The notes beneath the pieces were generated by a model. It ran no database searches. It saw only the letters and a list, made by a program, of their open reading frames with translations, and was not told the DNA's origin. A DNA stretch of 64,000 bases from Amycolatopsis camponoti (GTDB taxonomy: Bacteria; Actinomycetota; Actinomycetes; Mycobacteriales; Pseudonocardiaceae). How positions within the stretch are numbered: the first letter of the stretch is position 1; every line of letters starts with the position of its first letter. The stretch lies in assembly GCF_902497555.1 (NCBI RefSeq), contig NZ_CABVGP010000001.1:3328501-3392500 (forward strand). The letters run 5' to 3'. The position numbers and the translations under genes are program-made. This document shows, piece by piece, positions 1 through 64,000 of the stretch.

Positions 1-1616
1 AGAACGTCACCGACGGCAAGCCGGTCAACTTCACCATGGGCGTGCACCACGCCCGGGAGTGGCCGGCGGGCGAGCACGTCATGGAGTGGGCGTACGAGCT
101 GATCAACGGGTACGCGCACGATCCGGCGATCCGCAGCCTCGTCGGCAAGACCCGCAACATCGTCGTGCCGATCATCAACCCGGACGGCTTCGAGATCTCC
201 CGCGAGGCCGAGCCGAAGGGTGACTTCACCCGGTTCGACTACGAGATGAAGCGCAAGAACTGCAACGTCAACGACTCGCCGGCGCAGTACTCCACCGGAG
301 TCTGCAAGGCCAACCCGGCCGGCCGCCTGCGCGGCACCGACCCGAACCGCAACTACGCCGGGTTCTGGGGCGGCAACGGCGCCGAGATCGCCTGGAGCGG
401 CGACACCTTCCGCGGGTCCGCGCCGTTCAGTGAGCCCGAAGTGCGCAACGTGCGTTCGATCGTGTCCTCGCGCCAGGTGACCAACCTGATGACGATGCAC
501 ACCGTCGCCGCGCTGGTGCTGCGCCCGCCGGGCGTGGCGGACGTCCGCCCGCCGCTGGAGGAGCCGGCCTACAAGGCCCTCGGCGACAAGATGGCCTCGC
601 GCAACGGCTACACCAGTGAGCCGAGCTGGGCGCTGTACGACACCACGGGCACCACCGAGGACTGGTCGTACTGGGCCACCGGCGGCTGGGGCTTCACCAT
701 CGAGGTCGGCGGCAACGGCTTCCACGGCCCCTACGCCGACAGCGTCGTCGCGGAGTACGAAGGCCTCGCGCCGGCCGCCGGCGCGGGCAAGGGCGGCAAC
801 CGGCAGGCGTTCCTGGACCAGCTGGGCAGCGCGGCCGACCCGCAGCAGCACTCGACGCTGATCGGTTCGGCGCCGAAGGGCTACCAGCTCAAGCTGCACA
901 AGACGTTCCAGACGCCGACGTCGCCGGTGATCCAGGCCGACGGCTCCACCAAGCCGCCGATCTACGTCACCGACGACCTGAACTCGAAGTTCACGACCAC
1001 CGGCGGGCGGTTCGCCTGGTCGGTCAACCCGTCGACCCGGCCGTACGTGGCCGGCCGCTACGGGCGCGACCCGCAGGGCCCGGCGCAGCAGGGCTTCGCG
1101 GTGACCAACCCGGCCGGGGTGCCGCCGATCAACCAGAACTACCCGGCCGACCCGGCGGGTGACTCGTTCACCTTCCACGTGAACGGCCTGCCCCAGGTCG
1201 ACAACGGGAAGTTCAGCGTGAACATCAACTGGGCCAGCACCGCCACCGACTGGGACCTGTTCATCTACGACGCGGCGGGCAACCTGGTCAGCTCGTCGGC
1301 GAACGGCGGCACGACGTCCGAGCACGCCGTGCTGTTCGACCCGCCGGCCGGCGACTACAAGGCCGTGGTGGTCAACTACGACCAGGCCGACCCGGCCACG
1401 GTCGACGACTGGAGCGGGGACGTGTCGTTCGCGTCGCCGATCCCGCCGACGTACGGGCCGAAGGAGGCCTACCAGCTGACCTGCACGTCGCCGAAGGGCC
1501 AGCTCGTCGGCGTGGCGGACGTGTACGCCGACCGCGGCCAGACGGTCGACGTCGGTGAGGTCTGCACCCGCTCCGCGCACGCGCAGAAGCAGCGTGCTTC
1601 GGGTGGGGTCCGGTAG
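1..1616 (+). CDS. Secreted M14-family zinc carboxypeptidase, 5' end outside window
   Basis: The reading frame is already open at the left edge, so the N-terminus (signal peptide, propeptide) is missing. The visible part starts just before the zinc motif HHARE (around nt 45-59). It is followed by the substrate-binding DPNRNY motif (about nt 340), a third zinc-ligand candidate in TMHT (about nt 497) and the catalytic Glu in FTIEVGG (about nt 702). These are the hallmarks of carboxypeptidase A/T metallopeptidases, which remove C-terminal residues from extracellular peptides. After the catalytic domain, about nt 1160-1440 encodes a beta-rich module (NINWASTATDWDLFIYD) resembling bacterial pre-peptidase C-terminal domains. 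The family is normally exported, so a secreted enzyme is inferred. It ends with TAG 48 bp before the convergent LysE gene. Confidence 0.9.
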   Translation, partial: NVTDGKPVNFTMGVHHAREWPAGEHVMEWAYELINGYAHDPAIRSLVGKTRNIVVPIINPDGFEISREAEPKGDFTRFDYEMKRKNCNVNDSPAQYSTGVCKANPAGRLRGTDPNRNYAGFWGGNGAEIAWSGDTFRGSAPFSEPEVRNVRSIVSSRQVTNLMTMHTVAALVLRPPGVADVRPPLEEPAYKALGDKMASRNGYTSEPSWALYDTTGTTEDWSYWATGGWGFTIEVGGNGFHGPYADSVVAEYEGLAPAAGAGKGGNRQAFLDQLGSAADPQQHSTLIGSAPKGYQLKLHKTFQTPTSPVIQADGSTKPPIYVTDDLNSKFTTTGGRFAWSVNPSTRPYVAGRYGRDPQGPAQQGFAVTNPAGVPPINQNYPADPAGDSFTFHVNGLPQVDNGKFSVNINWASTATDWDLFIYDAAGNLVSSSANGGTTSEHAVLFDPPAGDYKAVVVNYDQADPATVDDWSGDVSFASPIPPTYGPKEAYQLTCTSPKGQLVGVADVYADRGQTVDVGEVCTRSAHAQKQRASGGVR

Positions 1617-1664
1617 GTTCGTCTGTTCGTTCGTGGAGGCCTTCTCGCTGCGGCGGGGAGGCCT

Positions 1665-2312
1665 TCACGGCGTCACGGCGAGGATGACGCCCAGAACGAC
1701 GAGGATCGAGCCGACCACGCGGTTCAGGGTGGGTTTCGCGTGGGCGTACCAGCGCTGGGTCGCGGGAGCGGAGAACAGCAGGGCGACGCTCAGGTGCCAG
1801 GCCGTCGAGATCACGAGGATCAGCGCGACGGCCGCGGCTTTGACGGCGGTGGGTTCGGTCGGCGGGAGCGTCGCGGTGAGGACGCTGCCGAAGAACGCGG
1901 CGGCTTTCGGGTTGGTCAGGTTGCTGACCACGCCTCGGCGGAAGTGGCCCGGTGCGGCATCGCCGTCGAGCGCCGCGGCCCGGGTGGAGGGGGACTCCTC
2001 ACCTCGGTCTGGTCTCTTCGATCGGCGGGCCTGCCACCACAGTCGCACACCGAGCCAGGCGAGATAGCCACCGCAGACGACGCGTAGGGCGGCGGCCAGC
2101 CACGGCGCGCGGGCGAGGACACCGCCGAGCCCGAACACGGCAACGGCGGCGAGCACCCCACCGGCGGCGACCACCCCGAGCGCGACGGCCACCGCGGCCC
2201 GCCGCGTACCGGCCGCGGCAGTGTGCGCGATGAGCACGAAGTTCGGACCGGGCGAGACGGCCGCCGGGAGGTAGGCCAGCAGCACGGTACCCAGCGTGGC
2301 GGCAGGATTCAC
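1665..2312 (-). CDS. LysE/RhtB family amino-acid exporter
   Basis: A 215-residue, strongly hydrophobic protein with about six membrane segments and the N-terminal signature AVSPGPNF typical of LysE/RhtB exporters, which move amino acids or derivatives out of the cell using the proton gradient. The open frame extends upstream to 2456. The GTG at 2312 is preferred because it puts the first helix (LGTVLLAYLPAAVSPGP) at the N-terminus and gives the usual family length of 200-220 residues. A conserved SNLTNPKA segment lies mid-protein. Residues about 110-135 form a charged cytoplasmic loop. The substrate cannot be read from the sequence. It converges on the carboxypeptidase gene. Confidence 0.85.
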   Translation of the reverse strand: MNPAATLGTVLLAYLPAAVSPGPNFVLIAHTAAAGTRRAAVAVALGVVAAGGVLAAVAVFGLGGVLARAPWLAAALRVVCGGYLAWLGVRLWWQARRSKRPDRGEESPSTRAAALDGDAAPGHFRRGVVSNLTNPKAAAFFGSVLTATLPPTEPTAVKAAAVALILVISTAWHLSVALLFSAPATQRWYAHAKPTLNRVVGSILVVLGVILAVTP

Positions 2313-2490
2313 ACGACCCAGCCTGACACGCCGGCCTGCCCCCGGGCCGACGGCACCAGCTCCCGCGACGCGGACCGGCCCGGCGAGCGGCATGCACCGC
2401 ACCCGATGCGGCGCCGGACCTCCCACCGCGCAACCCGGCCCCTCGGGCGGCAGCACGCGCGGCCCGTCTTGCGCCGCCCGCCGACGCGGC

Positions 2491-3585
2491 TCAAGCCGCC
2501 CGGCCGCCCCCGCCGACGACCTGGTCCCGCATGGTCCGCAGCGCTGAATGATCCACTGTGGACGGATCGGCCGCGAGCCACTCGCCGATCTCGTGCAGGA
2601 ACTCCTCCGGCGTCATCGGCGCCGTCGGCAGGTCGCCCGGGTCGGCCGTGGTCAGGTCGCCGCTGCGGCTCGGGTACACGATCATCGCTCCGCGCAGCGC
2701 CACGCCCGGCAGCAGATCACGGTACGCGGCCAGGCTCTCCGCCAGCCTGCTGCCGCCGCCGCGGAACGGGCGGCCGTTGCGCAGCAGCCTGCCGTCCTCG
2801 GCCGTCTCGTAGTGGCCGGGCAGCCACAGCTTCGACTCGATCAGCACCAGCCGCTTGCCGCACAGCACCGCGTGGTCGACGTCGGCGAACACCGAGCCCG
2901 GCCACGCGAGCCCGTGGAAGATGCGGGCGCCGGGCAGCCGGGTCAGGTAGGTCTCGAGCAGGTCGGCAGTGAGGCGTTCGGCGAGTTCGTCGCGCTCGGT
3001 GCCGGGGGCGCCGAACACTGTGCGGCCGCCGAACTCCTCCGCGTACGCCTCGCGGGCCTTGTTCGCCCGCAGGTAGCCGCGCGCGAGGCGCTGGACGAGC
3101 AGCGCGGTGCTCGCGGTCAGCAGCAGCCAGACGATGAGCACCGGCGTGCTGAACCCCACCCCGGTGACCAGCGGCAGCAGCACCAGCACCATCCCGCCCA
3201 CCGCGGCGACGACCGGCGTGTGCCCGGGTCCGCGACGGCGGCCGTGGCGCATCCGGGTGTCCTGCCCGGCGAAGTGCCACCAGTCGAGGTCTTCGGCGTC
3301 CAGGTCGGGCAGGTCGGGGACGAACCCGGGCTCGTCCCCGAAGCGCCGCCGGGGCCGCGGCCGGACCGGGACGGGGACCACCGTCGCGCCGCCGGAGTCG
3401 TACCGCGCGCGGGCGACGGGGTCGCCGAGGACCTCGTACGCTTCGCGGAGCAGCCGGAACGTGCCGACCGTCCCGCCGCCGTCGGGGTGCATGGTCTTCG
3501 CCAGCCGGCGGTAGGCCGTCTTGACGTCGGCCGCCGTGGCGTTCCGGCGGATGCCGAGCACCTCGTAGTAGTCGACCTCGGGCAC
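2491..3585 (-). CDS. J-domain protein with two membrane helices and a NERD-like nuclease-related domain
   Basis: The first ~65 residues are a J domain (DYYEVLGI, then HPD in TMHPDGGG, then DPVARARYD), the module that stimulates Hsp70 ATPase. A proline/arginine-rich linker leads to two adjacent hydrophobic segments (VVAAVGGMVLVLLPLV and VLIVWLLLTASTALLV). The C-terminal ~190 residues resemble NERD nuclease-related domains, with FADVDHAVL and an ExK motif in LIESKLW, the arrangement of PD-(D/E)xK-type nucleases. A GTG at 3597 is possible, but its ribosome site would overlap the start; the GTG at 3585 has AGGTGA 8 nt upstream. J-NERD fusions occur in actinomycetes, but no function is established to my knowledge. 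Confidence 0.75.
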   Translation of the reverse strand: MPEVDYYEVLGIRRNATAADVKTAYRRLAKTMHPDGGGTVGTFRLLREAYEVLGDPVARARYDSGGATVVPVPVRPRPRRRFGDEPGFVPDLPDLDAEDLDWWHFAGQDTRMRHGRRRGPGHTPVVAAVGGMVLVLLPLVTGVGFSTPVLIVWLLLTASTALLVQRLARGYLRANKAREAYAEEFGGRTVFGAPGTERDELAERLTADLLETYLTRLPGARIFHGLAWPGSVFADVDHAVLCGKRLVLIESKLWLPGHYETAEDGRLLRNGRPFRGGGSRLAESLAAYRDLLPGVALRGAMIVYPSRSGDLTTADPGDLPTAPMTPEEFLHEIGEWLAADPSTVDHSALRTMRDQVVGGGGRAA

Positions 3586-3890
3586 GCGGGCGTTCACCTC
3601 CGGATGGCTGCGCGAAGACTTTATGGGACCGGGATTCCGGGTCGCGCACCGGCTCCGCGGCGCGTCGGGGTGATGCTCCTCCGGCGCAGGTCAGTGCGGG
3701 GTCAGGACTTCTGCCGACGGCGGCGCCCGGTCCGCCGGCGCGTGACGAGACCCCGGACGGGGGTTTCCGGGGCGTTTGCTGTGGTCCGCAAGTGTCCATT
3801 GAGGACTTCGTGTCACCCGGAAGTGTTGCCACGGCGCGAATCAGCCGGGCGATGGTGACTTTTCGTAGCCGGGAATCACTCGAAGAGACG
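3586..3890. other. Intergenic stretch without a recognisable gene
   Basis: About 300 bp upstream of the J-domain gene. Several open frames cross it, but none has a plausible start with a ribosome site or family resemblance. It is somewhat less GC-rich than its surroundings, especially near 3780-3890, which fits a promoter or leader region for the minus-strand J-domain gene. The SOS-like box lies at its far end. Confidence 0.4.
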
Positions 3891-3904
3891 CGAACACGTG
3901 TTCG
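3891..3904. promoter_or_regulatory. LexA/SOS-box-like palindrome
   Basis: CGAACACGTGTTCG is a perfect 14-bp palindrome matching the Gram-positive/actinobacterial LexA consensus CGAACnnnnGTTCG exactly in the conserved arms. It lies about 300 bp upstream of the J-domain/NERD gene on the minus strand. On the plus strand a TAGGAT hexamer follows at 3915, but the only plus-strand frame (ATG 3927) runs antisense into the CoA ligase gene. The controlled transcript is therefore uncertain. Confidence 0.5.
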
Positions 3905-3948
3905 AATCCGTGGCTAGGATGGAGCCATGTCCCCGGCATCCCCCAGAC

Positions 3949-3992
3949 GTGACGGGCCCACCGCCACCCCACCTCGGCAGCGGGCCCGTCAC
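3949..3992 (-). terminator. Hairpin after the CoA-ligase gene
   Basis: Perfect 11-bp inverted repeat GTGACGGGCCC (3949-3959) and GGGCCCGTCAC (3982-3992), separated by 22 nt, immediately downstream of the stop codon of the minus-strand ligase gene. There is no T tract, as is common in high-GC actinomycetes. Its presence argues against the overlapping plus-strand frame being a gene. Confidence 0.55.
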
Positions 3993-3997
3993 CCCCG

Positions 3998-5581
3998 TCA
4001 CCGCTCGCGCAGCAGGAAGCGCTGGAGCTTCCCGCTCGCGTTGCGCGGCAATGCGTCGAGGAACCGCACCCGGCGCGGGTACTTGTACGGCGCCGCAACG
4101 GCTTTGGCGTGCTCTTGCAAGGCCTGCGCGAGGGCTGGGCCCGGGGTGGCTCCCGGTCGCGGCACGACGAAGGCCGTCACGACCGCGCCCCGGTCCGGGT
4201 CGGGCGTGCCGACCACCGCGCACTCGTCGACGTCCGGGTGGCTCAGCAGCACTTCTTCGACTTCGGGAGCCGCGATGTTGTAGCCGGAGGAGACGATCAT
4301 GTCGTCGCTGCGCGCCACGAACCGGAAATAGTCGTCGGGTTCGCGGACGTAGGTGTCACCGGTGATGTTCCAGCCGTCGCGCACGTAGTCGGCCTGCCGC
4401 GGATCTTCGAGGTAACGGCAGCCGGTGGGGCCCTGCACGGCAAGCAGCCCGGGCGTGCCGTCGCGCACGGGCGTGCCGTCGACGTCCAGGACGGCGGCGC
4501 GGAAGCCGGGGACGACGGTGCCGGTCGTGCCGGGGCGGGCGGCGTCGTCGGCCGCGGAGATGAAGACGTGCAGCATCTCCGTGCTGCCGATGCCGTCGAT
4601 GAGCGGGCGGCCGACGAGGTCGCGGTACTGCTCGGCCACGGCGGCGGGCAGGGCTTCGCCGGCGGAGACGGCGCGGCGCACCCCCTTGAGCAGCGGGCCG
4701 TCGCCGGAGCCGAGGATCGCGCGGTAGGCGGTCGGCGCCGTGAACAGCACCGTCACCGACCGCTCGGCGACGATCGAGGCCAGTTCCTGGGGGGTGGCGC
4801 GTTCCAGCAGGAGCACGGACGCGCCGGCGTGCAGCGGGAAGACGAGGAGGCCGCCGAGGCCGAAGGTGAACGCGAGGGGAGGGGTGCCGCAGAAGAGGTC
4901 GTCCGCGGTGGGTCGCAGCACGTGCCTCGAGAACGTGTCGGCGATGGCGAGCAGGTCGCGGTGGAAGTGCATCGTCGCCTTGGGTGTCCCGGTGGTGCCG
5001 GAGGTGAAGGCGAGCAGCGCGACGTCGTCGGCGGCGGTCGGCACGTCGTCGAAGGTCGCCGGGTGCCGGGCGCAGCGTGCGGCGAGCTCGGCGCCGTAGG
5101 AGACGACGGGCAGGCCGGGTGGCAGCTCGTCGAGCAGGTGCTCGTCGCACAAGGCGACGGCCGGCCGCGCCCGGTCGGCGATCTTGTCGAGCTCGTGACG
5201 GCGCAGCATCGGCATGGTCGAGACGGCGACGGCGCCGGCCTTGAGCACGCCCAGCCAGCAGGCCGCCAGCCAGGGCGTGTTGGTGCCGCGCAGCAGCACG
5301 CGATTTCCGGGCACCACGCCGAGTTCGCCGGTGAGGACGTGGGCGATCCGGTTGGCCCGCGCGAGCACCTCGCCGTAGGTCCAGCTGTCCTCGAGGGACC
5401 GCAGGCAGGGCCGATCGGCGCCGAAGCGCTCCACGGCACCGTCGAGCAGGGCGGTGGCGGCGTTGAGGCGGTCGGGGTAGGCCAGCTCGGGCAGGTCGAA
5501 GACGAGCCGCGGCCACTGCTCGGCGGGCGGCAGCCGGTCGCGGCAGAACGAGTCGGTGTGAGCGCTGGGAGTAAGCCTCAT
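3998..5581 (-). CDS. AMP-forming aryl/acyl-CoA ligase (benzoate/2-aminobenzoate-CoA ligase type)
   Basis: A 527-residue ANL-superfamily adenylating enzyme that activates a carboxylic acid through an acyl-AMP to its CoA thioester. The phosphate-binding loop FTSGTTGTPKAT lies near residue 190, the IGSTEM motif (in place of YGxTE) mid-protein, the ITGD motif before residue 400, SGYNIAAPEVEE in the hinge and NASGKLQR with the catalytic lysine near residue 510. Length and motifs best fit the benzoate/anthranilate-CoA ligase branch; the actual acid is not predictable here. The ATG at 5581 is preceded by GAGGAG. The frame extends upstream to 5689 without a ribosome site. No aromatic-degradation genes flank it. 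Confidence 0.85.
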   Translation of the reverse strand: MRLTPSAHTDSFCRDRLPPAEQWPRLVFDLPELAYPDRLNAATALLDGAVERFGADRPCLRSLEDSWTYGEVLARANRIAHVLTGELGVVPGNRVLLRGTNTPWLAACWLGVLKAGAVAVSTMPMLRRHELDKIADRARPAVALCDEHLLDELPPGLPVVSYGAELAARCARHPATFDDVPTAADDVALLAFTSGTTGTPKATMHFHRDLLAIADTFSRHVLRPTADDLFCGTPPLAFTFGLGGLLVFPLHAGASVLLLERATPQELASIVAERSVTVLFTAPTAYRAILGSGDGPLLKGVRRAVSAGEALPAAVAEQYRDLVGRPLIDGIGSTEMLHVFISAADDAARPGTTGTVVPGFRAAVLDVDGTPVRDGTPGLLAVQGPTGCRYLEDPRQADYVRDGWNITGDTYVREPDDYFRFVARSDDMIVSSGYNIAAPEVEEVLLSHPDVDECAVVGTPDPDRGAVVTAFVVPRPGATPGPALAQALQEHAKAVAAPYKYPRRVRFLDALPRNASGKLQRFLLRER

Positions 5582-5730
5582 CGCAGCTCCTCGGATCGAC
5601 CTGGACCACGAGAAACGTAGCACTCGTTGCGACCGTCGAGAAGACGCTATGTCGCACCGATGACGGCGGCAACGAGAAAGCGATATCACTCCGTCGACCG
5701 GGGGAAGCGCAGAGTGACGGCCGCCACGGT

Positions 5731-6441
5731 CTACGCGGGCGGCGCCACCGTGGCGTCCGGCTGGTTCGCGCGGCGCAGGGCGTCGGCGACGAACCCGTTC
5801 GCCTTCAGCTCCTCGACCAGCTCGCGCAGGAAGGCGACCGTCTCGGGACGCCGGGCCGGCGTGGTCCCGACGGCCTGCTGGATCTGCATGAACCGCTCGG
5901 AAATCACCCGTGTCCCGGGGTGCGAGGAGACGTAGGAGGTCATCGGCTGCCGGATCCCGGCCGCCACCTCCAGCCCCTGCGCCTCGAACGCCGCCACCCC
6001 GTCCGAGCCGCGCACGATCGTCGCCCGGGAAAGCGTCCGGGTCAGGTAGAGGTCGTACGCCGACCCCTCCTTGACGCCGATCCGGACGCCCGGCCGGTCG
6101 ACGTCCTCGGGAGCGTGGAACGGCGAATCCGCTGGGACCACGTACACGCCCTCGATGACGACGTACGGCGCCGTGAAGGCCACCGAAGCCGCGCGCGCCG
6201 GCTCGATCGCCAGGAAGCAGAGGTCCGCCGCGTCCGAGGTCAGCGCCTCGAACGACTTCCGGGCCGCGTCGAAGCAGACGAATTCCACCGGCACGTCCAG
6301 CCGCGCCGCGACCTCGCGCGCGAGGTCGACGGTGACACCGCCGGGCGCGTCGGGCGTCCCGTGGGCGAGCACCGGGTTCCCGAGGTTGACGGCGGCGCGC
6401 AGCACACCGGTGGGCGCGAGGTCGGCGGAAAGATCTCCCAT
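5731..6441 (-). CDS. Solute-binding protein family 3 domain protein lacking a signal peptide
   Basis: A 236-residue protein with the fold signature of ABC-transporter family 3 periplasmic binding proteins: VDLAREVAARLDVPVEFVCFD, then ADLCFLAIEPARAASVAFTAPYV, then VRIGVKEGSAYDLYL. Unlike transporter partners it begins directly with MGDLSADLAPTG, with no hydrophobic signal or lipobox. No permease or ATPase is adjacent. It lies 49 bp downstream of the aldose epimerase on the same strand, so the two may be cotranscribed. It could be a cytoplasmic ligand-binding protein or a decayed transporter component. The ligand is unknown. Confidence 0.75.
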   Translation of the reverse strand: MGDLSADLAPTGVLRAAVNLGNPVLAHGTPDAPGGVTVDLAREVAARLDVPVEFVCFDAARKSFEALTSDAADLCFLAIEPARAASVAFTAPYVVIEGVYVVPADSPFHAPEDVDRPGVRIGVKEGSAYDLYLTRTLSRATIVRGSDGVAAFEAQGLEVAAGIRQPMTSYVSSHPGTRVISERFMQIQQAVGTTPARRPETVAFLRELVEELKANGFVADALRRANQPDATVAPPA

Positions 6442-6490
6442 GACCGGCGAGGGTAATGGCGAGAGCGGCCGGAAAAGGCGGGAATGTCGT

Positions 6491-7525
6491 TCACGCCACC
6501 GGCGGCCGGTCCGCCGTCGTCAGCTCGAAGACCGTCTCCTGGTGGTAGACCTCGCCCGGCCGGAGCACCGTGCTCGGGAAGTCCGGCCGGTTCGGCGAAT
6601 CCGGGAAGTGCTGGGCCTCCAGCGCGAACCCCGCGCCGGGACGGCCGAGGTGGTTGCCCGAATAGAACTGCAGGCCCGGTTCGGTCGTCCACATCGTGAG
6701 CAACCGGCCGGACGTCGGCTCCCAGGCCCGGGCGGCGAACGGCGCGCCGTCGTCGAGGACCCAGTTGTGGTCGTAACCGCGCCCGATCGCCAGCTGGGGG
6801 TCCGGGTCGCCGAGGCGGGCGCCGATCGTCGTCGCCCGGCGGAAGTCGAACGGCGTGCCCTCGACCGGCGTCGGATCGCCCACCGGGATCAGGTTCTCGT
6901 CGGTGGGGCAGAACGAGCCGGCGGCGATCGCCAGCGAGTGGTCGTACACGTCACCGCCGCCGGCCAGGTTCCAGTACGTGTGGTTGGTCAGGTTGACGAC
7001 CGTCGGCGCGTCCGTGGTCGCGCGGTAGGTGATGCGCAGCCGCGGGTCGAGGCGGTACGTCACCTCGACCGCGAGCCGGCCGGGGTAGCCCTGGTCGCCG
7101 TCCGGGCTGACCAGCGTCAGCCGCAGGCCGCCGGGGACCGGCCTCGCGGACCACACCCGCGTGTCGAACCCGGCCGGGCCGCCGTGCAGGCTGTTCTTCC
7201 CGTCGTTCACCGGAACCCGGTGCAGGACACCGTCGAGGGCGAACGCGCCGCCGGCGATCCGGTTGGCGAACCGGCCGATCACCGCGCCCAGGAACACCCG
7301 CGCGGCGCCCGGCTGGTTGTTCGCGAAGTACCCGTCGAGGTCCGGATGACCCAGGACGACGTCGGCCCGCCGCCCGGACAGGTCCGGGGCTTCCACGGAC
7401 TGGATGACGCCGCCGTAGTCGAGCACGCGGACCGTGGGCCCGTCGGGCCGGGACAGCGTGTACCGGTGGACGTCGGTGTCGCCGGCGCGGCCGAAGAACT
7501 CCCGCGTGAGTTCGGTAAGCGTCAT
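6491..7525 (-). CDS. galM: Aldose 1-epimerase (mutarotase)
   Basis: A 344-residue GalM-type enzyme interconverting alpha and beta anomers of hexoses. Family landmarks are present: FLGAVIGRFANRIAGG (substrate-binding Arg), NDGKNSLHGG, NLTNHTYWNLAG with the catalytic-acid His region, GRGYDHNWVLD, and the C-terminal LEAQHFPDSPN carrying the catalytic Glu. No signal peptide is visible, so it is cytoplasmic. A perfect LacI-family operator sits just upstream of the start, so sugar-responsive repression is likely, although no LacI gene is in the window. Confidence 0.92.
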   Translation of the reverse strand: MTLTELTREFFGRAGDTDVHRYTLSRPDGPTVRVLDYGGVIQSVEAPDLSGRRADVVLGHPDLDGYFANNQPGAARVFLGAVIGRFANRIAGGAFALDGVLHRVPVNDGKNSLHGGPAGFDTRVWSARPVPGGLRLTLVSPDGDQGYPGRLAVEVTYRLDPRLRITYRATTDAPTVVNLTNHTYWNLAGGGDVYDHSLAIAAGSFCPTDENLIPVGDPTPVEGTPFDFRRATTIGARLGDPDPQLAIGRGYDHNWVLDDGAPFAARAWEPTSGRLLTMWTTEPGLQFYSGNHLGRPGAGFALEAQHFPDSPNRPDFPSTVLRPGEVYHQETVFELTTADRPPVA

Positions 7526-7543
7526 CGACGGGCCTCCCCAGCA

Positions 7544-7559
7544 CTGTTAGCGCTAACAG
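7544..7559. promoter_or_regulatory. LacI/GalR-family operator
   Basis: CTGTTAGCGCTAACAG is a perfect 16-bp palindrome with the central CG-centred TTAGCGCTAA typical of LacI/GalR operators. It lies 19-34 bp upstream of the galM start, where binding would block transcription of galM and the downstream binding protein. The cognate regulator is not in this window. Confidence 0.7.
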
Positions 7560-7590
7560 CATGGAGGACGCCGCACCGCGCGGTCAAGGG

Positions 7591-8826
7591 TCACTGCTCG
7601 CCCGGCGGCGGCGTGCCCAGCAACTGGTGCGCCCGGAGGGTCATCTGGATCTCCAGGCGCTGCGCCGGATCCGTCAGCCGGTCGCCGAAGAGGTCGCTCA
7701 GCTGGCTCACGCGGTAGCGCACCGTCTGCGGGTGGACGCCCAGTGCCTGCGCGATGTCCGGCGTGTTCCCGTTGTGCTCCAGCCAGCTCAGCAACGTGTC
7801 CGCCAACCGGACCTGCTGCTTCACCGTCAGGCCCGCGAACGGTGCGAGGGTCTTCGCCGACAGCTCGTCGAGCAGGAACCGGTCCAGCAGCAGCCAGTGC
7901 GTCGCCAGGTGGTCGGCCGTGTGCGTCACCGCGCCGTCGCCGACCAGGCCGCGGCGGACCAGGTCGAGCGTGCGGCGCGCCCACCGTGCCGACGTCGCCG
8001 CGTCGGCCGGCCGGACCCGGGGGCCGACGGCCGCGCGCCACCCCGGCAGCCGACCTTCGAGACCGCGCAGGTCGCGGTCCGGGTTCGGGGTCAGCAGGCA
8101 GGGCTCGGTGCCTTCGAGGTCGAGCAGGACGTCGTCGGCGACCTGGGGAGCCGGGGTCAGGTGCTGGTCGCTGCGCGGGTCGAGCGCGACGACCGTGACC
8201 CACTTCGGCATGGCCCACTTCGCGGCCTCGGCCATCGTCGCGATCGTCGCCGGGGACGACGGCGGGCTGGCCAGGAGGAGTTCGAGCAGCCGGCGGCGAC
8301 GGCGTTCGAGCGTGCCGGTCGCCATCGCCTGCGCCAGGGTGTACCCCTCGACGGAGTACGACGAAATCTCTTCCACGTAAGCGAAAATCGCCTCCGCGCC
8401 GACGCACAGCACGGCAGCGGGGAAGCGGTGCGCCTGGCCCAGCTCCGCGACGTATCGCCACGCCGCGCGGCCGCCCGCGCGGTACGCGGCCTGGAGCGAG
8501 TTCAGGCTGCCGCCGTCGTGGTGAACGCGCTTTCCCACCTCCCGGAACAGCTTCGGCCAGTTGTCCTCTGTGGACGGTACGGTGTCGATGCTGTCTATGC
8601 AGCTGAGCACGGCCTGCTCGATCGCCAGCACGATCATCTTCCCGAACTCGCCCTCGAGGGGCTTGGCGTACTCGGGCACGGCCCGCTGGATCTCTTCGAG
8701 GATCCGCCGGGCGATGGGGTCCGCGTGCGCCCGGAACCGCCGCGCGAGCTCGGTGGGCAGCGAGCACCACAGCTGCTGCGCCCGGCCGGTGCCGCGGGGG
8801 TGCGGGACGGTGATCGTCCGGGTCAT
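7591..8826 (-). CDS. PucR-type transcriptional regulator
   Basis: About 411 residues. The C-terminus carries the PucR helix-turn-helix: TLLSWLEHNGNTPDIAQALGVHPQTVRYRVSQL. The N-terminal half has the RsbRD-like all-helical arrangement seen in actinobacterial PucR proteins (LPTELARRFRAHADPIARRILEEI). ATG 8826 has AAAGGGG about 5-8 nt upstream; a GTG two codons earlier overlaps this site. The gene is divergent from the MMPL-led lipid locus and 258 bp away, so it is a good candidate for its regulator. It resembles the regulator at 25970 in layout and in the HTH, so the two flank the lipid locus. The effector is unknown. Confidence 0.85.
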   Translation of the reverse strand: MTRTITVPHPRGTGRAQQLWCSLPTELARRFRAHADPIARRILEEIQRAVPEYAKPLEGEFGKMIVLAIEQAVLSCIDSIDTVPSTEDNWPKLFREVGKRVHHDGGSLNSLQAAYRAGGRAAWRYVAELGQAHRFPAAVLCVGAEAIFAYVEEISSYSVEGYTLAQAMATGTLERRRRRLLELLLASPPSSPATIATMAEAAKWAMPKWVTVVALDPRSDQHLTPAPQVADDVLLDLEGTEPCLLTPNPDRDLRGLEGRLPGWRAAVGPRVRPADAATSARWARRTLDLVRRGLVGDGAVTHTADHLATHWLLLDRFLLDELSAKTLAPFAGLTVKQQVRLADTLLSWLEHNGNTPDIAQALGVHPQTVRYRVSQLSDLFGDRLTDPAQRLEIQMTLRAHQLLGTPPPGEQ

Positions 8827-9084
8827 GGCCACCCCTTTCCGCTTCGGCGCGAAGGGTCATGTACTCACACGGAAACGAGATTGGCAACCGCCGGGCCTGC
8901 GTCCGGACCCGGTTCTGTCATGCCGGGGCCAAGGGTCGCACACATCTTTGTCACGCGTCCGACAAGCGGCGGAACACTCACGGCCGCAAGGGTTTCCGGA
9001 ATTCGATTTGTGATCCCGGCCCGTATCTTCGCGGCCCATTCCGTTGTTAGCGTGATCAACAGGGGTGTGCGGAAGGAGAACGGG
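8827..9084. promoter_or_regulatory. Divergent promoter region between PucR and the lipid locus
   Basis: 258 bp with lower GC than the coding DNA and no gene. An imperfect dyad TGTT-N9-AACA lies at about 9044-9060, close to the MMPL ribosome site AAGGAGA (9073-9079). It is a plausible place for regulator binding, but nothing matches a known consensus well. Confidence 0.35.
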
Positions 9085-11079
9085 ATGACGGCCGTCGTTT
9101 CGTGGTGCTTCCGCTGGTCCGGCCTGGTCGCGGCACTGTGGCTGACGGCGCTGGCGGGGCTCGTCGCCGCCGTCCTGCACACCGGCGCGGACTTCCGCGA
9201 CACGGTGGACCTGCCCGCCGCCGACAGCACCGCCGCGGCCCGTCTGCTGCACCGCACCGGCGCCGAAGAACGCGTGGTCGTCCACGTGCCGGACGGCCCG
9301 GTCGACACCGGCACCGGCCGCGCCCGGCTCGCCGCGTTCGCCGCCCGGCTGGCGACGATTCCGCACGTCGTGGCCGTGGGCCCGCCGCCGGGCCAGGTGT
9401 CGGCCGACCACCGGACCGCGGTCCTGCCCGTCCGGTTCGACGCGCCGGCCGCCGACCTCGGCCAGGGCACCGCGGACGCCTTCGCCGACGTCGTCCGCGG
9501 TGCCGGCGACCTCACCGCCGGCGCGACCGGAGAGCTGGCCGCGATGACGGCGGCCGCGCCCGACCTGGGCAACGCCGCGATCGGCCTGCTCGCCGCGGCC
9601 CTGGTGCTGCTGGTGACGTTTCGCTCGGCGGCGTGCGTCCTGCTCCCGGTCGTCACGGCGTCGGTGTCCGTCGGCTGCGCGCTGGCCGCGGTCACGCTGT
9701 TGTCGCACGTCATGACCGTCCCGAAGATCAGCACCGAGATCGCCGCGCTGCTGGGCCTCGGGGTCGGCGTCGACTACGCGCTGTTCGTGCTCACCCGCTT
9801 CCGGCAGGGCCGCCGCGAAGGCGCGGAAACCGCGGCGGCACTGGCCGTCGCGGCGGCGACGTCGGGTCGCAGCGTGGTCTTCGCCGGGGTCACCGTCTGC
9901 GTCTCGCTGGCCGGGATGCTGACCGTCGGTCTGCCGTTCCTCGACGGGATCGCCGTCGCCGCCGCGGTTTCCGTGCTGCTCACCGCGACCGCCGCGCTGA
10001 CCCTGCTGCCCGCGTTGCTGCGGCCGGTGGCGGCGCGGATGCGGATCCCGGCGGAGGGGAGCGGCCGCCGCTGGGCCGGGCTCGCGCGGTCGGTGACCGG
10101 GCGGCCGGGTCCGTACACGCTCGCCGCGGTGCTGGTCGTGGCCGTGCTCGCGCTGCCGATGACCGGCCTGCGGTTCGGCGTGCCGGACGCCGCGCTCGAC
10201 CCGCCCGGCAGCGTCACGCGGACGGCCGCCGAACTGCTCCGGGACGGGTTCGGCCCGGGCGCAGACGCTCCGCTGCTGGTGGTGGGCACCGGCGACCCGT
10301 CGCTGGGGACGCTGCGCGAGGCGCTCCTCGCCCGCGCCGACGTCGGCCCGCCCGCGACGCTGCCCCACGGCGGCTGGCTCCTCACCGTCACCCCGCGCAC
10401 CGCGCCCGGCGACCCGGCCACCGGCGAGCTGCTGACCTGGACGAGGGCGATGGTCACGACGATCGGCGGCCCGGACACGCACGTCGGCGGGCTCGTCGCG
10501 GCCCGAGCCGACTTCTCCGCGGCCATCACCGCGCGGCTCCCGCTGTTCCTCTTCAGCGTCGTCGGCATCTCGGTGCTGCTGCTGGCCTGGGTGTTCCGGA
10601 GCGTGGTGATCCCGCTGACGGCGGCGGTGATGAACCTGCTGACCGCGGCCGCGACGACCGGCGCGGTCGTGTTCGCCTTCGGCGGGCCGATCGAGCCGTA
10701 CCTGCCGGTGTTCCTGTTCGCCGGCCTGTTCGGCCTGTCGATGGACTACGAGGTCTTCCTCATCGCGCGCATCCAGGAGGCGTGGCGCCGCCGCGGTGAC
10801 ACGCGGGCCGCGGTCGTCGAGGGCGTCGCGGCGACCGGCCGGACCATCACCGCGGCCGCGCTGATCATGGCGCTGGTGTTCGTGGCGTTCGCCTTCGTGG
10901 ACGCGCGTGTCGTGCGGGAGGCCGGGACCGGGCTGACCGTCGCGGTGCTCTTCGACGCGGTGGTCGTCCGGTGCGTGCTGGTCCCGGCGGTGATGGCGTG
11001 GTTCGGCGAGGCCAACTGGTGGTTCCCGCGGCGCTCGCGCGCCCCGGCCGCCCGCGAACTGGTGGGGAGCGCGCGATGA
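9085..11079 (+). CDS. MMPL family (RND) lipid transporter
   Basis: A 664-residue transporter with two repeats, each a membrane helix, an extracytoplasmic loop and a bundle of helices. The proton-relay Asp motifs are present: GVGVDYALFVLTRFRQG near residue 227 and LSMDYEVFLIARIQE near residue 552. MMPL proteins export lipids or lipid-linked molecules across the inner membrane in actinobacteria. This one is shorter than mycobacterial MmpL3 and lacks its long C-terminal tail. ATG 9085 follows AAGGAGA. The stop overlaps the MFS start (ATGA), so the two are translationally coupled, and the position before the FAAL/PKS genes suggests export of their product. An upstream in-frame extension to 7561 is antisense to the pucR gene and was not accepted. 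Confidence 0.88.
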   Translation: MTAVVSWCFRWSGLVAALWLTALAGLVAAVLHTGADFRDTVDLPAADSTAAARLLHRTGAEERVVVHVPDGPVDTGTGRARLAAFAARLATIPHVVAVGPPPGQVSADHRTAVLPVRFDAPAADLGQGTADAFADVVRGAGDLTAGATGELAAMTAAAPDLGNAAIGLLAAALVLLVTFRSAACVLLPVVTASVSVGCALAAVTLLSHVMTVPKISTEIAALLGLGVGVDYALFVLTRFRQGRREGAETAAALAVAAATSGRSVVFAGVTVCVSLAGMLTVGLPFLDGIAVAAAVSVLLTATAALTLLPALLRPVAARMRIPAEGSGRRWAGLARSVTGRPGPYTLAAVLVVAVLALPMTGLRFGVPDAALDPPGSVTRTAAELLRDGFGPGADAPLLVVGTGDPSLGTLREALLARADVGPPATLPHGGWLLTVTPRTAPGDPATGELLTWTRAMVTTIGGPDTHVGGLVAARADFSAAITARLPLFLFSVVGISVLLLAWVFRSVVIPLTAAVMNLLTAAATTGAVVFAFGGPIEPYLPVFLFAGLFGLSMDYEVFLIARIQEAWRRRGDTRAAVVEGVAATGRTITAAALIMALVFVAFAFVDARVVREAGTGLTVAVLFDAVVVRCVLVPAVMAWFGEANWWFPRRSRAPAARELVGSAR

Positions 11080-12473
11080 CCCGGCGGACCCTGGTGCTGA
11101 TCGCGCTCGGCGCCTTCGTCACGACCCTGGACAACACCATCGTCGCGGCCGGCGCGCCCTCGATCGCCCGCGATCTCGGGCTCGACCTCGGGACGCTGCA
11201 GTGGGTCGCCCTCGGCTACATGCTCCCGTTCGCCGGCCTGCTCCTGGTGGCGGGCACCCTGATCGACCGCTGGGGCCGGCGCCCGGCGCTGCTGGCCGGG
11301 CTGCTCGCGTTCGGGATCGGCGCGGCCGCCGGCGGGCTCGCCGGGGCGACGAGCCTGCTCGTCGCCGCCCGGGTGCTGCAGGGCGCGGCGGCCGCGTTCC
11401 TGGTGCCCGGCCTGCTCAGCCTGCTGCGGTCGAACCTCGACGCGCGGGGCCGGACGCTCGGCGCCGCCGTGTGGACCGCGTGCCTGGCCGCCGCGCTGGC
11501 GCTGGGCCCGGCGCTCGGCGGGCTGCTGAGCGAATACCTCGGCTGGGCCTGGATCTTCTTCGTCAACCTCCCGTTCGTGGCGGCGATGCTCGTGCTGCTG
11601 CCGGGGACGGTGCCGGCCGGCCGCGAACCGCCTGGACCGCGTCCGGCGATCGGGGCGATGACCGTCGTGACGGCCAGCCTGGTCCTGCTCACCGCGGCGC
11701 TCGTCGAACTCGGTGAGAACCCTCGGGCCGGGGTCGCGCTGCTCGCCGCGGGCCTCGCGCTCGGCGCCGGGTTCGTGCTCCGGGAGCGCCGGGCGCGTGA
11801 CCGGCTGGTGCCGGCGGACCTGACCGGCAACCGGGTGTTCGCCGGCTCGCTCGCCGTGCAGGTGCTGTGGGGCCTGGGGATCTCGGGCATCGTCTTCTTC
11901 ACGCCGTTGCTGCACCAGGAGTTCCTCGGTCTCGACCCGGTCCGGGCGGGGTTGCCGCTGGCCCTGGTCGCGGTCGCCGTGGTGGCCGCGACGCCGCCCG
12001 TGCCGTGGGCGGTCGCCCGGTTCGGTCCACATCGGACGGTCGGCGCCGGGCTCGCCGTGGTCGCCGGCGGCCTGCTCGCGCTCGCCGCCGTGAACCACCT
12101 CCCGGCGATCGGCCCGCGGGTGCCCGGGCTGGTGCTGATCGGGGCCGGTTCGGCGTTCACGACGCCGTTGACGTCGCACGCGCTGGACGTCGTGGCCGAA
12201 CGGCGGTCCGGCACGGCGTCCGGGCTGCTCACGGCGTCGCGCGAGCTGTCGAGCGCACTGGGGGTGGCGCTGATCGGCGCGGTCCTGACGGCGGTCCGGG
12301 CGATCCGGCTCGACGCGGGCGCGCCGGCGGGAGTGGCGCTGGCCACGGGGTACACCGCCGGCCTCCTCACCGCGGCCGGGTTGACGCTCGCCGGCGCGCT
12401 GCTGGCCGTGCGCGTGGTGGGCGGCCCGTCCGCCGCGACCTCGTCGCCGCGTGACAAACGCGCGGTGCCGTAA
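11076..12473 (+). CDS. MFS drug/lipid exporter, DHA2 (14-helix) type
   Basis: 465 residues with about 14 hydrophobic segments. The N-terminal motif LDNTIVAAGAPSIARDL, motif A (GTLIDRWGRRPAL, near residue 61) and an antiporter motif C region (ALALGPALGGLL, near residue 140) identify an EmrB/QacA-type proton antiporter. It overlaps the MMPL stop by ATGA, so the two transporters are made together. Transport of the neighbouring pathway product or self-resistance are both possible; the substrate is not evident. The gene ends 92 bp before the FAAL start. Confidence 0.87.
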   Translation: MTRRTLVLIALGAFVTTLDNTIVAAGAPSIARDLGLDLGTLQWVALGYMLPFAGLLLVAGTLIDRWGRRPALLAGLLAFGIGAAAGGLAGATSLLVAARVLQGAAAAFLVPGLLSLLRSNLDARGRTLGAAVWTACLAAALALGPALGGLLSEYLGWAWIFFVNLPFVAAMLVLLPGTVPAGREPPGPRPAIGAMTVVTASLVLLTAALVELGENPRAGVALLAAGLALGAGFVLRERRARDRLVPADLTGNRVFAGSLAVQVLWGLGISGIVFFTPLLHQEFLGLDPVRAGLPLALVAVAVVAATPPVPWAVARFGPHRTVGAGLAVVAGGLLALAAVNHLPAIGPRVPGLVLIGAGSAFTTPLTSHALDVVAERRSGTASGLLTASRELSSALGVALIGAVLTAVRAIRLDAGAPAGVALATGYTAGLLTAAGLTLAGALLAVRVVGGPSAATSSPRDKRAVP

Positions 12474-12506
12474 TCCGTGTGCCGGTGAGTATCGGAATTC
12501 CCTTGA

Positions 12507-12534
12507 TTGACAACCGTCCCGGAGCAGCTATTCA
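12507..12534 (+). promoter_or_regulatory. Possible promoter of the FAAL-PKS-AccD operon
   Basis: In an AT-richer 92-bp gap, TTGACA (12507-12512) and TATTCA (12529-12534) are spaced 16 bp apart, 30-60 bp before the FAAL start. This suggests that the biosynthetic genes have their own promoter in addition to read-through from the transporters. Confidence 0.35.
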
Positions 12535-12565
12535 CTGCGCCGGTAAACGCTATCTGCGAGGAGCC

Positions 12566-14293
12566 ATGGAAACCATTTCCCAGCCGGTTCCCGTCACCGG
12601 GGAAACCATCGACGACCGTGCGTCCTTCGCGACCCTCCTGGGCCGGTGGGCCCGGGTGCTCGGCGACGAGGCCGCCGTGACCCACCTGGACCACCGCGCC
12701 GGCGGGGACGGCCGGGCGGTCACGCTCACCTGGCGCGAGCTCGACGAGCGGGTCAGCGCGGTCGCCGCGCGGCTGAGCGGGATCGCGGTCGCGGGGGACC
12801 GGGCGGCGGTGCTCGCCGGGCAGTCCGTGGACTACGTCGTCGCGTTCCTCGGCGCGATCCGCGCGGGGCTGGTCGCCGTGCCGCTGTTCGCTCCCGGCCT
12901 GCCCGGGCACGCGGGCCGGCTGGTCGCGACGCTCGCCGACTGCGCCCCCCGCGTCGTGCTCACGACGACCGGCGACCTCGACGCGGTGCACGCCTTTCTC
13001 GCCGGTGCGGCCGCACCGGCCGTGGTCGCCGTCGACGCGCTGACGCCGGCCGAACCGCGGGACTGGCTTTCGCCGGATCCGGACGCGGTGGCGTACCTGC
13101 AGTACACGTCGGGTTCCACGCGCTCGCCCGCCGGGGTCGTGCTGACCCACCGCAACGTCCTGGCCAACGCCCGCCAGGCGTGCACCGCCTACGGTGTGGA
13201 GAGCCGGACGACCTCGACGGTCAGCTGGCTTCCGCTCTTCCACGACATGGGCCTGATCCTCGGCATCGGCGCGCCGATGGTCGGCGGCATGGCGTCGGTG
13301 CTGATGGATCCGCTGGCGTTCCTCGAGCGGCCGTCGCGGTGGCTGCGCGCGCTGTCGGCCAGCCCGGGTGCGATCAGCGCGGCGCCCAACTTCGCCTACG
13401 CCTACTGCGCATCGCGGGTGTCCGACGCCGAGAAGAGCTACCTGGACCTGAGCCGGGTCGTCTCGCTGATCAACGGCAGCGAACCGGTGCTGCCGGCCAC
13501 GATCGCGAAGTTCGAGGCCGCCTTCGCCGAATGCGGGCTGCGGCCGGAGGTCCACCGGTCGTCCTACGGCCTGGCCGAGGCCACCGTGCTCGTTTCCGTG
13601 TCCGACGCCGGAAAACCGGCCCGGCAGGTCACGTTCGACCGCGACCGGCTCGCCGCCGGGACCGCGGTGCCGGCCGCGTCCGGGTCGACCCTCGTTTCGT
13701 GCGGCCGCCCGGCCGGGCAGCGCGTGCGGATCGCCGATCCCGGCACCGGCGAAGCTCTCGAGCCCGGCGAGGTCGGCGAGATCCGGGTCAGCGGCCCGAA
13801 CGTCGGTCGCGGCTACTGGGGCCGGGACTCGTCGGCGACCTTCGGCCTGCCGCCGCTCGACCCGGAGACCGGCGAGGGCTGGCTGGCGACCGGGGACCTC
13901 GGCGTGGTGTTCGAGGGCGAGCTGTTCGTCACCGGCCGGCTGAAGGACCTGGTCGTCGTCGACGGCCGCAACCACTACCCGCAGGACGTCGAGCAGACGG
14001 TGGAGGAGCACCCGGCCGTCCGGCCGCACTCGGCCGCCGTCTTCGCGATCGGCACCGACGGCGGGGAAGCCGCGGTCGTCGCGCTGGAACGCGCCAAGAA
14101 CTCCGACGCCGACGTCGCCGAGGTGACGGCCGCGGTGCGGTCGGCGGTGTCGGCCGGGCACGGCCTGCGCCTGCACGACGTCGTCGTCCTGGCGCCCGGG
14201 GAGGTGCCCCGGACGTCCAGTGGCAAGATCAGCCGGGCGCACAGCCGGGCGTCCTACCTGGACGGTGCGCTGGCCGGGCGGCGGCTCGGATGA
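12566..14293 (+). CDS. Fatty acyl-AMP ligase (FAAL), FadD32-like
   Basis: 575 residues. FAALs activate long fatty acids as acyl-AMP and hand them to a carrier domain instead of CoA. Landmarks: YLQYTSGSTRSPAG near residue 178, WLPLFHDMGLI, SYGLAEAT, VVDGRNHYPQD near residue 467 and PRTSSGKISR with the catalytic Lys near residue 552. From memory, VDGRNHYPQD, PRTSSGKI and the closing YLDG motif closely follow mycobacterial FadD32, the enzyme that loads Pks13. ATG 12566 has GAGGAG 3-8 nt upstream. Its stop overlaps the PKS start (ATGA), and that PKS begins with a carrier domain, so the likely job is loading a fatty acyl chain onto PKS Ser31. The chain length is unknown. Confidence 0.9.
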   Translation: METISQPVPVTGETIDDRASFATLLGRWARVLGDEAAVTHLDHRAGGDGRAVTLTWRELDERVSAVAARLSGIAVAGDRAAVLAGQSVDYVVAFLGAIRAGLVAVPLFAPGLPGHAGRLVATLADCAPRVVLTTTGDLDAVHAFLAGAAAPAVVAVDALTPAEPRDWLSPDPDAVAYLQYTSGSTRSPAGVVLTHRNVLANARQACTAYGVESRTTSTVSWLPLFHDMGLILGIGAPMVGGMASVLMDPLAFLERPSRWLRALSASPGAISAAPNFAYAYCASRVSDAEKSYLDLSRVVSLINGSEPVLPATIAKFEAAFAECGLRPEVHRSSYGLAEATVLVSVSDAGKPARQVTFDRDRLAAGTAVPAASGSTLVSCGRPAGQRVRIADPGTGEALEPGEVGEIRVSGPNVGRGYWGRDSSATFGLPPLDPETGEGWLATGDLGVVFEGELFVTGRLKDLVVVDGRNHYPQDVEQTVEEHPAVRPHSAAVFAIGTDGGEAAVVALERAKNSDADVAEVTAAVRSAVSAGHGLRLHDVVVLAPGEVPRTSSGKISRAHSRASYLDGALAGRRLG

Positions 14294-17200
14294 CCACGAC
14301 GGACGCGGTGCGCGCGTGGCTGCTCGCCCGGCTCGGCCCGGTCGACCCCGACCGGCCGCTGAACGAGACGGGACTGTCCTCACGGGACGCGACGGCCCTC
14401 GCGGCCGACCTCGGGCAGTTCGTCGGCCGGCCCCTGGACGTGACGCTCGTCTGGCAGTACCCGACGATCTCCGCGCTGGCCGCCCATCTGTCCACAGGGG
14501 AATCATCGCCGGTCGCGCTGCTCCCGGACGCCGTCGACGAGCCGATCGCGGTCGTCGGCCTCGGCTGCCGGCTGCCGGGCGGGATCGACTCGCCGGAGGC
14601 GTTCTGGCGGTTCCTCGAGGCCGGGGGTGACGGCATCGGCGACGTCCCCGAAGGTCGCTGGGAGACGTTCGCGCCGGCGTCGGACCTCGCCGGGTTGCCG
14701 CTGCGGGGCGGGTTCCTCGACGACGTCGCCGGGTTCGACGCGGAGTTCTTCGGCATCACCCCGCGCGAGGCCTCGGCGATGGACCCGCAGCAGCGGCTCC
14801 TGCTGGAGGTCGCGTGGGCGGCACTGGAGCACGCCGGGATCCCGCCGTCCGGGTTGCGCGGCAGCCGGACCGGTGTCTTCGTCGGGCTGTCGGCCACCGA
14901 GTACAGCTCGCTGACGATGACCGACGTCGGCGGCGTCGACGTCTGGTCGGGCACGGGCGCCGCCGCGAGCATCGCCGCCAACCGGCTGTCGTACCTGCTG
15001 GACCTGCGCGGACCGAGTCTCACGCTCGACACGGCGTGCTCGTCGTCGCTGGTCGCGGTGCACCAGGCGGTGCAGAGCTTGCGGTCCGGGGAGAGCGAGC
15101 TGGCGCTGGCCGCCGGGGTGAACGTGTTGCTGTCGCCCGGCATCACCGCGGGCTTCCACCGCGCCGGGGTGCTGGCCGCGGACGGGCACTGCAAGCCGTT
15201 CGACGCGGGCGCCGACGGCATCGCGCGCGGCGAGGGCTGCGGGGTGGTCGTGCTGAAGCCGCTGCGGGCGGCGCGCCGGGCGGGTGACCGGGTGCTGGCG
15301 GTCCTGCGCGGCAGCGCGGTGAACTCGGACGGCCGGTCCAACGGCATGACGGCACCCAACCCGCTGGCGCAGGCCGATCTGCTGCGTTCGGCCTACGCGG
15401 CGGCCGGCGTCGATCCGTCCTCTGTGGACTACGTCGAGGCGCACGGGACGGGTACGCCGCTGGGTGATCCGCTGGAGGCGGGAGCCTTGTCGGCGGTGCT
15501 CGGGCGCGAGGCCGGTCGTCCGCTGCTGCTGGGGTCGGTGAAGAGCAACCTGGGCCACCTCGAAGGAGCGGCGGGCATCGCGGGGCTGCTCAAGGTGGTG
15601 CTGGCGATGACGCACCGGCGGCTGCCGCCGAGCCTGCACTTCCGGGAACCGAATCCGCACATCGACTTCACCGGGCTGCGGGTGGTGACGTCGGGCACGG
15701 ATTGGCCCCGCTACTCGGGGACGGCGCGCGCCGGGGTGTCGGCGTTCGGCTTCGGCGGGACCAACGCGCACGTCGTGGTCGAGGAGTGGCCGGCGGCGTC
15801 GTTCCCGGTGCGGGTGGACGGGGTCGAAGGGCCATCGGTGTTCGCCCTGTCGGCCCGGTCGGCGGAGGTGGTGCGGGCGCGGGCGGCTGAGCTGGCGGAG
15901 TGGGTCGAGAGGTCGTCGGTGCCGCTGGCGGCGGTGGCGTCGACGCTCGCCCATCGGCGCGAGCACCTGCCGGTCCGTGGCGCGGTGGTGGGGGAGAGCC
16001 GTGAGGAGGTGGTGGCGGGGTTGCGGGAGCTGGCCGCGGGCGGCGGTCTGTATGGGCAGGGGTCGGTGGGTGGTCTGCCGCGGCTTGTCGTGAGTGAGAA
16101 ACAGTGTTCTAACCCTGTTTCTCACTCACGACCGGCCACGGGAGAGCCCGAGGTGGTCTTCGTCTTCTCCGGCTACGGCTCCCAGTGGTCCGGCATGGGA
16201 CGTCGGTTCCTGGGCTCCGAACCCGCCTTCCGCGCCGAGGTCGAGGCGCTCGATCCCGCCTTCCGCGCCGAAACCGGCGCCTCCCTCCGGGACCTTCTCG
16301 AGCGCGAACCCGGCGACCTCGCCACCACCCAGCTCGCCCTCTTCGGCATGCAGCTCGCCTTGGCCGCGCTCTGGCGCGCCCACGGCGTCACGCCGGCCGC
16401 GGTCCTCGGCCACTCCATGGGCGAGGTCGCCGCGGCCGTCGTCGCCGGGGCGCTCGACGTCCGCGATGGCCTGCGCGTCATGGCCACCCGGGCGCGGCTG
16501 CTCGCCGAACTCGACCGCAGCGGTGAAGGCGCCATGGCCGTCGTCGAACTGTCGCCCGCCGAGCTGGCGGACTTCCCCGAAGTCACCGTCGCCGTCTACG
16601 CGTCGCCCACCCAGTGCACCGTGAGCGGCGCCGCGGACCAGGTCGATGCCCTCGTCGAGCACGCCGAACGCGAAGGACGGCTCGCCCGGCGGCTCGCCGT
16701 CGGCGGAGCCGGGCACTCCGCCGCCGTCGACGCCGTGCTCGACCGCTTCCGCGGCGAGATCGGGACCATCCGGCCCGGGAAGCCGGAAATACCCTGCTAC
16801 ACCACGGTTCTCGACGATCCCCGGGAGACTCCGGCCTTCGACGTCGGCTACTGGGCCGCGAACCTGCGCCGTCCGGTGCGGTTCAGCCAAGCGCTGACCG
16901 CCGCCGCGGACGACGGGCACACCGTCTTCGTCGAAGTGTCCCCGCATCCCGTCGCCCTCGCCGCCGTCGAACAGACCACCGGCGAACACGCCCTGCCCTC
17001 CGCGAGCCGCCGGATCGACGAACGGGCCGCGTTCCTCACCAGCCTCGCCCGGCTGCACGTCCGCGGCCACCGCGGTGCCCTGGACGCCCGGCCCCGCACC
17101 GCGCCGGTCGACCTGCCGGGTCCCGTCTGGCGCCACGAGCGGTTCTGGCCGAAGCGCCGGACCCACGCCCACGGCGGGCACCCGCTGCTGGGTGTCCACA

Positions 17201-20200
17201 TCGAACACCCGGACGGCCACCTCTGGCGCGGCGACGTCGGCACCGAGGCACTGCCCTGGCTCGCCGACCACACCGTGCGGGGGACTCCGGTGTTCCCCGC
17301 CACCGGCTTCCTCGAACTGGCGCTGGCCGCCGCGCGCACCGGGCGGATCCGCGACCTCGAGCTCCGCGAAGTCCTGACCCTCGGCGAGCACACCGAGGTG
17401 ACGACCAGCCTCACCGGCACCGAGTTCGGCGTCCACGCGAAATCCGCGAACGGCGAGTGGGTCCGCCACGCGACCGCGAGGATCGACAGCGACGGCACTC
17501 CGGTGACCCCTCTGGGCGAGGTCACCGGCGAACCGCTCGACCTGTACCGCGTCCTGGCCGACCTGGGCCAGGACTACGGCCCGGCCTTCCGCGGCCTGCG
17601 TCGCGTCACCGCCGCCGGCGGGCGGGCCTCAGCGTCGATCGCCCTGCCCGACGCCGATCACCCCGCCTACCTGCTGCACCCCGCCCTCGCCGACGCCTGC
17701 CTGCACGCGCTCGCCGCGGCCGTCGGCGACGCGGACGCCCTCTACCTGCCGCTCACGATCGGCGAGGTGGTGCTCGCCGGCGAACCGCGGCGCGGCGTGC
17801 GCGTGGACGCCGCGCTCACGTCGAAGGACCCCTCCGGTGACGGCCTGCTCGGCAGCGTCCAGCTGGTCGACGCCGACGACGTCGTCCTGGTGGAGTTCCG
17901 CGACGTCTACTGCCGCCGGTTCCGCGACGCGGCCCTGGACCGGCTGCTGTTCGAGGCCACCTGGCAGCCGGTGGACCTGCCCGGCTCGCCGGAACGAGCG
18001 GAGCACTGGATCGTGCTGTCCGAAGTGGACGACGACCTCGGCACCGCCCGGCTCGGTGACCGGGCCGCGCTCACCGGCCTTCTCCGCGAAGGCGACGTGA
18101 CGGCGGTCGTCGTCCTGCTCGGCGGCGAGGACACGCCGGATCCGGGGCGGGCCGCGGCCCGCGTCGGCACCCTTTCGGAGGTCGTCGCCGAGCTGGCCGA
18201 ACTGCCGGCGCCGCCGAGGTTGTGGCTGGTCACCGCCGGGGCGCAGAGCGTCGAACCCGGCGAGCGCGGCGACCCCGACCTGGCCGCGCTGCGCGGGCTC
18301 GTCCGCGTCCTGGCCTTCGAGCACCCCGAACTGCGGGTGAGCGTCCTCGACTTCGACGCCGGCCCGGACCCGGCCCGCCTGTGGGTCGGCCAGCTGCGCG
18401 ACGAGGTCCGCGCGGACGGGCCGGACGACGAGGTGGCCTGGCGCGAAGGCGTCCGGCACGTGCGGCGGCTGGGCCGGCCCGAGCCGGCTGACGCGGTGCG
18501 CGAGCCGGTCCGTGACGGCGCCTACGTCATCACCGGCGGGCTCGGCGGCCTCGGCCTGGTCGCGGCGAAGTGGCTGGCCGACCGCGGTGCGACGCGCGTG
18601 GTGCTGAACAGCCGCCGCGCCGCCCCCGCGCCGGACCTGGGGATCGACGTCCGCGTCGTGCCCGGCGACATCGCCGGGCCCGGCACGGCCGAGGCGCTGG
18701 TCGCGGCGGCCGTCGACGGGGGTGTGCCGCTTCGCGGGGTGCTGCACGCCGCCGGAGTCCTGGCCGACGGCGCCGCGATCAGCCTGGACACCGGCGCGCT
18801 CGACACCGTCTGGCGGCCGAAGGCGCAGGGCGCCTGGCGGCTGCACGAGGCGACCGCCGGGAACGACCTCGACTGGTGGCTCGTGTACTCGTCGGCGGCC
18901 GCGCTGTTCGGCTCGCCCGGCCAGGCCGCCTACGCCACGGCGAACGCGTGGGCCGACGCCCTCGTCGCGTGGCGCCGGGCCCAGGGTCTCCCGGCGGCGA
19001 CGATCGGGTGGGGCGTCTGGGGCGAGGTGGGCGCCGCGGCCGGGTCGCGCAACCCGGTGCTCGAACCGCTCGGCACCGGGGAAGCGCTGTCGGCCCTGGA
19101 CGTCGTCCTCGCGCGCGACCGGGCGGCCACCGGAGTCGCCCGCGTCGACGCCGAAACGGTGCTGGAGCTGTTCCCGCGGCTGGCCGACCGGCCGTTCTTC
19201 GGACTGTTCACGCCGCGGACCGGACCGTCCACCTGGGACGGACTGGACACGGTGCGGACCCGATCACCCGAGATCGCGAGAAAAGCGATAGCCGACCACC
19301 TGGCCGGGATCATCGCGGGACTGCTGGGCTACGCCGAGGTCGAACGGGACGTGCCGCTCACCCGGCTCGGCCTCGACTCGCTGTCGGCGATGCGCGCGCG
19401 GGGCGCGGTGGAACGCGACTTCGGCCTGCCCCTGCCGATCCCGCTGCTCCTGCGCGGCGCCAGCCTCGCCGAGCTGGCGGGCCACCTCGCCGAGCAGGCC
19501 GGCTTCTGGACGGCGAAAGCCGAAGCGGTGACGGCCGGGCCGCGCGATCCGGCCGAACGGTGGGTCGCCCGGCACTGGCGGGCCGAGCTGGGCGGCCCGG
19601 AACCCGGCGTCCACGACGACTTCTTCGCCGTGGGCGGCGACCCCGGGCACGCGAGGCGGCTGCGAGCGGTGTTCGCGGAGCAGCTGGGTGCCGTGCCCGC
19701 CGTGGAACGGCTGTTCGCGACACCGACCGTCGCCGCGATCGCCGATCTGCTGCGCGCGGAACTGGAAGGTCACGGCGGTGGCCCGGTGCGGCTGCTGCGC
19801 GACGGCGTCGGCGAGCCGGTGTTCCTGTTCCACCCGGCCGGCGGCCCGACGAGCGTGTACCGCGAGCTGGTCCGGCTGCTGCCGGAAGGCCAGCCGGTGT
19901 ACGGGTTCGAGCGGATCGACGACGAGGACACGGTCGAGGCCAAGGCCGCCTGCTACGTCGAGCTGATCCGCGAGATCCAGCCGCAGGGGCCGTACCGCCT
20001 GGGCGGCTGGTCGTTCGGCGGCTGCCTGGCGTACGAGACGGCGCGGCGGTTGGACGGGCCGGTCGACCTCGTGTTCCTGATCGACACGATCCTGCCGCTG
20101 CCGGCGCCCGGGAAGCCGGCCGACCTGCTGCTGGACCGCTTCGACCGGTTCGCCGAGCACGTGTCGCGGACGTACGGCGTCCCGTTCGCGATCCCGCGCG

Positions 20201-20577
20201 ACACGCTGGCCGGGCTCGACGAGCACGCGCAGATCCGGTGGGTGATGGACAGTCTCGCCGAGACGGTCCCCGACCTCGGCGCCGGCGTCCTGCGGCACCA
20301 GTACGAGTCCTATGTGGACGCCCGGGTGGCCGAGCGGTACGCCCCGGAGCGGTACGACGGGCGAGTGCTGCTGCTGCGCGCCCGGGATCCGCACCCCCTG
20401 ACGACCACATTGGACCCCCGCTACCTGCGCACGGACGACACCCTGGGCTGGGACGAGTACTGCCCCGGCCTCGAAGTCGCCCGCGTCCCGGGCGACCACG
20501 TCTCGATGATCGACCCGCCGCACGTGACCGCGCTGGCCGCCGAGCTGGCGGCTCGACTGGGAGTGGGGGTGCGGTGA
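14290..20577 (+). CDS. Type I polyketide synthase, ACP-KS-AT-DH-KR-ACP-(inactive carrier)-TE
   Basis: 2095 residues. Domain order with visible catalytic residues: N-terminal ACP (GLSSRDA, Ser31; nearly the wording of the Pks13 N-terminal ACP); KS (Cys250 in DTACSSS, His385 in HGTGT, His423 in NLGH); AT (Ser709 in GHSMGE; GAGH at 806-809 where malonyl ATs have HAFH and methylmalonyl ATs YASH); DH (His994 in HxxxGxxxxP, Asp1135); KR (GGLGGLG near 1416, Tyr1548); ACP (Ser1697 in LGLDSL); a second carrier fold whose Ser is Pro1785 (GGDPGHA); TE (Ser1908 in GWSFGG, Asp1932, His2070). There is no ER. With the FAAL and carboxylase it should condense a fatty acyl starter with a carboxyacyl extender once, reduce and dehydrate the product, and release it by the TE. 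The KS-AT linker contains a translated 46-bp palindrome (residues 600-614). Overlaps on both sides show tight operon coupling. Confidence 0.92.
16087..16132. repeat. 46-bp palindromic element, copy 1, in frame within the PKS gene
   Basis: Arms of 22 bp around a CT centre. The outer 18 bp, GTCGTGAGTGAGAAACAG, and its complement match perfectly, and one mismatch lies in the inner 4 bp. It is read through in frame as [15 protein letters not shown] plus one nucleotide of the next codon, in the linker between the KS and AT domains. The same sequence occurs at 29686, 35913 and 58140, outside coding cores. Because 46 is not a multiple of three, the insertion must have carried extra bases or been compensated. 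Confidence 0.95.
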
Positions 20578-22154
20578 TGGACGACCTCACGCCGACGACG
20601 GCGTTCCGGATCGCCGACCTCGAGGCGCGCCAGGACGAAGCCGTCCGGATCGCCGAGAAGCGGGCCGTCGACCGGCAGCACGCCAAGGGCAAGCTCACCG
20701 CCCGGGAACGGATCGGGCTGCTGCTCGACCCCGGTTCGTTCGTCGAGCTCGACCAGCTCGCGCGGCACCGGTGCGGCGAGTTCGGGATGGACGCCAACCG
20801 GCCCTACGGCGACGGCGTCGTCACCGGGCACGGGACCGTCGACGGACGGCAGATCTGCGTCTTCTCGCAGGACTTCACCGTCTTCGGCGGCAGCATGGGC
20901 GAGGTCTCCGGCGAGAAGGTCCTCAAGGTGATGGACCTGGCCATGTCGCTCGGCTGCCCGGTCGTCGGGATCAACGACTCCGGCGGCGCGCGCATCCAGG
21001 AGGGCGTCGTCTCGCTGGCCTACTACGCCGAACTCGGCCGGCGCAACGCCCACGCGTCCGGGGTGATCCCGCAGATCTCGATGATCATGGGCCCGTGCGC
21101 CGGCGGCGCCGTCTACGCGCCGGCGATCACCGACTTCACCGTGATGGTCGACGAAACCTCGCACATGTTCGTCACCGGCCCGGACGTCGTGCACGCCGTC
21201 ACCGGCGAGCGGGTCACCGCGCAGGAACTCGGCGGCGCGGCCGTGCAGAGCGAGGTCGCCGGCAACGCCCACCACCGGGCCGCCGACGAGCAGGACGCCA
21301 TCGAGTGGGTGCAGACGCTGCTCGCGTACCTGCCCTCGAACAACCTCGACCCCGCCCCGGAGTACGCCGACGACACCAGCCCCGTCGTCACCCCGGCCGA
21401 TCTGGAGCTCGACCGGCTCGTGCCCGACTCGCCGAACCAGACCTACGACATGGCCGAGCTGATCTTCCGGCTCGTCGACGACGGCGACTTCACCGAGGTG
21501 CACAGCGCGTTCGCCGCCAACATGATCTGCGCGTTCGGGCGAGTGCAGGGCCGCACGGTCGGCATCGTGGCCAACCAGCCGCGCCACCAGGCCGGCGTCC
21601 TCGACATCGACGCGTCGGAGAAGGCCGCGCGGTTCGTGCGCTTCTGCGACGCCTTCTCGATCCCGCTGGTGACCCTGGCCGACGTCCCCGGCTACCTGCC
21701 GGGCAGCGACCAGGAGCGCGGCGGCATCATCCGCCGCGGCGCCAAGCTGATCTACGCCTACTCCGAGGCCACCGTGCCGAAGGTGACCGTGGTCGTCCGC
21801 AAGGCCTACGGCGGTGGCTACGCGGTGATGGGCTCCAAGCACCTCGGCGCCGACGTGTGCCTGGCCTGGCCGACCGCGGAGATCGCGGTGATGGGCGCGG
21901 AGGGCGCGGTGCAGGTGCTCTACCGGCGTGAGCTGGCCGAGCTGCCGCCGGAGCGGCGGGCCGCGGCGCGCCGGCGGCTCACCGAGGAGTACCGCAAGCG
22001 CCACACCGGCCCGTACCTGGCCGCCGAACGCGGCTACGTCGACGAGGTCGTGACGCCGTCGCAGACCCGGCTGCAGGTCGCGCGCGCCCTGCGGACGCTG
22101 CGGACCAAGCGCCAGACCCTGCCGGCCAAGAAGCACGGAAACATCCCCCTGTGA
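20577..22154 (+). CDS. Acyl-CoA carboxylase beta (carboxyltransferase) subunit, AccD5/PccB-like
   Basis: 525 residues. It transfers carboxyl from biotin to an acyl-CoA, making the malonyl-type extender. Both crotonase-like halves are complete: oxyanion-hole glycines [13 protein letters not shown] near residue 131 and [13 protein letters not shown] near residue 410. The C-terminus [10 protein letters not shown] is typical of actinobacterial AccD/PccB. ATG 20577 overlaps the PKS stop (TGATG). It holds the position of accD4 in the fadD32-pks13-accD4 operon, but by eye its sequence is closer to AccD5/PccB propionyl-CoA carboxylases, so methylmalonyl-CoA or a longer carboxyacyl-CoA are both possible products. 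The biotinylated alpha subunit is not in the window. Confidence 0.92.
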
Positions 22155-22165
22155 AGGAGACTCCG

Positions 22166-23134
22166 ATGAGAGCCACCCTGCTGATGCTGGCCGTCGTGGT
22201 CCTGCTGGCCAGTGGCGTGACCGCCGCCCAGGCGAGCCCGGTCGTGGCCGACGACGGCGCCAAAGTCGTCCAGGAGACCTGGCTCGACGCCCGGACCGTC
22301 GACCTGAAGATCGACTCCCCGGCGCTGGGCACCACCGGGATGGTCCGGCTGATCGTGCCGTCCGGCTGGGCGTCGCAGCCGACGCGGACGTGGCCGGTGC
22401 TGTTCCTGCTGCACGGCTGCTGCGAGCCGGTCGACTACCGGTCGTGGGACCAGTTCACCGACGTGAAGGCGTTCACCGCGAACAAGGACGCGCTCGTCGT
22501 GATGCCGACGGACGGCCCGGCCGGGATGTACACGAAGTGGTGGAACTTCGGGCTGTCGAGCAAGCCCGACTGGGACACGTTCCACACCGCGGAGGTCCGC
22601 CAGATCGTCGAACGCGGGTACCACGGCGGGACGCGCCGGGCGATCGCCGGGCTGTCGATCGGGGGCTACGGCGCGTTCGCGTACGCCTTCCAGCACAAGG
22701 GGATGTTCGCCGCGGCCGCGTCCTACAGCGGCGTGCCGAACACGCTCTACCCGGGGATCCCGGTCTGGATCATCGGCATCCTGGCCCGCGCCGGGATCTT
22801 CAACTACCTGAACCTCTGGGGCGACTCCTTCGGGATGCAGCCGATCTGGTCGTCGCACAACCCGTACGACCACGTCCAGGACCTGCGCGGGATGGCGCTC
22901 TACCTCTCCTGCGGCAACGGGCAGACCGGGCCGCTCGACCCGCCCGGGCAGTCCGACATCCTGGAACCGTCGGCGTTGCTCTCGTCCCGCAGCTTCACCG
23001 ACAAGCTGCAGCAGGCGGGCATCCCGGCGACCGTCGACTACTACGGGCCGGGCACGCACAGCTGGCCGTACTGGCAGCGGGCCCTGCACAACTCGTGGCC
23101 GGTGCTGGCCGGCGCGCTCGGCCTCCCCGCCTGA
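22166..23134 (+). CDS. Secreted antigen-85-like esterase/acyltransferase
   Basis: 322 residues with a signal peptide (RATLLMLAVVVLLASG, cleavage near AQA-SP). Alpha/beta hydrolase fold with nucleophile Ser164 in GLSIGGYGAF and His298 in GTHSWPYWQ. The segment THSWPYW, the LSCGNG stretch and the overall order match the antigen 85 mycolyltransferase/esterase family, which transfers acyl chains onto sugars outside the membrane. Start ATG 22166 has AAGGAGA; a GTG at 22151 would itself overlap this site. It begins only 11 bp after the carboxylase gene, so it is part of the lipid operon and could transfer or hydrolyse the PKS product. Simple carboxylesterase activity remains possible. Confidence 0.85.
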   Translation: MRATLLMLAVVVLLASGVTAAQASPVVADDGAKVVQETWLDARTVDLKIDSPALGTTGMVRLIVPSGWASQPTRTWPVLFLLHGCCEPVDYRSWDQFTDVKAFTANKDALVVMPTDGPAGMYTKWWNFGLSSKPDWDTFHTAEVRQIVERGYHGGTRRAIAGLSIGGYGAFAYAFQHKGMFAAAASYSGVPNTLYPGIPVWIIGILARAGIFNYLNLWGDSFGMQPIWSSHNPYDHVQDLRGMALYLSCGNGQTGPLDPPGQSDILEPSALLSSRSFTDKLQQAGIPATVDYYGPGTHSWPYWQRALHNSWPVLAGALGLPA

Positions 23135-23178
23135 GCCTTCCTTTGAATGATAGAGCTTTTCCCCCGATGGAGGTTGTG

Positions 23179-24393
23179 GTGAAGTCTGTCCTCTTGCGAC
23201 GAGTGCTGTCCGCACTCCTGGGCGTCTGCCTGGCGGCGCTGGGCGTCGTGGCGGCGAGCCCGCCCGCCGGCGCGGTGGCGGCGCCGATCCTGCCCGGCCC
23301 GTTCGACGACTCGTTCTACACGGCGCCGTCGCCGCTGCCGGCCGGGAAGCCCGGTGACGTCCTGCGCTGGCGGCCGGCGGTGCCGCTGCTGAACGCCGCC
23401 AACGCCGACGCCTGGCAGGTCATGTACCTCTCGACCAACGCCCAGGGCCGGCCGGACGCGGTCACCGGGACCGTCCTGGTGCCGAAGGGCAAGGACCCGG
23501 CCACCGCTCCGATCGTGGGGTACGCCGTCGGCACCCAGGGCCCGGCGTTCAAGTGCACGGCGTCCAAGGCGATGGAGCGGGGCACGCTCTACGACCAGCC
23601 CGCCATCAACGACTCGCTGTCCAGCGGGTACGCGGTCGCGGTGACCGACTACGAGGGCTACTCGCCGGCGACCGTGCCGACCTACATCACCGGGCAGTCC
23701 ATGGGTCCCGCCGTCATCGACTCGGTGCGGGCGGCGCAGAACCTGCCGTCCGCGCGGCTGGCCAAGTCGGCGAAGGTGATCTTCCAGGGGTACTCGCAGG
23801 GCGGCGGCGGATCGATGTGGGCGGGGGAGAAGCAGCCCTCGTACGCACCCGAGCTGAACGTCGTCGGCGTCGTCGCGGGTGGCGTGCCGGCCGACCTGAC
23901 CGAGGTCGCCAAGGGACTCGACGGGTACATCGGGTTCGGGTTCCTCGCGTTCGCCGCGGTCGGGCTCGACGCCGCGTACCCGGACCTGAAGCTGGATTCG
24001 TTCCTCAACGACACCGGACGGCAGCAGCTCGGTGACGCGAAGAAGAACGCCTGCGTCGCGGAACTCCTGCTGAACTACTCCTTCAAGAAGATCAGCGACT
24101 ACACGACGTCGAACCCGTTGAGCACGCCGCAGTGGCAGGCGCGGCTGGCGCAGAACAAGCTGGGCGCGAACCCGCCGCGGGTGCCGGTGTTCCAGTACCA
24201 CGCGAGCACCGACGAGATCGTCAACACCCCGCAGGCCGAGACCCTGCACCGGACGTACTGCGCGGCCGGCGTCCGCGAACAGTGGCAGACCTACATCTCC
24301 GACCACGCCACGGGAATCCTGGCCGGGAACGCGGACGCGCACCAGTGGATCGTCAAGCGCTTCAGCGGGGCGCAGGCGCCGTCCAACTGCTGA
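23179..24393 (+). CDS. Secreted lipase, LIP family
   Basis: 404 residues. A basic N-terminus (MKSVLLRRVLSALLGVCLAA) and an alanine-rich cleavage region near PAGAVAAP indicate secretion. The core matches secretory (Candida-lipase-like, PF03583-type) triacylglycerol lipases: nucleophile Ser206 in QGYSQGGG, Asp345 in STDEIV and His376 in DHATGI. The GTG at 23179 is preferred over the ATG at 23167 because GGAGG lies 5 nt before it. It follows the antigen-85-like gene by 44 bp on the same strand and faces the cutinase, with a strong hairpin between them. It probably hydrolyses extracellular lipid esters, perhaps recycling or editing the surface lipid. Confidence 0.85.
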   Translation: MKSVLLRRVLSALLGVCLAALGVVAASPPAGAVAAPILPGPFDDSFYTAPSPLPAGKPGDVLRWRPAVPLLNAANADAWQVMYLSTNAQGRPDAVTGTVLVPKGKDPATAPIVGYAVGTQGPAFKCTASKAMERGTLYDQPAINDSLSSGYAVAVTDYEGYSPATVPTYITGQSMGPAVIDSVRAAQNLPSARLAKSAKVIFQGYSQGGGGSMWAGEKQPSYAPELNVVGVVAGGVPADLTEVAKGLDGYIGFGFLAFAAVGLDAAYPDLKLDSFLNDTGRQQLGDAKKNACVAELLLNYSFKKISDYTTSNPLSTPQWQARLAQNKLGANPPRVPVFQYHASTDEIVNTPQAETLHRTYCAAGVREQWQTYISDHATGILAGNADAHQWIVKRFSGAQAPSNC

Positions 24394-24399
24394 GGAAGC

Positions 24400-24445
24400 C
24401 CGTGAACGGCACATCGGGGGAAGTCCCTCGTTGTGCCGTTCACGG
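24400..24445. terminator. Bidirectional hairpin terminator between lipase and cutinase genes
   Basis: Perfect 14-bp inverted repeat CCGTGAACGGCACA (24400-24413) and TGTGCCGTTCACGG (24432-24445) with an 18-nt loop. It occupies almost the whole 59-bp gap between two convergent genes, as expected for a shared terminator. Confidence 0.8.
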
Positions 24446-24452
24446 ATCGGGG

Positions 24453-25097
24453 TCAGACCTTGCTCGCGGCGAACGCGGCCGCGTCGGCGGCGTTCCCGCC
24501 GTAGCTCAGGTGGGCCAGGAAGTTCGCGCCGCCGGGCTGGCAGACCGGGTCGCCGTCGGCGCAGTAGTCCTTGGTGCGGCTCTGGTACGGGCCGGTCACC
24601 TGCCGGCCGATCGCGCGGATCGGGTTGCCGAACAGCAGCACCGCCGCGATCCGCGGGGCCAGCTCGGCCGGGATGGTCGCGACGATCGGGCCGCCGACGA
24701 CCGCGCCGTCGCTGCTGACGCCGAGCGAGTTGTCGACGACGTTGGCGCCCTGGGAGTAGCCGACCAGCACGAACCGCTGCTGCGGACAGGCCGCGGCCTG
24801 CGCCCGCACGTGGTTCACCAGGTCGGTGTTGCCCTTCTGCACCGACGCGGGCTCGCCGAGGTCGGCCGGGTAGTCGACGCGGTAGCCGCTGAGCGACCGC
24901 GGCCGCAGCTGGTTCTGCACCGCCTGGTAGACGGGGTCGCCGACGATGAGGCCGAGGGTGCCGGGCTCGAACGTGCCGCGGGCGACCGGCACGTCGATGT
25001 CGGTGCAGGGCGCGGCCGACGCCGCCGGTGCGGTGGCGACGGCGAATCCGACGGCGGCGAGGCCGACCGTAACGGCGGCGGAAAGCAGACGGCTCAT
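24453..25097 (-). CDS. Secreted cutinase family serine esterase
   Basis: 214 residues. A signal peptide (MSRLLSAAVTVGLAAVGFAVA, cleavage near ASA-AP) is followed by a cutinase-fold alpha/beta hydrolase: nucleophile in GYSQGANVV near residue 114, then CADGDPVC with the catalytic Asp and the FLAHLSYG segment with the catalytic His. Four cysteines fit the two family disulfides. Cutinases and mycobacterial Culp proteins hydrolyse ester and phospholipid substrates outside the cell. ATG 25097 was chosen because the longer frame to 25142 would put a charged stretch before the signal. It converges on the lipid operon and lies downstream of a TetR gene on the same strand. Confidence 0.88.
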   Translation of the reverse strand: MSRLLSAAVTVGLAAVGFAVATAPAASAAPCTDIDVPVARGTFEPGTLGLIVGDPVYQAVQNQLRPRSLSGYRVDYPADLGEPASVQKGNTDLVNHVRAQAAACPQQRFVLVGYSQGANVVDNSLGVSSDGAVVGGPIVATIPAELAPRIAAVLLFGNPIRAIGRQVTGPYQSRTKDYCADGDPVCQPGGANFLAHLSYGGNAADAAAFAASKV

Positions 25098-25140
25098 GGC
25101 TGATCTCACCTCTGGGTGCGGAGAAAACCGGAATGTCCGC

Positions 25141-25160
25141 AAACGCTTTCCCGAAAAGCG
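25141..25160 (-). terminator. Weak hairpin with T run downstream of the TetR gene
   Basis: On the minus strand, CGCTTT and AAAGCG form a 6-bp stem with a 5-nt loop followed by TTT, in the 136-bp AT-richer gap between the TetR gene and the cutinase. It may separate their transcripts. Confidence 0.35.
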
Positions 25161-25233
25161 GGCAAAGGCAAGAAGAGATTTGTTCAGGGAAGCGGAATTG
25201 TCCGGCCGGTGACAATCAGTCCGATGTGGACAC

Positions 25234-25899
25234 TCAGGTGGCGCACGGCCCGGCGCCGACCCGGTCCAGCAGCGCGGGGTCGAGACCGCGCAGGGCGGCC
25301 ATGACGAACCCGGTGGCCAGCTCGCCCGCCGCGATCGGGTCGACGCCGGGGGAGTGGGAGACGTGCATCGCGGCCCGGCCGACCAGGCCGACCATCATCG
25401 CGGCGAGCAGGTCCGCGCCGGGCCCCGGCGTGCGGCCGTGAGCGCGCAGGTGCTCCCGGATCCGGTCGACGACGTGCGTGGTGACGGTGTCGGCGAGGGC
25501 GCGGCGCTCGTTCGACATCTCGTCGACGGCCGAGTCGAACAGCATCCGGAAGCCGGCCGGGTGGGCGCTCGCGTAGCTGAACATGGCCATCACGGCCAGC
25601 CGGACGCGTTCTTCGAGCGGGCTCGTGTCCGCCGTTTCGTAGGCGGTGAGCACCCAGTTCCGCACCGCGGCGACCTCCCGCGTCACGGTGGCGCGGAAAA
25701 GCGCCGCTTTGTCGCCGAAATGCGCGTACAGCGTCGGCTTCGTGGAGTCGGCGCGTTCCGCGATCAGGCCCATGGTCGCCTGCGCGTAACCGCGTTCGGC
25801 GAACACCGCGCGGGCGGCGTCGAGCAGTTCGCCGTCGGTGGGCCGGGCGGCCGGGCTCCGGCGGGTGCTGGATCGATCAGGGGAACTCGGCCGGCTCAT
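25234..25899 (-). CDS. TetR/AcrR family repressor
   Basis: 221 residues. The N-terminal DNA-binding helices are canonical (AARAVFAERGYAQATMGLIAERADSTKPTLYAHFGDKAALF), followed by an all-helical ligand-binding domain. It is divergent from the PucR-type gene at 25970. The 70-bp gap holds a perfect 20-bp palindrome that is almost certainly its operator, so it should control itself and the PucR gene, and possibly the cutinase behind it. The ligand is unknown; a lipid or CoA ester would fit the neighbourhood, but nothing in the sequence shows it. Confidence 0.88.
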   Translation of the reverse strand: MSRPSSPDRSSTRRSPAARPTDGELLDAARAVFAERGYAQATMGLIAERADSTKPTLYAHFGDKAALFRATVTREVAAVRNWVLTAYETADTSPLEERVRLAVMAMFSYASAHPAGFRMLFDSAVDEMSNERRALADTVTTHVVDRIREHLRAHGRTPGPGADLLAAMMVGLVGRAAMHVSHSPGVDPIAAGELATGFVMAALRGLDPALLDRVGAGPCAT

Positions 25900-25923
25900 A
25901 GCGGTGTACTGTACGGTCTCGCT

Positions 25924-25943
25924 GCTTTACCGCTCGGTAAAGC
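25924..25943. promoter_or_regulatory. TetR operator palindrome
   Basis: GCTTTACCGCTCGGTAAAGC: perfect 9-bp arms around CT. The core ACCG-n2-CGGT is a frequent TetR half-site arrangement. It lies between the divergent starts at 25899 (TetR) and 25970 (PucR). Confidence 0.75.
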
Positions 25944-25969
25944 TCACCCGCCCCCGTGGAGGGAACCTG

Positions 25970-27136
25970 GTGTCCGGCGACGGTGCTCGGCAGCGAATCC
26001 CGGTGACGCAAGAGGTGTTCGGGCGCACGGAACTGGCCGCGCTCATGCGGCCGGCGATACCGGCGCTGGTGGACTGGATCGTGCGGGAGGTGTGGCGCGA
26101 GGTCCCGGTGTACGCCCGGCACGGCAACGTGACCCGCCACGGCGTCGAGTGCGCGGTGGTCCTCTTCGTCGATCTGGTCGCGGATCCGCTGGCTCCCCGG
26201 GACCGGCTGTACGAGACCTGCCGCCGCCTCGGCGCGGGCGAGGCGTACGAAGGCCGCAGCCTGGACGACCTCCAGGTGGCGTACCGGGTCGGCACGCGTG
26301 CGGGCTGGCGCTGGATCATGCGCCTGGGTCGCCGGCACCGGCTGTCGTCGGCGGTGATGGCGCGCCTGGCGGAAATGCTGTTCGGGTACGCGGACGAGCT
26401 GGCGCGGATGTCGATCCGCGGGCACCGCGAGGCACAGGGGGAGCTCGACGGCACGCGCGAGGCCCTGCGGCGGCGCCTGGTGCGGCTGGTGACCGGCCCG
26501 GTGGCGGTGACGGACGCGGTCCTCGCCGAACTCGCGGCGGCGGCCGGCTGGCCGGTACCCGGCGAGGTGGCGGCCGTCGTGCTCGAGTCGGCGGTGGAGC
26601 CGTCGTGGGGTCCCGAGGTGCTGGCCGACCTCGAGTCGTCGCAGCCTTACCTGGTCGTGCCGGCCCCGGTGGACGCGAGGTTCCTCGCCGCGCTCGGCGT
26701 CCGGGTCGCGGTGGGCCCGCCGGTTTCCCCTACGGCCGCGGCGCATTCCCTGCGCTGGGCGCGGACGACGGTGCGGCTGGTGGGCGACGGTGCGCTGCCG
26801 GACGCGCCGGTGACGTGGTGCGCGGCGCACCTGACGACGTTGTGGCTGCTCTGCGACTCGCCCCTCACCGACCAGGTGGCCCGGCAGGAGCTGGCCCCGC
26901 TGACGCGGTTCCCGGACCGCACGCGCCGGCGGCTCGGCGAGACTTTGCTGTCGTGGCTGGAGAACGGCGGCAACTCGGAGAAGATCGCGGTGGACCTTTC
27001 GGTGCACCCGCAGACCGTGCGGTACCGCGTGCGTCAGCTGAAGCAGGCGTTCGGGGAACGACTGGAGGATCCGGAGGCGCGCTTCGCCATGCAGGCGGCG
27101 TTGCGCGCTTCGGCCCTGCGCTCCCGGGGCGCGTGA
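25970..27136 (+). CDS. PucR-type transcriptional regulator
   Basis: 388 residues. The C-terminal HTH (TLLSWLENGGNSEKIAVDLSVHPQTVRYRVRQL) is nearly the same as in the regulator at 7591, and the N-terminal RsbRD-like region (AIPALVDWIVREVWREVPVYAR) has the same layout. The GTG at 25970 follows GGAGGGA; the frame continues upstream across the operator to 25838, which was rejected. With the other PucR it brackets the lipid locus. It is likely repressed by the divergent TetR, making a two-step circuit. The effector and targets are unknown. Confidence 0.85.
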   Translation: MSGDGARQRIPVTQEVFGRTELAALMRPAIPALVDWIVREVWREVPVYARHGNVTRHGVECAVVLFVDLVADPLAPRDRLYETCRRLGAGEAYEGRSLDDLQVAYRVGTRAGWRWIMRLGRRHRLSSAVMARLAEMLFGYADELARMSIRGHREAQGELDGTREALRRRLVRLVTGPVAVTDAVLAELAAAAGWPVPGEVAAVVLESAVEPSWGPEVLADLESSQPYLVVPAPVDARFLAALGVRVAVGPPVSPTAAAHSLRWARTTVRLVGDGALPDAPVTWCAAHLTTLWLLCDSPLTDQVARQELAPLTRFPDRTRRRLGETLLSWLENGGNSEKIAVDLSVHPQTVRYRVRQLKQAFGERLEDPEARFAMQAALRASALRSRGA

Positions 27137-27139
27137 CCG

Positions 27140-28198
27140 TCAGGTCGAGCGGAAGAGCAGCAAGCCGTTCACGCTCAACGTGCACGCGGCCGCCGGTCCG
27201 CCGGTGGCCACCGGGCGCGTGAGCCGGATTCCCGGCGCTCCGGCCCCCAGGGTGTGGCTGTCCGGCGTGCCCCACCCGGCCGGGTCGACCGGGTCCGGTG
27301 TGCCGGGCGCGAGCAGGGTCAGGTGGAGGGGCACGGACAAGGCCGGTTCGGTGTGGACCGTCACGGTCACGTCCTGGACGCCCGGCCGGGCGGACGGCAC
27401 GGCGTCCCACGACACCGACAGCGGCCCGAATCTCGTCGGTCCGGGCCCGGGCGGGCGGATCTCCAGCCGGCCGGTGGTGACCAGGCGATCGCCGGAGTCG
27501 GCCTCTTCGGGTTCGAGGAAGTCCAGGGCGGGCTCCGGGACGCGGCCGGCGCCGAGGGCCTCGCCGAGGTCGCGGGCTTCGGCGAGCAGCCCGAGAGCGA
27601 GGTCCGACACCTCCGACGCCGCGTCGAGCAGCTCGTCCGCCAGCTCGTCGACCCGCTCCTCGCGCCGCGACCGGAAGCCCGCCCGGCCGGACTTCGCGAG
27701 CCGCTCCCGGGCGCGCTCGTAGACCCCGGGGCCGACCAGCGGCATCGTGGCGAGCAGCGCTTCGAGCGCGGATCTGCCGAGCAGCCGCCACGCGATCAGC
27801 CCCGTCTCCGTCCGGCCCAAGGCGATGGCGCACAGCACCAGGTACCGCTCGGCCACCGCGATCTGCAGCGGGGACCGGGCCGAGGCGCTCGCGTCCCGGA
27901 ACAGGTCGCGCGCGCGGACCAGCTCGTCGGCCCGCACGCGCGGGTCGACGGTCGCGCCGGCGTCGAGCAGGGTGCGCTGCCCGGCGCCGATCGCGGCCGC
28001 ATACCGCTGCTCCAACACCTCGTCGAGGCGGCTCTCGATCCCGGTGAGCTTCTCGGCGAGCCGGTCCTCGCTCGCCGAGAGCGCGCCGACCAGCTCGGCG
28101 GACAGGCTGCCGAGCTCCTGGTTGCCGGTGAGGGCGCCGATCAGGCCGGAAATTCCGTACTTCGCGGCGATCATCGTGATCGCGGTCAGCGGCTCCAC
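27140..28198 (-). CDS. Unrecognised 352-residue protein
   Basis: I do not recognise this family. The N-terminus has a short hydrophobic stretch (AITMIAAKYGISGLIGALTG). It is followed by a long helical, charged region (about residues 30-200) rich in Glu, Arg, Ala and Leu, with coiled-coil character around SASEDRLAEKLTGIESRLDEVLEQ. The last ~130 residues are Pro/Gly/Thr-rich and probably beta-structured. There is no catalytic motif or cleavable signal. Codon bias and third-position GC match the neighbours, and the opposite frames are shadows. It starts with GTG 28198 and converges on the PucR gene with a 3-bp gap. Confidence 0.6.
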   Translation of the reverse strand: MEPLTAITMIAAKYGISGLIGALTGNQELGSLSAELVGALSASEDRLAEKLTGIESRLDEVLEQRYAAAIGAGQRTLLDAGATVDPRVRADELVRARDLFRDASASARSPLQIAVAERYLVLCAIALGRTETGLIAWRLLGRSALEALLATMPLVGPGVYERARERLAKSGRAGFRSRREERVDELADELLDAASEVSDLALGLLAEARDLGEALGAGRVPEPALDFLEPEEADSGDRLVTTGRLEIRPPGPGPTRFGPLSVSWDAVPSARPGVQDVTVTVHTEPALSVPLHLTLLAPGTPDPVDPAGWGTPDSHTLGAGAPGIRLTRPVATGGPAAACTLSVNGLLLFRST

Positions 28199-28247
28199 CC
28201 GGCACAGCCTAAGGACCCCGGCGGACGTTGTCCCCGGAGCCGTCAGC

Positions 28248-29102
<855 letters not shown>

Positions 29103-29146
29103 CTGCTGCTCCTCGCTCTCGATGTGCTTACCCTCAGACTGTACTA

Positions 29147-29159
29147 ACTTTTCGAAAGT
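29147..29159. promoter_or_regulatory. Dyad in the HxlR/quinone-reductase promoter gap
   Basis: ACTTT-TCG-AAAGT, 5-bp arms, inside an AT-rich 118-bp gap between the divergent starts. It is a plausible binding site for the HxlR regulator. Confidence 0.4.
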
Positions 29160-29220
29160 GCAAACTCTTGGTGAGCTTCCTCACCTGGGTCTTCGTCGCC
29201 GGCGAGGTACCGTTGAGGGC

Positions 29221-29625
29221 ATGAGCGAGGCGCCGGAATGGCTGGACGAGCACGGGCAGGTGCTGTTCGACGTGTTCGCCCAGGCGTGCACGTCCCGGGC
29301 GACGCTCGAGCACATCACCGGCCGGTGGGGGATCCTGGCGATGGCCGCCCTCCACGACGGCACGCTCCGCTTCAACGCGTTGCGCCGCAGGGTGTCGGGC
29401 GTGAGCGAGAAGATGCTCGCCCAGACCCTGCAGGCCCTCGAGCGCGACGGCTTCGTGCACCGCGAGGCCCAGCCGACGATCCCGCCGAAGGTGGAGTACA
29501 GCTTGACCCCGCGCGGCCGCCGCACGGCGGCACTGCTGCTGGCACTGATCGAGGACGTCGAGGGGCAGATGCCCGAGGTGATGGCGGCCAACGCGGAGTA
29601 CGACGCCGCGAAGCGCGATTCGTAA
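29221..29625 (+). CDS. HxlR-family regulator, QorR-like redox sensor
   Basis: 134 residues. Winged-helix MarR/HxlR fold: ITGRWGILAMAALHDGTLRFNALRRRVSGVSEKMLAQTLQALERDGFVHREA. It has a single cysteine, Cys23, just before the first DNA-binding helix. In QorR of Corynebacterium a single N-terminal cysteine senses oxidants, so redox control of the divergent quinone reductase is inferred. ATG 29221 has TTGAGGG just upstream. Confidence 0.85.
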   Translation: MSEAPEWLDEHGQVLFDVFAQACTSRATLEHITGRWGILAMAALHDGTLRFNALRRRVSGVSEKMLAQTLQALERDGFVHREAQPTIPPKVEYSLTPRGRRTAALLLALIEDVEGQMPEVMAANAEYDAAKRDS

Positions 29626-29685
29626 TGCGTTCCAGGGTGTGTATCGAAGTCGGCGTCGATGTCCGGCTTGGACTGCTGGGGCGTG

Positions 29686-29731
29686 GTCGTGAGTGAGAAA
29701 CAGTGTTCTAACCCTGTTTCTCACTCACGAC
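29686..29731. repeat. 46-bp palindromic element, copy 2, intergenic
   Basis: Same palindrome as at 16087, with 22-bp arms and one mismatch near the centre. The similarity to the copy at 58140 extends beyond the palindrome on both sides: GGCGTG to the left, and to the right a ~20-bp segment CGTC-x-GGGACTCG-x-GAGCCGG, so the repeated unit is about 75-80 bp. It lies in the 245-bp gap between the HxlR gene and the steroid operon. Confidence 0.93.
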
Positions 29732-29845
29732 CGTCGGGGACTCGAGAGCCGGGCCGCGGTTGCCGAACGGTTCTGACCGACTTCGATACAGGCCCTGGTC
29801 GGTCCGGGGCTCATCGATCCCGGCCGGGCGCGCCTTGCCCAAAGT

Positions 29846-29863
29846 TGGAACGTGTTCTAGTTT
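29846..29863 (+). promoter_or_regulatory. KstR-type box overlapping a -10 element
   Basis: TGGAACGTGTTCTA (29846-29859) matches the KstR consensus TnnAACnnGTTnnA at every fixed position. The overlapping TAGTTT (29858-29863) fits an actinobacterial -10, placing the transcript start at or next to the GTG at 29871, so the mRNA is probably leaderless. A repressor on this box would block the operon directly. Confidence 0.7.
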
Positions 29864-29870
29864 TGGACAC

Positions 29871-30638
29871 GTGACGACCGATCTCGGCCTGACGGGCACC
29901 GTGGTGCTGGTGACCGGCGGCGTTCGCGGCGTGGGCCGCGGCATCGCCGACGTCTTCCTCGCCCAGGGCGCCCACGTCGTGGTCTGCGCGCGCCACGAAG
30001 CACCGACGGACGCCGAGTTCCACGTCTGTGATGTCCGGGACGAGACGCAGGTCGAAACCTTGGTCCAGCGGATCGTCGCCGACCACGGCCGCCTCGACGT
30101 CGTCGTCAACAACGCCGGCGGTGCCCCCCACTCTCCGGCCGCCACCGCCTCGCCCCGGCTGCACGACAAGATCGTCCAGCTGAACCTGCTCGCGCCACTG
30201 CTGGTCTCGCAGCACGCCAACGCCGTGATGCAGCGCCAGGACACCGGCGGCTCCATCGTGATGATCTCCAGTGTCAGCGGCACCCGCGCGTCGCCCGGGA
30301 CCGCCGCCTACGGGGCCGCCAAGGCCGGGCTCGACAACCTCACCGCCAGCCTCGCCGTCGAGTGGGCGCCCAAGGTGCGGGTCAACGCCCTGGACGTCGG
30401 CATGGTGCGCACCGAGCAGGCCCACCTGCACTACGGCAGCGAGGCCGCCATCGAAGCCGTCGGCAAGACCGTGCCGCTCGGGCGGCTCGCCGAGCCCAGG
30501 GAGGTCGGCGCCTGCGCCGCTTTCCTCGCCTCCGGCCTCGCTTCCTACGTCTCCGGCGCCACCCTGCGCGTCCACGGCGGGGGTGAGGTCCCGGCGTTCC
30601 TCGCCGCGGCCGACGTCAACCACCAGGAGGATTCGTGA
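29871..30638 (+). CDS. Short-chain dehydrogenase/reductase of the steroid-ring (HIP) cluster
   Basis: 255 residues. Classical SDR: TGGVRGVGRGIA cofactor loop, NNAGG, catalytic Ser in MISSVSG, YGAAK with Tyr and Lys, and a C-terminal VSGATLRVHGGG. It is first in an operon matching the Mycobacterium tuberculosis KstR2 regulon; the two SDRs here correspond in position to Rv3549c/Rv3548c. It probably oxidises or reduces a hydroxyl/keto group on a CoA-bound HIP intermediate. The GTG at 29871 is chosen over upstream starts because the KstR box and -10 end there and no ribosome site is visible. It overlaps the next gene (GTGA). Confidence 0.85.
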   Translation: MTTDLGLTGTVVLVTGGVRGVGRGIADVFLAQGAHVVVCARHEAPTDAEFHVCDVRDETQVETLVQRIVADHGRLDVVVNNAGGAPHSPAATASPRLHDKIVQLNLLAPLLVSQHANAVMQRQDTGGSIVMISSVSGTRASPGTAAYGAAKAGLDNLTASLAVEWAPKVRVNALDVGMVRTEQAHLHYGSEAAIEAVGKTVPLGRLAEPREVGACAAFLASGLASYVSGATLRVHGGGEVPAFLAAADVNHQEDS

Positions 30639-31513
30639 GCAGGTTGTGCCAGGACCGGGTGGTCGTGGTGACCGGCGCCGGCCGCGGCATCGGGCGCGCC
30701 CACGCGCTCGCCTTCGCCGCCGAGGGCGCGCCGGTGGTGGTGAACGACGTCGACGCGGACGCCACCGCCGCGGTCGTCGCCGAGATCGAGGCGCTGGGCG
30801 GGCAAGCGGTGGCGAACACCTCCGACGTCGCCGACTGGGCGGGGGCGAAGACCCTCATCGATACCGCGCTGGCGCACTTCGGCCGCTTGGACGTGCTGGT
30901 CAACAACGCGGGATTCGTCCGCGACCGGATGCTGGTCAACCTCGGCGAGGACGAGTGGGACGCGGTCGTCCGCGTGCACCTCAAAGGCCACTTCGCCCCG
31001 CTGAGGCACGCCGCCGAGCACTGGCGGGCCGAGGCGAAAGCCGGGCACACCCCGAGCGCGCGGGTGATCAACACCAGTTCGGGCGCCGGGTTGCTGGGCA
31101 GTGTCGGCCAGGGCAACTACTCGGCCGCGAAGGCGGGTATCGCCGGACTGACCGTCGTGGCGGCGGCCGAGCTGGCGCGCTACGGGGTGACGGTGAACGC
31201 GATCGCGCCGGCCGCGCGGACCCGGATGACGGAGGCGGTGTTCGCGTCGATGGCGCGTCCGGACGACGGGTTCGACGCGATGGCGCCGGAGAACGTCTCG
31301 CCGCTGGTGGTCTGGCTGGGCAGCGAGGAGTCCGCGCACGTCACCGGCCGCGTCTTCGAAGTCGAGGGCGGCAAGGTGTCGCTCGCCCAGGCGTGGCGCC
31401 ACGGCCCGGTCGTGGACAAGGGCGGCCGCTGGGACCCGGCCGAACTCGGCCCGGTGGTGAAGGACCTGCTCGAGCGCGCGCCCGAGCCCGAACCGGTCTA
31501 CGGAGCGAGCTGA
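30635..31513 (+). CDS. Short-chain dehydrogenase, second SDR of the HIP operon
   Basis: 292 residues. TGAGRGIGRAHALAFAAEGA cofactor loop, NNAGFVRD, catalytic Ser in NTSSGAG, and YSAAK. The long C-terminal tail (VEGGKVSLAQAWRHGPVVDKGGRWD) is shared with SDRs of peroxisomal multifunctional type and with Rv3548c-like proteins. CAGGAGGA lies 5 nt before GTG 30635. Its role in the pathway is inferred from position only: 3-hydroxyacyl-CoA-type oxidation of a ring-derived intermediate. Confidence 0.83.
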   Translation: MSRLCQDRVVVVTGAGRGIGRAHALAFAAEGAPVVVNDVDADATAAVVAEIEALGGQAVANTSDVADWAGAKTLIDTALAHFGRLDVLVNNAGFVRDRMLVNLGEDEWDAVVRVHLKGHFAPLRHAAEHWRAEAKAGHTPSARVINTSSGAGLLGSVGQGNYSAAKAGIAGLTVVAAAELARYGVTVNAIAPAARTRMTEAVFASMARPDDGFDAMAPENVSPLVVWLGSEESAHVTGRVFEVEGGKVSLAQAWRHGPVVDKGGRWDPAELGPVVKDLLERAPEPEPVYGAS

Positions 31514-32253
31514 TGGGCATCCTCACCAAGCGCGACGGCCACGTCGAGGTCGTCACGGTCGACTTCCCGCCGGTCAACGCGCTGCCCGTGCGCGGCTGGT
31601 TCGACCTCGCGGACGCGCTGAAGAAGGCCGGCGAAGACCCGGACGTCCACGTCGTCGTGCTCCGCGCGGAAGGCCGGGGCTTCAACGCCGGCGTCGACAT
31701 CAAGGAGATCCAGCGCAGCGCCGGGTACGACGCGCTCGTCGGGGCGAACAAAGGCTGTTACGCGGCGTTCGGCGCGGTCTACGACTGCGCGGTGCCGGTC
31801 GTCGCGGCGGTGCACGGCTTCTGCCTCGGCGGCGGCATCGGGCTGGCCGGCAACGCCGACGTCGTCATCGCCTCCGACGACGCCACCTTCGGCGTCCCGG
31901 AGGTCGAACGCGGCGCCCTCGGTGCGGCGACCCACCTGGCCCGGCTGGTTCCGCAGCACCTCATGCGCACCCTCTACTTCACAGCGCGCACCATCACTGC
32001 CGCCGAGCTGCACACCCACGGCTCGGTCTACCAGGTCGTGCCGCGCGCGGAGCTGGACGACGCCGCGCTGGCCATCGCCCGCGACATCGCGAAGAAGGAC
32101 CCGCGGGTGATCCGGGCCGCGAAAGAGGCCCTGAACGGCATCGACACCCAGCAGGTGCACCGCAGCTACCGGTTCGAGCAGGGCTTCACCTTCGAGCTCA
32201 ACCTGCTCGGCGCGTCCGACGAAGCCCGCGAGGAGTTCTTGAATGGCCGATAA
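31513..32253 (+). CDS. echA20: EchA20-type crotonase, ring-opening hydrolase of steroid catabolism
   Basis: 246 residues, crotonase fold. Oxyanion-hole segments NAGVDIKEIQ and GFCLGGGIGLAGNADVVIAS are present. The fold, the size and the position immediately before ipdA identify it with EchA20, which in M. tuberculosis hydrolyses the bicyclic HIEC-CoA and opens the ring before IpdAB acts. The start ATG overlaps the SDR stop (TGATG), and the gene overlaps ipdA by 11 bp. Confidence 0.85.
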   Translation: MGILTKRDGHVEVVTVDFPPVNALPVRGWFDLADALKKAGEDPDVHVVVLRAEGRGFNAGVDIKEIQRSAGYDALVGANKGCYAAFGAVYDCAVPVVAAVHGFCLGGGIGLAGNADVVIASDDATFGVPEVERGALGAATHLARLVPQHLMRTLYFTARTITAAELHTHGSVYQVVPRAELDDAALAIARDIAKKDPRVIRAAKEALNGIDTQQVHRSYRFEQGFTFELNLLGASDEAREEFLNGR

Positions 32254-33106
32254 GCGCACGACCGCCGACGAGGTCGCGGCGGAGCTGCGGGACGGCATGA
32301 CGATCGGCATCGGCGGCTGGGGCTCCCGGCGCAAGCCGATGGCGCTGGTCCGCGCGATCCTCCGCACGTCCGTCAAGGACCTGACCGTGGTCTCCTACGG
32401 TGGCCCCGACGTCGGCCTGCTCTGCGCGGCCGGCAAGGTGAAACGCGTCGTGTTCGGGTTCGTCACGCTCGACTCGATCCCGTTCGACCCGTGGTTCGGC
32501 CGCGCCCGCGAGACCGGCGCGATCGCCGTCACCGAGTACGACGAGGGCATGTTCGGCGCGGCGCTTTCGGCCGCGGCGCAACGGCTTCCGTTCCTCCCGA
32601 TGCGCGCGGGGCTCGGCTCGGAGGTGATGCGCGCGAACCCGGACCTGCGCACCGTGCGCTCGCCGTACGCCGACGGCGAGGAGCTGGTCGCGGTGCCGGC
32701 GCGGCACCTCGACGTCGCGCTCGTGCACCTCAACCGCGCCGACGCCCGCGGCAACGCCCAGTACCTCGGCCCGGACCCCTACTTCGACGACCTGTTCTGC
32801 CTGGCCGCGGAAAAGCGGTTCGTGTCGGTGGAGAAGGTCGTCGACACGCCCGAGCTGATGGCGGGCGGGCCGGTGCAGTCGCTGCTGCTCAACCGGGGCG
32901 CGGTCGACGGCGTCGTCGAGGCGCCGCGCGGCGCGCACTTCACCACGGCCGTGCCGGACTACGGCCGGGACGAGCGCTTCCAGCGTCACTACGCCGCCTG
33001 TGCCAAGGATCCCGGCGCGTGGCCGGGATTCGTGGACCGGTTCCTCTCCGGCGACGAACGCACCTATCTGTCCGAAGTGGACAAGTTCGAGGCGGAGGCG
33101 GCATGA
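32243..33106 (+). CDS. ipdA: COCHEA-CoA hydrolase subunit alpha (CoA-transferase fold)
   Basis: 287 residues, CoA-transferase family I alpha fold. GMTIGIGGWGSRRKPMALVRAILR at the N-terminus and the GNAQYLGPDPYFDDLF segment are characteristic of IpdA, which with IpdB hydrolytically opens the last steroid ring (ring C) of COCHEA-CoA. Unlike true CoA transferases, IpdAB is a hydrolase. Start ATG 32243 lies inside the end of echA20; its stop overlaps ipdB (ATGA). Subunit pairing in this order is conserved in steroid-degrading actinobacteria. Confidence 0.9.
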   Translation: MADKRTTADEVAAELRDGMTIGIGGWGSRRKPMALVRAILRTSVKDLTVVSYGGPDVGLLCAAGKVKRVVFGFVTLDSIPFDPWFGRARETGAIAVTEYDEGMFGAALSAAAQRLPFLPMRAGLGSEVMRANPDLRTVRSPYADGEELVAVPARHLDVALVHLNRADARGNAQYLGPDPYFDDLFCLAAEKRFVSVEKVVDTPELMAGGPVQSLLLNRGAVDGVVEAPRGAHFTTAVPDYGRDERFQRHYAACAKDPGAWPGFVDRFLSGDERTYLSEVDKFEAEAA

Positions 33107-33834
33107 GCGCGACCCGGGCCGAGATCGCGGTGGTGGCGATGGCCGAGGTGTTCCGCGGCGACGGCGAGATCGTCGTCAGCCCGATGGGCCTGCTGCCACA
33201 GCTCGGCGCGAAGCTCGCGCGGCTGACGTTCGAACCCGATCTGCTGATGTCCGACGGCGAGGCCTACCTGGTCACCACGGACGGCGTCGTCGAGGGATGG
33301 CAGCCGTTCCGGAAGATGCTCGACACGATCGTGCCGCACGGCCGCCGGCACGTCGTCATGGGCGCCAACCAGATCGACCGGTACGGCAACCAGAACATCT
33401 CCGCCATCGGCGACCACGCGCGGCCGAAGAAGCAGCTCCTGGGCGTGCGGGGCGCGCCGGGCAACACCGTCAACCACCGCACCAGCTACTGGGTGCCGCG
33501 GCACAGCGCCCGAGTTTTCGTGGACACCGTGGACGTCGTTTCGGGCGTGGGCTACGACAACGCGGCCAAGGCGGGCCCGTCGGCGGAGAAGTTCCACGAC
33601 GTGTACCGCGTGGTCACGAACCTCGGCGTCTTCGACTTCGGTGGTCCCGAGCACGCGATGCGGGCGGTGTCGCTGCACCCCGGCGTCACCGCCGACGAGG
33701 TCGCGGCGGCGACCACGTTCGAGATCGACTTCGGCGGCGCCGGGACCAGCCGCGAGCCGACCGACGACGAGCTGCGGCTCATCCGCGAGGTCGTGGACCC
33801 GAAGAGCTTGCGCGACAAGGAAGTCCCGGCGTGA
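33103..33834 (+). CDS. ipdB: COCHEA-CoA hydrolase subunit beta (CoA-transferase fold)
   Basis: 243 residues, CoA-transferase beta fold. Key stretches: SPMGLLPQLGAKLARLTFEPDL, GANQIDRYGNQNIS, GAPGNTVNHRTSYW and the C-terminal HPGVTADEVAAATTFEIDF. It partners IpdA in steroid ring C opening. ATGA overlap with ipdA and GTGA overlap with ipdC. Confidence 0.9.
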   Translation: MSATRAEIAVVAMAEVFRGDGEIVVSPMGLLPQLGAKLARLTFEPDLLMSDGEAYLVTTDGVVEGWQPFRKMLDTIVPHGRRHVVMGANQIDRYGNQNISAIGDHARPKKQLLGVRGAPGNTVNHRTSYWVPRHSARVFVDTVDVVSGVGYDNAAKAGPSAEKFHDVYRVVTNLGVFDFGGPEHAMRAVSLHPGVTADEVAAATTFEIDFGGAGTSREPTDDELRLIREVVDPKSLRDKEVPA

Positions 33835-34886
33835 AGACGGCGCTGACCCGGCTCGTCGGCGTCGAGCACCCGGTCGTGCAGACCGGGATGGGCTGGGTCG
33901 CCGGCCCGCGGCTCGTCTCGGCGACCGCCGAGGCGGGCGCGCTCGGCATCCTCGCGTCGGCCACGATGACCTTCGGCGAGCTGGAAGCGGCGATCGCCGA
34001 AGTCAAGAAGCGCACGGAGAAGCCGTTCGGGGTCAACCTCCGCGCCGACGCGGCCGACGCCGGTGACCGCGTCGACCTGCTGATCCGCGAGGGCGTCAAG
34101 GTGGCGTCGTTCGCGCTCGCGCCGCGCAAGGAGATGATCGCCAAGCTGCGGGACCACGGGATCGTCGTCATCCCGTCGATCGGCGCCGCGCGGCACGCCG
34201 AGAAGGTCGCCGCGTGGGGCGCCGACGCCGTCATCGTCCAGGGCGGTGAGGGCGGCGGGCACACCGGGGGAGTGGCCACCACGCTGCTGCTGCCGTCGGT
34301 GCTGGACGTCGTCGACATCCCGGTCGTCGCCGCCGGCGGGTTCTTCGACGGCCGCGGCCTGGCGGCGGCGCTGGCCTACGGCGCGGCCGGGGTGGCGATG
34401 GGCACCCGGTTCCTGCTGAGCAAGGAGAGCACGGTCCCCGACGACGTCAAGCGCGTGTACCTCGAGCAGGGTCTCACCGGGACGGTCGTCACCCGGCGCG
34501 TCGACGGGATGCCGCACCGGGTCCTGCGCACCGATCTCGTCGAGAAGCTCGAACGCACCGGGCGCCTGCGCGGCCTCGCGCAGGCCGCGCGGAACGCCCT
34601 GCGCTTCCGGAATATCACCGGACTGTCCCCGGTTGCCATGGTCAAAGAAGGCCTTGCGATGAAGCACGGCAACGATCTGACCTGGAGTCAGCTGGTCATG
34701 GCGGCCAACACCCCGATGCTGTTGCGGGCGGGGCTGGTCGAAGGCCGGACGGACGCCGGAGTGCTAGCGTCGGGACAGGTGGTGGGCATGATCCACGACT
34801 TGCCCACGGTGGCCGGGATCGTCGAGGGCACAGTGGCCGAGGCAGGTGAGATTCTCCACCGTCTTGGCCGGCAAACGGGAGGATGA
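33831..34886 (+). CDS. ipdC: IpdC, NMO-like FMN-dependent enzyme of HIP catabolism
   Basis: 351 residues. TIM-barrel nitronate-monooxygenase-like flavoprotein: VQTGMGWVAGPRLVSATAEAGALGILAS, then VIVQGGEGGGHTGG and VVAAGGFFDGRGLAAALAYGAAGVAMGTRFLLSKES phosphate-binding stretches for FMN. Adjacency to ipdAB identifies it as IpdC, required for processing the CoA thioester of the two-ring steroid remnant. True nitronate oxygenation is not implied. It starts with GTG 33831 inside the ipdB stop; its own stop lies next to the fgd GTG. Confidence 0.87.
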   Translation: MKTALTRLVGVEHPVVQTGMGWVAGPRLVSATAEAGALGILASATMTFGELEAAIAEVKKRTEKPFGVNLRADAADAGDRVDLLIREGVKVASFALAPRKEMIAKLRDHGIVVIPSIGAARHAEKVAAWGADAVIVQGGEGGGHTGGVATTLLLPSVLDVVDIPVVAAGGFFDGRGLAAALAYGAAGVAMGTRFLLSKESTVPDDVKRVYLEQGLTGTVVTRRVDGMPHRVLRTDLVEKLERTGRLRGLAQAARNALRFRNITGLSPVAMVKEGLAMKHGNDLTWSQLVMAANTPMLLRAGLVEGRTDAGVLASGQVVGMIHDLPTVAGIVEGTVAEAGEILHRLGRQTGG

Positions 34887-35897
34887 GTGAGCGTGGCGCT
34901 CAAGGTCGGTTATAAGGCGTCGGCGGAGCAGTTCGGGCCGCGGGACCTGGTCGAGTACGCGGTGCGTGCCGAAGAGGTCGGCCTCGACTCGGTCTGGGTG
35001 TCGGACCACTTCCTGCCGTGGCGGCACGAGGGTGGCCACGCGCCGTGGGCGCTGGCCTGGATGCCGGCGGTGGCCGAGCGGACGAAGCGGGTGCAGATCG
35101 GCACGAGCGTGCTGACCCCGACGTTCCGGTACAACCCGGCCGTGATCGCGCAGGCGTTCGCGACGATGTCGCTGCTGTCGAACGGCCGCGTGATCCTCGG
35201 CGTGGGGTCGGGCGAGGCGCTGAACGAGATCGCCGTTTCGGGGCGCGAGTGGCCGGAGTTCAAGGAGCGCTTCGCGCGGCTGCGTGAGTCGATCAAGCTG
35301 ATCCGCGAGCTGTGGACCAGCGACAACGTGAACTTCAAGGGCGACTACTACGAGCTGGTCGACGCGAAGATCTACGACCGCCCGGAGCAGCCGGTGCCGG
35401 TGTACATCGCCGCGGGCGGCCCGGTGGTGGCCAAGTACGCGGGCCGCGCGGGCGACGGGTTCATCTGCACGTCCGGCAAGGGCATGGACCTCTACACCGA
35501 GAAGCTGATGCCCGCGGTCCAGGAAGGCGCCGAGGCGGCCGGGAAGTCGCTCGAGGACGTCGACCGGACGATCGAGATCAAGCTGTCGTACGACCGCGAC
35601 CACGAGAAGGCGCTGGAGAACACGCGGTTCTGGGCGCCGCTGTCGCTGTCGGCGGAGCAGAAGCACAGCGTGACCTCGGCCGAGGAGATGGAACGGCTGG
35701 CCGACGAGCTGCCGATCGAGCAGGTCGCCAAGCGCTGGATCGTGGCGTCGGACCCGGACGAGGCCGTGGCGCAGATCAAGCCGTACCTGGACGCGGGGTT
35801 GAACCACCTGGTCTTCCACGGCCCGGGCCACGACCAGGAGCGCTTCCTGAGCCAGTTCTCCGAGGACGTGCTGCCGAAGCTGCGCGCCCTCGGCTGA
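34887..35897 (+). CDS. fgd: F420-dependent glucose-6-phosphate dehydrogenase
   Basis: 336 residues, luciferase-like fold. It oxidises glucose 6-phosphate while reducing coenzyme F420. The sequence follows mycobacterial FGD1 almost word for word: [60 protein letters not shown]. The phosphate-holding residues are kept: Lys in TSGKG, Lys in SAEQKHS and Arg in AKRWIV. It is the last gene of the HIP operon, following ipdC with no gap, an unusual place for fgd. It may supply F420H2 to reductases used in steroid breakdown. GGGAGG lies 4 nt before GTG 34887; GTG 34893 is an alternative. Confidence 0.9.
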
Positions 35898-35912
35898 GCA
35901 TCGGCGCAAGTG

Positions 35913-35958
35913 GTCGTGAGTGAGAAACAGCGTTAGAACACTGTTTCTCACTCACGAC
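35913..35958. repeat. 46-bp palindromic element, copy 3, between convergent fgd and fadA6
   Basis: 22-bp arms with one central mismatch (CGTT versus AACA) around AG. It begins 15 bp after the fgd stop and overlaps the last codons of the minus-strand thiolase, whose TGA (35952-35954) lies inside the right arm. The hairpin probably ends both transcripts. Confidence 0.93.
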
Positions 35959-37106
35959 AGGCGTTCGATGATGGTGACGTTGGCGGTGCCGCCGCCTTCG
36001 CACATCGTCTGCAACCCGTAACGCCCCTCGCGGCGCTCCAGCTCGTGCAGGAGCGTCGCGAGGAGCTTCGTCCCGGTCGCCCCGATGGGGTGGCCGAGGG
36101 CGATGCCTCCGCCGTTGACGTTCACCCGCGAGGGGTCCGCGCCCGTTTCGTCCAGCCACGCCAGCACCACGCTCGCGAACGCCTCGTTGACCTCGAACAG
36201 GTCGATGTCCTCGATCGCGAGCCCGGTCTTCCGGAGCGCGTGGGACGTCGCCGGGATCGGGCCGGTCAGCATCCACACCGGGTCCGCCGCGCGGACCGAC
36301 AAGTGGTGGATGCGGGCCCGTGGCGTCAGGTTGTGCTCCTTCACGAACGCCTCCGACGCCACCAGCGCCGCACTCGCGCCGTCGGAGATCTGGCTGGCCA
36401 CCGCCGCCGTCAGACGGGACTCCGGGGCGAGCGGCTTCAGGCCGCGCATCCGCTCCAACGACGTGTCCCGGCGTGGCCCTTCGTCCTGCTCGAAGCCGTC
36501 GACCGGCGCGATTTCCGCGTCGAACCTCCCGGAGTCGATGGCGGAGAGGGCCCGCTGGTGGCTGCGGAACGCGTACTCCTCCATCGCTTCCCGGCTGATG
36601 TCCCAGTGCGAAGCGATCATGTCGGCGCTGCGGAACTGCGACACATCGACACTGCCGTAGCGCTCCTGCCAGCCCTTCGAGCCGGAAAACGGATCGTCGA
36701 AGCCGTACTCGCGCCCGGCGAGCATCGCCGCGCTGATCGGGATGCGGCTCATGTTCTGCACACCGCCGGCCAGCACCAGGTCCTGCGTCCCCGACATGAC
36801 CGCCTGCGCGGCGAAGTGGACAGCCTGCTGGCTCGACCCGCACTGCCGGTCGATCGTCACCCCGGGCACGTGGTCCGGGAACCCGGCGGCCAGCCACGCC
36901 GTCCGCGCGATGTTGCCCGACTGCGGGCCCAGGGTGTCCGTGCAGCCGAGGATGACGTCGTCGACGAGGTCCGGGTCGACGCCCGCGCGCTCGACGACCG
37001 CGCGGATGACGTGCGCGCCGAGGTCGGCGGAGTGCCACCCGGACAGCGCGCCGCCGCGCCGGCCGACCGGGGTGCGGACCGCGTCGAGGAGGAAGGCTTC
37101 GGGCAC
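35952..37106 (-). CDS. fadA6: Acetyl-CoA acetyltransferase/thiolase of steroid-ring catabolism
   Basis: 384 residues. Thiolase with nucleophile Cys in DRQCGSSQQAVH, NEAFAS, the His in NGGGIALGHPIGATG and the second Cys in CEGGG. In the KstR2-type cluster FadA6 cleaves the beta-keto acyl-CoA formed after ring C opening. GTG 37106 follows AGGAGC; the open frame continuing to 37544 is antisense-like and overlaps ipdF. It lies 8 bp downstream of ipdF in a three-gene operon. The stop codon is provided by the palindromic element. Confidence 0.88.
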   Translation of the reverse strand: MPEAFLLDAVRTPVGRRGGALSGWHSADLGAHVIRAVVERAGVDPDLVDDVILGCTDTLGPQSGNIARTAWLAAGFPDHVPGVTIDRQCGSSQQAVHFAAQAVMSGTQDLVLAGGVQNMSRIPISAAMLAGREYGFDDPFSGSKGWQERYGSVDVSQFRSADMIASHWDISREAMEEYAFRSHQRALSAIDSGRFDAEIAPVDGFEQDEGPRRDTSLERMRGLKPLAPESRLTAAVASQISDGASAALVASEAFVKEHNLTPRARIHHLSVRAADPVWMLTGPIPATSHALRKTGLAIEDIDLFEVNEAFASVVLAWLDETGADPSRVNVNGGGIALGHPIGATGTKLLATLLHELERREGRYGLQTMCEGGGTANVTIIERLS

Positions 37107-37114
37107 GGGAGCTC

Positions 37115-37885
37115 CTAGGGGTGCTGGCTGGAGACGGAGACGACTTCGCCGGTGAGGTAGCTCGCGTAGTCGCTGGCGAGGAAGACCATGACGTTGGCCA
37201 CCTCCCACGGCTCGGCGGCGCGGCCGAACGCCTCGCGTCGGGTGAGGTCTTCGAGGAGTTCGTCGCTGGTCACCTTGGCCAGGAAGGGATGCATGGCCAG
37301 GCTCGGGGCGACGGCGTTGATCCGGACGCCGTGGCCGGCCGCGTCCAGCGCCGAACACCGGGTCAGCGCCATGACGCCGGCCTTGGCGGCGGCGTAGTGC
37401 GCCTGCCCGGCTTGGGCGCGCCAGCCGATGACCGACGCGTTGTTGACGATCGCCCCGCCGCCGCCCTGGGCGACGAACTGCCGCAGCGCCGCGCGCGTGC
37501 ACCGGAAAGTCCCGGTGAGCGTGATGTCCAGAACGCGGGACCACTCGTCGTCGGCCATGTCCAGCACGGACTTCGTGCCGCCCAGCCCGGCGTTGTTCAC
37601 CATGACGTCGAGGCGTCCGAAGTGGCCGACCGCGCTGTCGATGAGGGCCTGGACCTGCTCTTCCTTCGTGACGTCGCAGGGAATCGCGTGCACCTTGCCG
37701 AGTTCGGCCAGCTCGGCCGCCTTCTCACCGAGCCGTCGTTCGTGCCAATCCGAGATGACGACGCTCGCGCCCTCTTCCAGGCAGCGGCGAGCCACGGCCG
37801 AGCCGATACCGGTGCCGGCCGCGGCGGTGACCACGACGACCTTCCCGGACAGCAGGTCGTGGCCGGTCGGGTACTGGGGGATCAC
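37115..37885 (-). CDS. ipdF: Short-chain dehydrogenase IpdF
   Basis: 256 residues. TAAAGTGIGSAVARRCLEEGA cofactor loop, NNAGLGG, catalytic Ser in NNASVIGW, and YAAAK. It sits between fadE30 and fadA6 exactly as ipdF (Rv3559c) does, where the enzyme acts on the 5-hydroxyl/keto group of CoA-bound HIP derivatives. The GTG start overlaps the fadE30 stop (GTGA), so the two are coupled. Confidence 0.85.
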   Translation of the reverse strand: MIPQYPTGHDLLSGKVVVVTAAAGTGIGSAVARRCLEEGASVVISDWHERRLGEKAAELAELGKVHAIPCDVTKEEQVQALIDSAVGHFGRLDVMVNNAGLGGTKSVLDMADDEWSRVLDITLTGTFRCTRAALRQFVAQGGGGAIVNNASVIGWRAQAGQAHYAAAKAGVMALTRCSALDAAGHGVRINAVAPSLAMHPFLAKVTSDELLEDLTRREAFGRAAEPWEVANVMVFLASDYASYLTGEVVSVSSQHP

Positions 37886-39027
37886 GGGCGTGCCTCCCTC
37901 GGCAGGCCGAGCACGCGCTCGGCGATGATGTTCCGCTCGATCTCGTCCGACCCGCCGTAGATGGTGTCGGCGCGGGTGAACAGGTAGAGCCGCTGGGCGT
38001 CGTCCAGCTCGGCGCCGTCCGCGGTCAGGGACCGGGCGCCGCGGGCGCGCATCGCCAGCTCACCGAGCCCGCGGTGCCACTGCGCCCACAGCAGCTTCCC
38101 GACGGCGACCTCCGGCCCGGCCGGGCGGCCGAGCGTCCGCAGCGCGTGCGCGCGCAGGACCCGCAGGCCGATCCGGGCGCGGGTGAGGTCGGTGCGCAGC
38201 AGCGGGTCGTCGTAGGTGCCGAGCCGCTTCGCTTCGGCGACGATGTCGTCGAGTTCGCGGCGGAAGCCGATCTGCTGGCCGAGCGTCGAGACGCCGCGTT
38301 CGAAGCCGAGGGTGGCCATCGCGATCCGCCAGCCCTCGCCGGGCTCGCCGACGACCAGCTCGGCCGACGTGCGGGCGTCGTCGAAGAAGACTTCGTTGAA
38401 CTCAGACGTGCCGGTCAGCTGCTGGATCGGCCGCACGGTGACGCCGTCCTGGCGCAGCGGCACCAGGAGGTAGGAGAGGCCGTGGTGGCGCTGCGACCCC
38501 GGTTCGGTGCGGGCCACGACAAAGCACCAGTCGGCTACGTGGGCCAGGGACGTCCAGATCTTCTGGCCGTTGATCACCCAGTCGCCGTCGCGCCGGACAG
38601 CCGACGTCGAGACGGCGGCGAGGTCGGAGCCGGCGCCGGGCTCGGAGTAGCCCTGGCACCACAGCTCCTCGACGGCGACGATCTTCGGCAGGAACCGTTT
38701 CCGCTGTTCGGGCGAGCCGAAGGCGATGAGGGTCGGGCCGAGCAGCTGCTCGCCGATGTGGTTGACGCGCGCGGGCGCGCCGGACGCCGCGTACTCCTCG
38801 TGGAAGGCGACCTGCTCGTCGAGGGACAAGCCGCGCCCGCCGTGCTCGACCGGCCAGCCGACGCACGTCCAGCCCGCGGCGGCCAGGTGGCGTTCCCAGG
38901 CCAGGCGCAGGTCGAACGCCTCGTGCTCGCGTCCCGGCCCGCCGAGACCGCGCACCGCGGCGAACTCGCCGGTCAGGTTGTCCGCGAGCCAGCCCGCGAC
39001 CTCGCGGCGGAATCGCGTCGGTTCCAC
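37882..39027 (-). CDS. fadE30: Acyl-CoA dehydrogenase FadE30
   Basis: 381 residues. FAD-dependent acyl-CoA dehydrogenase: WCQGYSEPGAGSDLAAVST, NGQKIWTSLAHVADW and the C-terminal IYGGSDEIERNIIAERVLG. In M. tuberculosis FadE30 desaturates the propionate side chain of 5-OH-HIP-CoA, the first beta-oxidation step of this pathway. GTG 39027 has AGGAGG 6 nt upstream; the longer frame to 39060 would remove the promoter region. It is divergent from fadD3 and shares one KstR-type box. Confidence 0.87.
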   Translation of the reverse strand: MEPTRFRREVAGWLADNLTGEFAAVRGLGGPGREHEAFDLRLAWERHLAAAGWTCVGWPVEHGGRGLSLDEQVAFHEEYAASGAPARVNHIGEQLLGPTLIAFGSPEQRKRFLPKIVAVEELWCQGYSEPGAGSDLAAVSTSAVRRDGDWVINGQKIWTSLAHVADWCFVVARTEPGSQRHHGLSYLLVPLRQDGVTVRPIQQLTGTSEFNEVFFDDARTSAELVVGEPGEGWRIAMATLGFERGVSTLGQQIGFRRELDDIVAEAKRLGTYDDPLLRTDLTRARIGLRVLRAHALRTLGRPAGPEVAVGKLLWAQWHRGLGELAMRARGARSLTADGAELDDAQRLYLFTRADTIYGGSDEIERNIIAERVLGLPREARP

Positions 39028-39070
39028 GCACGCCTCCTTGCTGCCGGGCCGGTCCGGCACCTAGGCTAAT

Positions 39071-39088
39071 GAGAACACGTTCTAGTTT
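39071..39088. promoter_or_regulatory. KstR-type box and -10 between divergent fadE30 and fadD3
   Basis: GAGAACACGTTCTA (39071-39084) agrees with TnnAACnnGTTnnA except for the first base. TAGTTT (39083-39088) is the likely fadD3 -10, the same box/-10 overlap as at 29846. One box can serve both divergent transcripts. Confidence 0.65.
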
Positions 39089-39109
39089 GCCGGTCCAGAG
39101 GAGGGTGTG

Positions 39110-40642
39110 GTGGGTCAGACCACGATCCCGGCCGTCGTCCGCGATGCCGCCGCGAAGTTCGGGTCGTCCGAGGCACTGGTCGACGGGGCGCTCCGGCTCG
39201 GTTTCGACGACCTTCTGGAACGTGTTCAGTCGGTCGCGCGGGCCTTCCTCGCCCGCGGTCTCCGGCCCGGCGACCGCGTCGCGATCATCCTCCCGAACAC
39301 CCACCACTGGGTGCTCACGGCGCTGGGCGCGCTCTACGCGGGCGCGACCCTGGTGCCGGTCAACACCCGGTTCACCGCCGCCGAGACCGTGGACCTGCTG
39401 GTCCGCAGCCGGGCGAAAGCCCTGGTCGTCGCGGCCGACTTCCTCGGCACCGACCGCCACGCGGCGATCGTCGCGACCGGCGCGGACCTGCCCGGCCTCG
39501 GCACGGTCGTCCGGGTCGCCCTGGAACAGCCCCACCGGCCGGTCGGAGACGCGCTCGGCTGGGACGAGTTCCTGGATCTCGCCGAGCGCGTGCCCCTCGC
39601 GGAAGCCGAGGCGCGCGCGGACGCGGTCGAGCCGGACGACGTGAGCGACATCCTGTTCACCTCCGGCACGACCGGCCGCTCGAAGGGCGTGCTGTCGGCC
39701 CACCGGCAGGTCGTCGGCGTCGCCGCGGCCTGGGCGGAGTGCGGCCGGGTCACCGCCGGCGACCGGTACCTGGTGATCAACCCGTTCTTCCACAGCTTCG
39801 GCTACAAGGCCGGGATCGTCGTCGGCCTGCTGACCGGCGCGACCCTCGTGCCGCAGGCCGTGTTCGACGTGCGTGCCGCGCTGGACCTGATCGAGAAGGA
39901 GCGGATCTCGGTGCTGCCGGGCGCGCCGACGATCTTCCAGTCCCTGCTGCACGAGTCCGGACGCGGCGACCTGTCCTCCCTGCGGCTCGCGGTCACCGGC
40001 GCCGCCGACGTGCCGGCGTCGCTGGTCCGGCGCATGCGCTCCGAGCTGGGCTTCGACGTCGTCCTCACCGCGTACGGTCTCACCGAAGCCGTGGTCGTGA
40101 CGATGTGCCGCCCGGGCGACGACGCCGAGCTGGTCGCGAAGACGTCCGGCCGCGCGACCGCCGGGTTCGAGGTCGGGATCCACGGCTCGCCGGGCGAAGT
40201 GGTCCTGCGGGGACCGAACGTGATGCTCGGTTACCTCGACGACCCCGAAGCGACCGCGAAAGCCGTCGACGAGGACGGCTGGCTGCACACCGGCGACGTC
40301 GGCGAGCTGGACGACGCGGGGAACCTCACCCTCACCGGCCGGCTCAAGGACATGTACATCTGCGGTGGCTTCAACGTCTACCCGGCCGAGGTCGAGCACG
40401 CGCTCACCGAACTGGACGGCGTCCGCGACGTCGCCGTGACCGGCGTCCCGGACGAGCGGCTCGGCGAGGTCGGCCGGGCCTTCGTCGTCGGCGCCGGCCT
40501 CACCGAAGCCGACGTGCTCGCCTTCTGCCGCGAACGGCTCGCCAACTACAAGACCCCGCGGTCCGTCGTGTTCCTCGACGCGCTGCCCCGCAACGCTTCC
40601 GGCAAGGTGCTGAAGCGGCTGCTCAGTGAGGAGACGAAATGA
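39110..40642 (+). CDS. fadD3: HIP-CoA synthetase FadD3
   Basis: 510 residues. AMP-forming ligase with FTSGTTGRSKGVLSAHRQ, FFHSFGYKAG, AYGLTEAVV, HTGDVGELD, MYICGGFNVYPAEVE and NASGKVLKR. FadD3 attaches CoA to HIP, the two-ring propionate left from steroid degradation, and so commits it to this pathway. AGGAGG (39099-39104) is better spaced to GTG 39110 than to GTG 39107. The stop overlaps the hydratase start (ATGA). It heads the five-gene operon that ends with fadE33. Confidence 0.88.
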   Translation: MGQTTIPAVVRDAAAKFGSSEALVDGALRLGFDDLLERVQSVARAFLARGLRPGDRVAIILPNTHHWVLTALGALYAGATLVPVNTRFTAAETVDLLVRSRAKALVVAADFLGTDRHAAIVATGADLPGLGTVVRVALEQPHRPVGDALGWDEFLDLAERVPLAEAEARADAVEPDDVSDILFTSGTTGRSKGVLSAHRQVVGVAAAWAECGRVTAGDRYLVINPFFHSFGYKAGIVVGLLTGATLVPQAVFDVRAALDLIEKERISVLPGAPTIFQSLLHESGRGDLSSLRLAVTGAADVPASLVRRMRSELGFDVVLTAYGLTEAVVVTMCRPGDDAELVAKTSGRATAGFEVGIHGSPGEVVLRGPNVMLGYLDDPEATAKAVDEDGWLHTGDVGELDDAGNLTLTGRLKDMYICGGFNVYPAEVEHALTELDGVRDVAVTGVPDERLGEVGRAFVVGAGLTEADVLAFCRERLANYKTPRSVVFLDALPRNASGKVLKRLLSEETK

Positions 40643-41484
40643 GCGAGGACGTCGTCCGCTACGAGCGCCGCGGGCCGGTCGCCGTGGTCACGATGAACCG
40701 GCCCGAGTACCGCAACGCCCAGAACTCGGCGATGACCTACGCCCTCGACGACGCTTTCGCGCGCGCCGTGAACGACGCCGAAGTCAAGGTGATCGTGCTG
40801 GCGGGGGCGGGCAAGCACTTCTCCGCCGGGCACGACATCGGCACCCCCGGCCGGGACGTGGACCAGACGTTCGACCGGCGTTCGGTGCTGTGGTGGGACC
40901 ACACCGACCGGGCCGGCGGCGACCAGCGGTTCGCCCGCGAGTCCGAGGTCTACCTGGGCATGTGCCGGCGGTGGCGGGAGATCCCCAAGCCGATGATCGC
41001 GAGCGTCCAGGGTGCCTGCATCGCGGGCGGGCTGATGCTCGCGTGGGTCTGCGACCTGATCGTGGCCTCCGACGACGCGTTCTTCGCCGACCCGGTGGTA
41101 CGCATGGGCATTCCGGGCGTCGAGTACTTCGCGCACCCGTGGGTGCTCGGGCCTCGCGCGGCGAAGGAAGTCCTGTTCACCGGCGAGCGCTTCACCGTCC
41201 AGCAGGCCAAGGAATGGGGGATGATCACCCGGATCGTCCCGCGTGCGGAGCTGGAACAGCACACCCTCGAACTCGCGGAGAAGATCGGCGAGATGCCCCA
41301 GTTCGGCCTTGCCCTGGCGAAGAAAGCCGTCAACCAGGCCGAAGACCTGATGGGCCTGCGGTCCGGAATGGACTCCGTGTTCGGGCTCCACCACCTGGCG
41401 CACGCCCACAACGCGGAGACGTCCGAAGACTCGCTCGGCGGGCAGTCCGCGCGGTCCATGCGCGACGCGAACAAGGGGTCCTGA
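40639..41484 (+). CDS. Enoyl-CoA hydratase family protein
   Basis: 281 residues. Crotonase fold: AGKHFSAGHDIGTPGRD and QGACIAGGLMLAWVCDLIVASDD form the oxyanion hole, followed by DPVVRMGIPGVEYFAHPWVLGPRAA. It is overlapped by fadD3 and fadE31. In M. tuberculosis fadD3 is directly followed by fadE31, so this hydratase is an addition to the standard order. It probably hydrates the enoyl-CoA made by one of the FadE proteins, with hydrolase activity the alternative. Confidence 0.85.
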   Translation: MSEDVVRYERRGPVAVVTMNRPEYRNAQNSAMTYALDDAFARAVNDAEVKVIVLAGAGKHFSAGHDIGTPGRDVDQTFDRRSVLWWDHTDRAGGDQRFARESEVYLGMCRRWREIPKPMIASVQGACIAGGLMLAWVCDLIVASDDAFFADPVVRMGIPGVEYFAHPWVLGPRAAKEVLFTGERFTVQQAKEWGMITRIVPRAELEQHTLELAEKIGEMPQFGLALAKKAVNQAEDLMGLRSGMDSVFGLHHLAHAHNAETSEDSLGGQSARSMRDANKGS

Positions 41485-42614
41485 TGGACCTCGACATCGA
41501 CGAGGTGTCGGAGACCTTCCGGGCCGAGGCGCGCGAATGGCTGGCTTCGCATGTGCGGACGCTGCCGTCGATGGACACCGCCGAAGGGTTCGAGGCGCAC
41601 CGTGAGTGGGAGGCCGAACTCGCGGAAGCGCGGTGGTCGGTCGTTTCGTGGCCACGCGAGTACCACGGCCGGGACGCGTCGATGCTGCAGTGGCTGCTGT
41701 TCGAGGAGGAGTACTACGCCTCCGGTGCGCCTGGCCGGGTGAGCCAGAACGGCATCTTCATGCTCGGGCCGACGCTGTTCGCCCACGGCACGCAGGAGCA
41801 GCGTGACCGGGTCTTGCCCGCGATGGCGACGGGCGAGCAGGTGTGGGCGCAGGCGTGGTCGGAACCCGAGGCGGGCAGCGACATCGCGGCGTTGCGCAGC
41901 ACGGCGGCGCGGACCGACGGCGGCTGGCTGCTGTCCGGGCAGAAGACGTGGAGTTCGCGGGCGTCCTTCGCCGACCGCGCGTTCGGGCTGTTCCGGACCG
42001 ACCCGGAAGCGCAACGCCACCACGGGCTGACGTACTTCATGGCCGACCTGCGCGCCGAGGGCGTGACGGTCCGGCCGATCCCGCAGCTGGACGGCGAACC
42101 CGGCTTCGCGGAGATCTTCTTCGACGACGTCTTCGTGCCCGACGAAGACGTGATCGGCGAGGTCGGGCAGGGCTGGCGCGTCGCGATGACGACCGCCAAC
42201 AACGAACGTGGACTGTCTCTGCGCAGCCCCGGCCGGTTCCTCGCCGCGGCCGCCCGCCTCGTGGACCTGTGGCGTTCGCAGGACTCGCCACTGTCCACCC
42301 GGGACCGGGTCGCCGAAGCCTGGATCGGTGCCCGCGCCTACCAGCTCTACACCTACGGCACGGTGAGCCGCCTCGCCGACGGCGGTGAGCTGGGCCCGGA
42401 GTCCAGCGTGAACAAGCTGTTCTGGTCGCACCTGGACGTCGACCTCCACGAGACGGCCCTGGACGTGCTCGGCCCGGCCGCCGAGACGAACCGGGACTGG
42501 GTGGACGGCTACCTGTTCTCCCTCGCCGGGCCGATCTACGGCGGTACCGACCAGATCCAGCGCAACACGATCGCCGAACGGCTGCTGAAACTGCCGAGGG
42601 AGCCGCGCCGATGA
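41484..42614 (+). CDS. fadE31: Acyl-CoA dehydrogenase FadE31
   Basis: 376 residues. QAWSEPEAGSDIAALRS and SGQKTWSSRASFADRAFGL for FAD and substrate binding; the C-terminal IYGGTDQIQRNTIAERLL has Gln where many homotetrameric members have Glu. In M. tuberculosis the FadE31/32/33 proteins work as hetero-oligomers with divided active sites on ring-opened steroid acyl-CoAs. TGATG overlap with the hydratase and ATGA overlap with fadE32. Confidence 0.85.
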   Translation: MDLDIDEVSETFRAEAREWLASHVRTLPSMDTAEGFEAHREWEAELAEARWSVVSWPREYHGRDASMLQWLLFEEEYYASGAPGRVSQNGIFMLGPTLFAHGTQEQRDRVLPAMATGEQVWAQAWSEPEAGSDIAALRSTAARTDGGWLLSGQKTWSSRASFADRAFGLFRTDPEAQRHHGLTYFMADLRAEGVTVRPIPQLDGEPGFAEIFFDDVFVPDEDVIGEVGQGWRVAMTTANNERGLSLRSPGRFLAAAARLVDLWRSQDSPLSTRDRVAEAWIGARAYQLYTYGTVSRLADGGELGPESSVNKLFWSHLDVDLHETALDVLGPAAETNRDWVDGYLFSLAGPIYGGTDQIQRNTIAERLLKLPREPRR

Positions 42615-43546
42615 AGTTCCAGCTGTCGCCGGAGCAGCGCCAGTTCTCCGCGTCGTTGCACGACCTGCTGGGCGGCGCGGACACCGCCGCGGTCGCCCGG
42701 GCGTGGGCCGCGGGTTCGCCCGAGCGCGGCCTGAAACTGCTGCGCGCCCTCGCCGACCTCGGTGTCCCCGCGTTGCTCGTCGGCGAAGGCCACGGCGGGC
42801 TCGGCGGCACCAGGGTCGACCTGGTCGTCGCCTTCGAAGCACTCGGCTACCACGCGGTGCCCGGCCCGCTGGTCGAGACGGCCGCCGTGGCCCCCGCGGT
42901 GCTGACCGGCGACCGGCTGGCCGCGCTCGCCGGCGGCGACCTCCTGGCCACGGTCGTCGCGCCGCCCGAAGTGCCGCTCGCCCTGGACGCGGACGTCGCC
43001 GGGGTGGTGCTCGACCTCGACGAAGGGGAGGTCTCCGACGTCGGGATCGACCTCGTGCGGTCGGTCGACCCGGCCCGGCGGCTGTTCCGGATCACCGGGA
43101 CCACCCGGACCACGGCGGCCGATCCGGCGGCGTTCGACCTGGGTGTCCTGGCCGTCTCCGCCCAGCTGCTCGGGGCGGGCCAGTGGCTCCTCGACGCCTC
43201 GGTCGCCTACGCCAAGCAGCGCAGCCAGTACGGCCGCGCCATCGGCGAGTACCAGGCGGTCAAGCACCTGCTGGCCGACGTCGTGACGCAGCTCGAACTC
43301 GCCCGGCCGCTGCTCTACGGCGCGGCCGTCGCCGGCGAGACGTTCACCCGGGACGTCTCGGCGGCGAAGGTCATGGCCGGCGACGCCGCGTACCTCGCCG
43401 CGCGCACGGCCCTGCAGGTGCACGGCGCCATCGGCTACACCGCCGAACACGACCTCGGCCTGCGGCTGACGAAGGTGCGGGCCCTGGCCGGCGCCTGGGG
43501 AACCGGGGCGTTCCACCGTGAGCGCGTCCTGGCCGGTCTGCGATGA
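42611..43546 (+). CDS. fadE32: Acyl-CoA dehydrogenase-like FadE32
   Basis: 311 residues, shorter than a standard acyl-CoA dehydrogenase. The N-terminal helical domain is present (MKFQLSPEQRQFSASLHDLL) and the C-terminal bundle is clear (AKQRSQYGRAIGEYQAVKHLLADVV, HGAIGYTAEHDLGLRLTKV), while the middle beta domain is reduced. This is the pattern of the FadE32-type partner subunit in heteromeric dehydrogenases. ATGA overlaps on both sides support coupled synthesis with FadE31 and FadE33. Confidence 0.83.
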   Translation: MKFQLSPEQRQFSASLHDLLGGADTAAVARAWAAGSPERGLKLLRALADLGVPALLVGEGHGGLGGTRVDLVVAFEALGYHAVPGPLVETAAVAPAVLTGDRLAALAGGDLLATVVAPPEVPLALDADVAGVVLDLDEGEVSDVGIDLVRSVDPARRLFRITGTTRTTAADPAAFDLGVLAVSAQLLGAGQWLLDASVAYAKQRSQYGRAIGEYQAVKHLLADVVTQLELARPLLYGAAVAGETFTRDVSAAKVMAGDAAYLAARTALQVHGAIGYTAEHDLGLRLTKVRALAGAWGTGAFHRERVLAGLR

Positions 43547-44580
43547 CCGATCCGCTGGAGACCGAGGAAGCCCAGGCGCTGCGGGACGCCGTGCGCTCGC
43601 TGCTGACCCGCCGGTCGGGGCCGGAGGCGGTGCGGGCGGCGATGGAGTCGCCGCTCGGGTACGACGACAAGCTCTGGTCGACGCTGTGTGAGCAGATCGG
43701 CGTCGCCGCCCTCACGATCCCCGAGCACTACGGCGGCGCGGGCGCCGGCTTGGCCGAGGCGTGCGTGGTCCTGGCGGAGCTCGGCGCCGCGCTCACGCCC
43801 GCCCCGATGCTCGGCTCCGCTGTGCTGTGCGGAGAAGCGTTGCTGCGCGGCGGAAACGACGAGGCCTGCGAACGGCTGCTGCCGGGCATCGCCGCGGGCA
43901 CGACCCTCGCGGCGCTGGCCTGGTCCGACGAAGCCTGGTCACCGGGCTTGACCGCGTCGGACACCGGCCTCGACGGCCGGGCCCACTACGTCCTCGACGG
44001 CGACCTCGCCGACGTCCTCCTGGCCGTGGCCAGGACGGACGACGGCCTCGGCTTGTTCGAAGTCCCGCTGGACGGCGTCCGCCGCGAGCGCGTCACCACA
44101 CTGGACCCGACCCGCCGGCTGGCGGTGGTGGAGTGCGCGTCGACCCCGGCGCGGCGCCTCGACGTCACCGGCTTCGACCTGCGGAAACTGCGCGACACGG
44201 CGGTGGTCGCCGTCGCCGCCGAACAGGTCGGCGCGGCGGCCCGCGCGCTGGAGCTGACGGTGGAGTACACGAAGCAACGCAAGCAGTTCGGCCGGCCGAT
44301 CGGGTCGTTCCAGGCGCTGAAGCACCGGATGGCCGACGTGCACGTCCACGTCGAAGCGGCCCGCTCGGCGCTGTACGCGGCCCTAGTGGACGGCGACGCC
44401 GAAGCCGTGACGACCGCGAAAGTCGTTTGCGGCGAAGCGTTTTCCCATGCGGCGGCGGAGATGATCCAGCTGCACGGCGGCATCGCGATCACCTGGGAGC
44501 ACGACGCCCACCTGTACTTCAAGCGCGCCCACGGGACCGCCCTCCTGTTCGGCGACCCCGCGAGCGCGCTGTCGTCCTAG
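43543..44580 (+). CDS. fadE33: Acyl-CoA dehydrogenase FadE33
   Basis: 345 residues. N-terminal helices, a shortened middle domain and the C-terminal bundle (YTKQRKQFGRPIGSFQALKHRMADVH, LHGGIAITWEHDAHLYFKRAH). The WEHD segment carries the acidic residue that serves as catalytic base in related two-subunit steroid dehydrogenases. It is the last gene of the operon. Its TAG shares the sequence CTAG with the stop codon of the convergent monooxygenase gene, so there is no intergenic terminator. Confidence 0.85.
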   Translation: MTDPLETEEAQALRDAVRSLLTRRSGPEAVRAAMESPLGYDDKLWSTLCEQIGVAALTIPEHYGGAGAGLAEACVVLAELGAALTPAPMLGSAVLCGEALLRGGNDEACERLLPGIAAGTTLAALAWSDEAWSPGLTASDTGLDGRAHYVLDGDLADVLLAVARTDDGLGLFEVPLDGVRRERVTTLDPTRRLAVVECASTPARRLDVTGFDLRKLRDTAVVAVAAEQVGAAARALELTVEYTKQRKQFGRPIGSFQALKHRMADVHVHVEAARSALYAALVDGDAEAVTTAKVVCGEAFSHAAAEMIQLHGGIAITWEHDAHLYFKRAHGTALLFGDPASALSS

Positions 44581-46391
44581 ACCAGGTGATGCCGCTCCTG
44601 CAGCCCGTAGACCGGCGTCGGGATGCCCTCCGCGCGAGCCTTCAGCTGCAGGGCCAGGTAGAGCGAGTAGTGCCGTGACTGGTGCAGGTTGCCGCCGTGG
44701 AACCAGAGCCCGTCCTGCTGGGTGGGCTTCCACATGTTCCGCTGCTCGCCCTCCCACGGGCCGGGGTCCTTCGTCGTGTCCGAGCCCAGGCCCCACACCT
44801 TGCCGACCTTGTCCGCGACCTCCTGGCTGATCAGGTCCGCCGCCCAGCCGTTCATCGAGCCGTACCCGGTCGCGTAGACGACGAGGTCGGCCTCCAGCTC
44901 GGTGCCGTCGTCGAGCCGCACGGACGTCTCGGTCAGCTCGGTGACCTGACCGTGGGCGAGCTTGACGTCGCCGTTCGCCACCAGGTCCGCCGCGCCGACG
45001 TCGATGTAGTAGCCCGAGCCGCGGCGCAGGTACTTCATGAAGAGGCCGGAGTCGTCGTCACCCCAGTCGTGCCGGAAGCCCGCGCCTTCGAGCCGGTCGT
45101 AGAACTCCTGGTCGCGCTCCTTGATCGCCGCGTACACCGGCTGCTGGAAGGTGTGCATGATCCGGTAGGGGAGCGACGCGAACGTCAGGTCCGCCTTCTG
45201 CGTCGTCATCCCGGCGGCCAGCGCGCGTTCCGAGTAGAGGTCGCCGAGCCCGAGGTCCATCAGGGAGTCCGACCTGACGATGTGCGTCGAGCTGCGCTGG
45301 ATCATGGTGACGTCGGCGCCGGCTTCCCACAGCGCGCCGCAGATGTCGAACGCCGAGTTGTTGGAGCCGACGATCACGGCTTTCTTGCCGCGGTAGGCGT
45401 CCGGGCCGGGGTGCTGCGAGCTGTGGTGCTGCTCGCCGCGAAAGAGATCCTGTCCCGGCAACGAAGGAACGTTCGGCTTGCCCGACATGCCGGTCGCCAA
45501 TACCAGCTGCTTCGGCTTGAGGACGACTTCTTCGCCGTCGCGGTCCAGGACGACCGTCCATTCCTTCGCTTCATCGTCGTAGGAGGCGCTCTTGCAGGTC
45601 GTCGACGACCAGTAGTTCACCTCCATGACCTTCGTGTACATCTCGAGCCAGTCGGCGATCTTGTCCTTCGGCGCGAACACCGGCCAGGTGCGCGGGAAGT
45701 CGAGGTAGGGCAGGTGGTCGTACCAGACGGGGTCGTGCAGGCACAGCGACTTGTACCGGCCGCGCCACTGGTCGCCGGGCCGCGCGTACCGGTCGACGAC
45801 GACGTGGTCCACGCCGAGCTGGCGCAGCCGGGCCCCGAGCGCGATCCCGCCCTGCCCGCCGCCGATGACGACGACGTACGGCTGCCGCGTCGTGCCCAGT
45901 TCGTCCGCTTCCGCCTGCCGTGCTTCGGACCACGTGACGCGTTCGCGGTTGACGCCGTGCTCCGCGCCCTTCGGCCGGGTCGTGCCGAGCGGCTCCTCGT
46001 GGCCCTTCAGCTCGTAGAGCGTCGTGAGGAACGTGAACGCGCCTTCGTCGTTGAGCCGCAGGTGTCCGCGGCCGCGGCCGGCCGCCGTCTCGAACCCGAT
46101 CCACGCCTCGACGATCCCGTTCGCTTCGGTCGGCTCCTCGCTGGCGTGGAAGCCGTGGGCATCGGCGGTGTCCATGGTGCCCAGGAGGAGATCCTTGACG
46201 CCGTCACGGTTTTCGACGGTCTTGAGGTTCCAGGTGAAGGCGATGAGGTCGCGCCAGAACGACGTCGTGGCGAACAGGGCCGCGGCCCGGTCGGCGTCCC
46301 GGGCCGCGAGCGCGGCCTCGAAGCCGGCGAGCCAGTCTTCGACGCGCTGCCGGGCACCGACGGCCGCGGCCGGTTCGAGGGTCTGGGTCAT
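44577..46391 (-). CDS. NTF2-like/flavin-containing monooxygenase
   Basis: 604 residues. Residues about 15-140 form an NTF2-like domain (LAARDADRAAALFATTSFWRDLIAFTWNLKTV). A flavin-containing monooxygenase follows: FAD loop VVIGGGQGGIALGARL near 175, the FMO-type fingerprint FRGEQHHSSQH, NADPH loop IVGSNNSAFDICGAL and ATGYGSMNG near the C-terminus. The fingerprint reads FxGxxxHxxxH, with His where FMOs have Tyr/Phe and Baeyer-Villiger enzymes Trp. It probably oxygenates a small organic substrate with NADPH and O2. It lies downstream of a GAF-domain regulator on the same strand, which probably activates it. The substrate is unknown; a link with the adjoining steroid genes is only positional. 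Confidence 0.83.
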   Translation of the reverse strand: MTQTLEPAAAVGARQRVEDWLAGFEAALAARDADRAAALFATTSFWRDLIAFTWNLKTVENRDGVKDLLLGTMDTADAHGFHASEEPTEANGIVEAWIGFETAAGRGRGHLRLNDEGAFTFLTTLYELKGHEEPLGTTRPKGAEHGVNRERVTWSEARQAEADELGTTRQPYVVVIGGGQGGIALGARLRQLGVDHVVVDRYARPGDQWRGRYKSLCLHDPVWYDHLPYLDFPRTWPVFAPKDKIADWLEMYTKVMEVNYWSSTTCKSASYDDEAKEWTVVLDRDGEEVVLKPKQLVLATGMSGKPNVPSLPGQDLFRGEQHHSSQHPGPDAYRGKKAVIVGSNNSAFDICGALWEAGADVTMIQRSSTHIVRSDSLMDLGLGDLYSERALAAGMTTQKADLTFASLPYRIMHTFQQPVYAAIKERDQEFYDRLEGAGFRHDWGDDDSGLFMKYLRRGSGYYIDVGAADLVANGDVKLAHGQVTELTETSVRLDDGTELEADLVVYATGYGSMNGWAADLISQEVADKVGKVWGLGSDTTKDPGPWEGEQRNMWKPTQQDGLWFHGGNLHQSRHYSLYLALQLKARAEGIPTPVYGLQERHHLV

Positions 46392-46478
46392 GAGCGGACC
46401 TCCCGTCGGGCACCGTCTTCGTCGGCGGCGCGTTCAGAGCAGCCAACCCCGGCGGGCCGGGTCCGCGAAAGGGTTGCC

Positions 46479-47651
46479 CTAGGGTTGCATCAGCACGACT
46501 TCGACGCCGGGTGCGATCCGGTACGGCCGGGCGAGCAGCAGGCCGCCGACCAGCTTGCGCAGCCGCGACAGCTCCGCGCGGACGGTCACCAGGTGCGTGC
46601 GGTCGCCGTAGAGCGTCTCCGACAGCTGCGCCGCCGACACCCCGGCCGGGCCGGCGGTCGCGATCAGCCGCAGCAGGTCCGCCTGCCGCCGGCCCAGCGG
46701 GTGCGTCCACCGGGCCGAGCCTTCGACGGTGGCGCGCGGCGGGTCGAGTTCGAGGGTGAGCCGCAGGGTTTCGCGGCGGCTCGGCCGCAGCAGCCACCCG
46801 CCGGGCACCGGCTCGGGCTCGCACGCGCCGACCCCGCGGACCGCGACGGGGACGCCGTGCCGGGGTGCGGCGACGCGGTCGATCCCGGAGACGCCGCGCT
46901 GGGCGGCGACCCAGCCGTGGTCGTCGACGACGAGGCCGGTGGTGCTCAACAGGGGGCCGGACAGCCGGCGCAACGCCTCGAGCCGGATCTCGTGCCGCTG
47001 GCGCAGGACGGCCTCGGCCAGCCGTACCGACGTCCCGACCAGGGCGACGGTCATCGGGTGGACGGTCTCGGCCGGGCCGCTGACGTCGACGATCCCCAGC
47101 AGCTCGCCGGTCCGCGGGTCGTGCACCGGGTAGGCGGTGCAGGCCCACGAGTGGTGGGAGCGCACGAAGTGCTCGGCGGCGAACATCTGCACCGGGGCGG
47201 CCTCGGCCAGCGCCGTCCCGATCGCGTTGCTGCCGATGGCGGGCTCCGACCAGGTGGCACCCTCGGTGAAGCCGAGCGAGTCGGCGCGGTGGCGCACCCC
47301 GCGCGCGCCTTCGCGCCAGAGGACGACGCCGTCGGCGTCGGTGACGACCATCAGGTGGTGCGCGTCTTCGGCCACCGACGTCAGCGCGCCCCGGAGTTCG
47401 GGGAGGACTTCGCGGAGCCGGGAGCCGGTCCGCCGCCGTTCGACCTCGGCGGCGCCGACCGGATCGGGCGCGGGCGGGCGATCGGGATCGACACCCTGCG
47501 CGGCGACCCGCCGCCACGAGCGTTCGACCAGCCGCCGCGGAGCGGTCCGGGGTGCCCGCCCGGCCAGGACGGCATCGTGGATACCGGCGAGCAGCCGGGC
47601 GTGCCCGGCGACATCGGTGCCGGGCCGGACCGCGCAGACATCGTCGTCCAC
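46479..47651 (-). CDS. GAF-domain transcriptional regulator
   Basis: 390 residues. A GAF sensor module (about residues 70-230: LMVVTDADGVVLWREGARGVRHRADSLGFTEGATWSEPAIGSNAIGTAL) of the type found in AcoR-like activators, but without the sigma-54 AAA domain. Residues about 315-380 resemble a winged DNA-binding domain (LGRRQADLLRLIATAGPAGVSAAQLSETLYGDRTHLVTVRAELSRLRKLV). The GTG at 47651 is preceded by AGGAGG at 5 nt; the open frame running on to 48005 overlaps the sigma-factor gene. It is 87 bp upstream of the flavin monooxygenase on the same strand, so it is likely its regulator. Three 21-bp direct repeats lie upstream of its start. Confidence 0.78.
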   Translation of the reverse strand: MDDDVCAVRPGTDVAGHARLLAGIHDAVLAGRAPRTAPRRLVERSWRRVAAQGVDPDRPPAPDPVGAAEVERRRTGSRLREVLPELRGALTSVAEDAHHLMVVTDADGVVLWREGARGVRHRADSLGFTEGATWSEPAIGSNAIGTALAEAAPVQMFAAEHFVRSHHSWACTAYPVHDPRTGELLGIVDVSGPAETVHPMTVALVGTSVRLAEAVLRQRHEIRLEALRRLSGPLLSTTGLVVDDHGWVAAQRGVSGIDRVAAPRHGVPVAVRGVGACEPEPVPGGWLLRPSRRETLRLTLELDPPRATVEGSARWTHPLGRRQADLLRLIATAGPAGVSAAQLSETLYGDRTHLVTVRAELSRLRKLVGGLLLARPYRIAPGVEVVLMQP

Positions 47652-47729
47652 CGCCACCTCCTGGGCCGGCTTCACGGTAACCCGGGGGAGTGGGGGCAGG
47701 GCAACCTTCACGCAACCTCGGGAGGACCT

Positions 47730-47792
47730 GCGTACCCGGGCGGACGACTCGCGTGCCTGGGCGGACGACACGCGTGCCCAGGCGGACGACAC
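47730..47792. repeat. Three tandem 21-bp repeats upstream of the GAF-regulator gene
   Basis: GCGTACCCGGGCGGACGACTC, then two near copies, at 47730-47750, 47751-47771 and 47772-47792, differing at 1-4 positions with no spacer. The period equals two helical turns, so all copies face the same side of the DNA, as expected for iterated operator sites. They lie between the sigma-factor stop and the GAF gene start. Chance slippage in GC-rich DNA is the alternative. Confidence 0.8.
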
Positions 47793-47814
47793 GGCGGCCG
47801 ATCCCGCCTGCGGG

Positions 47815-48558
47815 TCAGCCGGTGAGGCGGGCCGCGGAGCCCGGTAGCTCGCGGTTCGCCTCGTCCAGGCCCGTGGCCACCCTCCGGCACGAGCCGCAGC
47901 CCGCGATGTGGTCCGCCACCACGCTCGCGCGGCGCGGGGACAGCGCTCCCCGGACCCACGCGCCCATGCGACGGCGTGGTTCGCGGCAGACCGGCTCCTC
48001 CGCATCGGGCACCTGGACCTGCAGGTACGCCTGGCGCAGCCCCTCCCGCGCCCGCATCGCCAGCGCCGACACGCTGTTCGGCGTCAAGCCCAGCAGCGGC
48101 GCGGCCTCCGTCGGCGTGTCGCCCTCGGCCTCGGTCCGCCAGAGCACCGTCCGCCACCGGCCCGGCAGCGTGCAGTACGCCGACCACACGAGCTTCTCGT
48201 TCGACCGGTGCAGGGCCAGCTCGTCGGCGCCGCTCGACGGCGTCTCGGGGACCGTTTCGCACAGGTCGACCCGGCTGCGCTGCCGGCTCCACCGCGACAC
48301 CAGGTTCCGCAGCGTCACGACGAGGTAGGGCCGCAGGTCGCCGGCCGGGCCGCCACCGGCGTGGACGACGGCGAGCACCCGCACGAACGTCTCGGCCACC
48401 AGGTCGTCGCGCTCCGCGGGCTGCTTCGCCCACGCCGCCGCGGTGCGGCGCAGCGGTTCGGCGTGCCGGCGGAACAGTGCGCCGCCGGCGTCGAGGTCAC
48501 CGGCGCGGAGGGCGGCGAGCAGCACCGCGTCCGGCGGCTCCTCGTCGGCGTTGCTCAT
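47815..48558 (-). CDS. ECF-type sigma factor with C-terminal zinc-finger anti-sigma-like domain
   Basis: 247 residues. Sigma region 2 (AGGALFRRHAEPLRRTAAAWAKQPAERDDLVAETFVRVLAVV) and region 4 (LPGRWRTVLWRTEAEGDTPTEAAPLLGLTPNSVSALAMRAREGL) are followed by a tail with HIAGCGSCRRVA. This HxxxCxxC arrangement is typical of ZAS/zf-HC2 anti-sigma domains. The sigma factor may therefore carry its own inhibitory or redox/zinc-sensing module. ATG 48558 is chosen because MSNADEEPPD directly precedes region 2. It is divergent from the TetR gene at 48654. Confidence 0.87.
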   Translation of the reverse strand: MSNADEEPPDAVLLAALRAGDLDAGGALFRRHAEPLRRTAAAWAKQPAERDDLVAETFVRVLAVVHAGGGPAGDLRPYLVVTLRNLVSRWSRQRSRVDLCETVPETPSSGADELALHRSNEKLVWSAYCTLPGRWRTVLWRTEAEGDTPTEAAPLLGLTPNSVSALAMRAREGLRQAYLQVQVPDAEEPVCREPRRRMGAWVRGALSPRRASVVADHIAGCGSCRRVATGLDEANRELPGSAARLTG

Positions 48559-48640
48559 CGACACTCTCCGTGGCCAGGTGGCACCCAAAGTTAGCGGTAC
48601 GGCAGTGTATGCCACACGGCCCGCCGCGACACTCCACCAC

Positions 48641-48646
48641 TAGAAT
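48641..48646 (+). promoter_or_regulatory. -10 element of a probably leaderless TetR transcript
   Basis: TAGAAT lies 7 nt before the ATG at 48654, and no ribosome-binding sequence is present, so transcription likely begins at or near the start codon. Confidence 0.5.
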
Positions 48647-48653
48647 CCCGCCG

Positions 48654-49334
48654 ATGACATCGACGGACACGCCGCGACCGCCCGACGGCCGGGCCGCGCG
48701 GTGGGCCGGCCAGCGCGACCGCCGTCGCAGCGAGTTCGTCGAAGCGGGCCTGCGCGCGATCGCGCGGCACGGACCCGAGGTGTCCACCGAGCAGATCGCC
48801 GACGAAGCCGGTGTCGCCCGCACGCGGCTGTACCGCCACTTCGACGGCGCCGCCGACCTGCAGCACGCGATCGCCGTCCGGGTCGCGGAGCTGGTCACCG
48901 CGGAGTTCGCGCCGCTGTGGAACCCGAGCGGCACGCCGATGGAGCTGATCCGCGCGGCGATCGGCGCGCACACCCGCTGGCTGGCCGAGCACGGAGCTCT
49001 CTACCGCTACCTGACCAAGCACGCGCTGTCGGGCACCCGCGACGTCTTCGCCGACGGCAAGTCCGCGATCGCGCGGCAGCTGACCGTGGTGTTCGAGCAC
49101 TACCTCGGACTGTTCGGAGTGGACACCCGCGTCTGCGAAGCGGTCGCCTACGGGCTGGTCGGCCTGGTGGAGTCGAGCACCTCGCGCTGGCTGGAGAATC
49201 CGCGCGGCGTCGACCGCGCCGAGCTGGCCGCGCTGCTGGCGCACTGGGTCTGGCGGATCGTCGACGACACCCTGCGCGCCGGCGGCCTCGAGCTCGACCC
49301 GCACACCGAGCTGGCGGCGGCGCACCTCGGCTGA
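48654..49334 (+). CDS. TetR/AcrR family regulator
   Basis: 226 residues. N-terminal HTH (FVEAGLRAIARHGPEVSTEQIADEAGVARTRLYRHFDGAADLQHAI) and a helical effector domain with a TetR_C-like end (SSTSRWLENPRGVDRAELAALLAHWVWRIVDDTL). Such regulators in actinobacteria often control lipid or acyl-CoA genes, but no operator or target is evident here. The mRNA is probably leaderless. It precedes terC by 78 bp on the same strand and is divergent from the sigma factor. Confidence 0.87.
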   Translation: MTSTDTPRPPDGRAARWAGQRDRRRSEFVEAGLRAIARHGPEVSTEQIADEAGVARTRLYRHFDGAADLQHAIAVRVAELVTAEFAPLWNPSGTPMELIRAAIGAHTRWLAEHGALYRYLTKHALSGTRDVFADGKSAIARQLTVVFEHYLGLFGVDTRVCEAVAYGLVGLVESSTSRWLENPRGVDRAELAALLAHWVWRIVDDTLRAGGLELDPHTELAAAHLG

Positions 49335-49412
49335 TCCGTCCACTGTGGACTCCTGGTGCGCGTTCGCGGCCCGCGCCCTACGATCGCGGCAGGCACGGGA
49401 GCGGGGGAGCGG

Positions 49413-50402
49413 ATGGGCGTCGGCACCTGGGTGGTCACCATCGGCGTCGTGCTGGCGCTGCTCGCGGTCGACCTCGTCGTCGCCGCGCTCCGGCCGCACC
49501 GGGTCGGGTTCGGCGAGGCGGTCGCCTGGTCGGTGGGCTACATCCTGGTCGCGGTCGCCTTCGGCGTCTGGCTGACGCTGGCCCACGGCGGTGAGCTCGG
49601 CACCGAGTACTTCGCCGGCTACATCGTCGAGAAGAGCCTGTCGGTCGACAACCTGTTCGTGTTCGTGATCATCATGACGACGTTCGCCGTTCCCGAGGAG
49701 CACCAGCACAAGGTGCTCACGTTCGGGATCATCCTCGCGCTCGTGATGCGGGCGATCTTCATCCTGGTGGGCGCGACGCTCCTCTCGCTGTTCTCGTTCA
49801 TGTTCCTGCTCTTCGGGCTGCTGCTGATCTACACCGGCGTGCAGCTGTTCCGGCACCGCGACGCCGACCCCGACATCGAGCACAACGTCGTGGTCCGGAC
49901 GGCCCGCCGCCTGCTGCCGGTGTCCGACGCCTACGACGGCGGCCGGCTGCTCACCCGGGTCTCCGGCCGCCGGATGGTGACGCCGCTGGTGGTGGTCCTG
50001 GTCGCGATCGGCGGCGTCGACCTGCTGTTCGCCCTGGACTCGATCCCGGCGGTCTTCGGCGTCACCGACGAGCCGTACGTCGTGTTCGCCGCGAACGCGT
50101 TCGCGCTGCTCGGCCTGCGGGCCCTGTACTTCCTGGTGAAGGGCCTGCTCGACCGGCTCGTGTACCTCTCCGCCGGGCTCGCGGTCATCCTCGCGTTCAT
50201 CGGGGTGAAGCTGATCCTGCACTGGGCGCACGTCGACATCGATGCCCGCGTCCCGGAGATCGCCACACCGGTGAGCCTCGCGGTGATCATCGGCGTCCTG
50301 GCCGTCGTGACGGTCGCCAGCCTGGTCAAGACCCGGCGCGACCCGGCCGCGAAGGCGCACCCGGGATCGTTGCGGGGATCGTCAGACCGCGAAGACCTGT
50401 GA
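49413..50402 (+). CDS. TerC/Alx family integral membrane protein
   Basis: 329 residues with about nine hydrophobic segments. The family-defining acidic membrane motifs are present: [16 protein letters not shown] near residue 73 and [17 protein letters not shown] near residue 205. TerC/Alx proteins are implicated in metal (manganese) efflux and in tellurite resistance in some hosts. ATG 49413 has GGGGGAG upstream. No ter operon is nearby, so the metal-homeostasis role is more likely than a tellurite role. Its last 21 bp overlap the end of the convergent VOC gene. Confidence 0.88.
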
Positions 50403-50798
50403 GTCGTCGGCGAAGGCCTTGAACTCCAGCGCGTTGCCGGCGGGGTCGAGCAGGAACATCGTCCACTGCTCGCCGGGCTGACCCTCGAAGCGGACGTACG
50501 GCTCGATCACGAACTCGGTCCCGGCCGCCCGCAACCGCTCGGCGAGCGCCTTGAACTCGTCGACCTCGAGGATCAGGCCGAAGTGCGGAACCGGCACGTC
50601 GTGGCCGTCGACGGGGTTGTGGACGCGCTGGGGCCGTCCGGGCGCCAGGTGCGTCACGAACTGGTGGCCGTGGAAGTTCCAGTCGACCCAGGTGCCGGCG
50701 CTGCGGCCCTGGGCGAGGCCGAGGACTTCGCCGTAGAAGCGGCGGGCAGCGGCCAGGTCGTCGACCGGCATGGCGAGGTGGAAGCGGGGGATGATCAT
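50382..50798 (-). CDS. Glyoxalase/bleomycin-resistance (VOC) family protein
   Basis: 138 residues. VOC metalloenzyme fold: [23 protein letters not shown], then [25 protein letters not shown], and a closing [14 protein letters not shown] with the metal-ligand Glu. Several His and Glu residues fit a metal site. The reaction is unknown; antibiotic binding, dioxygenase and isomerase roles all occur in the superfamily. It is divergent from a GntR regulator with a palindrome covering the 22-bp gap, so it is presumably that regulator's target. Confidence 0.85.
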
Positions 50799-50803
50799 GT
50801 CTG

Positions 50804-50815
50804 AATGTTAACATT
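50804..50815. promoter_or_regulatory. Palindrome AATGTTAACATT between VOC and GntR genes
   Basis: A perfect 12-bp palindrome in the 22-bp gap between two divergent start codons. It overlaps both promoters and is the likely GntR operator. Confidence 0.65.
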
Positions 50816-50820
50816 AGGAC

Positions 50821-51474
50821 ATGAGTGCTCAAGTGGCTCCCGCACGCCGGCGCGGGCTCGCCGACGAGGTGGCCGACCGCATCCGCGACGCGATCTTCGA
50901 CGGGACGTACGCGCCGGGAAGCCAGCTGCGCGAGGTGGAGCTGGCGGAAGCGCTGGGCGTCAGCCGCGGGCCGGTGCGGGAGGCGCTGCTCAAGCTGGAG
51001 CGCGAGGGGCTCGTGCGCGGCGAATGGCACCGGGGCACCACGGTGACGTCACTGTCCGAAGTGGACGTCGCCGAGCTGGACAGCCTGCGGGCCGCGCTGG
51101 AGCAGCTCGCCGTCGGGCTGGTGATCGACCGCGCACCGGGCCTCGACGCGGTCGACGCCGCCGTGGCGAGCATGGAACGGGCGGCGGACGAGCACGAGAT
51201 GGTGCGCTGCGACCTCGCGTTCCACGACGCGATCTACGCGGCCGCGGGACACCGGCGCCTGGGCGAGGCGTGGGAGGCGATCCGCTCGCAGGTCCACCTG
51301 TTCCTGCTGACCCGGATCGGCGTCGACACGGACGGCTACCTGGCGGGCATCCCGGCCGAACACCGGCAGCTCGCCGACGCCCTGCGGGCCGGCGACCGGG
51401 ACGCGGCCCTGGAACTCTTCGCTACCCACCGGCAGCACGCGTTCGACATCCTCACCGGGCGGAATCCGGGGTGA
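50821..51474 (+). CDS. GntR family regulator, FCD (FadR-type) effector domain
   Basis: 217 residues. Winged HTH (ADRIRDAIFDGTYAPGSQLREVELAEALGVSRGPVREALLKLEREGLV), then an all-helical FCD domain with metal-ligand candidates DLAFHDAIYAAAGH and HRQLADAL. These proteins respond to small organic acids. The short distance from the palindrome and the lack of a clear ribosome site suggest a leaderless or nearly leaderless mRNA. It most likely autoregulates and controls the divergent VOC gene. Confidence 0.88.
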   Translation: MSAQVAPARRRGLADEVADRIRDAIFDGTYAPGSQLREVELAEALGVSRGPVREALLKLEREGLVRGEWHRGTTVTSLSEVDVAELDSLRAALEQLAVGLVIDRAPGLDAVDAAVASMERAADEHEMVRCDLAFHDAIYAAAGHRRLGEAWEAIRSQVHLFLLTRIGVDTDGYLAGIPAEHRQLADALRAGDRDAALELFATHRQHAFDILTGRNPG

Positions 51475-51639
51475 CGGATGGCCAACCCCGCGCGGCTCCG
51501 GCCCGACCGGCGAGCCGCGGCGCTGTTCGCGATCCGGCGCCGCCCGGTCCGGCGGTGGTGCGGCCCAGCCCGGCCAGCCCAGCGCAGCCGGAGGTGGTGC
51601 GGCCCGGCCCAGCGGCCGCCGCTCGCGGCCCGGGGCGCG
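51475..51639. other. Non-coding stretch with a short direct repeat
   Basis: No convincing gene. GGTGGTGCGGCCC occurs twice (51554-51566 and 51593-51605) in proline/arginine-biased low-complexity DNA, perhaps the scar of a deletion that removed most of the monooxygenase whose tail follows. Confidence 0.4.
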
Positions 51640-51830
51640 GTGCGGCGACGGTGGCCGCGGAGTGGGGGAGCCGCGTCCGTGTGGAGACGGCGCGGCCGCT
51701 GGCGTTCCCGGACCAGCGGCTGGCGGCGCTGGTGCGGCCGGACGGGTATCTGGCGTGGGCTTCGGTCGGCGAGCTGGACGAGAACGACCTTCGCGAGGCG
51801 ATGACGACCTGGCTCGGCCCGGCCGGGTAA
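51640..51830 (+). pseudogene. C-terminal remnant of a FAD-dependent aromatic monooxygenase
   Basis: The frame ending at TAA 51828-51830 encodes EWGSRVRVETARPL, then LAALVRPDGYLAWASVG and AMTTWLGPAG. This matches the thioredoxin-like C-terminal tail of PheA/TfdB/Rox-type flavin monooxygenases (the LVRPDGYVAW signature). The FAD- and substrate-binding domains (~400 residues) are absent and no sensible start exists, so the gene is a truncated relic. Confidence 0.55.
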
Positions 51831-51894
51831 GACCACCGCGGGTGGCCCGGGCGGGTGTTGACGGCACCGCCCGCCGGCGCGGATCGTGGGATCC

Positions 51895-52713
51895 ATGGCG
51901 ACACGCATGGGCGCGCGGTTCACCGGTGACCTGGCCGAACTGCGGTACGAACCGGTGGCCAAGCGCGTCCGCGCCGTCGCGGGTGGACGGACGTTCGCCG
52001 ACTCGCGGCGGGCCGTGCTGGTCTGGGAACCGAAGAGGGTCGTCCCGTCCTACGCCTTCCCCCTGCCGGACCTCCGCGCGACGCTGACCCCGTCGGACGA
52101 CGCGTCGGCACCGGAACACCCGGTCCAGCTCGCCGAAGGCGGCCCGCCGGTCCTCGACCCGCGGACCGCCTTCGCCGTGCACACCTGCCCGGGCGAGCCG
52201 CTGACCCTCGACAGCGACGGCGTGACGCTGCCGGGCGCGGGCTTCCGGCCCGCCGACGACGACCTGGCGCAGCACGCCGTCCTCGACTTCGCGGCCTTCG
52301 ACGAGTGGCTCGAGGAGGCCGAACCGATCGTCGGCCACCCGCGGGACCCGTTCGCGCGCATCGACGTCCGGCGCAGTGACAGCCGGGTGCGGATCGAGGT
52401 GGACGGCGTCGTCGTGGCCGACTCGGCCGCGCCCCGCCTGCTGTTCGAAACCGGCATCACCACCCGCTACTACCTGCCGCGCGAAGACGTCCGGATGGAC
52501 CTGCTCACGCCGTCGGACACGCGCACCACCTGCGCCTACAAGGGCCACGCGAGCTACTGGTCGGTGGGCGCGCACCGCGATCTCGCCTGGACCTACGACG
52601 AGCCGTTGTCCGACGCGCGGGACGTCGCCGGGTACATCGCCTTCCTCACCGAACGCGTGGACGTCGTCCTGGACGGCGAGCGCCTGCCGCGTCCGGTGAC
52701 GCCGTGGTCATAG
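51895..52713 (+). CDS. DUF427 (two-domain) protein
   Basis: 272 residues. Two DUF427-type beta domains are visible: residues about 20-125, and a second with VRIEVDGVVVADSAAPRLLFETGITTRYYLPREDVRMDLL and CAYKGHASYWSV, the most recognisable signature. The family is common in actinobacteria and its biochemical role is not established to my knowledge. ATG 51895 is preferred over a GTG three codons upstream. It ends overlapping the last bases of the convergent protease-nuclease gene. Confidence 0.85.
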   Translation: MATRMGARFTGDLAELRYEPVAKRVRAVAGGRTFADSRRAVLVWEPKRVVPSYAFPLPDLRATLTPSDDASAPEHPVQLAEGGPPVLDPRTAFAVHTCPGEPLTLDSDGVTLPGAGFRPADDDLAQHAVLDFAAFDEWLEEAEPIVGHPRDPFARIDVRRSDSRVRIEVDGVVVADSAAPRLLFETGITTRYYLPREDVRMDLLTPSDTRTTCAYKGHASYWSVGAHRDLAWTYDEPLSDARDVAGYIAFLTERVDVVLDGERLPRPVTPWS

Positions 52714-54651
52714 CAGCAGGTCGTCGACGTCCCCGATCTCCCGCACCGCGCCGGTCGATTCCAGGCGCTCCAACGGATCGGCGTCGGTGAGCGCGCCGAA
52801 CGACAGGCCGGTGAGGTCGGCGATCCGGCGCACCGGGACCTGGTACGTGCGGTAGGCGCCGTAGTCGAACTCGCCCGCGACCTCCAAGCCGTGGATGAGC
52901 TCCTCCTGGCTCAGCAGGTACGCCGTCGCCGAGAGCGTGCCGTCGGCCTTGACCATCGCGACGACCTTCCAGAACTGCCGCGGCAGCTGGACGCCGCGGT
53001 ACCGGTCGTCGTCCTCGGCGAGCACCGGGCCGGTCACCACGCTCACCTTCAGGTCGTGGTTGTCCGCGTTGTTCAGCACGTAGTCCTCGAGCCCGGCCCA
53101 CGTGGTCTTGTTCTGGTTGAAGTCCTCGTGCTGCGGTGAGCAGTTCGTGAAGTGGAACGTGTCGTCGTTGCCGAGCTGCGCGATCGCGGCCGTCGCGCCC
53201 CACGCCGGGTCCAGGCGGCGGACCAGGTGCCCGCGGTCGAGCGGGTTGGCCCGGTAGATCTCCTCGCCGACCTGCTCGCCGGGGTCGACGCGCGGGTCGA
53301 GCGACCACCGGTCCGCCTCGCGCCGCAACGGCTGGCTGGTGCGGCCGTCGATGTTGACGGCGGTGAAGAAGGCCAGGCGCCGCACCTTGTTCAGGACGAC
53401 GCTGAAGTGGTGGTAGGGCAGGACGTACCGCGGTTCGGCCGCCGCCTGCCGGTTGGTCGCGGCCAGCGCGGCGAGCGCGTCGGACAGGCCGGGCAGCGGC
53501 ACGGTGTGCCCGGGCAGGAAGTCGGGGTCGTAGCCCTCGCGGTTCGAGTAGTCGGGGTCGATCCGGATGGACTCCGGCGCCGCGGGCGGTTCGGCGCGCA
53601 GCCGGATGTCGACCGGCAGCGTCAAAGTGAGCGGCTGCGCGGTGCCGTCGGGGACCGGCCGGGCTGGTGTGCCGCGCTCGGGCCGGGTGGCGAGCCGGTC
53701 GAGCAGGGCCTGCCGGTCCGGGGTGAACCGCTGCCCGCGCAGGAACTCCAGCAGCCGGCTGACACGGATCCCCTCGTTGAGGTAACCGCCGTACTCCGCG
53801 TGTCCTTCGGCCGGGACGCTGGCGTGGTGCAGCGCGACGACCTCCCACTGGTCGTTGAACACCGGCGAGCCCGAGGACCCCGGTTCGGTGTCGGTTTCGT
53901 AGTGCAGGAACTTTTCCAGGACGTCGACGATCCGGTTTTCCCGCAGCGCCACCTGCTTCTTGCCGCCGCGCGGGTGCTGGATGATGGTGACGAAGTCGCC
54001 GACGATCGCCTTGCCCTCGCTGCCGATCAGCCGGTTGAACCCGAACGGCCGCAGCTCGTCCGCGGACGCTTTCACGGCGACGAGCGCGAAGTCGAGAGTC
54101 TCGTCGGCGACGAAGAAGCGGTCCGGGTCGAGCCCGAACGCGCGCACCGGCCGGGGCAGGCCGTCGACGCCGTCCTGGTAGTCGAACTCGATGACGCTCG
54201 ACCCGGCCGTCGCGGCGTCCGGCAGCACGTGGTGGTTGGTGAGCAGCAGGTCCGGGGAGATCATCGACCCGGTGCCGTAGCCGGTGAGCCGGCCGCGGCC
54301 GTCGCGGATGTTGACCCGCCCGATCGCGGCCGACGCCGTGACACCGCCTTCGAGGTAGCCCACGCCGAGGAGGTCGTCGGTGAGCACGATCCGTTCGAGG
54401 ATCGCCCCGGCGTCCGCCATCGCCTTCGGGTCACCGGCCGCGATGGCCGCCGGGTTCACCGGCCGCACGTCGGGGTAGTAGCGGCCGAGCCGGTCGATCC
54501 GGGTGGCGACGCGGCTGGGCTCGTCGGCCTCGGCGATGCCGCCGGGCTTGCGCAGCAAGGCGATCTTCGCCCGCCGGGCCCCGGTCCGCTCGGCGGCGCG
54601 CGCGGCCGCGGCTCGCTCCTGTTCGGACTGTCGGTCCGTCTGCACGTCCAC
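52708..54651 (-). CDS. Trypsin-like serine protease fused to a DNA/RNA non-specific endonuclease
   Basis: 647 residues. The N-terminal half is a trypsin-like protease with the full triad: His in LTNHHVLP near 140, Asp in LDFALVAVK near 187 and Ser in EPGSSGSPVF near 260. The C-terminal half is a NUC1-type beta-beta-alpha-metal nuclease: DRGHLVRRLDPAWG near 472 and TNCSPQHEDFNQNKTTW with the metal-binding Asn. There is no signal peptide or membrane segment; the first 60 residues are charged and helical (ERAAAARAAERTGARRAKI). A cytoplasmic protease-nuclease is unusual; an effector released or activated by proteolysis is one idea. GTG 54651 has GGGAGG 4 nt upstream. No partner gene is obvious nearby. 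Confidence 0.88.
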   Translation of the reverse strand: MDVQTDRQSEQERAAAARAAERTGARRAKIALLRKPGGIAEADEPSRVATRIDRLGRYYPDVRPVNPAAIAAGDPKAMADAGAILERIVLTDDLLGVGYLEGGVTASAAIGRVNIRDGRGRLTGYGTGSMISPDLLLTNHHVLPDAATAGSSVIEFDYQDGVDGLPRPVRAFGLDPDRFFVADETLDFALVAVKASADELRPFGFNRLIGSEGKAIVGDFVTIIQHPRGGKKQVALRENRIVDVLEKFLHYETDTEPGSSGSPVFNDQWEVVALHHASVPAEGHAEYGGYLNEGIRVSRLLEFLRGQRFTPDRQALLDRLATRPERGTPARPVPDGTAQPLTLTLPVDIRLRAEPPAAPESIRIDPDYSNREGYDPDFLPGHTVPLPGLSDALAALAATNRQAAAEPRYVLPYHHFSVVLNKVRRLAFFTAVNIDGRTSQPLRREADRWSLDPRVDPGEQVGEEIYRANPLDRGHLVRRLDPAWGATAAIAQLGNDDTFHFTNCSPQHEDFNQNKTTWAGLEDYVLNNADNHDLKVSVVTGPVLAEDDDRYRGVQLPRQFWKVVAMVKADGTLSATAYLLSQEELIHGLEVAGEFDYGAYRTYQVPVRRIADLTGLSFGALTDADPLERLESTGAVREIGDVDDLLL

Positions 54652-54803
54652 AATGCCTCCCCGGCGGCCGGAAACATCGCGTAAGTCGGGTTTTCCCGGA
54701 ACGCGTTACAGGATTCGCGGGGTGTCGCCGGAAATTGTTTTTCAGGCCATCGTGCGTTGTTTTCGCTGTGTAGCGGGAAATCGGGAAAATAACCGCCCGT
54801 GGC

Positions 54804-56420
54804 TCAGGAGCGCACCGGGAGCACGATCGCCGACGCGTGGGCCGGGTCGTGGTGGACCTCCTGGTCCGCGGCGCGCAGCGTCGTCGCGGTGGCGTGGGAC
54901 TCGCCGGTGCCGGGATTGCGGGCGAAGCGGGGGAACGCGCCGCTCGACACCTGGACGCGGATGCGGTGCCCGCGCCGGAACCGGTGCGCCGTCGGCCACA
55001 TCCGCACGGTCACCGCGGCCAGTTCGTCGGCGCCGGTCAGGCTGGTGAGGCCGTCGCAGATGTTGACCGACCGACCGGCGGGATCGACGTCGCAGAGCCG
55101 GACGAACACGTCGGCGAACGGCAGGCTGCTGCGGAACCAGATCTCCGCGGTCACGTCGCCGATGACTTCGACGTCGTCGTCGAGCACGGCCGTGGTGTGG
55201 GTGAGGACGTCGGCGCGGGCTTCCAGGGCCGCGTTGTCGACCCGGCCGGCGTCCGGGGCCATCCGCACGCCGCCGGCCGCGGGCGTCGGGTCCGCCGGGT
55301 CGTAGCGGTAGCGGCCGGGCTCCGACTCGGTGGGCGCTTCGGTCGCCAGCGCGCCGCCGGGCTGGAGGTGGAACCGTTGGGGCGCATAGCCTTCCGGCGG
55401 CCAGGACGCGAAGTCGCGCCAGGCTTCCTCGCCCATGACGAACAGCCGGACGGGTGCGCGCTCCGGCGGCTCCTCGCCCCGGGAATGCGCGAGCCCGAAC
55501 TCGACGGCCTCCCGGATGGTGAGGCCCGCGCCGGCGAGCAGGTCGGGCCGGCCGGCGTGGGTCCACGGCCCGACGGTCAGCCGGGGATGCCGTCCGGCGT
55601 CCTGCAGCGTCCGGAAGTCGCGCAGCTGACCGGGCAGGAAGATGTCGTACCAGCCGCCGATCGAGCTCACGGGCACGGTGACGTCGGCGACGCGCGGCCG
55701 GTGGTCGATCGCCGCCCAGCGAGGGTGGTTTTCGGTGTGCGCCAGGATGTCCTGGATGTAGTCCGAGCGGTGGCCGATGGCGACGACGTCGGCCTGGGCG
55801 AGCGGAAGCGTGGTCAGTGCCCGCTCCAGCTTCCTCGCCTGGCCGCGTTGCCGGAGCAGCCCGAACCGGCGCTCCTGGACGGCGACCTGGACGCCCCAGC
55901 CGAACGGCGTCTCGAGGGAAAAGCCGTCCTCTCGCAGGAACTCCAGCGTCAGACCGGACTCGGTGACGTGCGGGATCATCGCCTTGACCTGCGGTGGCAG
56001 GCGATCGGCGACCGCCCACTGGACGAAGCCGAGGTAGCTGGGGCCGAGGAGCACCATCGCGTCGCCGAACCACGGCTGCCGCACGACCCAGTCGAGCGTC
56101 GCGAGGCCGTCTTCGCGCTCCTGCCGCAGCGGGTCGAAGACGCCGCCGGAACCGTAGCCGCCGCGGGTGCTCTGGATCAGCACCTGGAAGCCGCGTTCCG
56201 CCAGCGGGCGGGCGAAGAGCGCGCCGAACGCGCCCTTGCGGCCGTAGGGACTGCGCAGCAGCGCGGTGGGCAGGCCGTCCCCGCCCGTACGCGGCGCCCA
56301 CCGGTCGGCGAGCAGCTCGGCGCCATCGGGCATCGGGACCCGCAGGTCGCGCTGGACGACCAGGCGCCGGGTCGCCGGGGCGGGCAGCTTCAGCAGACGC
56401 TCGAAGAGACGGCTGATCAC
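54804..56420 (-). CDS. CocE/NonD family (X-Pro dipeptidyl-peptidase-like) hydrolase
   Basis: 538 residues. Alpha/beta hydrolase with nucleophile Ser in GPSYLGF near 129, Asp in GWYDIF near 257 and His in VGPWTHAG near 287, followed by the C-terminal jelly-roll domain (ADVFVRLCDVDPAGRSVNICDG, HRIRVQVSSGAFPRF). The family hydrolyses esters and amides, from cocaine to peptides and beta-lactam side chains. There is no signal peptide. The GTG start overlaps the TetR stop (GTGA), so the two form an operon and the hydrolase is probably induced by its own substrate. Confidence 0.88.
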   Translation of the reverse strand: MISRLFERLLKLPAPATRRLVVQRDLRVPMPDGAELLADRWAPRTGGDGLPTALLRSPYGRKGAFGALFARPLAERGFQVLIQSTRGGYGSGGVFDPLRQEREDGLATLDWVVRQPWFGDAMVLLGPSYLGFVQWAVADRLPPQVKAMIPHVTESGLTLEFLREDGFSLETPFGWGVQVAVQERRFGLLRQRGQARKLERALTTLPLAQADVVAIGHRSDYIQDILAHTENHPRWAAIDHRPRVADVTVPVSSIGGWYDIFLPGQLRDFRTLQDAGRHPRLTVGPWTHAGRPDLLAGAGLTIREAVEFGLAHSRGEEPPERAPVRLFVMGEEAWRDFASWPPEGYAPQRFHLQPGGALATEAPTESEPGRYRYDPADPTPAAGGVRMAPDAGRVDNAALEARADVLTHTTAVLDDDVEVIGDVTAEIWFRSSLPFADVFVRLCDVDPAGRSVNICDGLTSLTGADELAAVTVRMWPTAHRFRRGHRIRVQVSSGAFPRFARNPGTGESHATATTLRAADQEVHHDPAHASAIVLPVRS

Positions 56421-57016
56421 CGGCCGGCCTCCTTCGTGATCATCGAGGTGATGACCGAGCGGATCCGCATCAGCCGGTCGGCGAAGTCGTTCGCGTCGAG
56501 GGGATCCGGCCCGTCGACGACCCAGGCGTTGACGACGGCGCCGGCCCCGCCGGTCAGGAACGTGGCCAGGTCTTCGATCCCGCGCGGGTCGAGGACGTCG
56601 CCGAACGCGCGGCCGAGGTGCCGCCGGTTGAGCGGGAGGAACACGCCGGTCATCGCCTCGGTGAACGCGAACGCGGCGGCCCCGGTCAGCAAGGCCCGGT
56701 AGAAGCGCCGGTGCGCGGCGAAGTGCCGCGCCAGCGCGAGGAGCGACGCCCGTTCGTCGTCGGGGGCCGGGAGGTCGTCGATCAGCTCCCGGCGGACGAG
56801 GTCGAGCGCGGCTTCCAGCAGGAGCGAGTCGCGGTCGCCGAACTGCTGGTAGAGCACCTGCCGGCTGACGTCGGCCGCCTCGGCGATCTCCGAGACCGCG
56901 ACGCCGGCGGAGTCCCGTTCGGACACGAGGTCGACGGCGGCCCGCATCAACGCGGCCCGCGATCGGCGCACCCGCCGGTCCTTGACGGGGGCTTCGGTCG
57001 TCCAGTCGGCCCGCAT
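56417..57016 (-). CDS. TetR/AcrR family repressor of the CocE-type hydrolase operon
   Basis: 199 residues. HTH region LMRAAVDLVSERDSAGVAVSEIAEAADVSRQVLYQQFGDRDSLLLEAAL and a helical ligand domain. It is first gene of the two-gene operon with the hydrolase. GACAGATGTC (57030-57039) just upstream of its start is a small dyad overlapping TTGACA on the same strand, a good autoregulatory operator candidate. Confidence 0.87.
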   Translation of the reverse strand: MRADWTTEAPVKDRRVRRSRAALMRAAVDLVSERDSAGVAVSEIAEAADVSRQVLYQQFGDRDSLLLEAALDLVRRELIDDLPAPDDERASLLALARHFAAHRRFYRALLTGAAAFAFTEAMTGVFLPLNRRHLGRAFGDVLDPRGIEDLATFLTGGAGAVVNAWVVDGPDPLDANDFADRLMRIRSVITSMITKEAGR

Positions 57017-57029
57017 GCCCTCAATAATG

Positions 57030-57039
57030 GACAGATGTC
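57030..57039. promoter_or_regulatory. Dyad GACA-n2-TGTC upstream of the TetR gene
   Basis: It lies 14-23 bp upstream of the TetR start in an AT-richer gap and overlaps the -35-like TTGACA on the minus strand. Proposed TetR operator. Confidence 0.45.
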
Positions 57040-57108
57040 AAGAAAATAGCAAGTGTTCGGTAACGGCCTCCGGCGGCTCGGTCGCGGCGGGAGTGCGAGC
57101 ATGCAGCC

Positions 57109-58146
57109 ATGTCTTCGACGATGCGGGCCTTCGTGCTCACCGGCCCCCGGCGAGGGGCCGTCCAGGAGGTCCCCGCCCCGCGCGCCGAACCGGGCGAAGT
57201 CGTCGTCGACGTCGAACGGGCCGGGGTCTGCGGCACCGACGTCGAGTTCTTCACCGGCGAGATGGCCTACCTGCACCAGGGGCACTCCGCCTACCCGATG
57301 CGGCTGGGCCACGAGTGGGCGGGCACGGTTTCCGCCGTGGGGGACGGCGTCGACGCGGCCTGGCTCGGGCGGCGCGTCATGGGCGACACGATGCTCGGCG
57401 ACCGGACCTGCCGCCGCTGCCGGCGGGGCCACCAGCACACCTGCGAGAACCGCCAGGAAGTCGGGATCCGCGGCGGACGGCCCGGCGCGCTGGCCGAACG
57501 GCTCGCCGTCCCAGCGTGGTCGCTGCACGTCTTGCCCGACGAGGTCGACGCCGTGCTCGGCGCGCTCGTCGAACCAGGGGGCAACGCGTTGCGCGCGGCG
57601 CGAGCGGCCGGCGCGGGTGCGGGCGACCGGGCGCTCGTGCTCGGCCCGGGCACGATCGGGCTGCTGACGGCGATGTTCCTGCGGGCCGCGGGCGCCGAGG
57701 TACACATCATGGGTGTGGGCGAAGGCGACTTCGCGCGCGGCCTCGGCTTCGAGCACGTCTGGACCCGCGCCACCCTGCCGGACCTGCCGTTCGACGCGGT
57801 CGTGGACGCGACCGGCGCCGCGGACCTGCCCGCGCTGGCCGTGGACCTCGTCGAACCGGCCGGCCGGGTCGTCTACATCGGACTGTCCGGCCGCCCGAGC
57901 ACGCTCGACACCCGCGCGCTGGTGCTGAAGGACGTGACGGCGGTCGGAGTCCTGTCGGCGTCTCCGGGCCTGGCCGACACGATCGCGGCGTACGCCGGCG
58001 CAGCGGTCGACCCACGGCCGCTGGTCGCCGCCACGGTCGGGCTCGACGAGGTGGGTGCGGTGCTGGCGGGGGTGCGGGTGCCGGGGCCGGGCCCGAAAGT
58101 TCACGTGGACCCGCGGCGTCAGCCGGCTGGCTGGGCGTGGTCGTGA
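57109..58146 (+). CDS. Zinc-dependent alcohol dehydrogenase (MDR family)
   Basis: 345 residues. Medium-chain dehydrogenase: catalytic zinc ligands in GVCGTDVEFF and GHEWAGTV, and a structural-zinc loop DRTCRRCRRGHQHTC with three cysteines instead of the usual four. The Rossmann stretch reads ALVLGPGTIGLLTAMFLRAAGAEV. It oxidises an alcohol or polyol with NAD(P). The substrate is unknown; related sequences include sorbitol and threonine dehydrogenases. The final residues GWAWS and the TGA stop come from the left edge of the palindromic element at 58140. It converges on the adenylate cyclase. Confidence 0.87.
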   Translation: MSSTMRAFVLTGPRRGAVQEVPAPRAEPGEVVVDVERAGVCGTDVEFFTGEMAYLHQGHSAYPMRLGHEWAGTVSAVGDGVDAAWLGRRVMGDTMLGDRTCRRCRRGHQHTCENRQEVGIRGGRPGALAERLAVPAWSLHVLPDEVDAVLGALVEPGGNALRAARAAGAGAGDRALVLGPGTIGLLTAMFLRAAGAEVHIMGVGEGDFARGLGFEHVWTRATLPDLPFDAVVDATGAADLPALAVDLVEPAGRVVYIGLSGRPSTLDTRALVLKDVTAVGVLSASPGLADTIAAYAGAAVDPRPLVAATVGLDEVGAVLAGVRVPGPGPKVHVDPRRQPAGWAWS

Positions 58147-58185
58147 GTGAGAAACAGGGTTCTAACCCTGTTTCTCACTCACGAC
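58140..58185. repeat. 46-bp palindromic element, copy 4 (perfect), between convergent genes
   Basis: Perfect 22-bp arms around CT; with one more base pair on each side (58139-58186) the dyad is 48 bp. It provides the TGA of the plus-strand dehydrogenase (58144-58146). On the minus strand it gives the last residues VVSEKQG and the TAG (58162-58164) of the adenylate cyclase. The right flank shares ~20 bp with the copy at 29686. Confidence 0.95.
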
Positions 58186-59823
58186 CGTCTGGGACTCGGG
58201 AGCCGGCTCATCCCGGACCTCCTGCCGGGGCGATGCCAGAGTCGTCGGGCGGCTGCGGCCGCGCAGGGTGACGTCCTCGGTCGCGCGCCACCGGTCCGCT
58301 TCCGCCGCCGCCGCGGCCTCGACCGCCGTCCACGACGCCAGCAGGCGGCCCGGGGCGTTCTTCGCCAGCTCGGTCAGCCGGGCGGCTTCGTTGACCGGGT
58401 CGCCGATCACCGTGTACTCGAACCGGCGCGGGTCGCCGACGTTGCCCGCGACCGCGTCGCCGGTCGCGACGCCGATGCCGGCCGGGCCGTCCGGTACCTC
58501 GAGCGCCAGCCGGCGGGCGATCGCGCGGCCGGCGGCCAGCGCGCACGTCGCGTGGCCGGCGAGCGCCACCGGTGCCCCGAAGACGGCCAGCGCGGCGTCG
58601 CCGACGAACTTGTTGACCAGCCCGTGGTGCCGGTCGACCTCGTCGACCACCACCGCGAAGAACCGGTTGAGCAGGCCGACCACCTCCTCGGGCGGGCGGC
58701 TCGCGGCCAGCGCCGTCGAGCCGACCAGGTCGACGAAGAGCACCGACACCGTGCGCACCGTGCCGCCGAGCTCGGTGCTGTCCCCGGACATGCGCATGGC
58801 CTCGACGGCGACCTCGTGCCCGACGTGCCTGCCGAACAGGTCGCGCATCCGTTCCCGCTCGGCCAGCCCGGCCGTCATGTCGTTGAACCCGGCCTGCAGC
58901 AGGCCCAGCTCGGTGCCGTCGTAGACCGGGATGGCCACGTCGAAGTCGCCGGCCCGGACGCGGCCCAGCGCGTCGCGGACCGACGTGATCGGGTTGACGA
59001 CCGCGCGGGCGGTGAACACGGTGACCAGCAGGCCGAAACACAGCACGACCAGGCCGAGCGCGATCACCGACACCGCGAGCTTCGTCGTCGAAACGTCGCC
59101 GCGCACCCAGGCCAGCACCGCCGTGACGACCAGGCCGGCCACCGGCACCCCGGTGCCCAGGCACCAGAACAACAGCATCCGCAGGTTGACGCCGCCGCTG
59201 AGCGGGCGCGGGGGCGCGGTCCCGTCCAGGGCGCGGGCCGCATACGGGCGCAGGGCGAACTCGCCGAAGAGGTAAGCGATCGCGCACACCACGACGCTCG
59301 CGAACGCGACGACGAGGAACACGGTCAGCGCGACGGCGGGCTGCTCGACCACGGCCAGCGCGGCGAACACCACCGTCGCCACGCCCCACAGAACCGCTTG
59401 CATGAGCGTGAGACGCAGGGGGACGCGCAGGCTGGCGACGCGTTCGGCGTCGGTCGGGTGGCGCCCTTCGGCGGCCCAGCGCAGGGTCCGCAGCGCCCCG
59501 CGGGTACCCCAGAGGGTGCCGACGACGACCGCCGCCGCGACGTAGGCGGGCACCGCGACCGCCATGACCCGCACGAGGGCGCCGGACATGCCCGGGGCGG
59601 GCATGAGCAGCGCCGCGAGCCCGACGACCACCAGCGCGCCGATGACGTTCGTGCTGATCAGGGTGGCGGTCAGCAGGCGCTGGACGCGCCGCCGCAGTAC
59701 GGTGACGTCCTGGTCGAGGGGCCCGAGCAGCCCGGAGCCGAACGGCCCGGACCGGGTGGGGATGTCGCTTCGTGAATGCACCGGTTCCCGCCGTTCGACG
59801 CGATTGAGTGAACGAATGTACAC
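58162..59823 (-). CDS. Membrane-bound class III adenylate cyclase with HAMP domain
   Basis: 553 residues. Six hydrophobic segments (within about residues 45-270), a HAMP linker (VNPITSVRDALGRVRAGDFDVAIPV) and a class III cyclase domain: FVDLVGSTALA near 364 with a metal Asp, NKFVGDAALAVFGAP near 409, and the closing EYTVIGDPVNEAARL. The layout equals mycobacterial Rv1318c-Rv1320c/Rv3645 enzymes, which make cAMP under membrane control. The C-terminal ~14 residues (PAPESQTVVSEKQG) and the stop are encoded by the palindromic element and its flank, so the original C-terminus was probably different. The GTG at 59823 is the longest start and the exact start is uncertain. Confidence 0.88.
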   Translation of the reverse strand: MYIRSLNRVERREPVHSRSDIPTRSGPFGSGLLGPLDQDVTVLRRRVQRLLTATLISTNVIGALVVVGLAALLMPAPGMSGALVRVMAVAVPAYVAAAVVVGTLWGTRGALRTLRWAAEGRHPTDAERVASLRVPLRLTLMQAVLWGVATVVFAALAVVEQPAVALTVFLVVAFASVVVCAIAYLFGEFALRPYAARALDGTAPPRPLSGGVNLRMLLFWCLGTGVPVAGLVVTAVLAWVRGDVSTTKLAVSVIALGLVVLCFGLLVTVFTARAVVNPITSVRDALGRVRAGDFDVAIPVYDGTELGLLQAGFNDMTAGLAERERMRDLFGRHVGHEVAVEAMRMSGDSTELGGTVRTVSVLFVDLVGSTALAASRPPEEVVGLLNRFFAVVVDEVDRHHGLVNKFVGDAALAVFGAPVALAGHATCALAAGRAIARRLALEVPDGPAGIGVATGDAVAGNVGDPRRFEYTVIGDPVNEAARLTELAKNAPGRLLASWTAVEAAAAAEADRWRATEDVTLRGRSRPTTLASPRQEVRDEPAPESQTVVSEKQG

Positions 59824-59943
59824 CGAACCTCGGACGGTGGGCGAGCCGGTTCACGCAGGCGGGTGGTTCAAAGCGGGACGGTGACGAGTCCCCGGCCCTG
59901 ATCCTGGTCGTCGAGCCGACGGGTGTGCACTGGAACGAGTATG

Positions 59944-59960
59944 TGTTACGGTTGGTAACA
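59944..59960. promoter_or_regulatory. Inverted repeat TGTTAC-n5-GTAACA upstream of the diiron oxygenase
   Basis: Perfect 6-bp arms with a 5-bp spacer, 36 bp upstream of the start codon, and a further GTAACA half-site at 59971. It is an operator-like element of TetR/MarR size. The regulator is not identified. Confidence 0.6.
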
Positions 59961-59995
59961 GTGAACTCGGGTAACACCTGTCGAGGAGGTCGGCG

Positions 59996-60913
59996 ATGAC
60001 CAGCATCAGCGAACGCGAAGCGGGAACTGCGGGGCTTTCGGACCGCGAGACCACCGCGCGCCGGCTGCTGGACTCGGCGGAGCAGCTCTCCTACGACCCC
60101 GTCAAGGAGGTCGACTGGGAGACGCCGCTGGACACGGGCTTCCACGGCGCGAGCCCCGAGTGGAGCACGCTCTACGGCACGTCCTACTGGGCCGAGATGA
60201 CCCCGGAGCAGCAGCGTGAGCTGACCCGCCAGGAGGCGGCGTCGGTGGCCAGCACCGGCATCTGGTTCGAGATGATCCTGCAGCAGATGATCCTGCGGGA
60301 CTTCTACGCGAAGGACCCGACCGACCCCGCCTTCCAGTGGGCGCTGACGGAGATCGCCGACGAATGCCGGCACTCGATCATGTTCGCCCGCGGCGCCGCG
60401 AAGCTGCGCGCGCCCGCGTACCGGCCACGCCGGTTCGTCGTCGAGGCCGGCCGGATCTTCAAGGCGACCGCGACCGGTGAAGCGGCCTACGCGGCGATCC
60501 TCGTGGCCGAAGAGGTCCTCGACGTGATGCAGCGCGACTGGATGCGCGACGAGCGCGTCGTCCCGTTCGTGCGCACCATCAACAACATCCACGTCGTCGA
60601 AGAGTCGCGCCACATGAAGTTCGCGCGCGAGGAGACCCGCCAGCGGCTCGAGGGCGCCGGCTGGGTGCGGCGGCAGGTCAACGCGCTGGTCGTCGCGATC
60701 GCGTCCTACGTCATCGTCGGCAGCATGGTCAACGGCAAGGTCTACGAGAACGCCGGGCTCGACGGCAAGCGCGGCCGGCGCGAGGCGAAGGCCAACGAGC
60801 ACCACAAGTCGATGCTGCGCTCGAGCTGCTCCGGGCTGATGGAGTTCCTGCACTCCGCCGGGCTGCTCACCAAGCCGGCGCTGTGGTTCTACAAGCGCGC
60901 CAACCTGATCTGA
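59996..60913 (+). CDS. AurF-like diiron oxygenase
   Basis: 305 residues. Ferritin-like four-helix diiron protein of the AurF/CmlI group. Metal ligand motifs: EMILQQMILRDFY, ADECRHSIMFARG near 122 (ExxH), LVAEEVLDV, and VVEESRHMKFAREE near 202 (ExxH). Family members oxygenate amines or hydroxylate aliphatic substrates using O2 and external electrons. ATG 59996 follows GAGGAGGT. The ferredoxin-ferredoxin reductase gene follows one base after the stop, giving a self-contained redox pair. The substrate is unknown; in mycolata, homologues sit with lipid genes, but no such link is shown here. Confidence 0.85.
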   Translation: MTSISEREAGTAGLSDRETTARRLLDSAEQLSYDPVKEVDWETPLDTGFHGASPEWSTLYGTSYWAEMTPEQQRELTRQEAASVASTGIWFEMILQQMILRDFYAKDPTDPAFQWALTEIADECRHSIMFARGAAKLRAPAYRPRRFVVEAGRIFKATATGEAAYAAILVAEEVLDVMQRDWMRDERVVPFVRTINNIHVVEESRHMKFAREETRQRLEGAGWVRRQVNALVVAIASYVIVGSMVNGKVYENAGLDGKRGRREAKANEHHKSMLRSSCSGLMEFLHSAGLLTKPALWFYKRANLI

Positions 60914-60914
60914 C

Positions 60915-62366
60915 ATGGCGTTCGCGATCACCCAGACCTGCTGCGCCGACGCGTCCTGCGTGACGGTGTGCCCGGTCAACTGCATCCACCCGACGCCGGA
61001 CGAGCCGGATTTCGGGACGACCGACATGCTCTACGTCGACCCGGCGACCTGCATCGACTGTGGCGCGTGCGCCGACGCCTGCCCGGTCGACGCGATCTTC
61101 CCGGCCGGTGACCTGACCGGGCCGCTGAAGGTCTACGAGGAGATCAACGCGGAGTTCTACGCAGGCCGCGACGTGCTTGCCGAAGCGACCGTCGCCCCGA
61201 ACTTCCACCGCTGGTCCCCACCGGAGTTCGGCCGCGTCCTGCCGAGCGACTTCGCGCCCTTGGACGTCGCGGTCGTCGGCACCGGCCCGGCGGGCATGTA
61301 CGCGGTCGAAGACCTGTTGCTGCACACGAATTCCCGGGTCACGCTGATCGACCGGCTGGCGACGCCCGGCGGCCTGATCCGCTACGGCGTCGCGCCCGAC
61401 CACCCGTCGACGAAGAAGATCGCCGAGACGTTCGCCCGCTTCCACGACCACCCGCGCCTGCGGTTGCGGCTGGGCACCGAGGCCGGCCCCGAACTGGCCG
61501 GACGGCACGACGCGGTCATCTACGCGGTCGGCGCCACCGAGGCCCGCCGCCTGGACGTCCCCGGTGAGGACCTGCCCGGCAGCCTGGCCGCGGCCACGGT
61601 CGTGAACTGGTACAACGGCCACCCCGACGTGCGGCCGGACGCCGTCGACCTCTCCGCCGAGCGGGTGGTCGTGGTGGGGACCGGCAACGTCGCCCTGGAC
61701 ATCGCCCGCATCCTCACCGCCGCGCCGGATTCGCTGAAAGGCACGTCCATCGCGCCGGCCGCGCTCGCCCGGCTGCGGTCGAGCAAGGTGCGCGAGGTCG
61801 TGCTGCTGGCCCGCCGCGGCCCCGCGGACGCCGCCTACACGCGGCCGGAGCTGCTGGCCCTCGCCGCGCGCGGCGACCTCGTCGTCGACGCGCACGATCC
61901 GCGCGTCGCGGCGGAGATCGACGCCGCGGTCCCGGGGGAGAAAGCCGCGCTGCTGCACGGGGTTCCGCGCGAAGAAGTGGACTGGTCGACGGCGCCGCCG
62001 GACGGCGCGCGCCGGATCGTCCTGCGCTTCCACTCGGCCCCGCTCGCGTTCACCGGCGACACGGAGGTCCGCGGCGTCCGCGTGACCGGCGACGTCGAGA
62101 TCACTGCCGGCCGCGTGGTGCGGGCGGCCGGGTTCCGCGGCGTCCCGGTGTCGGGCCTGCCGTTCGACGAGGACACCGGGACGGTTCCGAACACGGCCGG
62201 CCGCGTCGAGCCGGGCACCTACGTGGCCGGCTGGATCAAGCGCGGCCCGTCGGGCGGCATCGGCGCGAACAAGGCGTGCGCCCGCGAGACGGTCGGCGCC
62301 CTGCTGGAGGACGCGGTCGCCGGCCGGCTGCGGACCCGGCGGCGCGGGCTGCTCCGCCGCGCCTGA
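60915..62366 (+). CDS. Ferredoxin-fused ferredoxin-NADP reductase, FprB-like
   Basis: 483 residues. Residues 1-75 form a bacterial two-cluster ferredoxin: CCADASCVTVCPVNC and CIDCGACADACPVD. The rest is an adrenodoxin-reductase-type FAD/NADPH enzyme: VVGTGPAGMYAVEDLL near 120, the NADPH stretch VVVGTGNVALDIARIL, and the C-terminal GWIKRGPSGGIGANKACA. This equals FprB (Rv0886) in architecture. It should pass electrons from NADPH through FAD and the iron-sulfur clusters to the diiron oxygenase encoded just upstream. The 1-bp spacing implies cotranslation. Confidence 0.88.
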   Translation: MAFAITQTCCADASCVTVCPVNCIHPTPDEPDFGTTDMLYVDPATCIDCGACADACPVDAIFPAGDLTGPLKVYEEINAEFYAGRDVLAEATVAPNFHRWSPPEFGRVLPSDFAPLDVAVVGTGPAGMYAVEDLLLHTNSRVTLIDRLATPGGLIRYGVAPDHPSTKKIAETFARFHDHPRLRLRLGTEAGPELAGRHDAVIYAVGATEARRLDVPGEDLPGSLAAATVVNWYNGHPDVRPDAVDLSAERVVVVGTGNVALDIARILTAAPDSLKGTSIAPAALARLRSSKVREVVLLARRGPADAAYTRPELLALAARGDLVVDAHDPRVAAEIDAAVPGEKAALLHGVPREEVDWSTAPPDGARRIVLRFHSAPLAFTGDTEVRGVRVTGDVEITAGRVVRAAGFRGVPVSGLPFDEDTGTVPNTAGRVEPGTYVAGWIKRGPSGGIGANKACARETVGALLEDAVAGRLRTRRRGLLRRA

Positions 62367-62386
62367 TCCGACCTGATCCGCTTCGG

Positions 62387-62914
62387 TCAGGGCCGGTGGC
62401 TGGTGTGGGTGAACTCCACAGTGGACAGCATGGAGGTGTCCGTGGCCGAGCGGCGACGGCCGAAAGCCAGCACCTTCGCCGGCTCGACCGCGAAGACCAG
62501 CGCGTCGTGCCCGCCCTGCCGGAAACCCTCGTCCGTCGCCTCGTAGACCCAGCTGCCGTCCCACTTGGCCAGCCAGGCTTCGGCGAGCCGCTCCAGCTTC
62601 GCCCGGTCGGTGACGCGCCGGGCGACGCCTTCGACCGTCACGTCCAGGGCGTCGTCCCAGGAGTCGCGGCCCGTGGTCAGCACGACGTTCGGGTTCGCGG
62701 TCAGGTTGAGGTACTTCTGCTCGGTTTCGCCGGTCGCGAAGTGCAGGGCGCCGTCGAGCCAGATCGCGACCAGCGGGGTCACGTGCGGCCGTCCGTCGAC
62801 GCGCACCGTCGTGAGCCAGCTGATCTGGGCCGCTTCCAGGGCTTTCACCGTCTCGGCCCAGCCGGTGGCCTCCGTGCCGGGGTCGCTGAACCGTTCGTCG
62901 AGCCGGGTTTCCAT
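62387..62914 (-). CDS. Pyridoxamine 5'-phosphate oxidase-like (split-barrel) protein
   Basis: 175 residues. Flavin/F420-type split barrel: ISWLTTVRVDGRPHVTPLVAIWLDGALHFATG, then NPNVVLTTGRDSWDD and VFAVEPAKVLAFGR. Members use FMN or F420 as reductases or bind heme. The cofactor cannot be decided by eye. The ATG lies 2 bp downstream of the HxlR stop, so the pair form an operon. Convergent with the reductase gene at 62366. Confidence 0.84.
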   Translation of the reverse strand: METRLDERFSDPGTEATGWAETVKALEAAQISWLTTVRVDGRPHVTPLVAIWLDGALHFATGETEQKYLNLTANPNVVLTTGRDSWDDALDVTVEGVARRVTDRAKLERLAEAWLAKWDGSWVYEATDEGFRQGGHDALVFAVEPAKVLAFGRRRSATDTSMLSTVEFTHTSHRP

Positions 62915-62916
62915 GG

Positions 62917-63357
62917 TCACTCCGTTCGTCGGCCGGTGCCGAGGTGGGTTTCGCGCAGTTCGTCCATGAAGGCTTCCCACAGCGGGGGACCGCCCGCGGT
63001 GAGCACCTCGGCGCGCGCGGCGTACTCGTCGGTCACGGGCAGGTGCCGGACGCCCCACGCGCTGAGCTGGACGAGCACCGGGACCAGGTCGATCGCGCGC
63101 TCGGTCAGGCTGTAGGTGACCTTCTGCTTGTGCGACGGATCGCCGGCCCGGGTCAGCAGGCCGTGCTCGACGAGCACCGCCAGCCGGTCGGCGAGCACGT
63201 TCGACGAAATCCGCTCTTCGCCGCCGAGCAGCTCGCGGAAGTGCCGCGCCCCGCCGAAGACGACGTCCCGCAGCACGAGCAGCGTCCACCGGTCGCCGAA
63301 GATTTCCAGCGACAGGTTGATCGGGCACCCCGACCGCGCGTCCCGCACTGCTCCCAC
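62917..63357 (-). CDS. HxlR family transcriptional regulator
   Basis: 146 residues from the GTG at 63357 (a TTG seven codons upstream is weaker). Winged HTH: CPINLSLEIFGDRWTLLVLRDVVFGGARHFRELLGGEERISSNVLADRLAVLVEHGLLTRAG. The single cysteine before the first helix is a common sensor position in this family. Just upstream CAAC-n2-GTTG (63376-63385) is a small dyad that may be its operator. It probably controls itself and the split-barrel flavoprotein. Confidence 0.85.
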   Translation of the reverse strand: MGAVRDARSGCPINLSLEIFGDRWTLLVLRDVVFGGARHFRELLGGEERISSNVLADRLAVLVEHGLLTRAGDPSHKQKVTYSLTERAIDLVPVLVQLSAWGVRHLPVTDEYAARAEVLTAGGPPLWEAFMDELRETHLGTGRRTE

Positions 63358-63430
63358 CTCACTGCGCTCATTGAACAACTGGTTGCGTTACGAGAGCAGT
63401 ACTACCCGGCGGCGACCGGCGGTAAACCCG

Positions 63431-64000
63431 TCACCCGGCGAGCCGGTGCAGGACGGCGGCGGCCAGCGCCGTCCGTTCGAGCATCCCCTCGACGCTGATG
63501 TGCTCGTGGCGGGCGTGCGCGCCGTCGCCGACCGCGCCGAAGCCGTCCAGGACCGGGTGGCCCAGTGCCGCCACGAAGTTGCCGTCGCTGGCGCCGCCGA
63601 CCGAACACTCCCGCAGCGTGACGCCCAGTTCCGCCGCTTCCTCCCGGGCCAGTTCGTAGAGCCGCGCGATCGCGTCCGACCGCTCCATCACCGGCCGGTT
63701 CCAGCCGCCGGTCACCTCGACCGTCGCGCGGGAGTCGTGCGCCGTCAAAGCGGCGAGGCCCGCGTCGATGCGGGCCGCCTCGGCCGCGCTGGACACGCGG
63801 ACGTCGATCTCGCCGGACGCCGCGCCCGCGATCACGTTCTGCCGGGTGCCGCCGGAGATCACGCCGACGTTCACCGTGGTGCCGGCGTCCGGATCGGACA
63901 GGCCGTGCAGGGCGAGCACCGCCCGCGCCAGCTCGTCGACCGCGCTCGCGCCCTTGGCCGGGTCGAGCCCGGCGTGCGCCTCGACGCCCGTCGTGCGCAC
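63431..64000 (-). CDS. M20 family metallopeptidase, N-terminus outside window
   Basis: The C-terminal 189 residues of an M20/ArgE/DapE/CPG2-type amidohydrolase. The dimerisation domain (TTGVEAHAGLDPAKGASAVDELARAVL, NVGVISGGTRQNVIAG) and the returning catalytic domain (VGGASDGNFVAALGHPVLDGFGAVGDGAHARHEHI, with the last zinc His) are present. The catalytic His/Asp motifs of the N-terminal half lie beyond the right edge. It probably cleaves an N-acyl amino acid or a C-terminal glutamate-type substrate. Confidence 0.88.
   Translation of the reverse strand: MRTTGVEAHAGLDPAKGASAVDELARAVLALHGLSDPDAGTTVNVGVISGGTRQNVIAGAASGEIDVRVSSAAEAARIDAGLAALTAHDSRATVEVTGGWNRPVMERSDAIARLYELAREEAAELGVTLRECSVGGASDGNFVAALGHPVLDGFGAVGDGAHARHEHISVEGMLERTALAAAVLHRLAG

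Follow-up and report, generated by a model that had tools for sequence, protein, structure and literature searches.

A locus with a reducing relative of the condensase Pks13 that probably encodes a mycolate-type acyl condensation system

The 64,000-nucleotide stretch of DNA analysed in the current study (the window) carries all the genes listed in the original prediction and in the order given there, i.e., MMPL, MFS, FAAL, PKS, AccD, esterase and lipase, followed by a cutinase, as checked with open reading frames, Pfam and start codons (Table 1). The MMPL and MFS transporters upstream and the antigen-85-like esterase, lipase and cutinase downstream each have a Pfam match, and the motifs GLSSRDA, VDGRNHYPQD and PRTSSGKI are all present as quoted. 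Adjacent genes overlap by 4 bases at three junctions (FAAL/PKS, PKS/AccD and AccD/esterase). The overlapping order described as fadD32-pks13-accD4 thus holds, but the genes belong to sister lineages of fadD32, pks13 and accD4 and are not those genes. The MMPL protein is not assignable as MmpL3, its best NCBIfam model, as it scored 179.8 bits with this model (NF052608) against a cut-off of 1400.

Table 1. Genes of the locus and domains of its PKS, with positions in the window.
Feature	Position	Strand	Basis
MMPL-family transporter, candidate lipid exporter, 664 aa	9085..11079	+	PF03176 3e-70
MFS transporter, 465 aa	11076..12473	+	PF07690
FAAL, FadD32 relative, 575 aa from ATG; GTG possible at 12479	12566..14293	+	AMP-binding
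Type I PKS, 2095 aa	14290..20577	+	N-ACP-KS-AT-DH-KR-ACP-psiACP-TE
PKS: N-terminal ACP, GLSSRD, S31	14290..14529	+	best PDB matches are the mycolate-enzyme ACPs 7wrp and 6c4q
PKS: KS, C250/H385/H423	14527..15804	+	residues aligned
PKS: AT, S709, motif GAGH, H809	16132..17154	+	residues aligned
PKS: DH, H994/D1135	17161..18009	+	PF21089, PF14765
PKS: KR, B-type D1493; K1511/S1535/Y1548/N1552	18487..19209	+	PF08659
PKS: C-terminal ACP, GLDSL, S1697	19252..19509	+	PF00550
PKS: psiACP, serine lost (GGDP, Pro1785)	19510..19794	+	PF00550 3e-7
PKS: TE, S1908/D1932/H2070	19795..20574	+	closest to Pks13 TE
AccD (acyl-CoA carboxylase beta subunit), AccD4 relative, long-chain type pocket G155/A417	20574..22154	+	PF01039 2e-192
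Esterase, secreted-looking, PS1/Cmt/Ag85 relative	22151..23134	+	PF00756
Secretory lipase (LIP), ATG at 23167	23167..24393	+	PF03583 8e-55
Cutinase, convergent with operon; ATG also at 25097	24453..25142	-	PF01083 3e-39

The PKS shares with Pks13 the order of N-ACP, KS, AT, ACP, psiACP and TE, and it lies after a FAAL and before an AccD gene as in the Pks13/FadD32/AccD4 set. Pks13 is an ACP-KS-AT-ACP-TE enzyme without reducing domains, whereas the window PKS has both DH and KR, as had been claimed for it, and their catalytic residues are intact. Among solved structures, the closest relatives of the N-ACP are the mycolate-enzyme ACPs (43 and 39 bits), the best one-stretch match of the KS is Pks13 (496 bits), and the TE is closest to Pks13 (166 bits, with the next family at 86), the predicted TE fold also being closest to the Pks13 TE (TM to target 0.79-0.86, identity 38-39%). 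PDB 7zma was rejected as the top KS match because its 640 bits are the sum of two stretches; the single-KS entries of the same name, 7zm9 and 7zmc, scored 324 and 322 bits with the KS. With the NCBIfam model mycolic_Pks13 (NF040607), the whole PKS reached 1281.6 bits, below the curated cut-off of 2100.

The third PP-binding match in the PKS is a carrier-like domain (aa 1741-1835) in which the phosphopantetheine serine is replaced by Pro1785, and which stands directly before the Pks13-type TE, as it does in Pks13. Since the PP-binding match of two Pks13 psiACPs fell below the cut-off in the Pfam scan, profile comparison was used instead, and the psiACP profile matched the same region of the Pks13 loci at 97.7%, as well as 6c4v and Pks13. 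None of the 27 reducing rows has a serine in the psiACP column, and the domain is missing from two related loci (L145 and L168). The domain of Pks13 is named a cryptic ACP in the available part of PMC9210659. The psiACP had been missed in the original prediction.

The top solved relatives of the esterase are mycoloyltransferases, namely the corynebacterial PS1 (163 bits), Cmt1 (80 bits) and Ag85A (69 bits), the best other esterase scoring 55, and the nucleophile and histidine regions align with those of the mycoloyltransferases. An esterase of Ag85/Cmt type is likewise found nearby in 14 of the 16 Pks13 loci fetched; however, the esterases of the non-mycolate loci form a clade of their own (support 100), apart from those of the mycolate loci. 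The relatives of the FAAL in the PDB include FadD23 and FadD32, and it scored below the cut-offs of both the NCBIfam FadD32 model (NF038339; 499.3 bits against 975) and the general fatty-acid--AMP ligase model (549 against 775). In the FAAL tree, a clade with SH-aLRT 97 unites 28 locus FAALs with 16 FadD32 and 5 of the 15 other FAALs, the other 10 falling outside; the window FAAL lies outside the FadD32 subclade.

By raw similarity to solved structures, the AccD is closest to MccB (822 bits), followed by PccB (765) and AccD4 (535). Its identification as a plain PccB from raw scores was rejected, as tree and pocket residues disagree with it. In the AccD tree, the rows of which do not include MccB, locus AccDs and AccD4 are separated from the PccB/AccD5/AccD6 types with SH-aLRT 92 (68 for the locus AccDs alone), and AccD4 forms a separate clade (100) that does not contain the window AccD. 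Alanine occupies the position of PccB Asp421 in 13/13 locus AccDs (12 loci and the window) and 16/16 distinct AccD4; phenylalanine at the position of MccB Gly161 is found in none of these, as opposed to 9/9 PccB/AccB-like comparisons. MccB, from stambomycin biosynthesis (PDB 5INF/5ING/5INI), has identical Ala/Gly pocket residues; it is described in the available part of PMC5187497, which also gives the pocket-residue rule for carboxylase substrate size, as the beta subunit of an alkylmalonyl-CoA forming carboxylase that serves a macrolide PKS. The pocket of the window AccD (Gly155/Ala417), long-chain like that of AccD4, is of the type seen in carboxylases that act on acyl-CoAs larger than C4, and an alpha-alkyl branch is predicted from it. 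An AccD is present in only 11/26 other reducing loci, and the AT motif GA[GSA]H occurs in all 29 loci with an AccD compared with 5 of the 17 without.

The relation of the PKS to Pks13 was examined in a full-length tree of 48 rows with two rows lacking the part from ACP to TE as the outgroup. The 16 Pks13 rows form a clade (100/100) that excludes the window PKS, and their closest kin are two non-reducing KS-AT-ACP-TE synthases, L133 and L145 (node 99/99). This group joins the clade of the window at 98/99, so that Pks13 is nested in the family, the earliest branches of which are mostly reducing, and a topology with Pks13 outside all others was rejected (p-AU 0.012). The Pks13 branch is long (0.78), and 18 rows have an odd amino acid make-up, mostly Pks13 among those listed; the grouping survives removal of the long row L145 and is kept in an unrooted tree of the TE alone. 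Like the window locus, L133 and L145 combine a FAAL with N-ACP-KS-AT-ACP-TE and a linked esterase, but they have no DH/KR and no AccD in the stretch fetched, and L145 differs in its lack of a psiACP. The synthase L133 is from A. keratiniphila, while L145 has a separate SDR between PKS and esterase; only general SDR models of NCBIfam matched the latter, and its identity as CmrA is therefore not claimed.

The KS tree comprised 74 of 180 collected KS rows (window included) and places the 28 other KS domains, which were picked by hand, outside the locus family plus Pks13 (node SH-aLRT 88). The KS likeness to Pks13 as a mere general likeness among KS domains was rejected by this tree, the full-length tree being the stronger of the two. 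The first KS domains of the mycobacterial FAAL-PKS loci L004, L005 and L016 are the closest outgroup. L004 also has a FAAL adjoining an N-ACP-KS-AT start; however, mycobacterial FAAL-PKS modules and MAS-type synthases fall outside the locus family in the KS and full-length trees, and the stretches of L004 and L016 that were examined gave no match to a TE of Pks13 type. Duplicates and short or broken matches were dropped before the KS, FAAL and esterase trees were made, and the KS, AccD, FAAL, esterase, TE-only and L145-free trees are quick searches with SH-aLRT support only. The FAAL and AccD trees are concordant with the PKS tree, with moderate support. The phylogeny that had been proposed as a check, of KS, FAAL and TE, came out in favour of the original prediction, with Pks13 and FadD32 inside or beside the locus family and the TE closest to Pks13; the KS, full-length PKS and FAAL trees place Pks13 and FadD32 with the locus family and not with the remaining FAAL-PKS modules included for comparison. 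These sequence relationships suggest that the mycolic acid condensase Pks13 arose within this older PKS family, of which it would be a branch after loss of DH and KR.

Based on these features, we consider it probable that the locus encodes a mycolate-type acyl condensation system, and not a mycolate system, which would join two chains into a reduced alpha-branched acyl group for the envelope. We infer every chemical step, the chain lengths, the acceptor and the location from what was computed, i.e., the domain content, the intact residues, the shared psiACP, the nested tree, the PKS-esterase linkage and the AccD pocket. By analogy with FadD32 and Pks13, the FAAL would adenylate a fatty acid, which would pass to the N-terminal ACP and on to the KS cysteine. 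As pocket and tree suggest, AccD and a housekeeping biotin subunit would carboxylate another acyl-CoA, with a chain longer than four carbons, and the AT, to judge from its motif, would put the resulting alkylmalonyl unit on the C-terminal ACP. A single Claisen condensation by the KS would then give an alpha-alkyl beta-keto acyl chain, which, in contrast to Pks13, the in-cis KR and DH would reduce and probably dehydrate, yielding a 2-enoyl (or 3-hydroxy) chain with an alpha branch. The Pks13-like TE would release this chain onto a polyol for export by the MMPL or MFS transporter, and the PS1/Ag85-like esterase would move the acyl group to its final envelope acceptor, for which trehalose or arabinogalactan are the likeliest candidates. 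The most likely product, as far as the gene content indicates, would thus be a reduced, probably dehydrated alpha-branched acyl group made from two acyl chains and attached by the esterase to an envelope sugar.

Among the 120 best of 7921 protein matches of the PKS, identity falls from 90% to about 53%, and the named hosts are nearly all Amycolatopsis, Actinokineospora, Saccharopolyspora, Kutzneria, Herbihabitans and Streptoalloteichus, with two labelled Streptomyces. One sample of the genus Amycolatopsis had a PKS hit in 62/80 genomes, of which 61 also had the esterase, and an esterase lies within 10 kb of 107/115 PKS hits (25 of the 134 esterase hits are near no PKS hit). The proposed synteny survey in Pseudonocardiaceae was favourable, and the locus is no one-off. 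In a second Amycolatopsis-type genus sample, a match of any kind at 1e-20 was seen in 9/19 genomes, just 5 of which reached 69-72%, and the family sample had the system in 86/297 genomes. Patchiness outside the main genus is also compatible with an accessory product, and a specialised-metabolite locus is a possible but rather unlikely explanation, in which a short reduced lipid or lipopolyketide without an envelope role is made from a fatty starter, exported by MFS or MMPL and trimmed or activated by the esterase. The MFS genes adjoining many related PKS genes, the adjacent lipase and cutinase and the two to four PKS hits in 44/62 PKS-bearing genomes of the first genus sample fit such a locus. 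However, its retention across that sample, the close linkage to a PS1/Ag85-like esterase and the nesting of the PKS with a condensase dedicated to an envelope lipid argue against this explanation.

The reduced state of the predicted acyl chain depends on DH and KR being active. If they were idle, a 3-oxo or 3-hydroxy mycolate-like acid would be made in the manner of Pks13, which we regard as improbable. DH residues are missing in some relatives (H kept in 21/27 and D in 23/27 reducing synthases), and non-reducing relatives exist, one with its adjacent SDR; on the other hand, the window PKS has all DH and KR catalytic residues, and the KR residues K, S and N are kept in 27/27 reducing synthases and Y in 26/27. 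That a mycolate locus was acquired horizontally from a bacterium with mycolic acids, DH/KR being fused to it later, is very improbable: the FAAL, AccD, Ag85-like esterase and cutinase are indeed shared with the mycolate locus, but it is Pks13 that nests in the mostly reducing family and not the reverse, and the 99 top rows from the order sample, split by identity, comprise 30 genomes of the locus type, 53 of the Pks13 type and none with both, with at most 6 candidates scored per genome, such that a second type could be overlooked.

The mycolic acid layer depends centrally on Pks13, FadD32 and Ag85, the first of which is also a drug target. The closest kin of the host are Amycolatopsis. In the available parts of the sources, Pseudonocardiales are reported to have arabinogalactan and no mycolic acids (PMC6194230), and A. 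solani no mycolic acids and an unidentified glycolipid (PMC11004387). By these reports the hosts differ from those of Pks13 loci, and a gene set that is a close cousin of the genes for the final joining step of mycolic acids, in a group of soil bacteria that reportedly lacks them, suggests a branched lipid. Relatives of Pks13, FadD32 and Ag85 occur together in such a group, with a simple difference (DH and KR in cis) and an intermediate form (a non-reducing synthase, once with a separate SDR), which opens the question of how mycolic acids originated to testing; for these well-studied antibiotic producers, an envelope lipid not described so far is predicted. We tentatively raise the possibility, although with more doubt than belief, that mycolate-type condensation predates mycolic acids and is more widespread than they are, that the envelope of Amycolatopsis and its kin bears an esterase-attached unsaturated alpha-branched 'dehydro-mycolate' from the reducing synthase, and that mycolic acids arose via loss of DH/KR in a single lineage, a state also found in the A. 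keratiniphila synthase.

No prior report of the locus was found among the papers listed by full-text searches of open-access literature. The words mycolic and lipid are absent from the available main text of PMC5984834 on Amycolatopsis gene clusters, the available part of PMC9900942 gives homologues only from other mycobacteria, and mycolic acids are not mentioned in PMC6171478.

Cutinases similar to that of the window were also found at three related loci (L129, L137 and L168). The ATG of the window cutinase at 25097 coincides with the end of the region in the original prediction. Rv3802c, beside fadD32, belongs to the cutinase family as well.

The evidence supports the locus under study as homologous to the mycolate condensation system without belonging to it. 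The original prediction of a mycolate-like condensation reading holds in this form, namely as a homologue of the mycolate system with reducing domains, and its genes and coordinates were confirmed by checks of gene calls, Pfam matches and start codons. Neighboring genes overlap by four bases at each of three junctions (FAAL/PKS, PKS/AccD and AccD/esterase).

Genes of the locus and their positions in the window
Gene	Position	Strand
MMPL	9085-11079	+
MFS	11076-12473	+
FAAL	12566-14293	+
PKS, 2095 aa	14290-20577	+
AccD	20574-22154	+
Esterase	22151-23134	+
Secretory lipase	23167-24393	+
Cutinase	24453-25142	convergent with plus-strand genes

The domain order of the window PKS is N-ACP, KS, AT, DH, KR, ACP, psiACP (a degenerate carrier) and TE. 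Across 27 reducing synthases (26 loci and the window), the catalytic residues of the N-ACP, KS, AT, ACP and TE are intact in all; in the KR, K, S and N are present in 27 of 27 and Y in 26, while the DH retains H in 21 and D in 23. The window synthase has the full set of DH and KR catalytic residues, and, compared with Pks13, it putatively works in the same way with its own KR and DH. The psiACP serine column holds serine in none of the 27 reducing and 16 Pks13 rows, and in 2 of 60 proteins fitting the motif pattern (60 out of the best 120 of 7921 PKS relatives). Profile comparison of the window psiACP with the corresponding region in six Pks13 loci gave 97.7%; it also matched, at 2e-7, the solved Pks13 fragment 6c4v and, at 2e-9, complete Pks13 chains, with NRPS carriers scoring higher. 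The equivalent Pks13 fragment has been termed cryptic ACP (PMC9210659). The ACP-psiACP-TE end was modelled with a mean pLDDT of 83, its top PDB match being the Pks13 TE (TM to target 0.79-0.86, 38-39% identity).

For the phylogeny, 40 loci hand-chosen from match lists and five named ones were compared: 16 are Pks13 (Nocardia, two Corynebacterium and 13 assigned to Pks13 by clade), 26 are reducing, and three, L133 (A. keratiniphila), L145 and L168, are non-reducing with the order N-ACP-KS-AT-ACP-TE and lie outside the Pks13 clade. A full-length tree of 46 synthases and two outgroup starts (1467 columns) recovered Pks13 as a single clade (100/100), joined by L133 and L145, its nearest kin (99/99), and this group was united with the window clade at 98/99; in this tree, 18 rows have an odd amino acid make-up, the Pks13 branch is long and the outgroup lacks the ACP-to-TE part. 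A constraint uniting all non-Pks13 synthases was 29.6 log units worse (p-AU 0.012, in a test that presumes a group named beforehand). The Pks13 grouping survived removal of the long L145 row, and L133 and L145 also adjoin Pks13 in an unrooted TE-only tree. The window PKS is a lineage of a family that has Pks13 nested inside. The FAAL and AccD trees agree, at moderate support values: FadD32 and the L133 and L145 FAALs fall together (91) within a locus-FAAL clade (97) that takes in 5 of 15 other FAALs, and AccD4 joins the locus AccDs against PccB/AccD5 types (92).

The simplest reading would be two losses of DH and KR, one before Pks13 and L133/L145, and another in L168, whose tree position suggests a separate loss. 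L168 contains an AccD-FAAL-non-reducing PKS-esterase-cutinase block (1454-12039 (-); 7463-18048 in turned orientation) in a class-level genome. L133, at 5848-12817 in the G002 genome (C30) of A. keratiniphila, has its own FAAL and a linked esterase, and shows the domain plan of Pks13 in a non-mycolate genus, beyond the bacteria that make mycolic acids. Among these non-reducing synthases, a worn psiACP copy is found in L133, and none in L145 and L168. In L145 (8356-17531), FAAL, non-reducing PKS, SDR (14426-15289), esterase and MFS are consecutive; by analogy, the SDR might serve as a ketoreductase in trans, like CmrA for mycolates, and against NCBIfam it matched general SDR models alone.

Besides the window, FAAL occurs in 25, esterase in 22 and AccD in 11 of the 26 reducing loci within the stretch compared, where absence of a gene is not proof of its absence because most stretches are ~20 kb. 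All three non-reducing loci have FAAL and esterase, and one has AccD. The order in mycolate loci is FAAL, Pks13, AccD, with the esterase(s) preceding FAAL in 14 of 16. The best solved relatives of the window esterase are Corynebacterium PS1 (163 bits), Cmt1 (80) and Ag85 (69), other esterases scoring ≤55, and locus and mycolate-locus esterases form distinct clades.

MccB carries Ala where PccB has Asp421, and Gly in place of Phe161, a residue shared by every carboxylase beta subunit known to take ≤4 carbons (PMC5187497). The window AccD pocket has Ala417 and Gly155. The pocket Ala is present in 13/13 locus AccDs (12 loci and the window) and 16/16 distinct AccD4s, and the pocket Phe in 0/13 and 0/16; all nine PccB/AccB-like comparisons have Phe, paired with Asp, Cys or Ile, and nine remoter carboxylases are mixed (Phe in four, Ala at the second place in one). 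The AT motif GA[GSA]H occurs in 29/29 loci with AccD (16 being Pks13) versus 5/17 without (p 1.6e-7, uncorrected for kinship), these five being all Actinomadura-like. Actinomadura is not known to have mycolic acids. Considering pocket and motif together, a long extender unit is predicted, so that the product would carry an alpha-alkyl branch; condensation would be followed by in-cis reduction and probably dehydration. Pseudonocardiales are described as having arabinogalactan and lacking mycolic acids (PMC6194230), and A. solani as lacking mycolic acid and containing an unidentified glycolipid (PMC11004387); judged by kinship to these taxa, the host would also be without mycolic acids.

The closest proteins to the window PKS are from Amycolatopsis (identity up to 90%); the best 120 of 7921 matches extend to ~53% identity in Actinokineospora, Saccharopolyspora, Kutzneria, Herbihabitans and Streptoalloteichus, two being labelled Streptomyces. 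The locus is frequent in one of the Amycolatopsis genus samples and patchily distributed across its family. Among 80 genomes of the A. keratiniphila genus, matches to the PKS end (E threshold 1e-40) and matches to the esterase were each found in 62 (both 61, PKS alone 1, esterase alone 1, neither 17; Fisher 3e-15, not a true probability because the genomes are related). One PKS match was present in 18 of the 62 PKS genomes and two to four in 44; an esterase match lay ≤10 kb away for 107/115 PKS matches, and 109/134 esterase matches were near a PKS match. A second Amycolatopsis-type genus sample gave any match at 1e-20 in 9/19, five of them at 69-72%, and the family sample PKS in 86/297 (1e-40) and esterase in 109/297 (1e-30). 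Eight small family-sample genomes of 4.2-5.2 Mb (G142, G197, G215, G230, G244, G267, G276, G285) keep the PKS-esterase pair without linkage, the PKS and sole esterase match being far apart or on separate contigs, unlike in Amycolatopsis. The order sample had matches at 1e-25 in 101/298; its 99 strongest rows, split by identity, comprised 30 genomes of the locus type and 53 of the Pks13 type, and no genome in these rows held both (at most six candidates scored per genome). PKS matches occurred in 71/394 of the class sample and esterase matches at 1e-20 in 85/394, mycolic acid bacteria among them.

In the window, the locus is bracketed by PucR-type regulators (HTH_30; 7591-8832 (-) and 25838-27136 (+)), the second adjoined by a TetR gene (25234-25899 (-)). 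Genes at 28248-44580 encode SDR, CoA-transferase, luciferase-like, acyl-CoA dehydrogenase, acyl-CoA ligase and enoyl-CoA hydratase proteins; going by its Pfam matches, this block resembles a cluster for degrading steroids or acyl-CoAs. Elsewhere, trypsin-like peptidase and DNA/RNA non-specific endonuclease domains are fused in one 647-aa protein (52708-54651 (-)), and another protein combines DnaJ and NERD (nuclease-related) domains (2491-3597 (-)).
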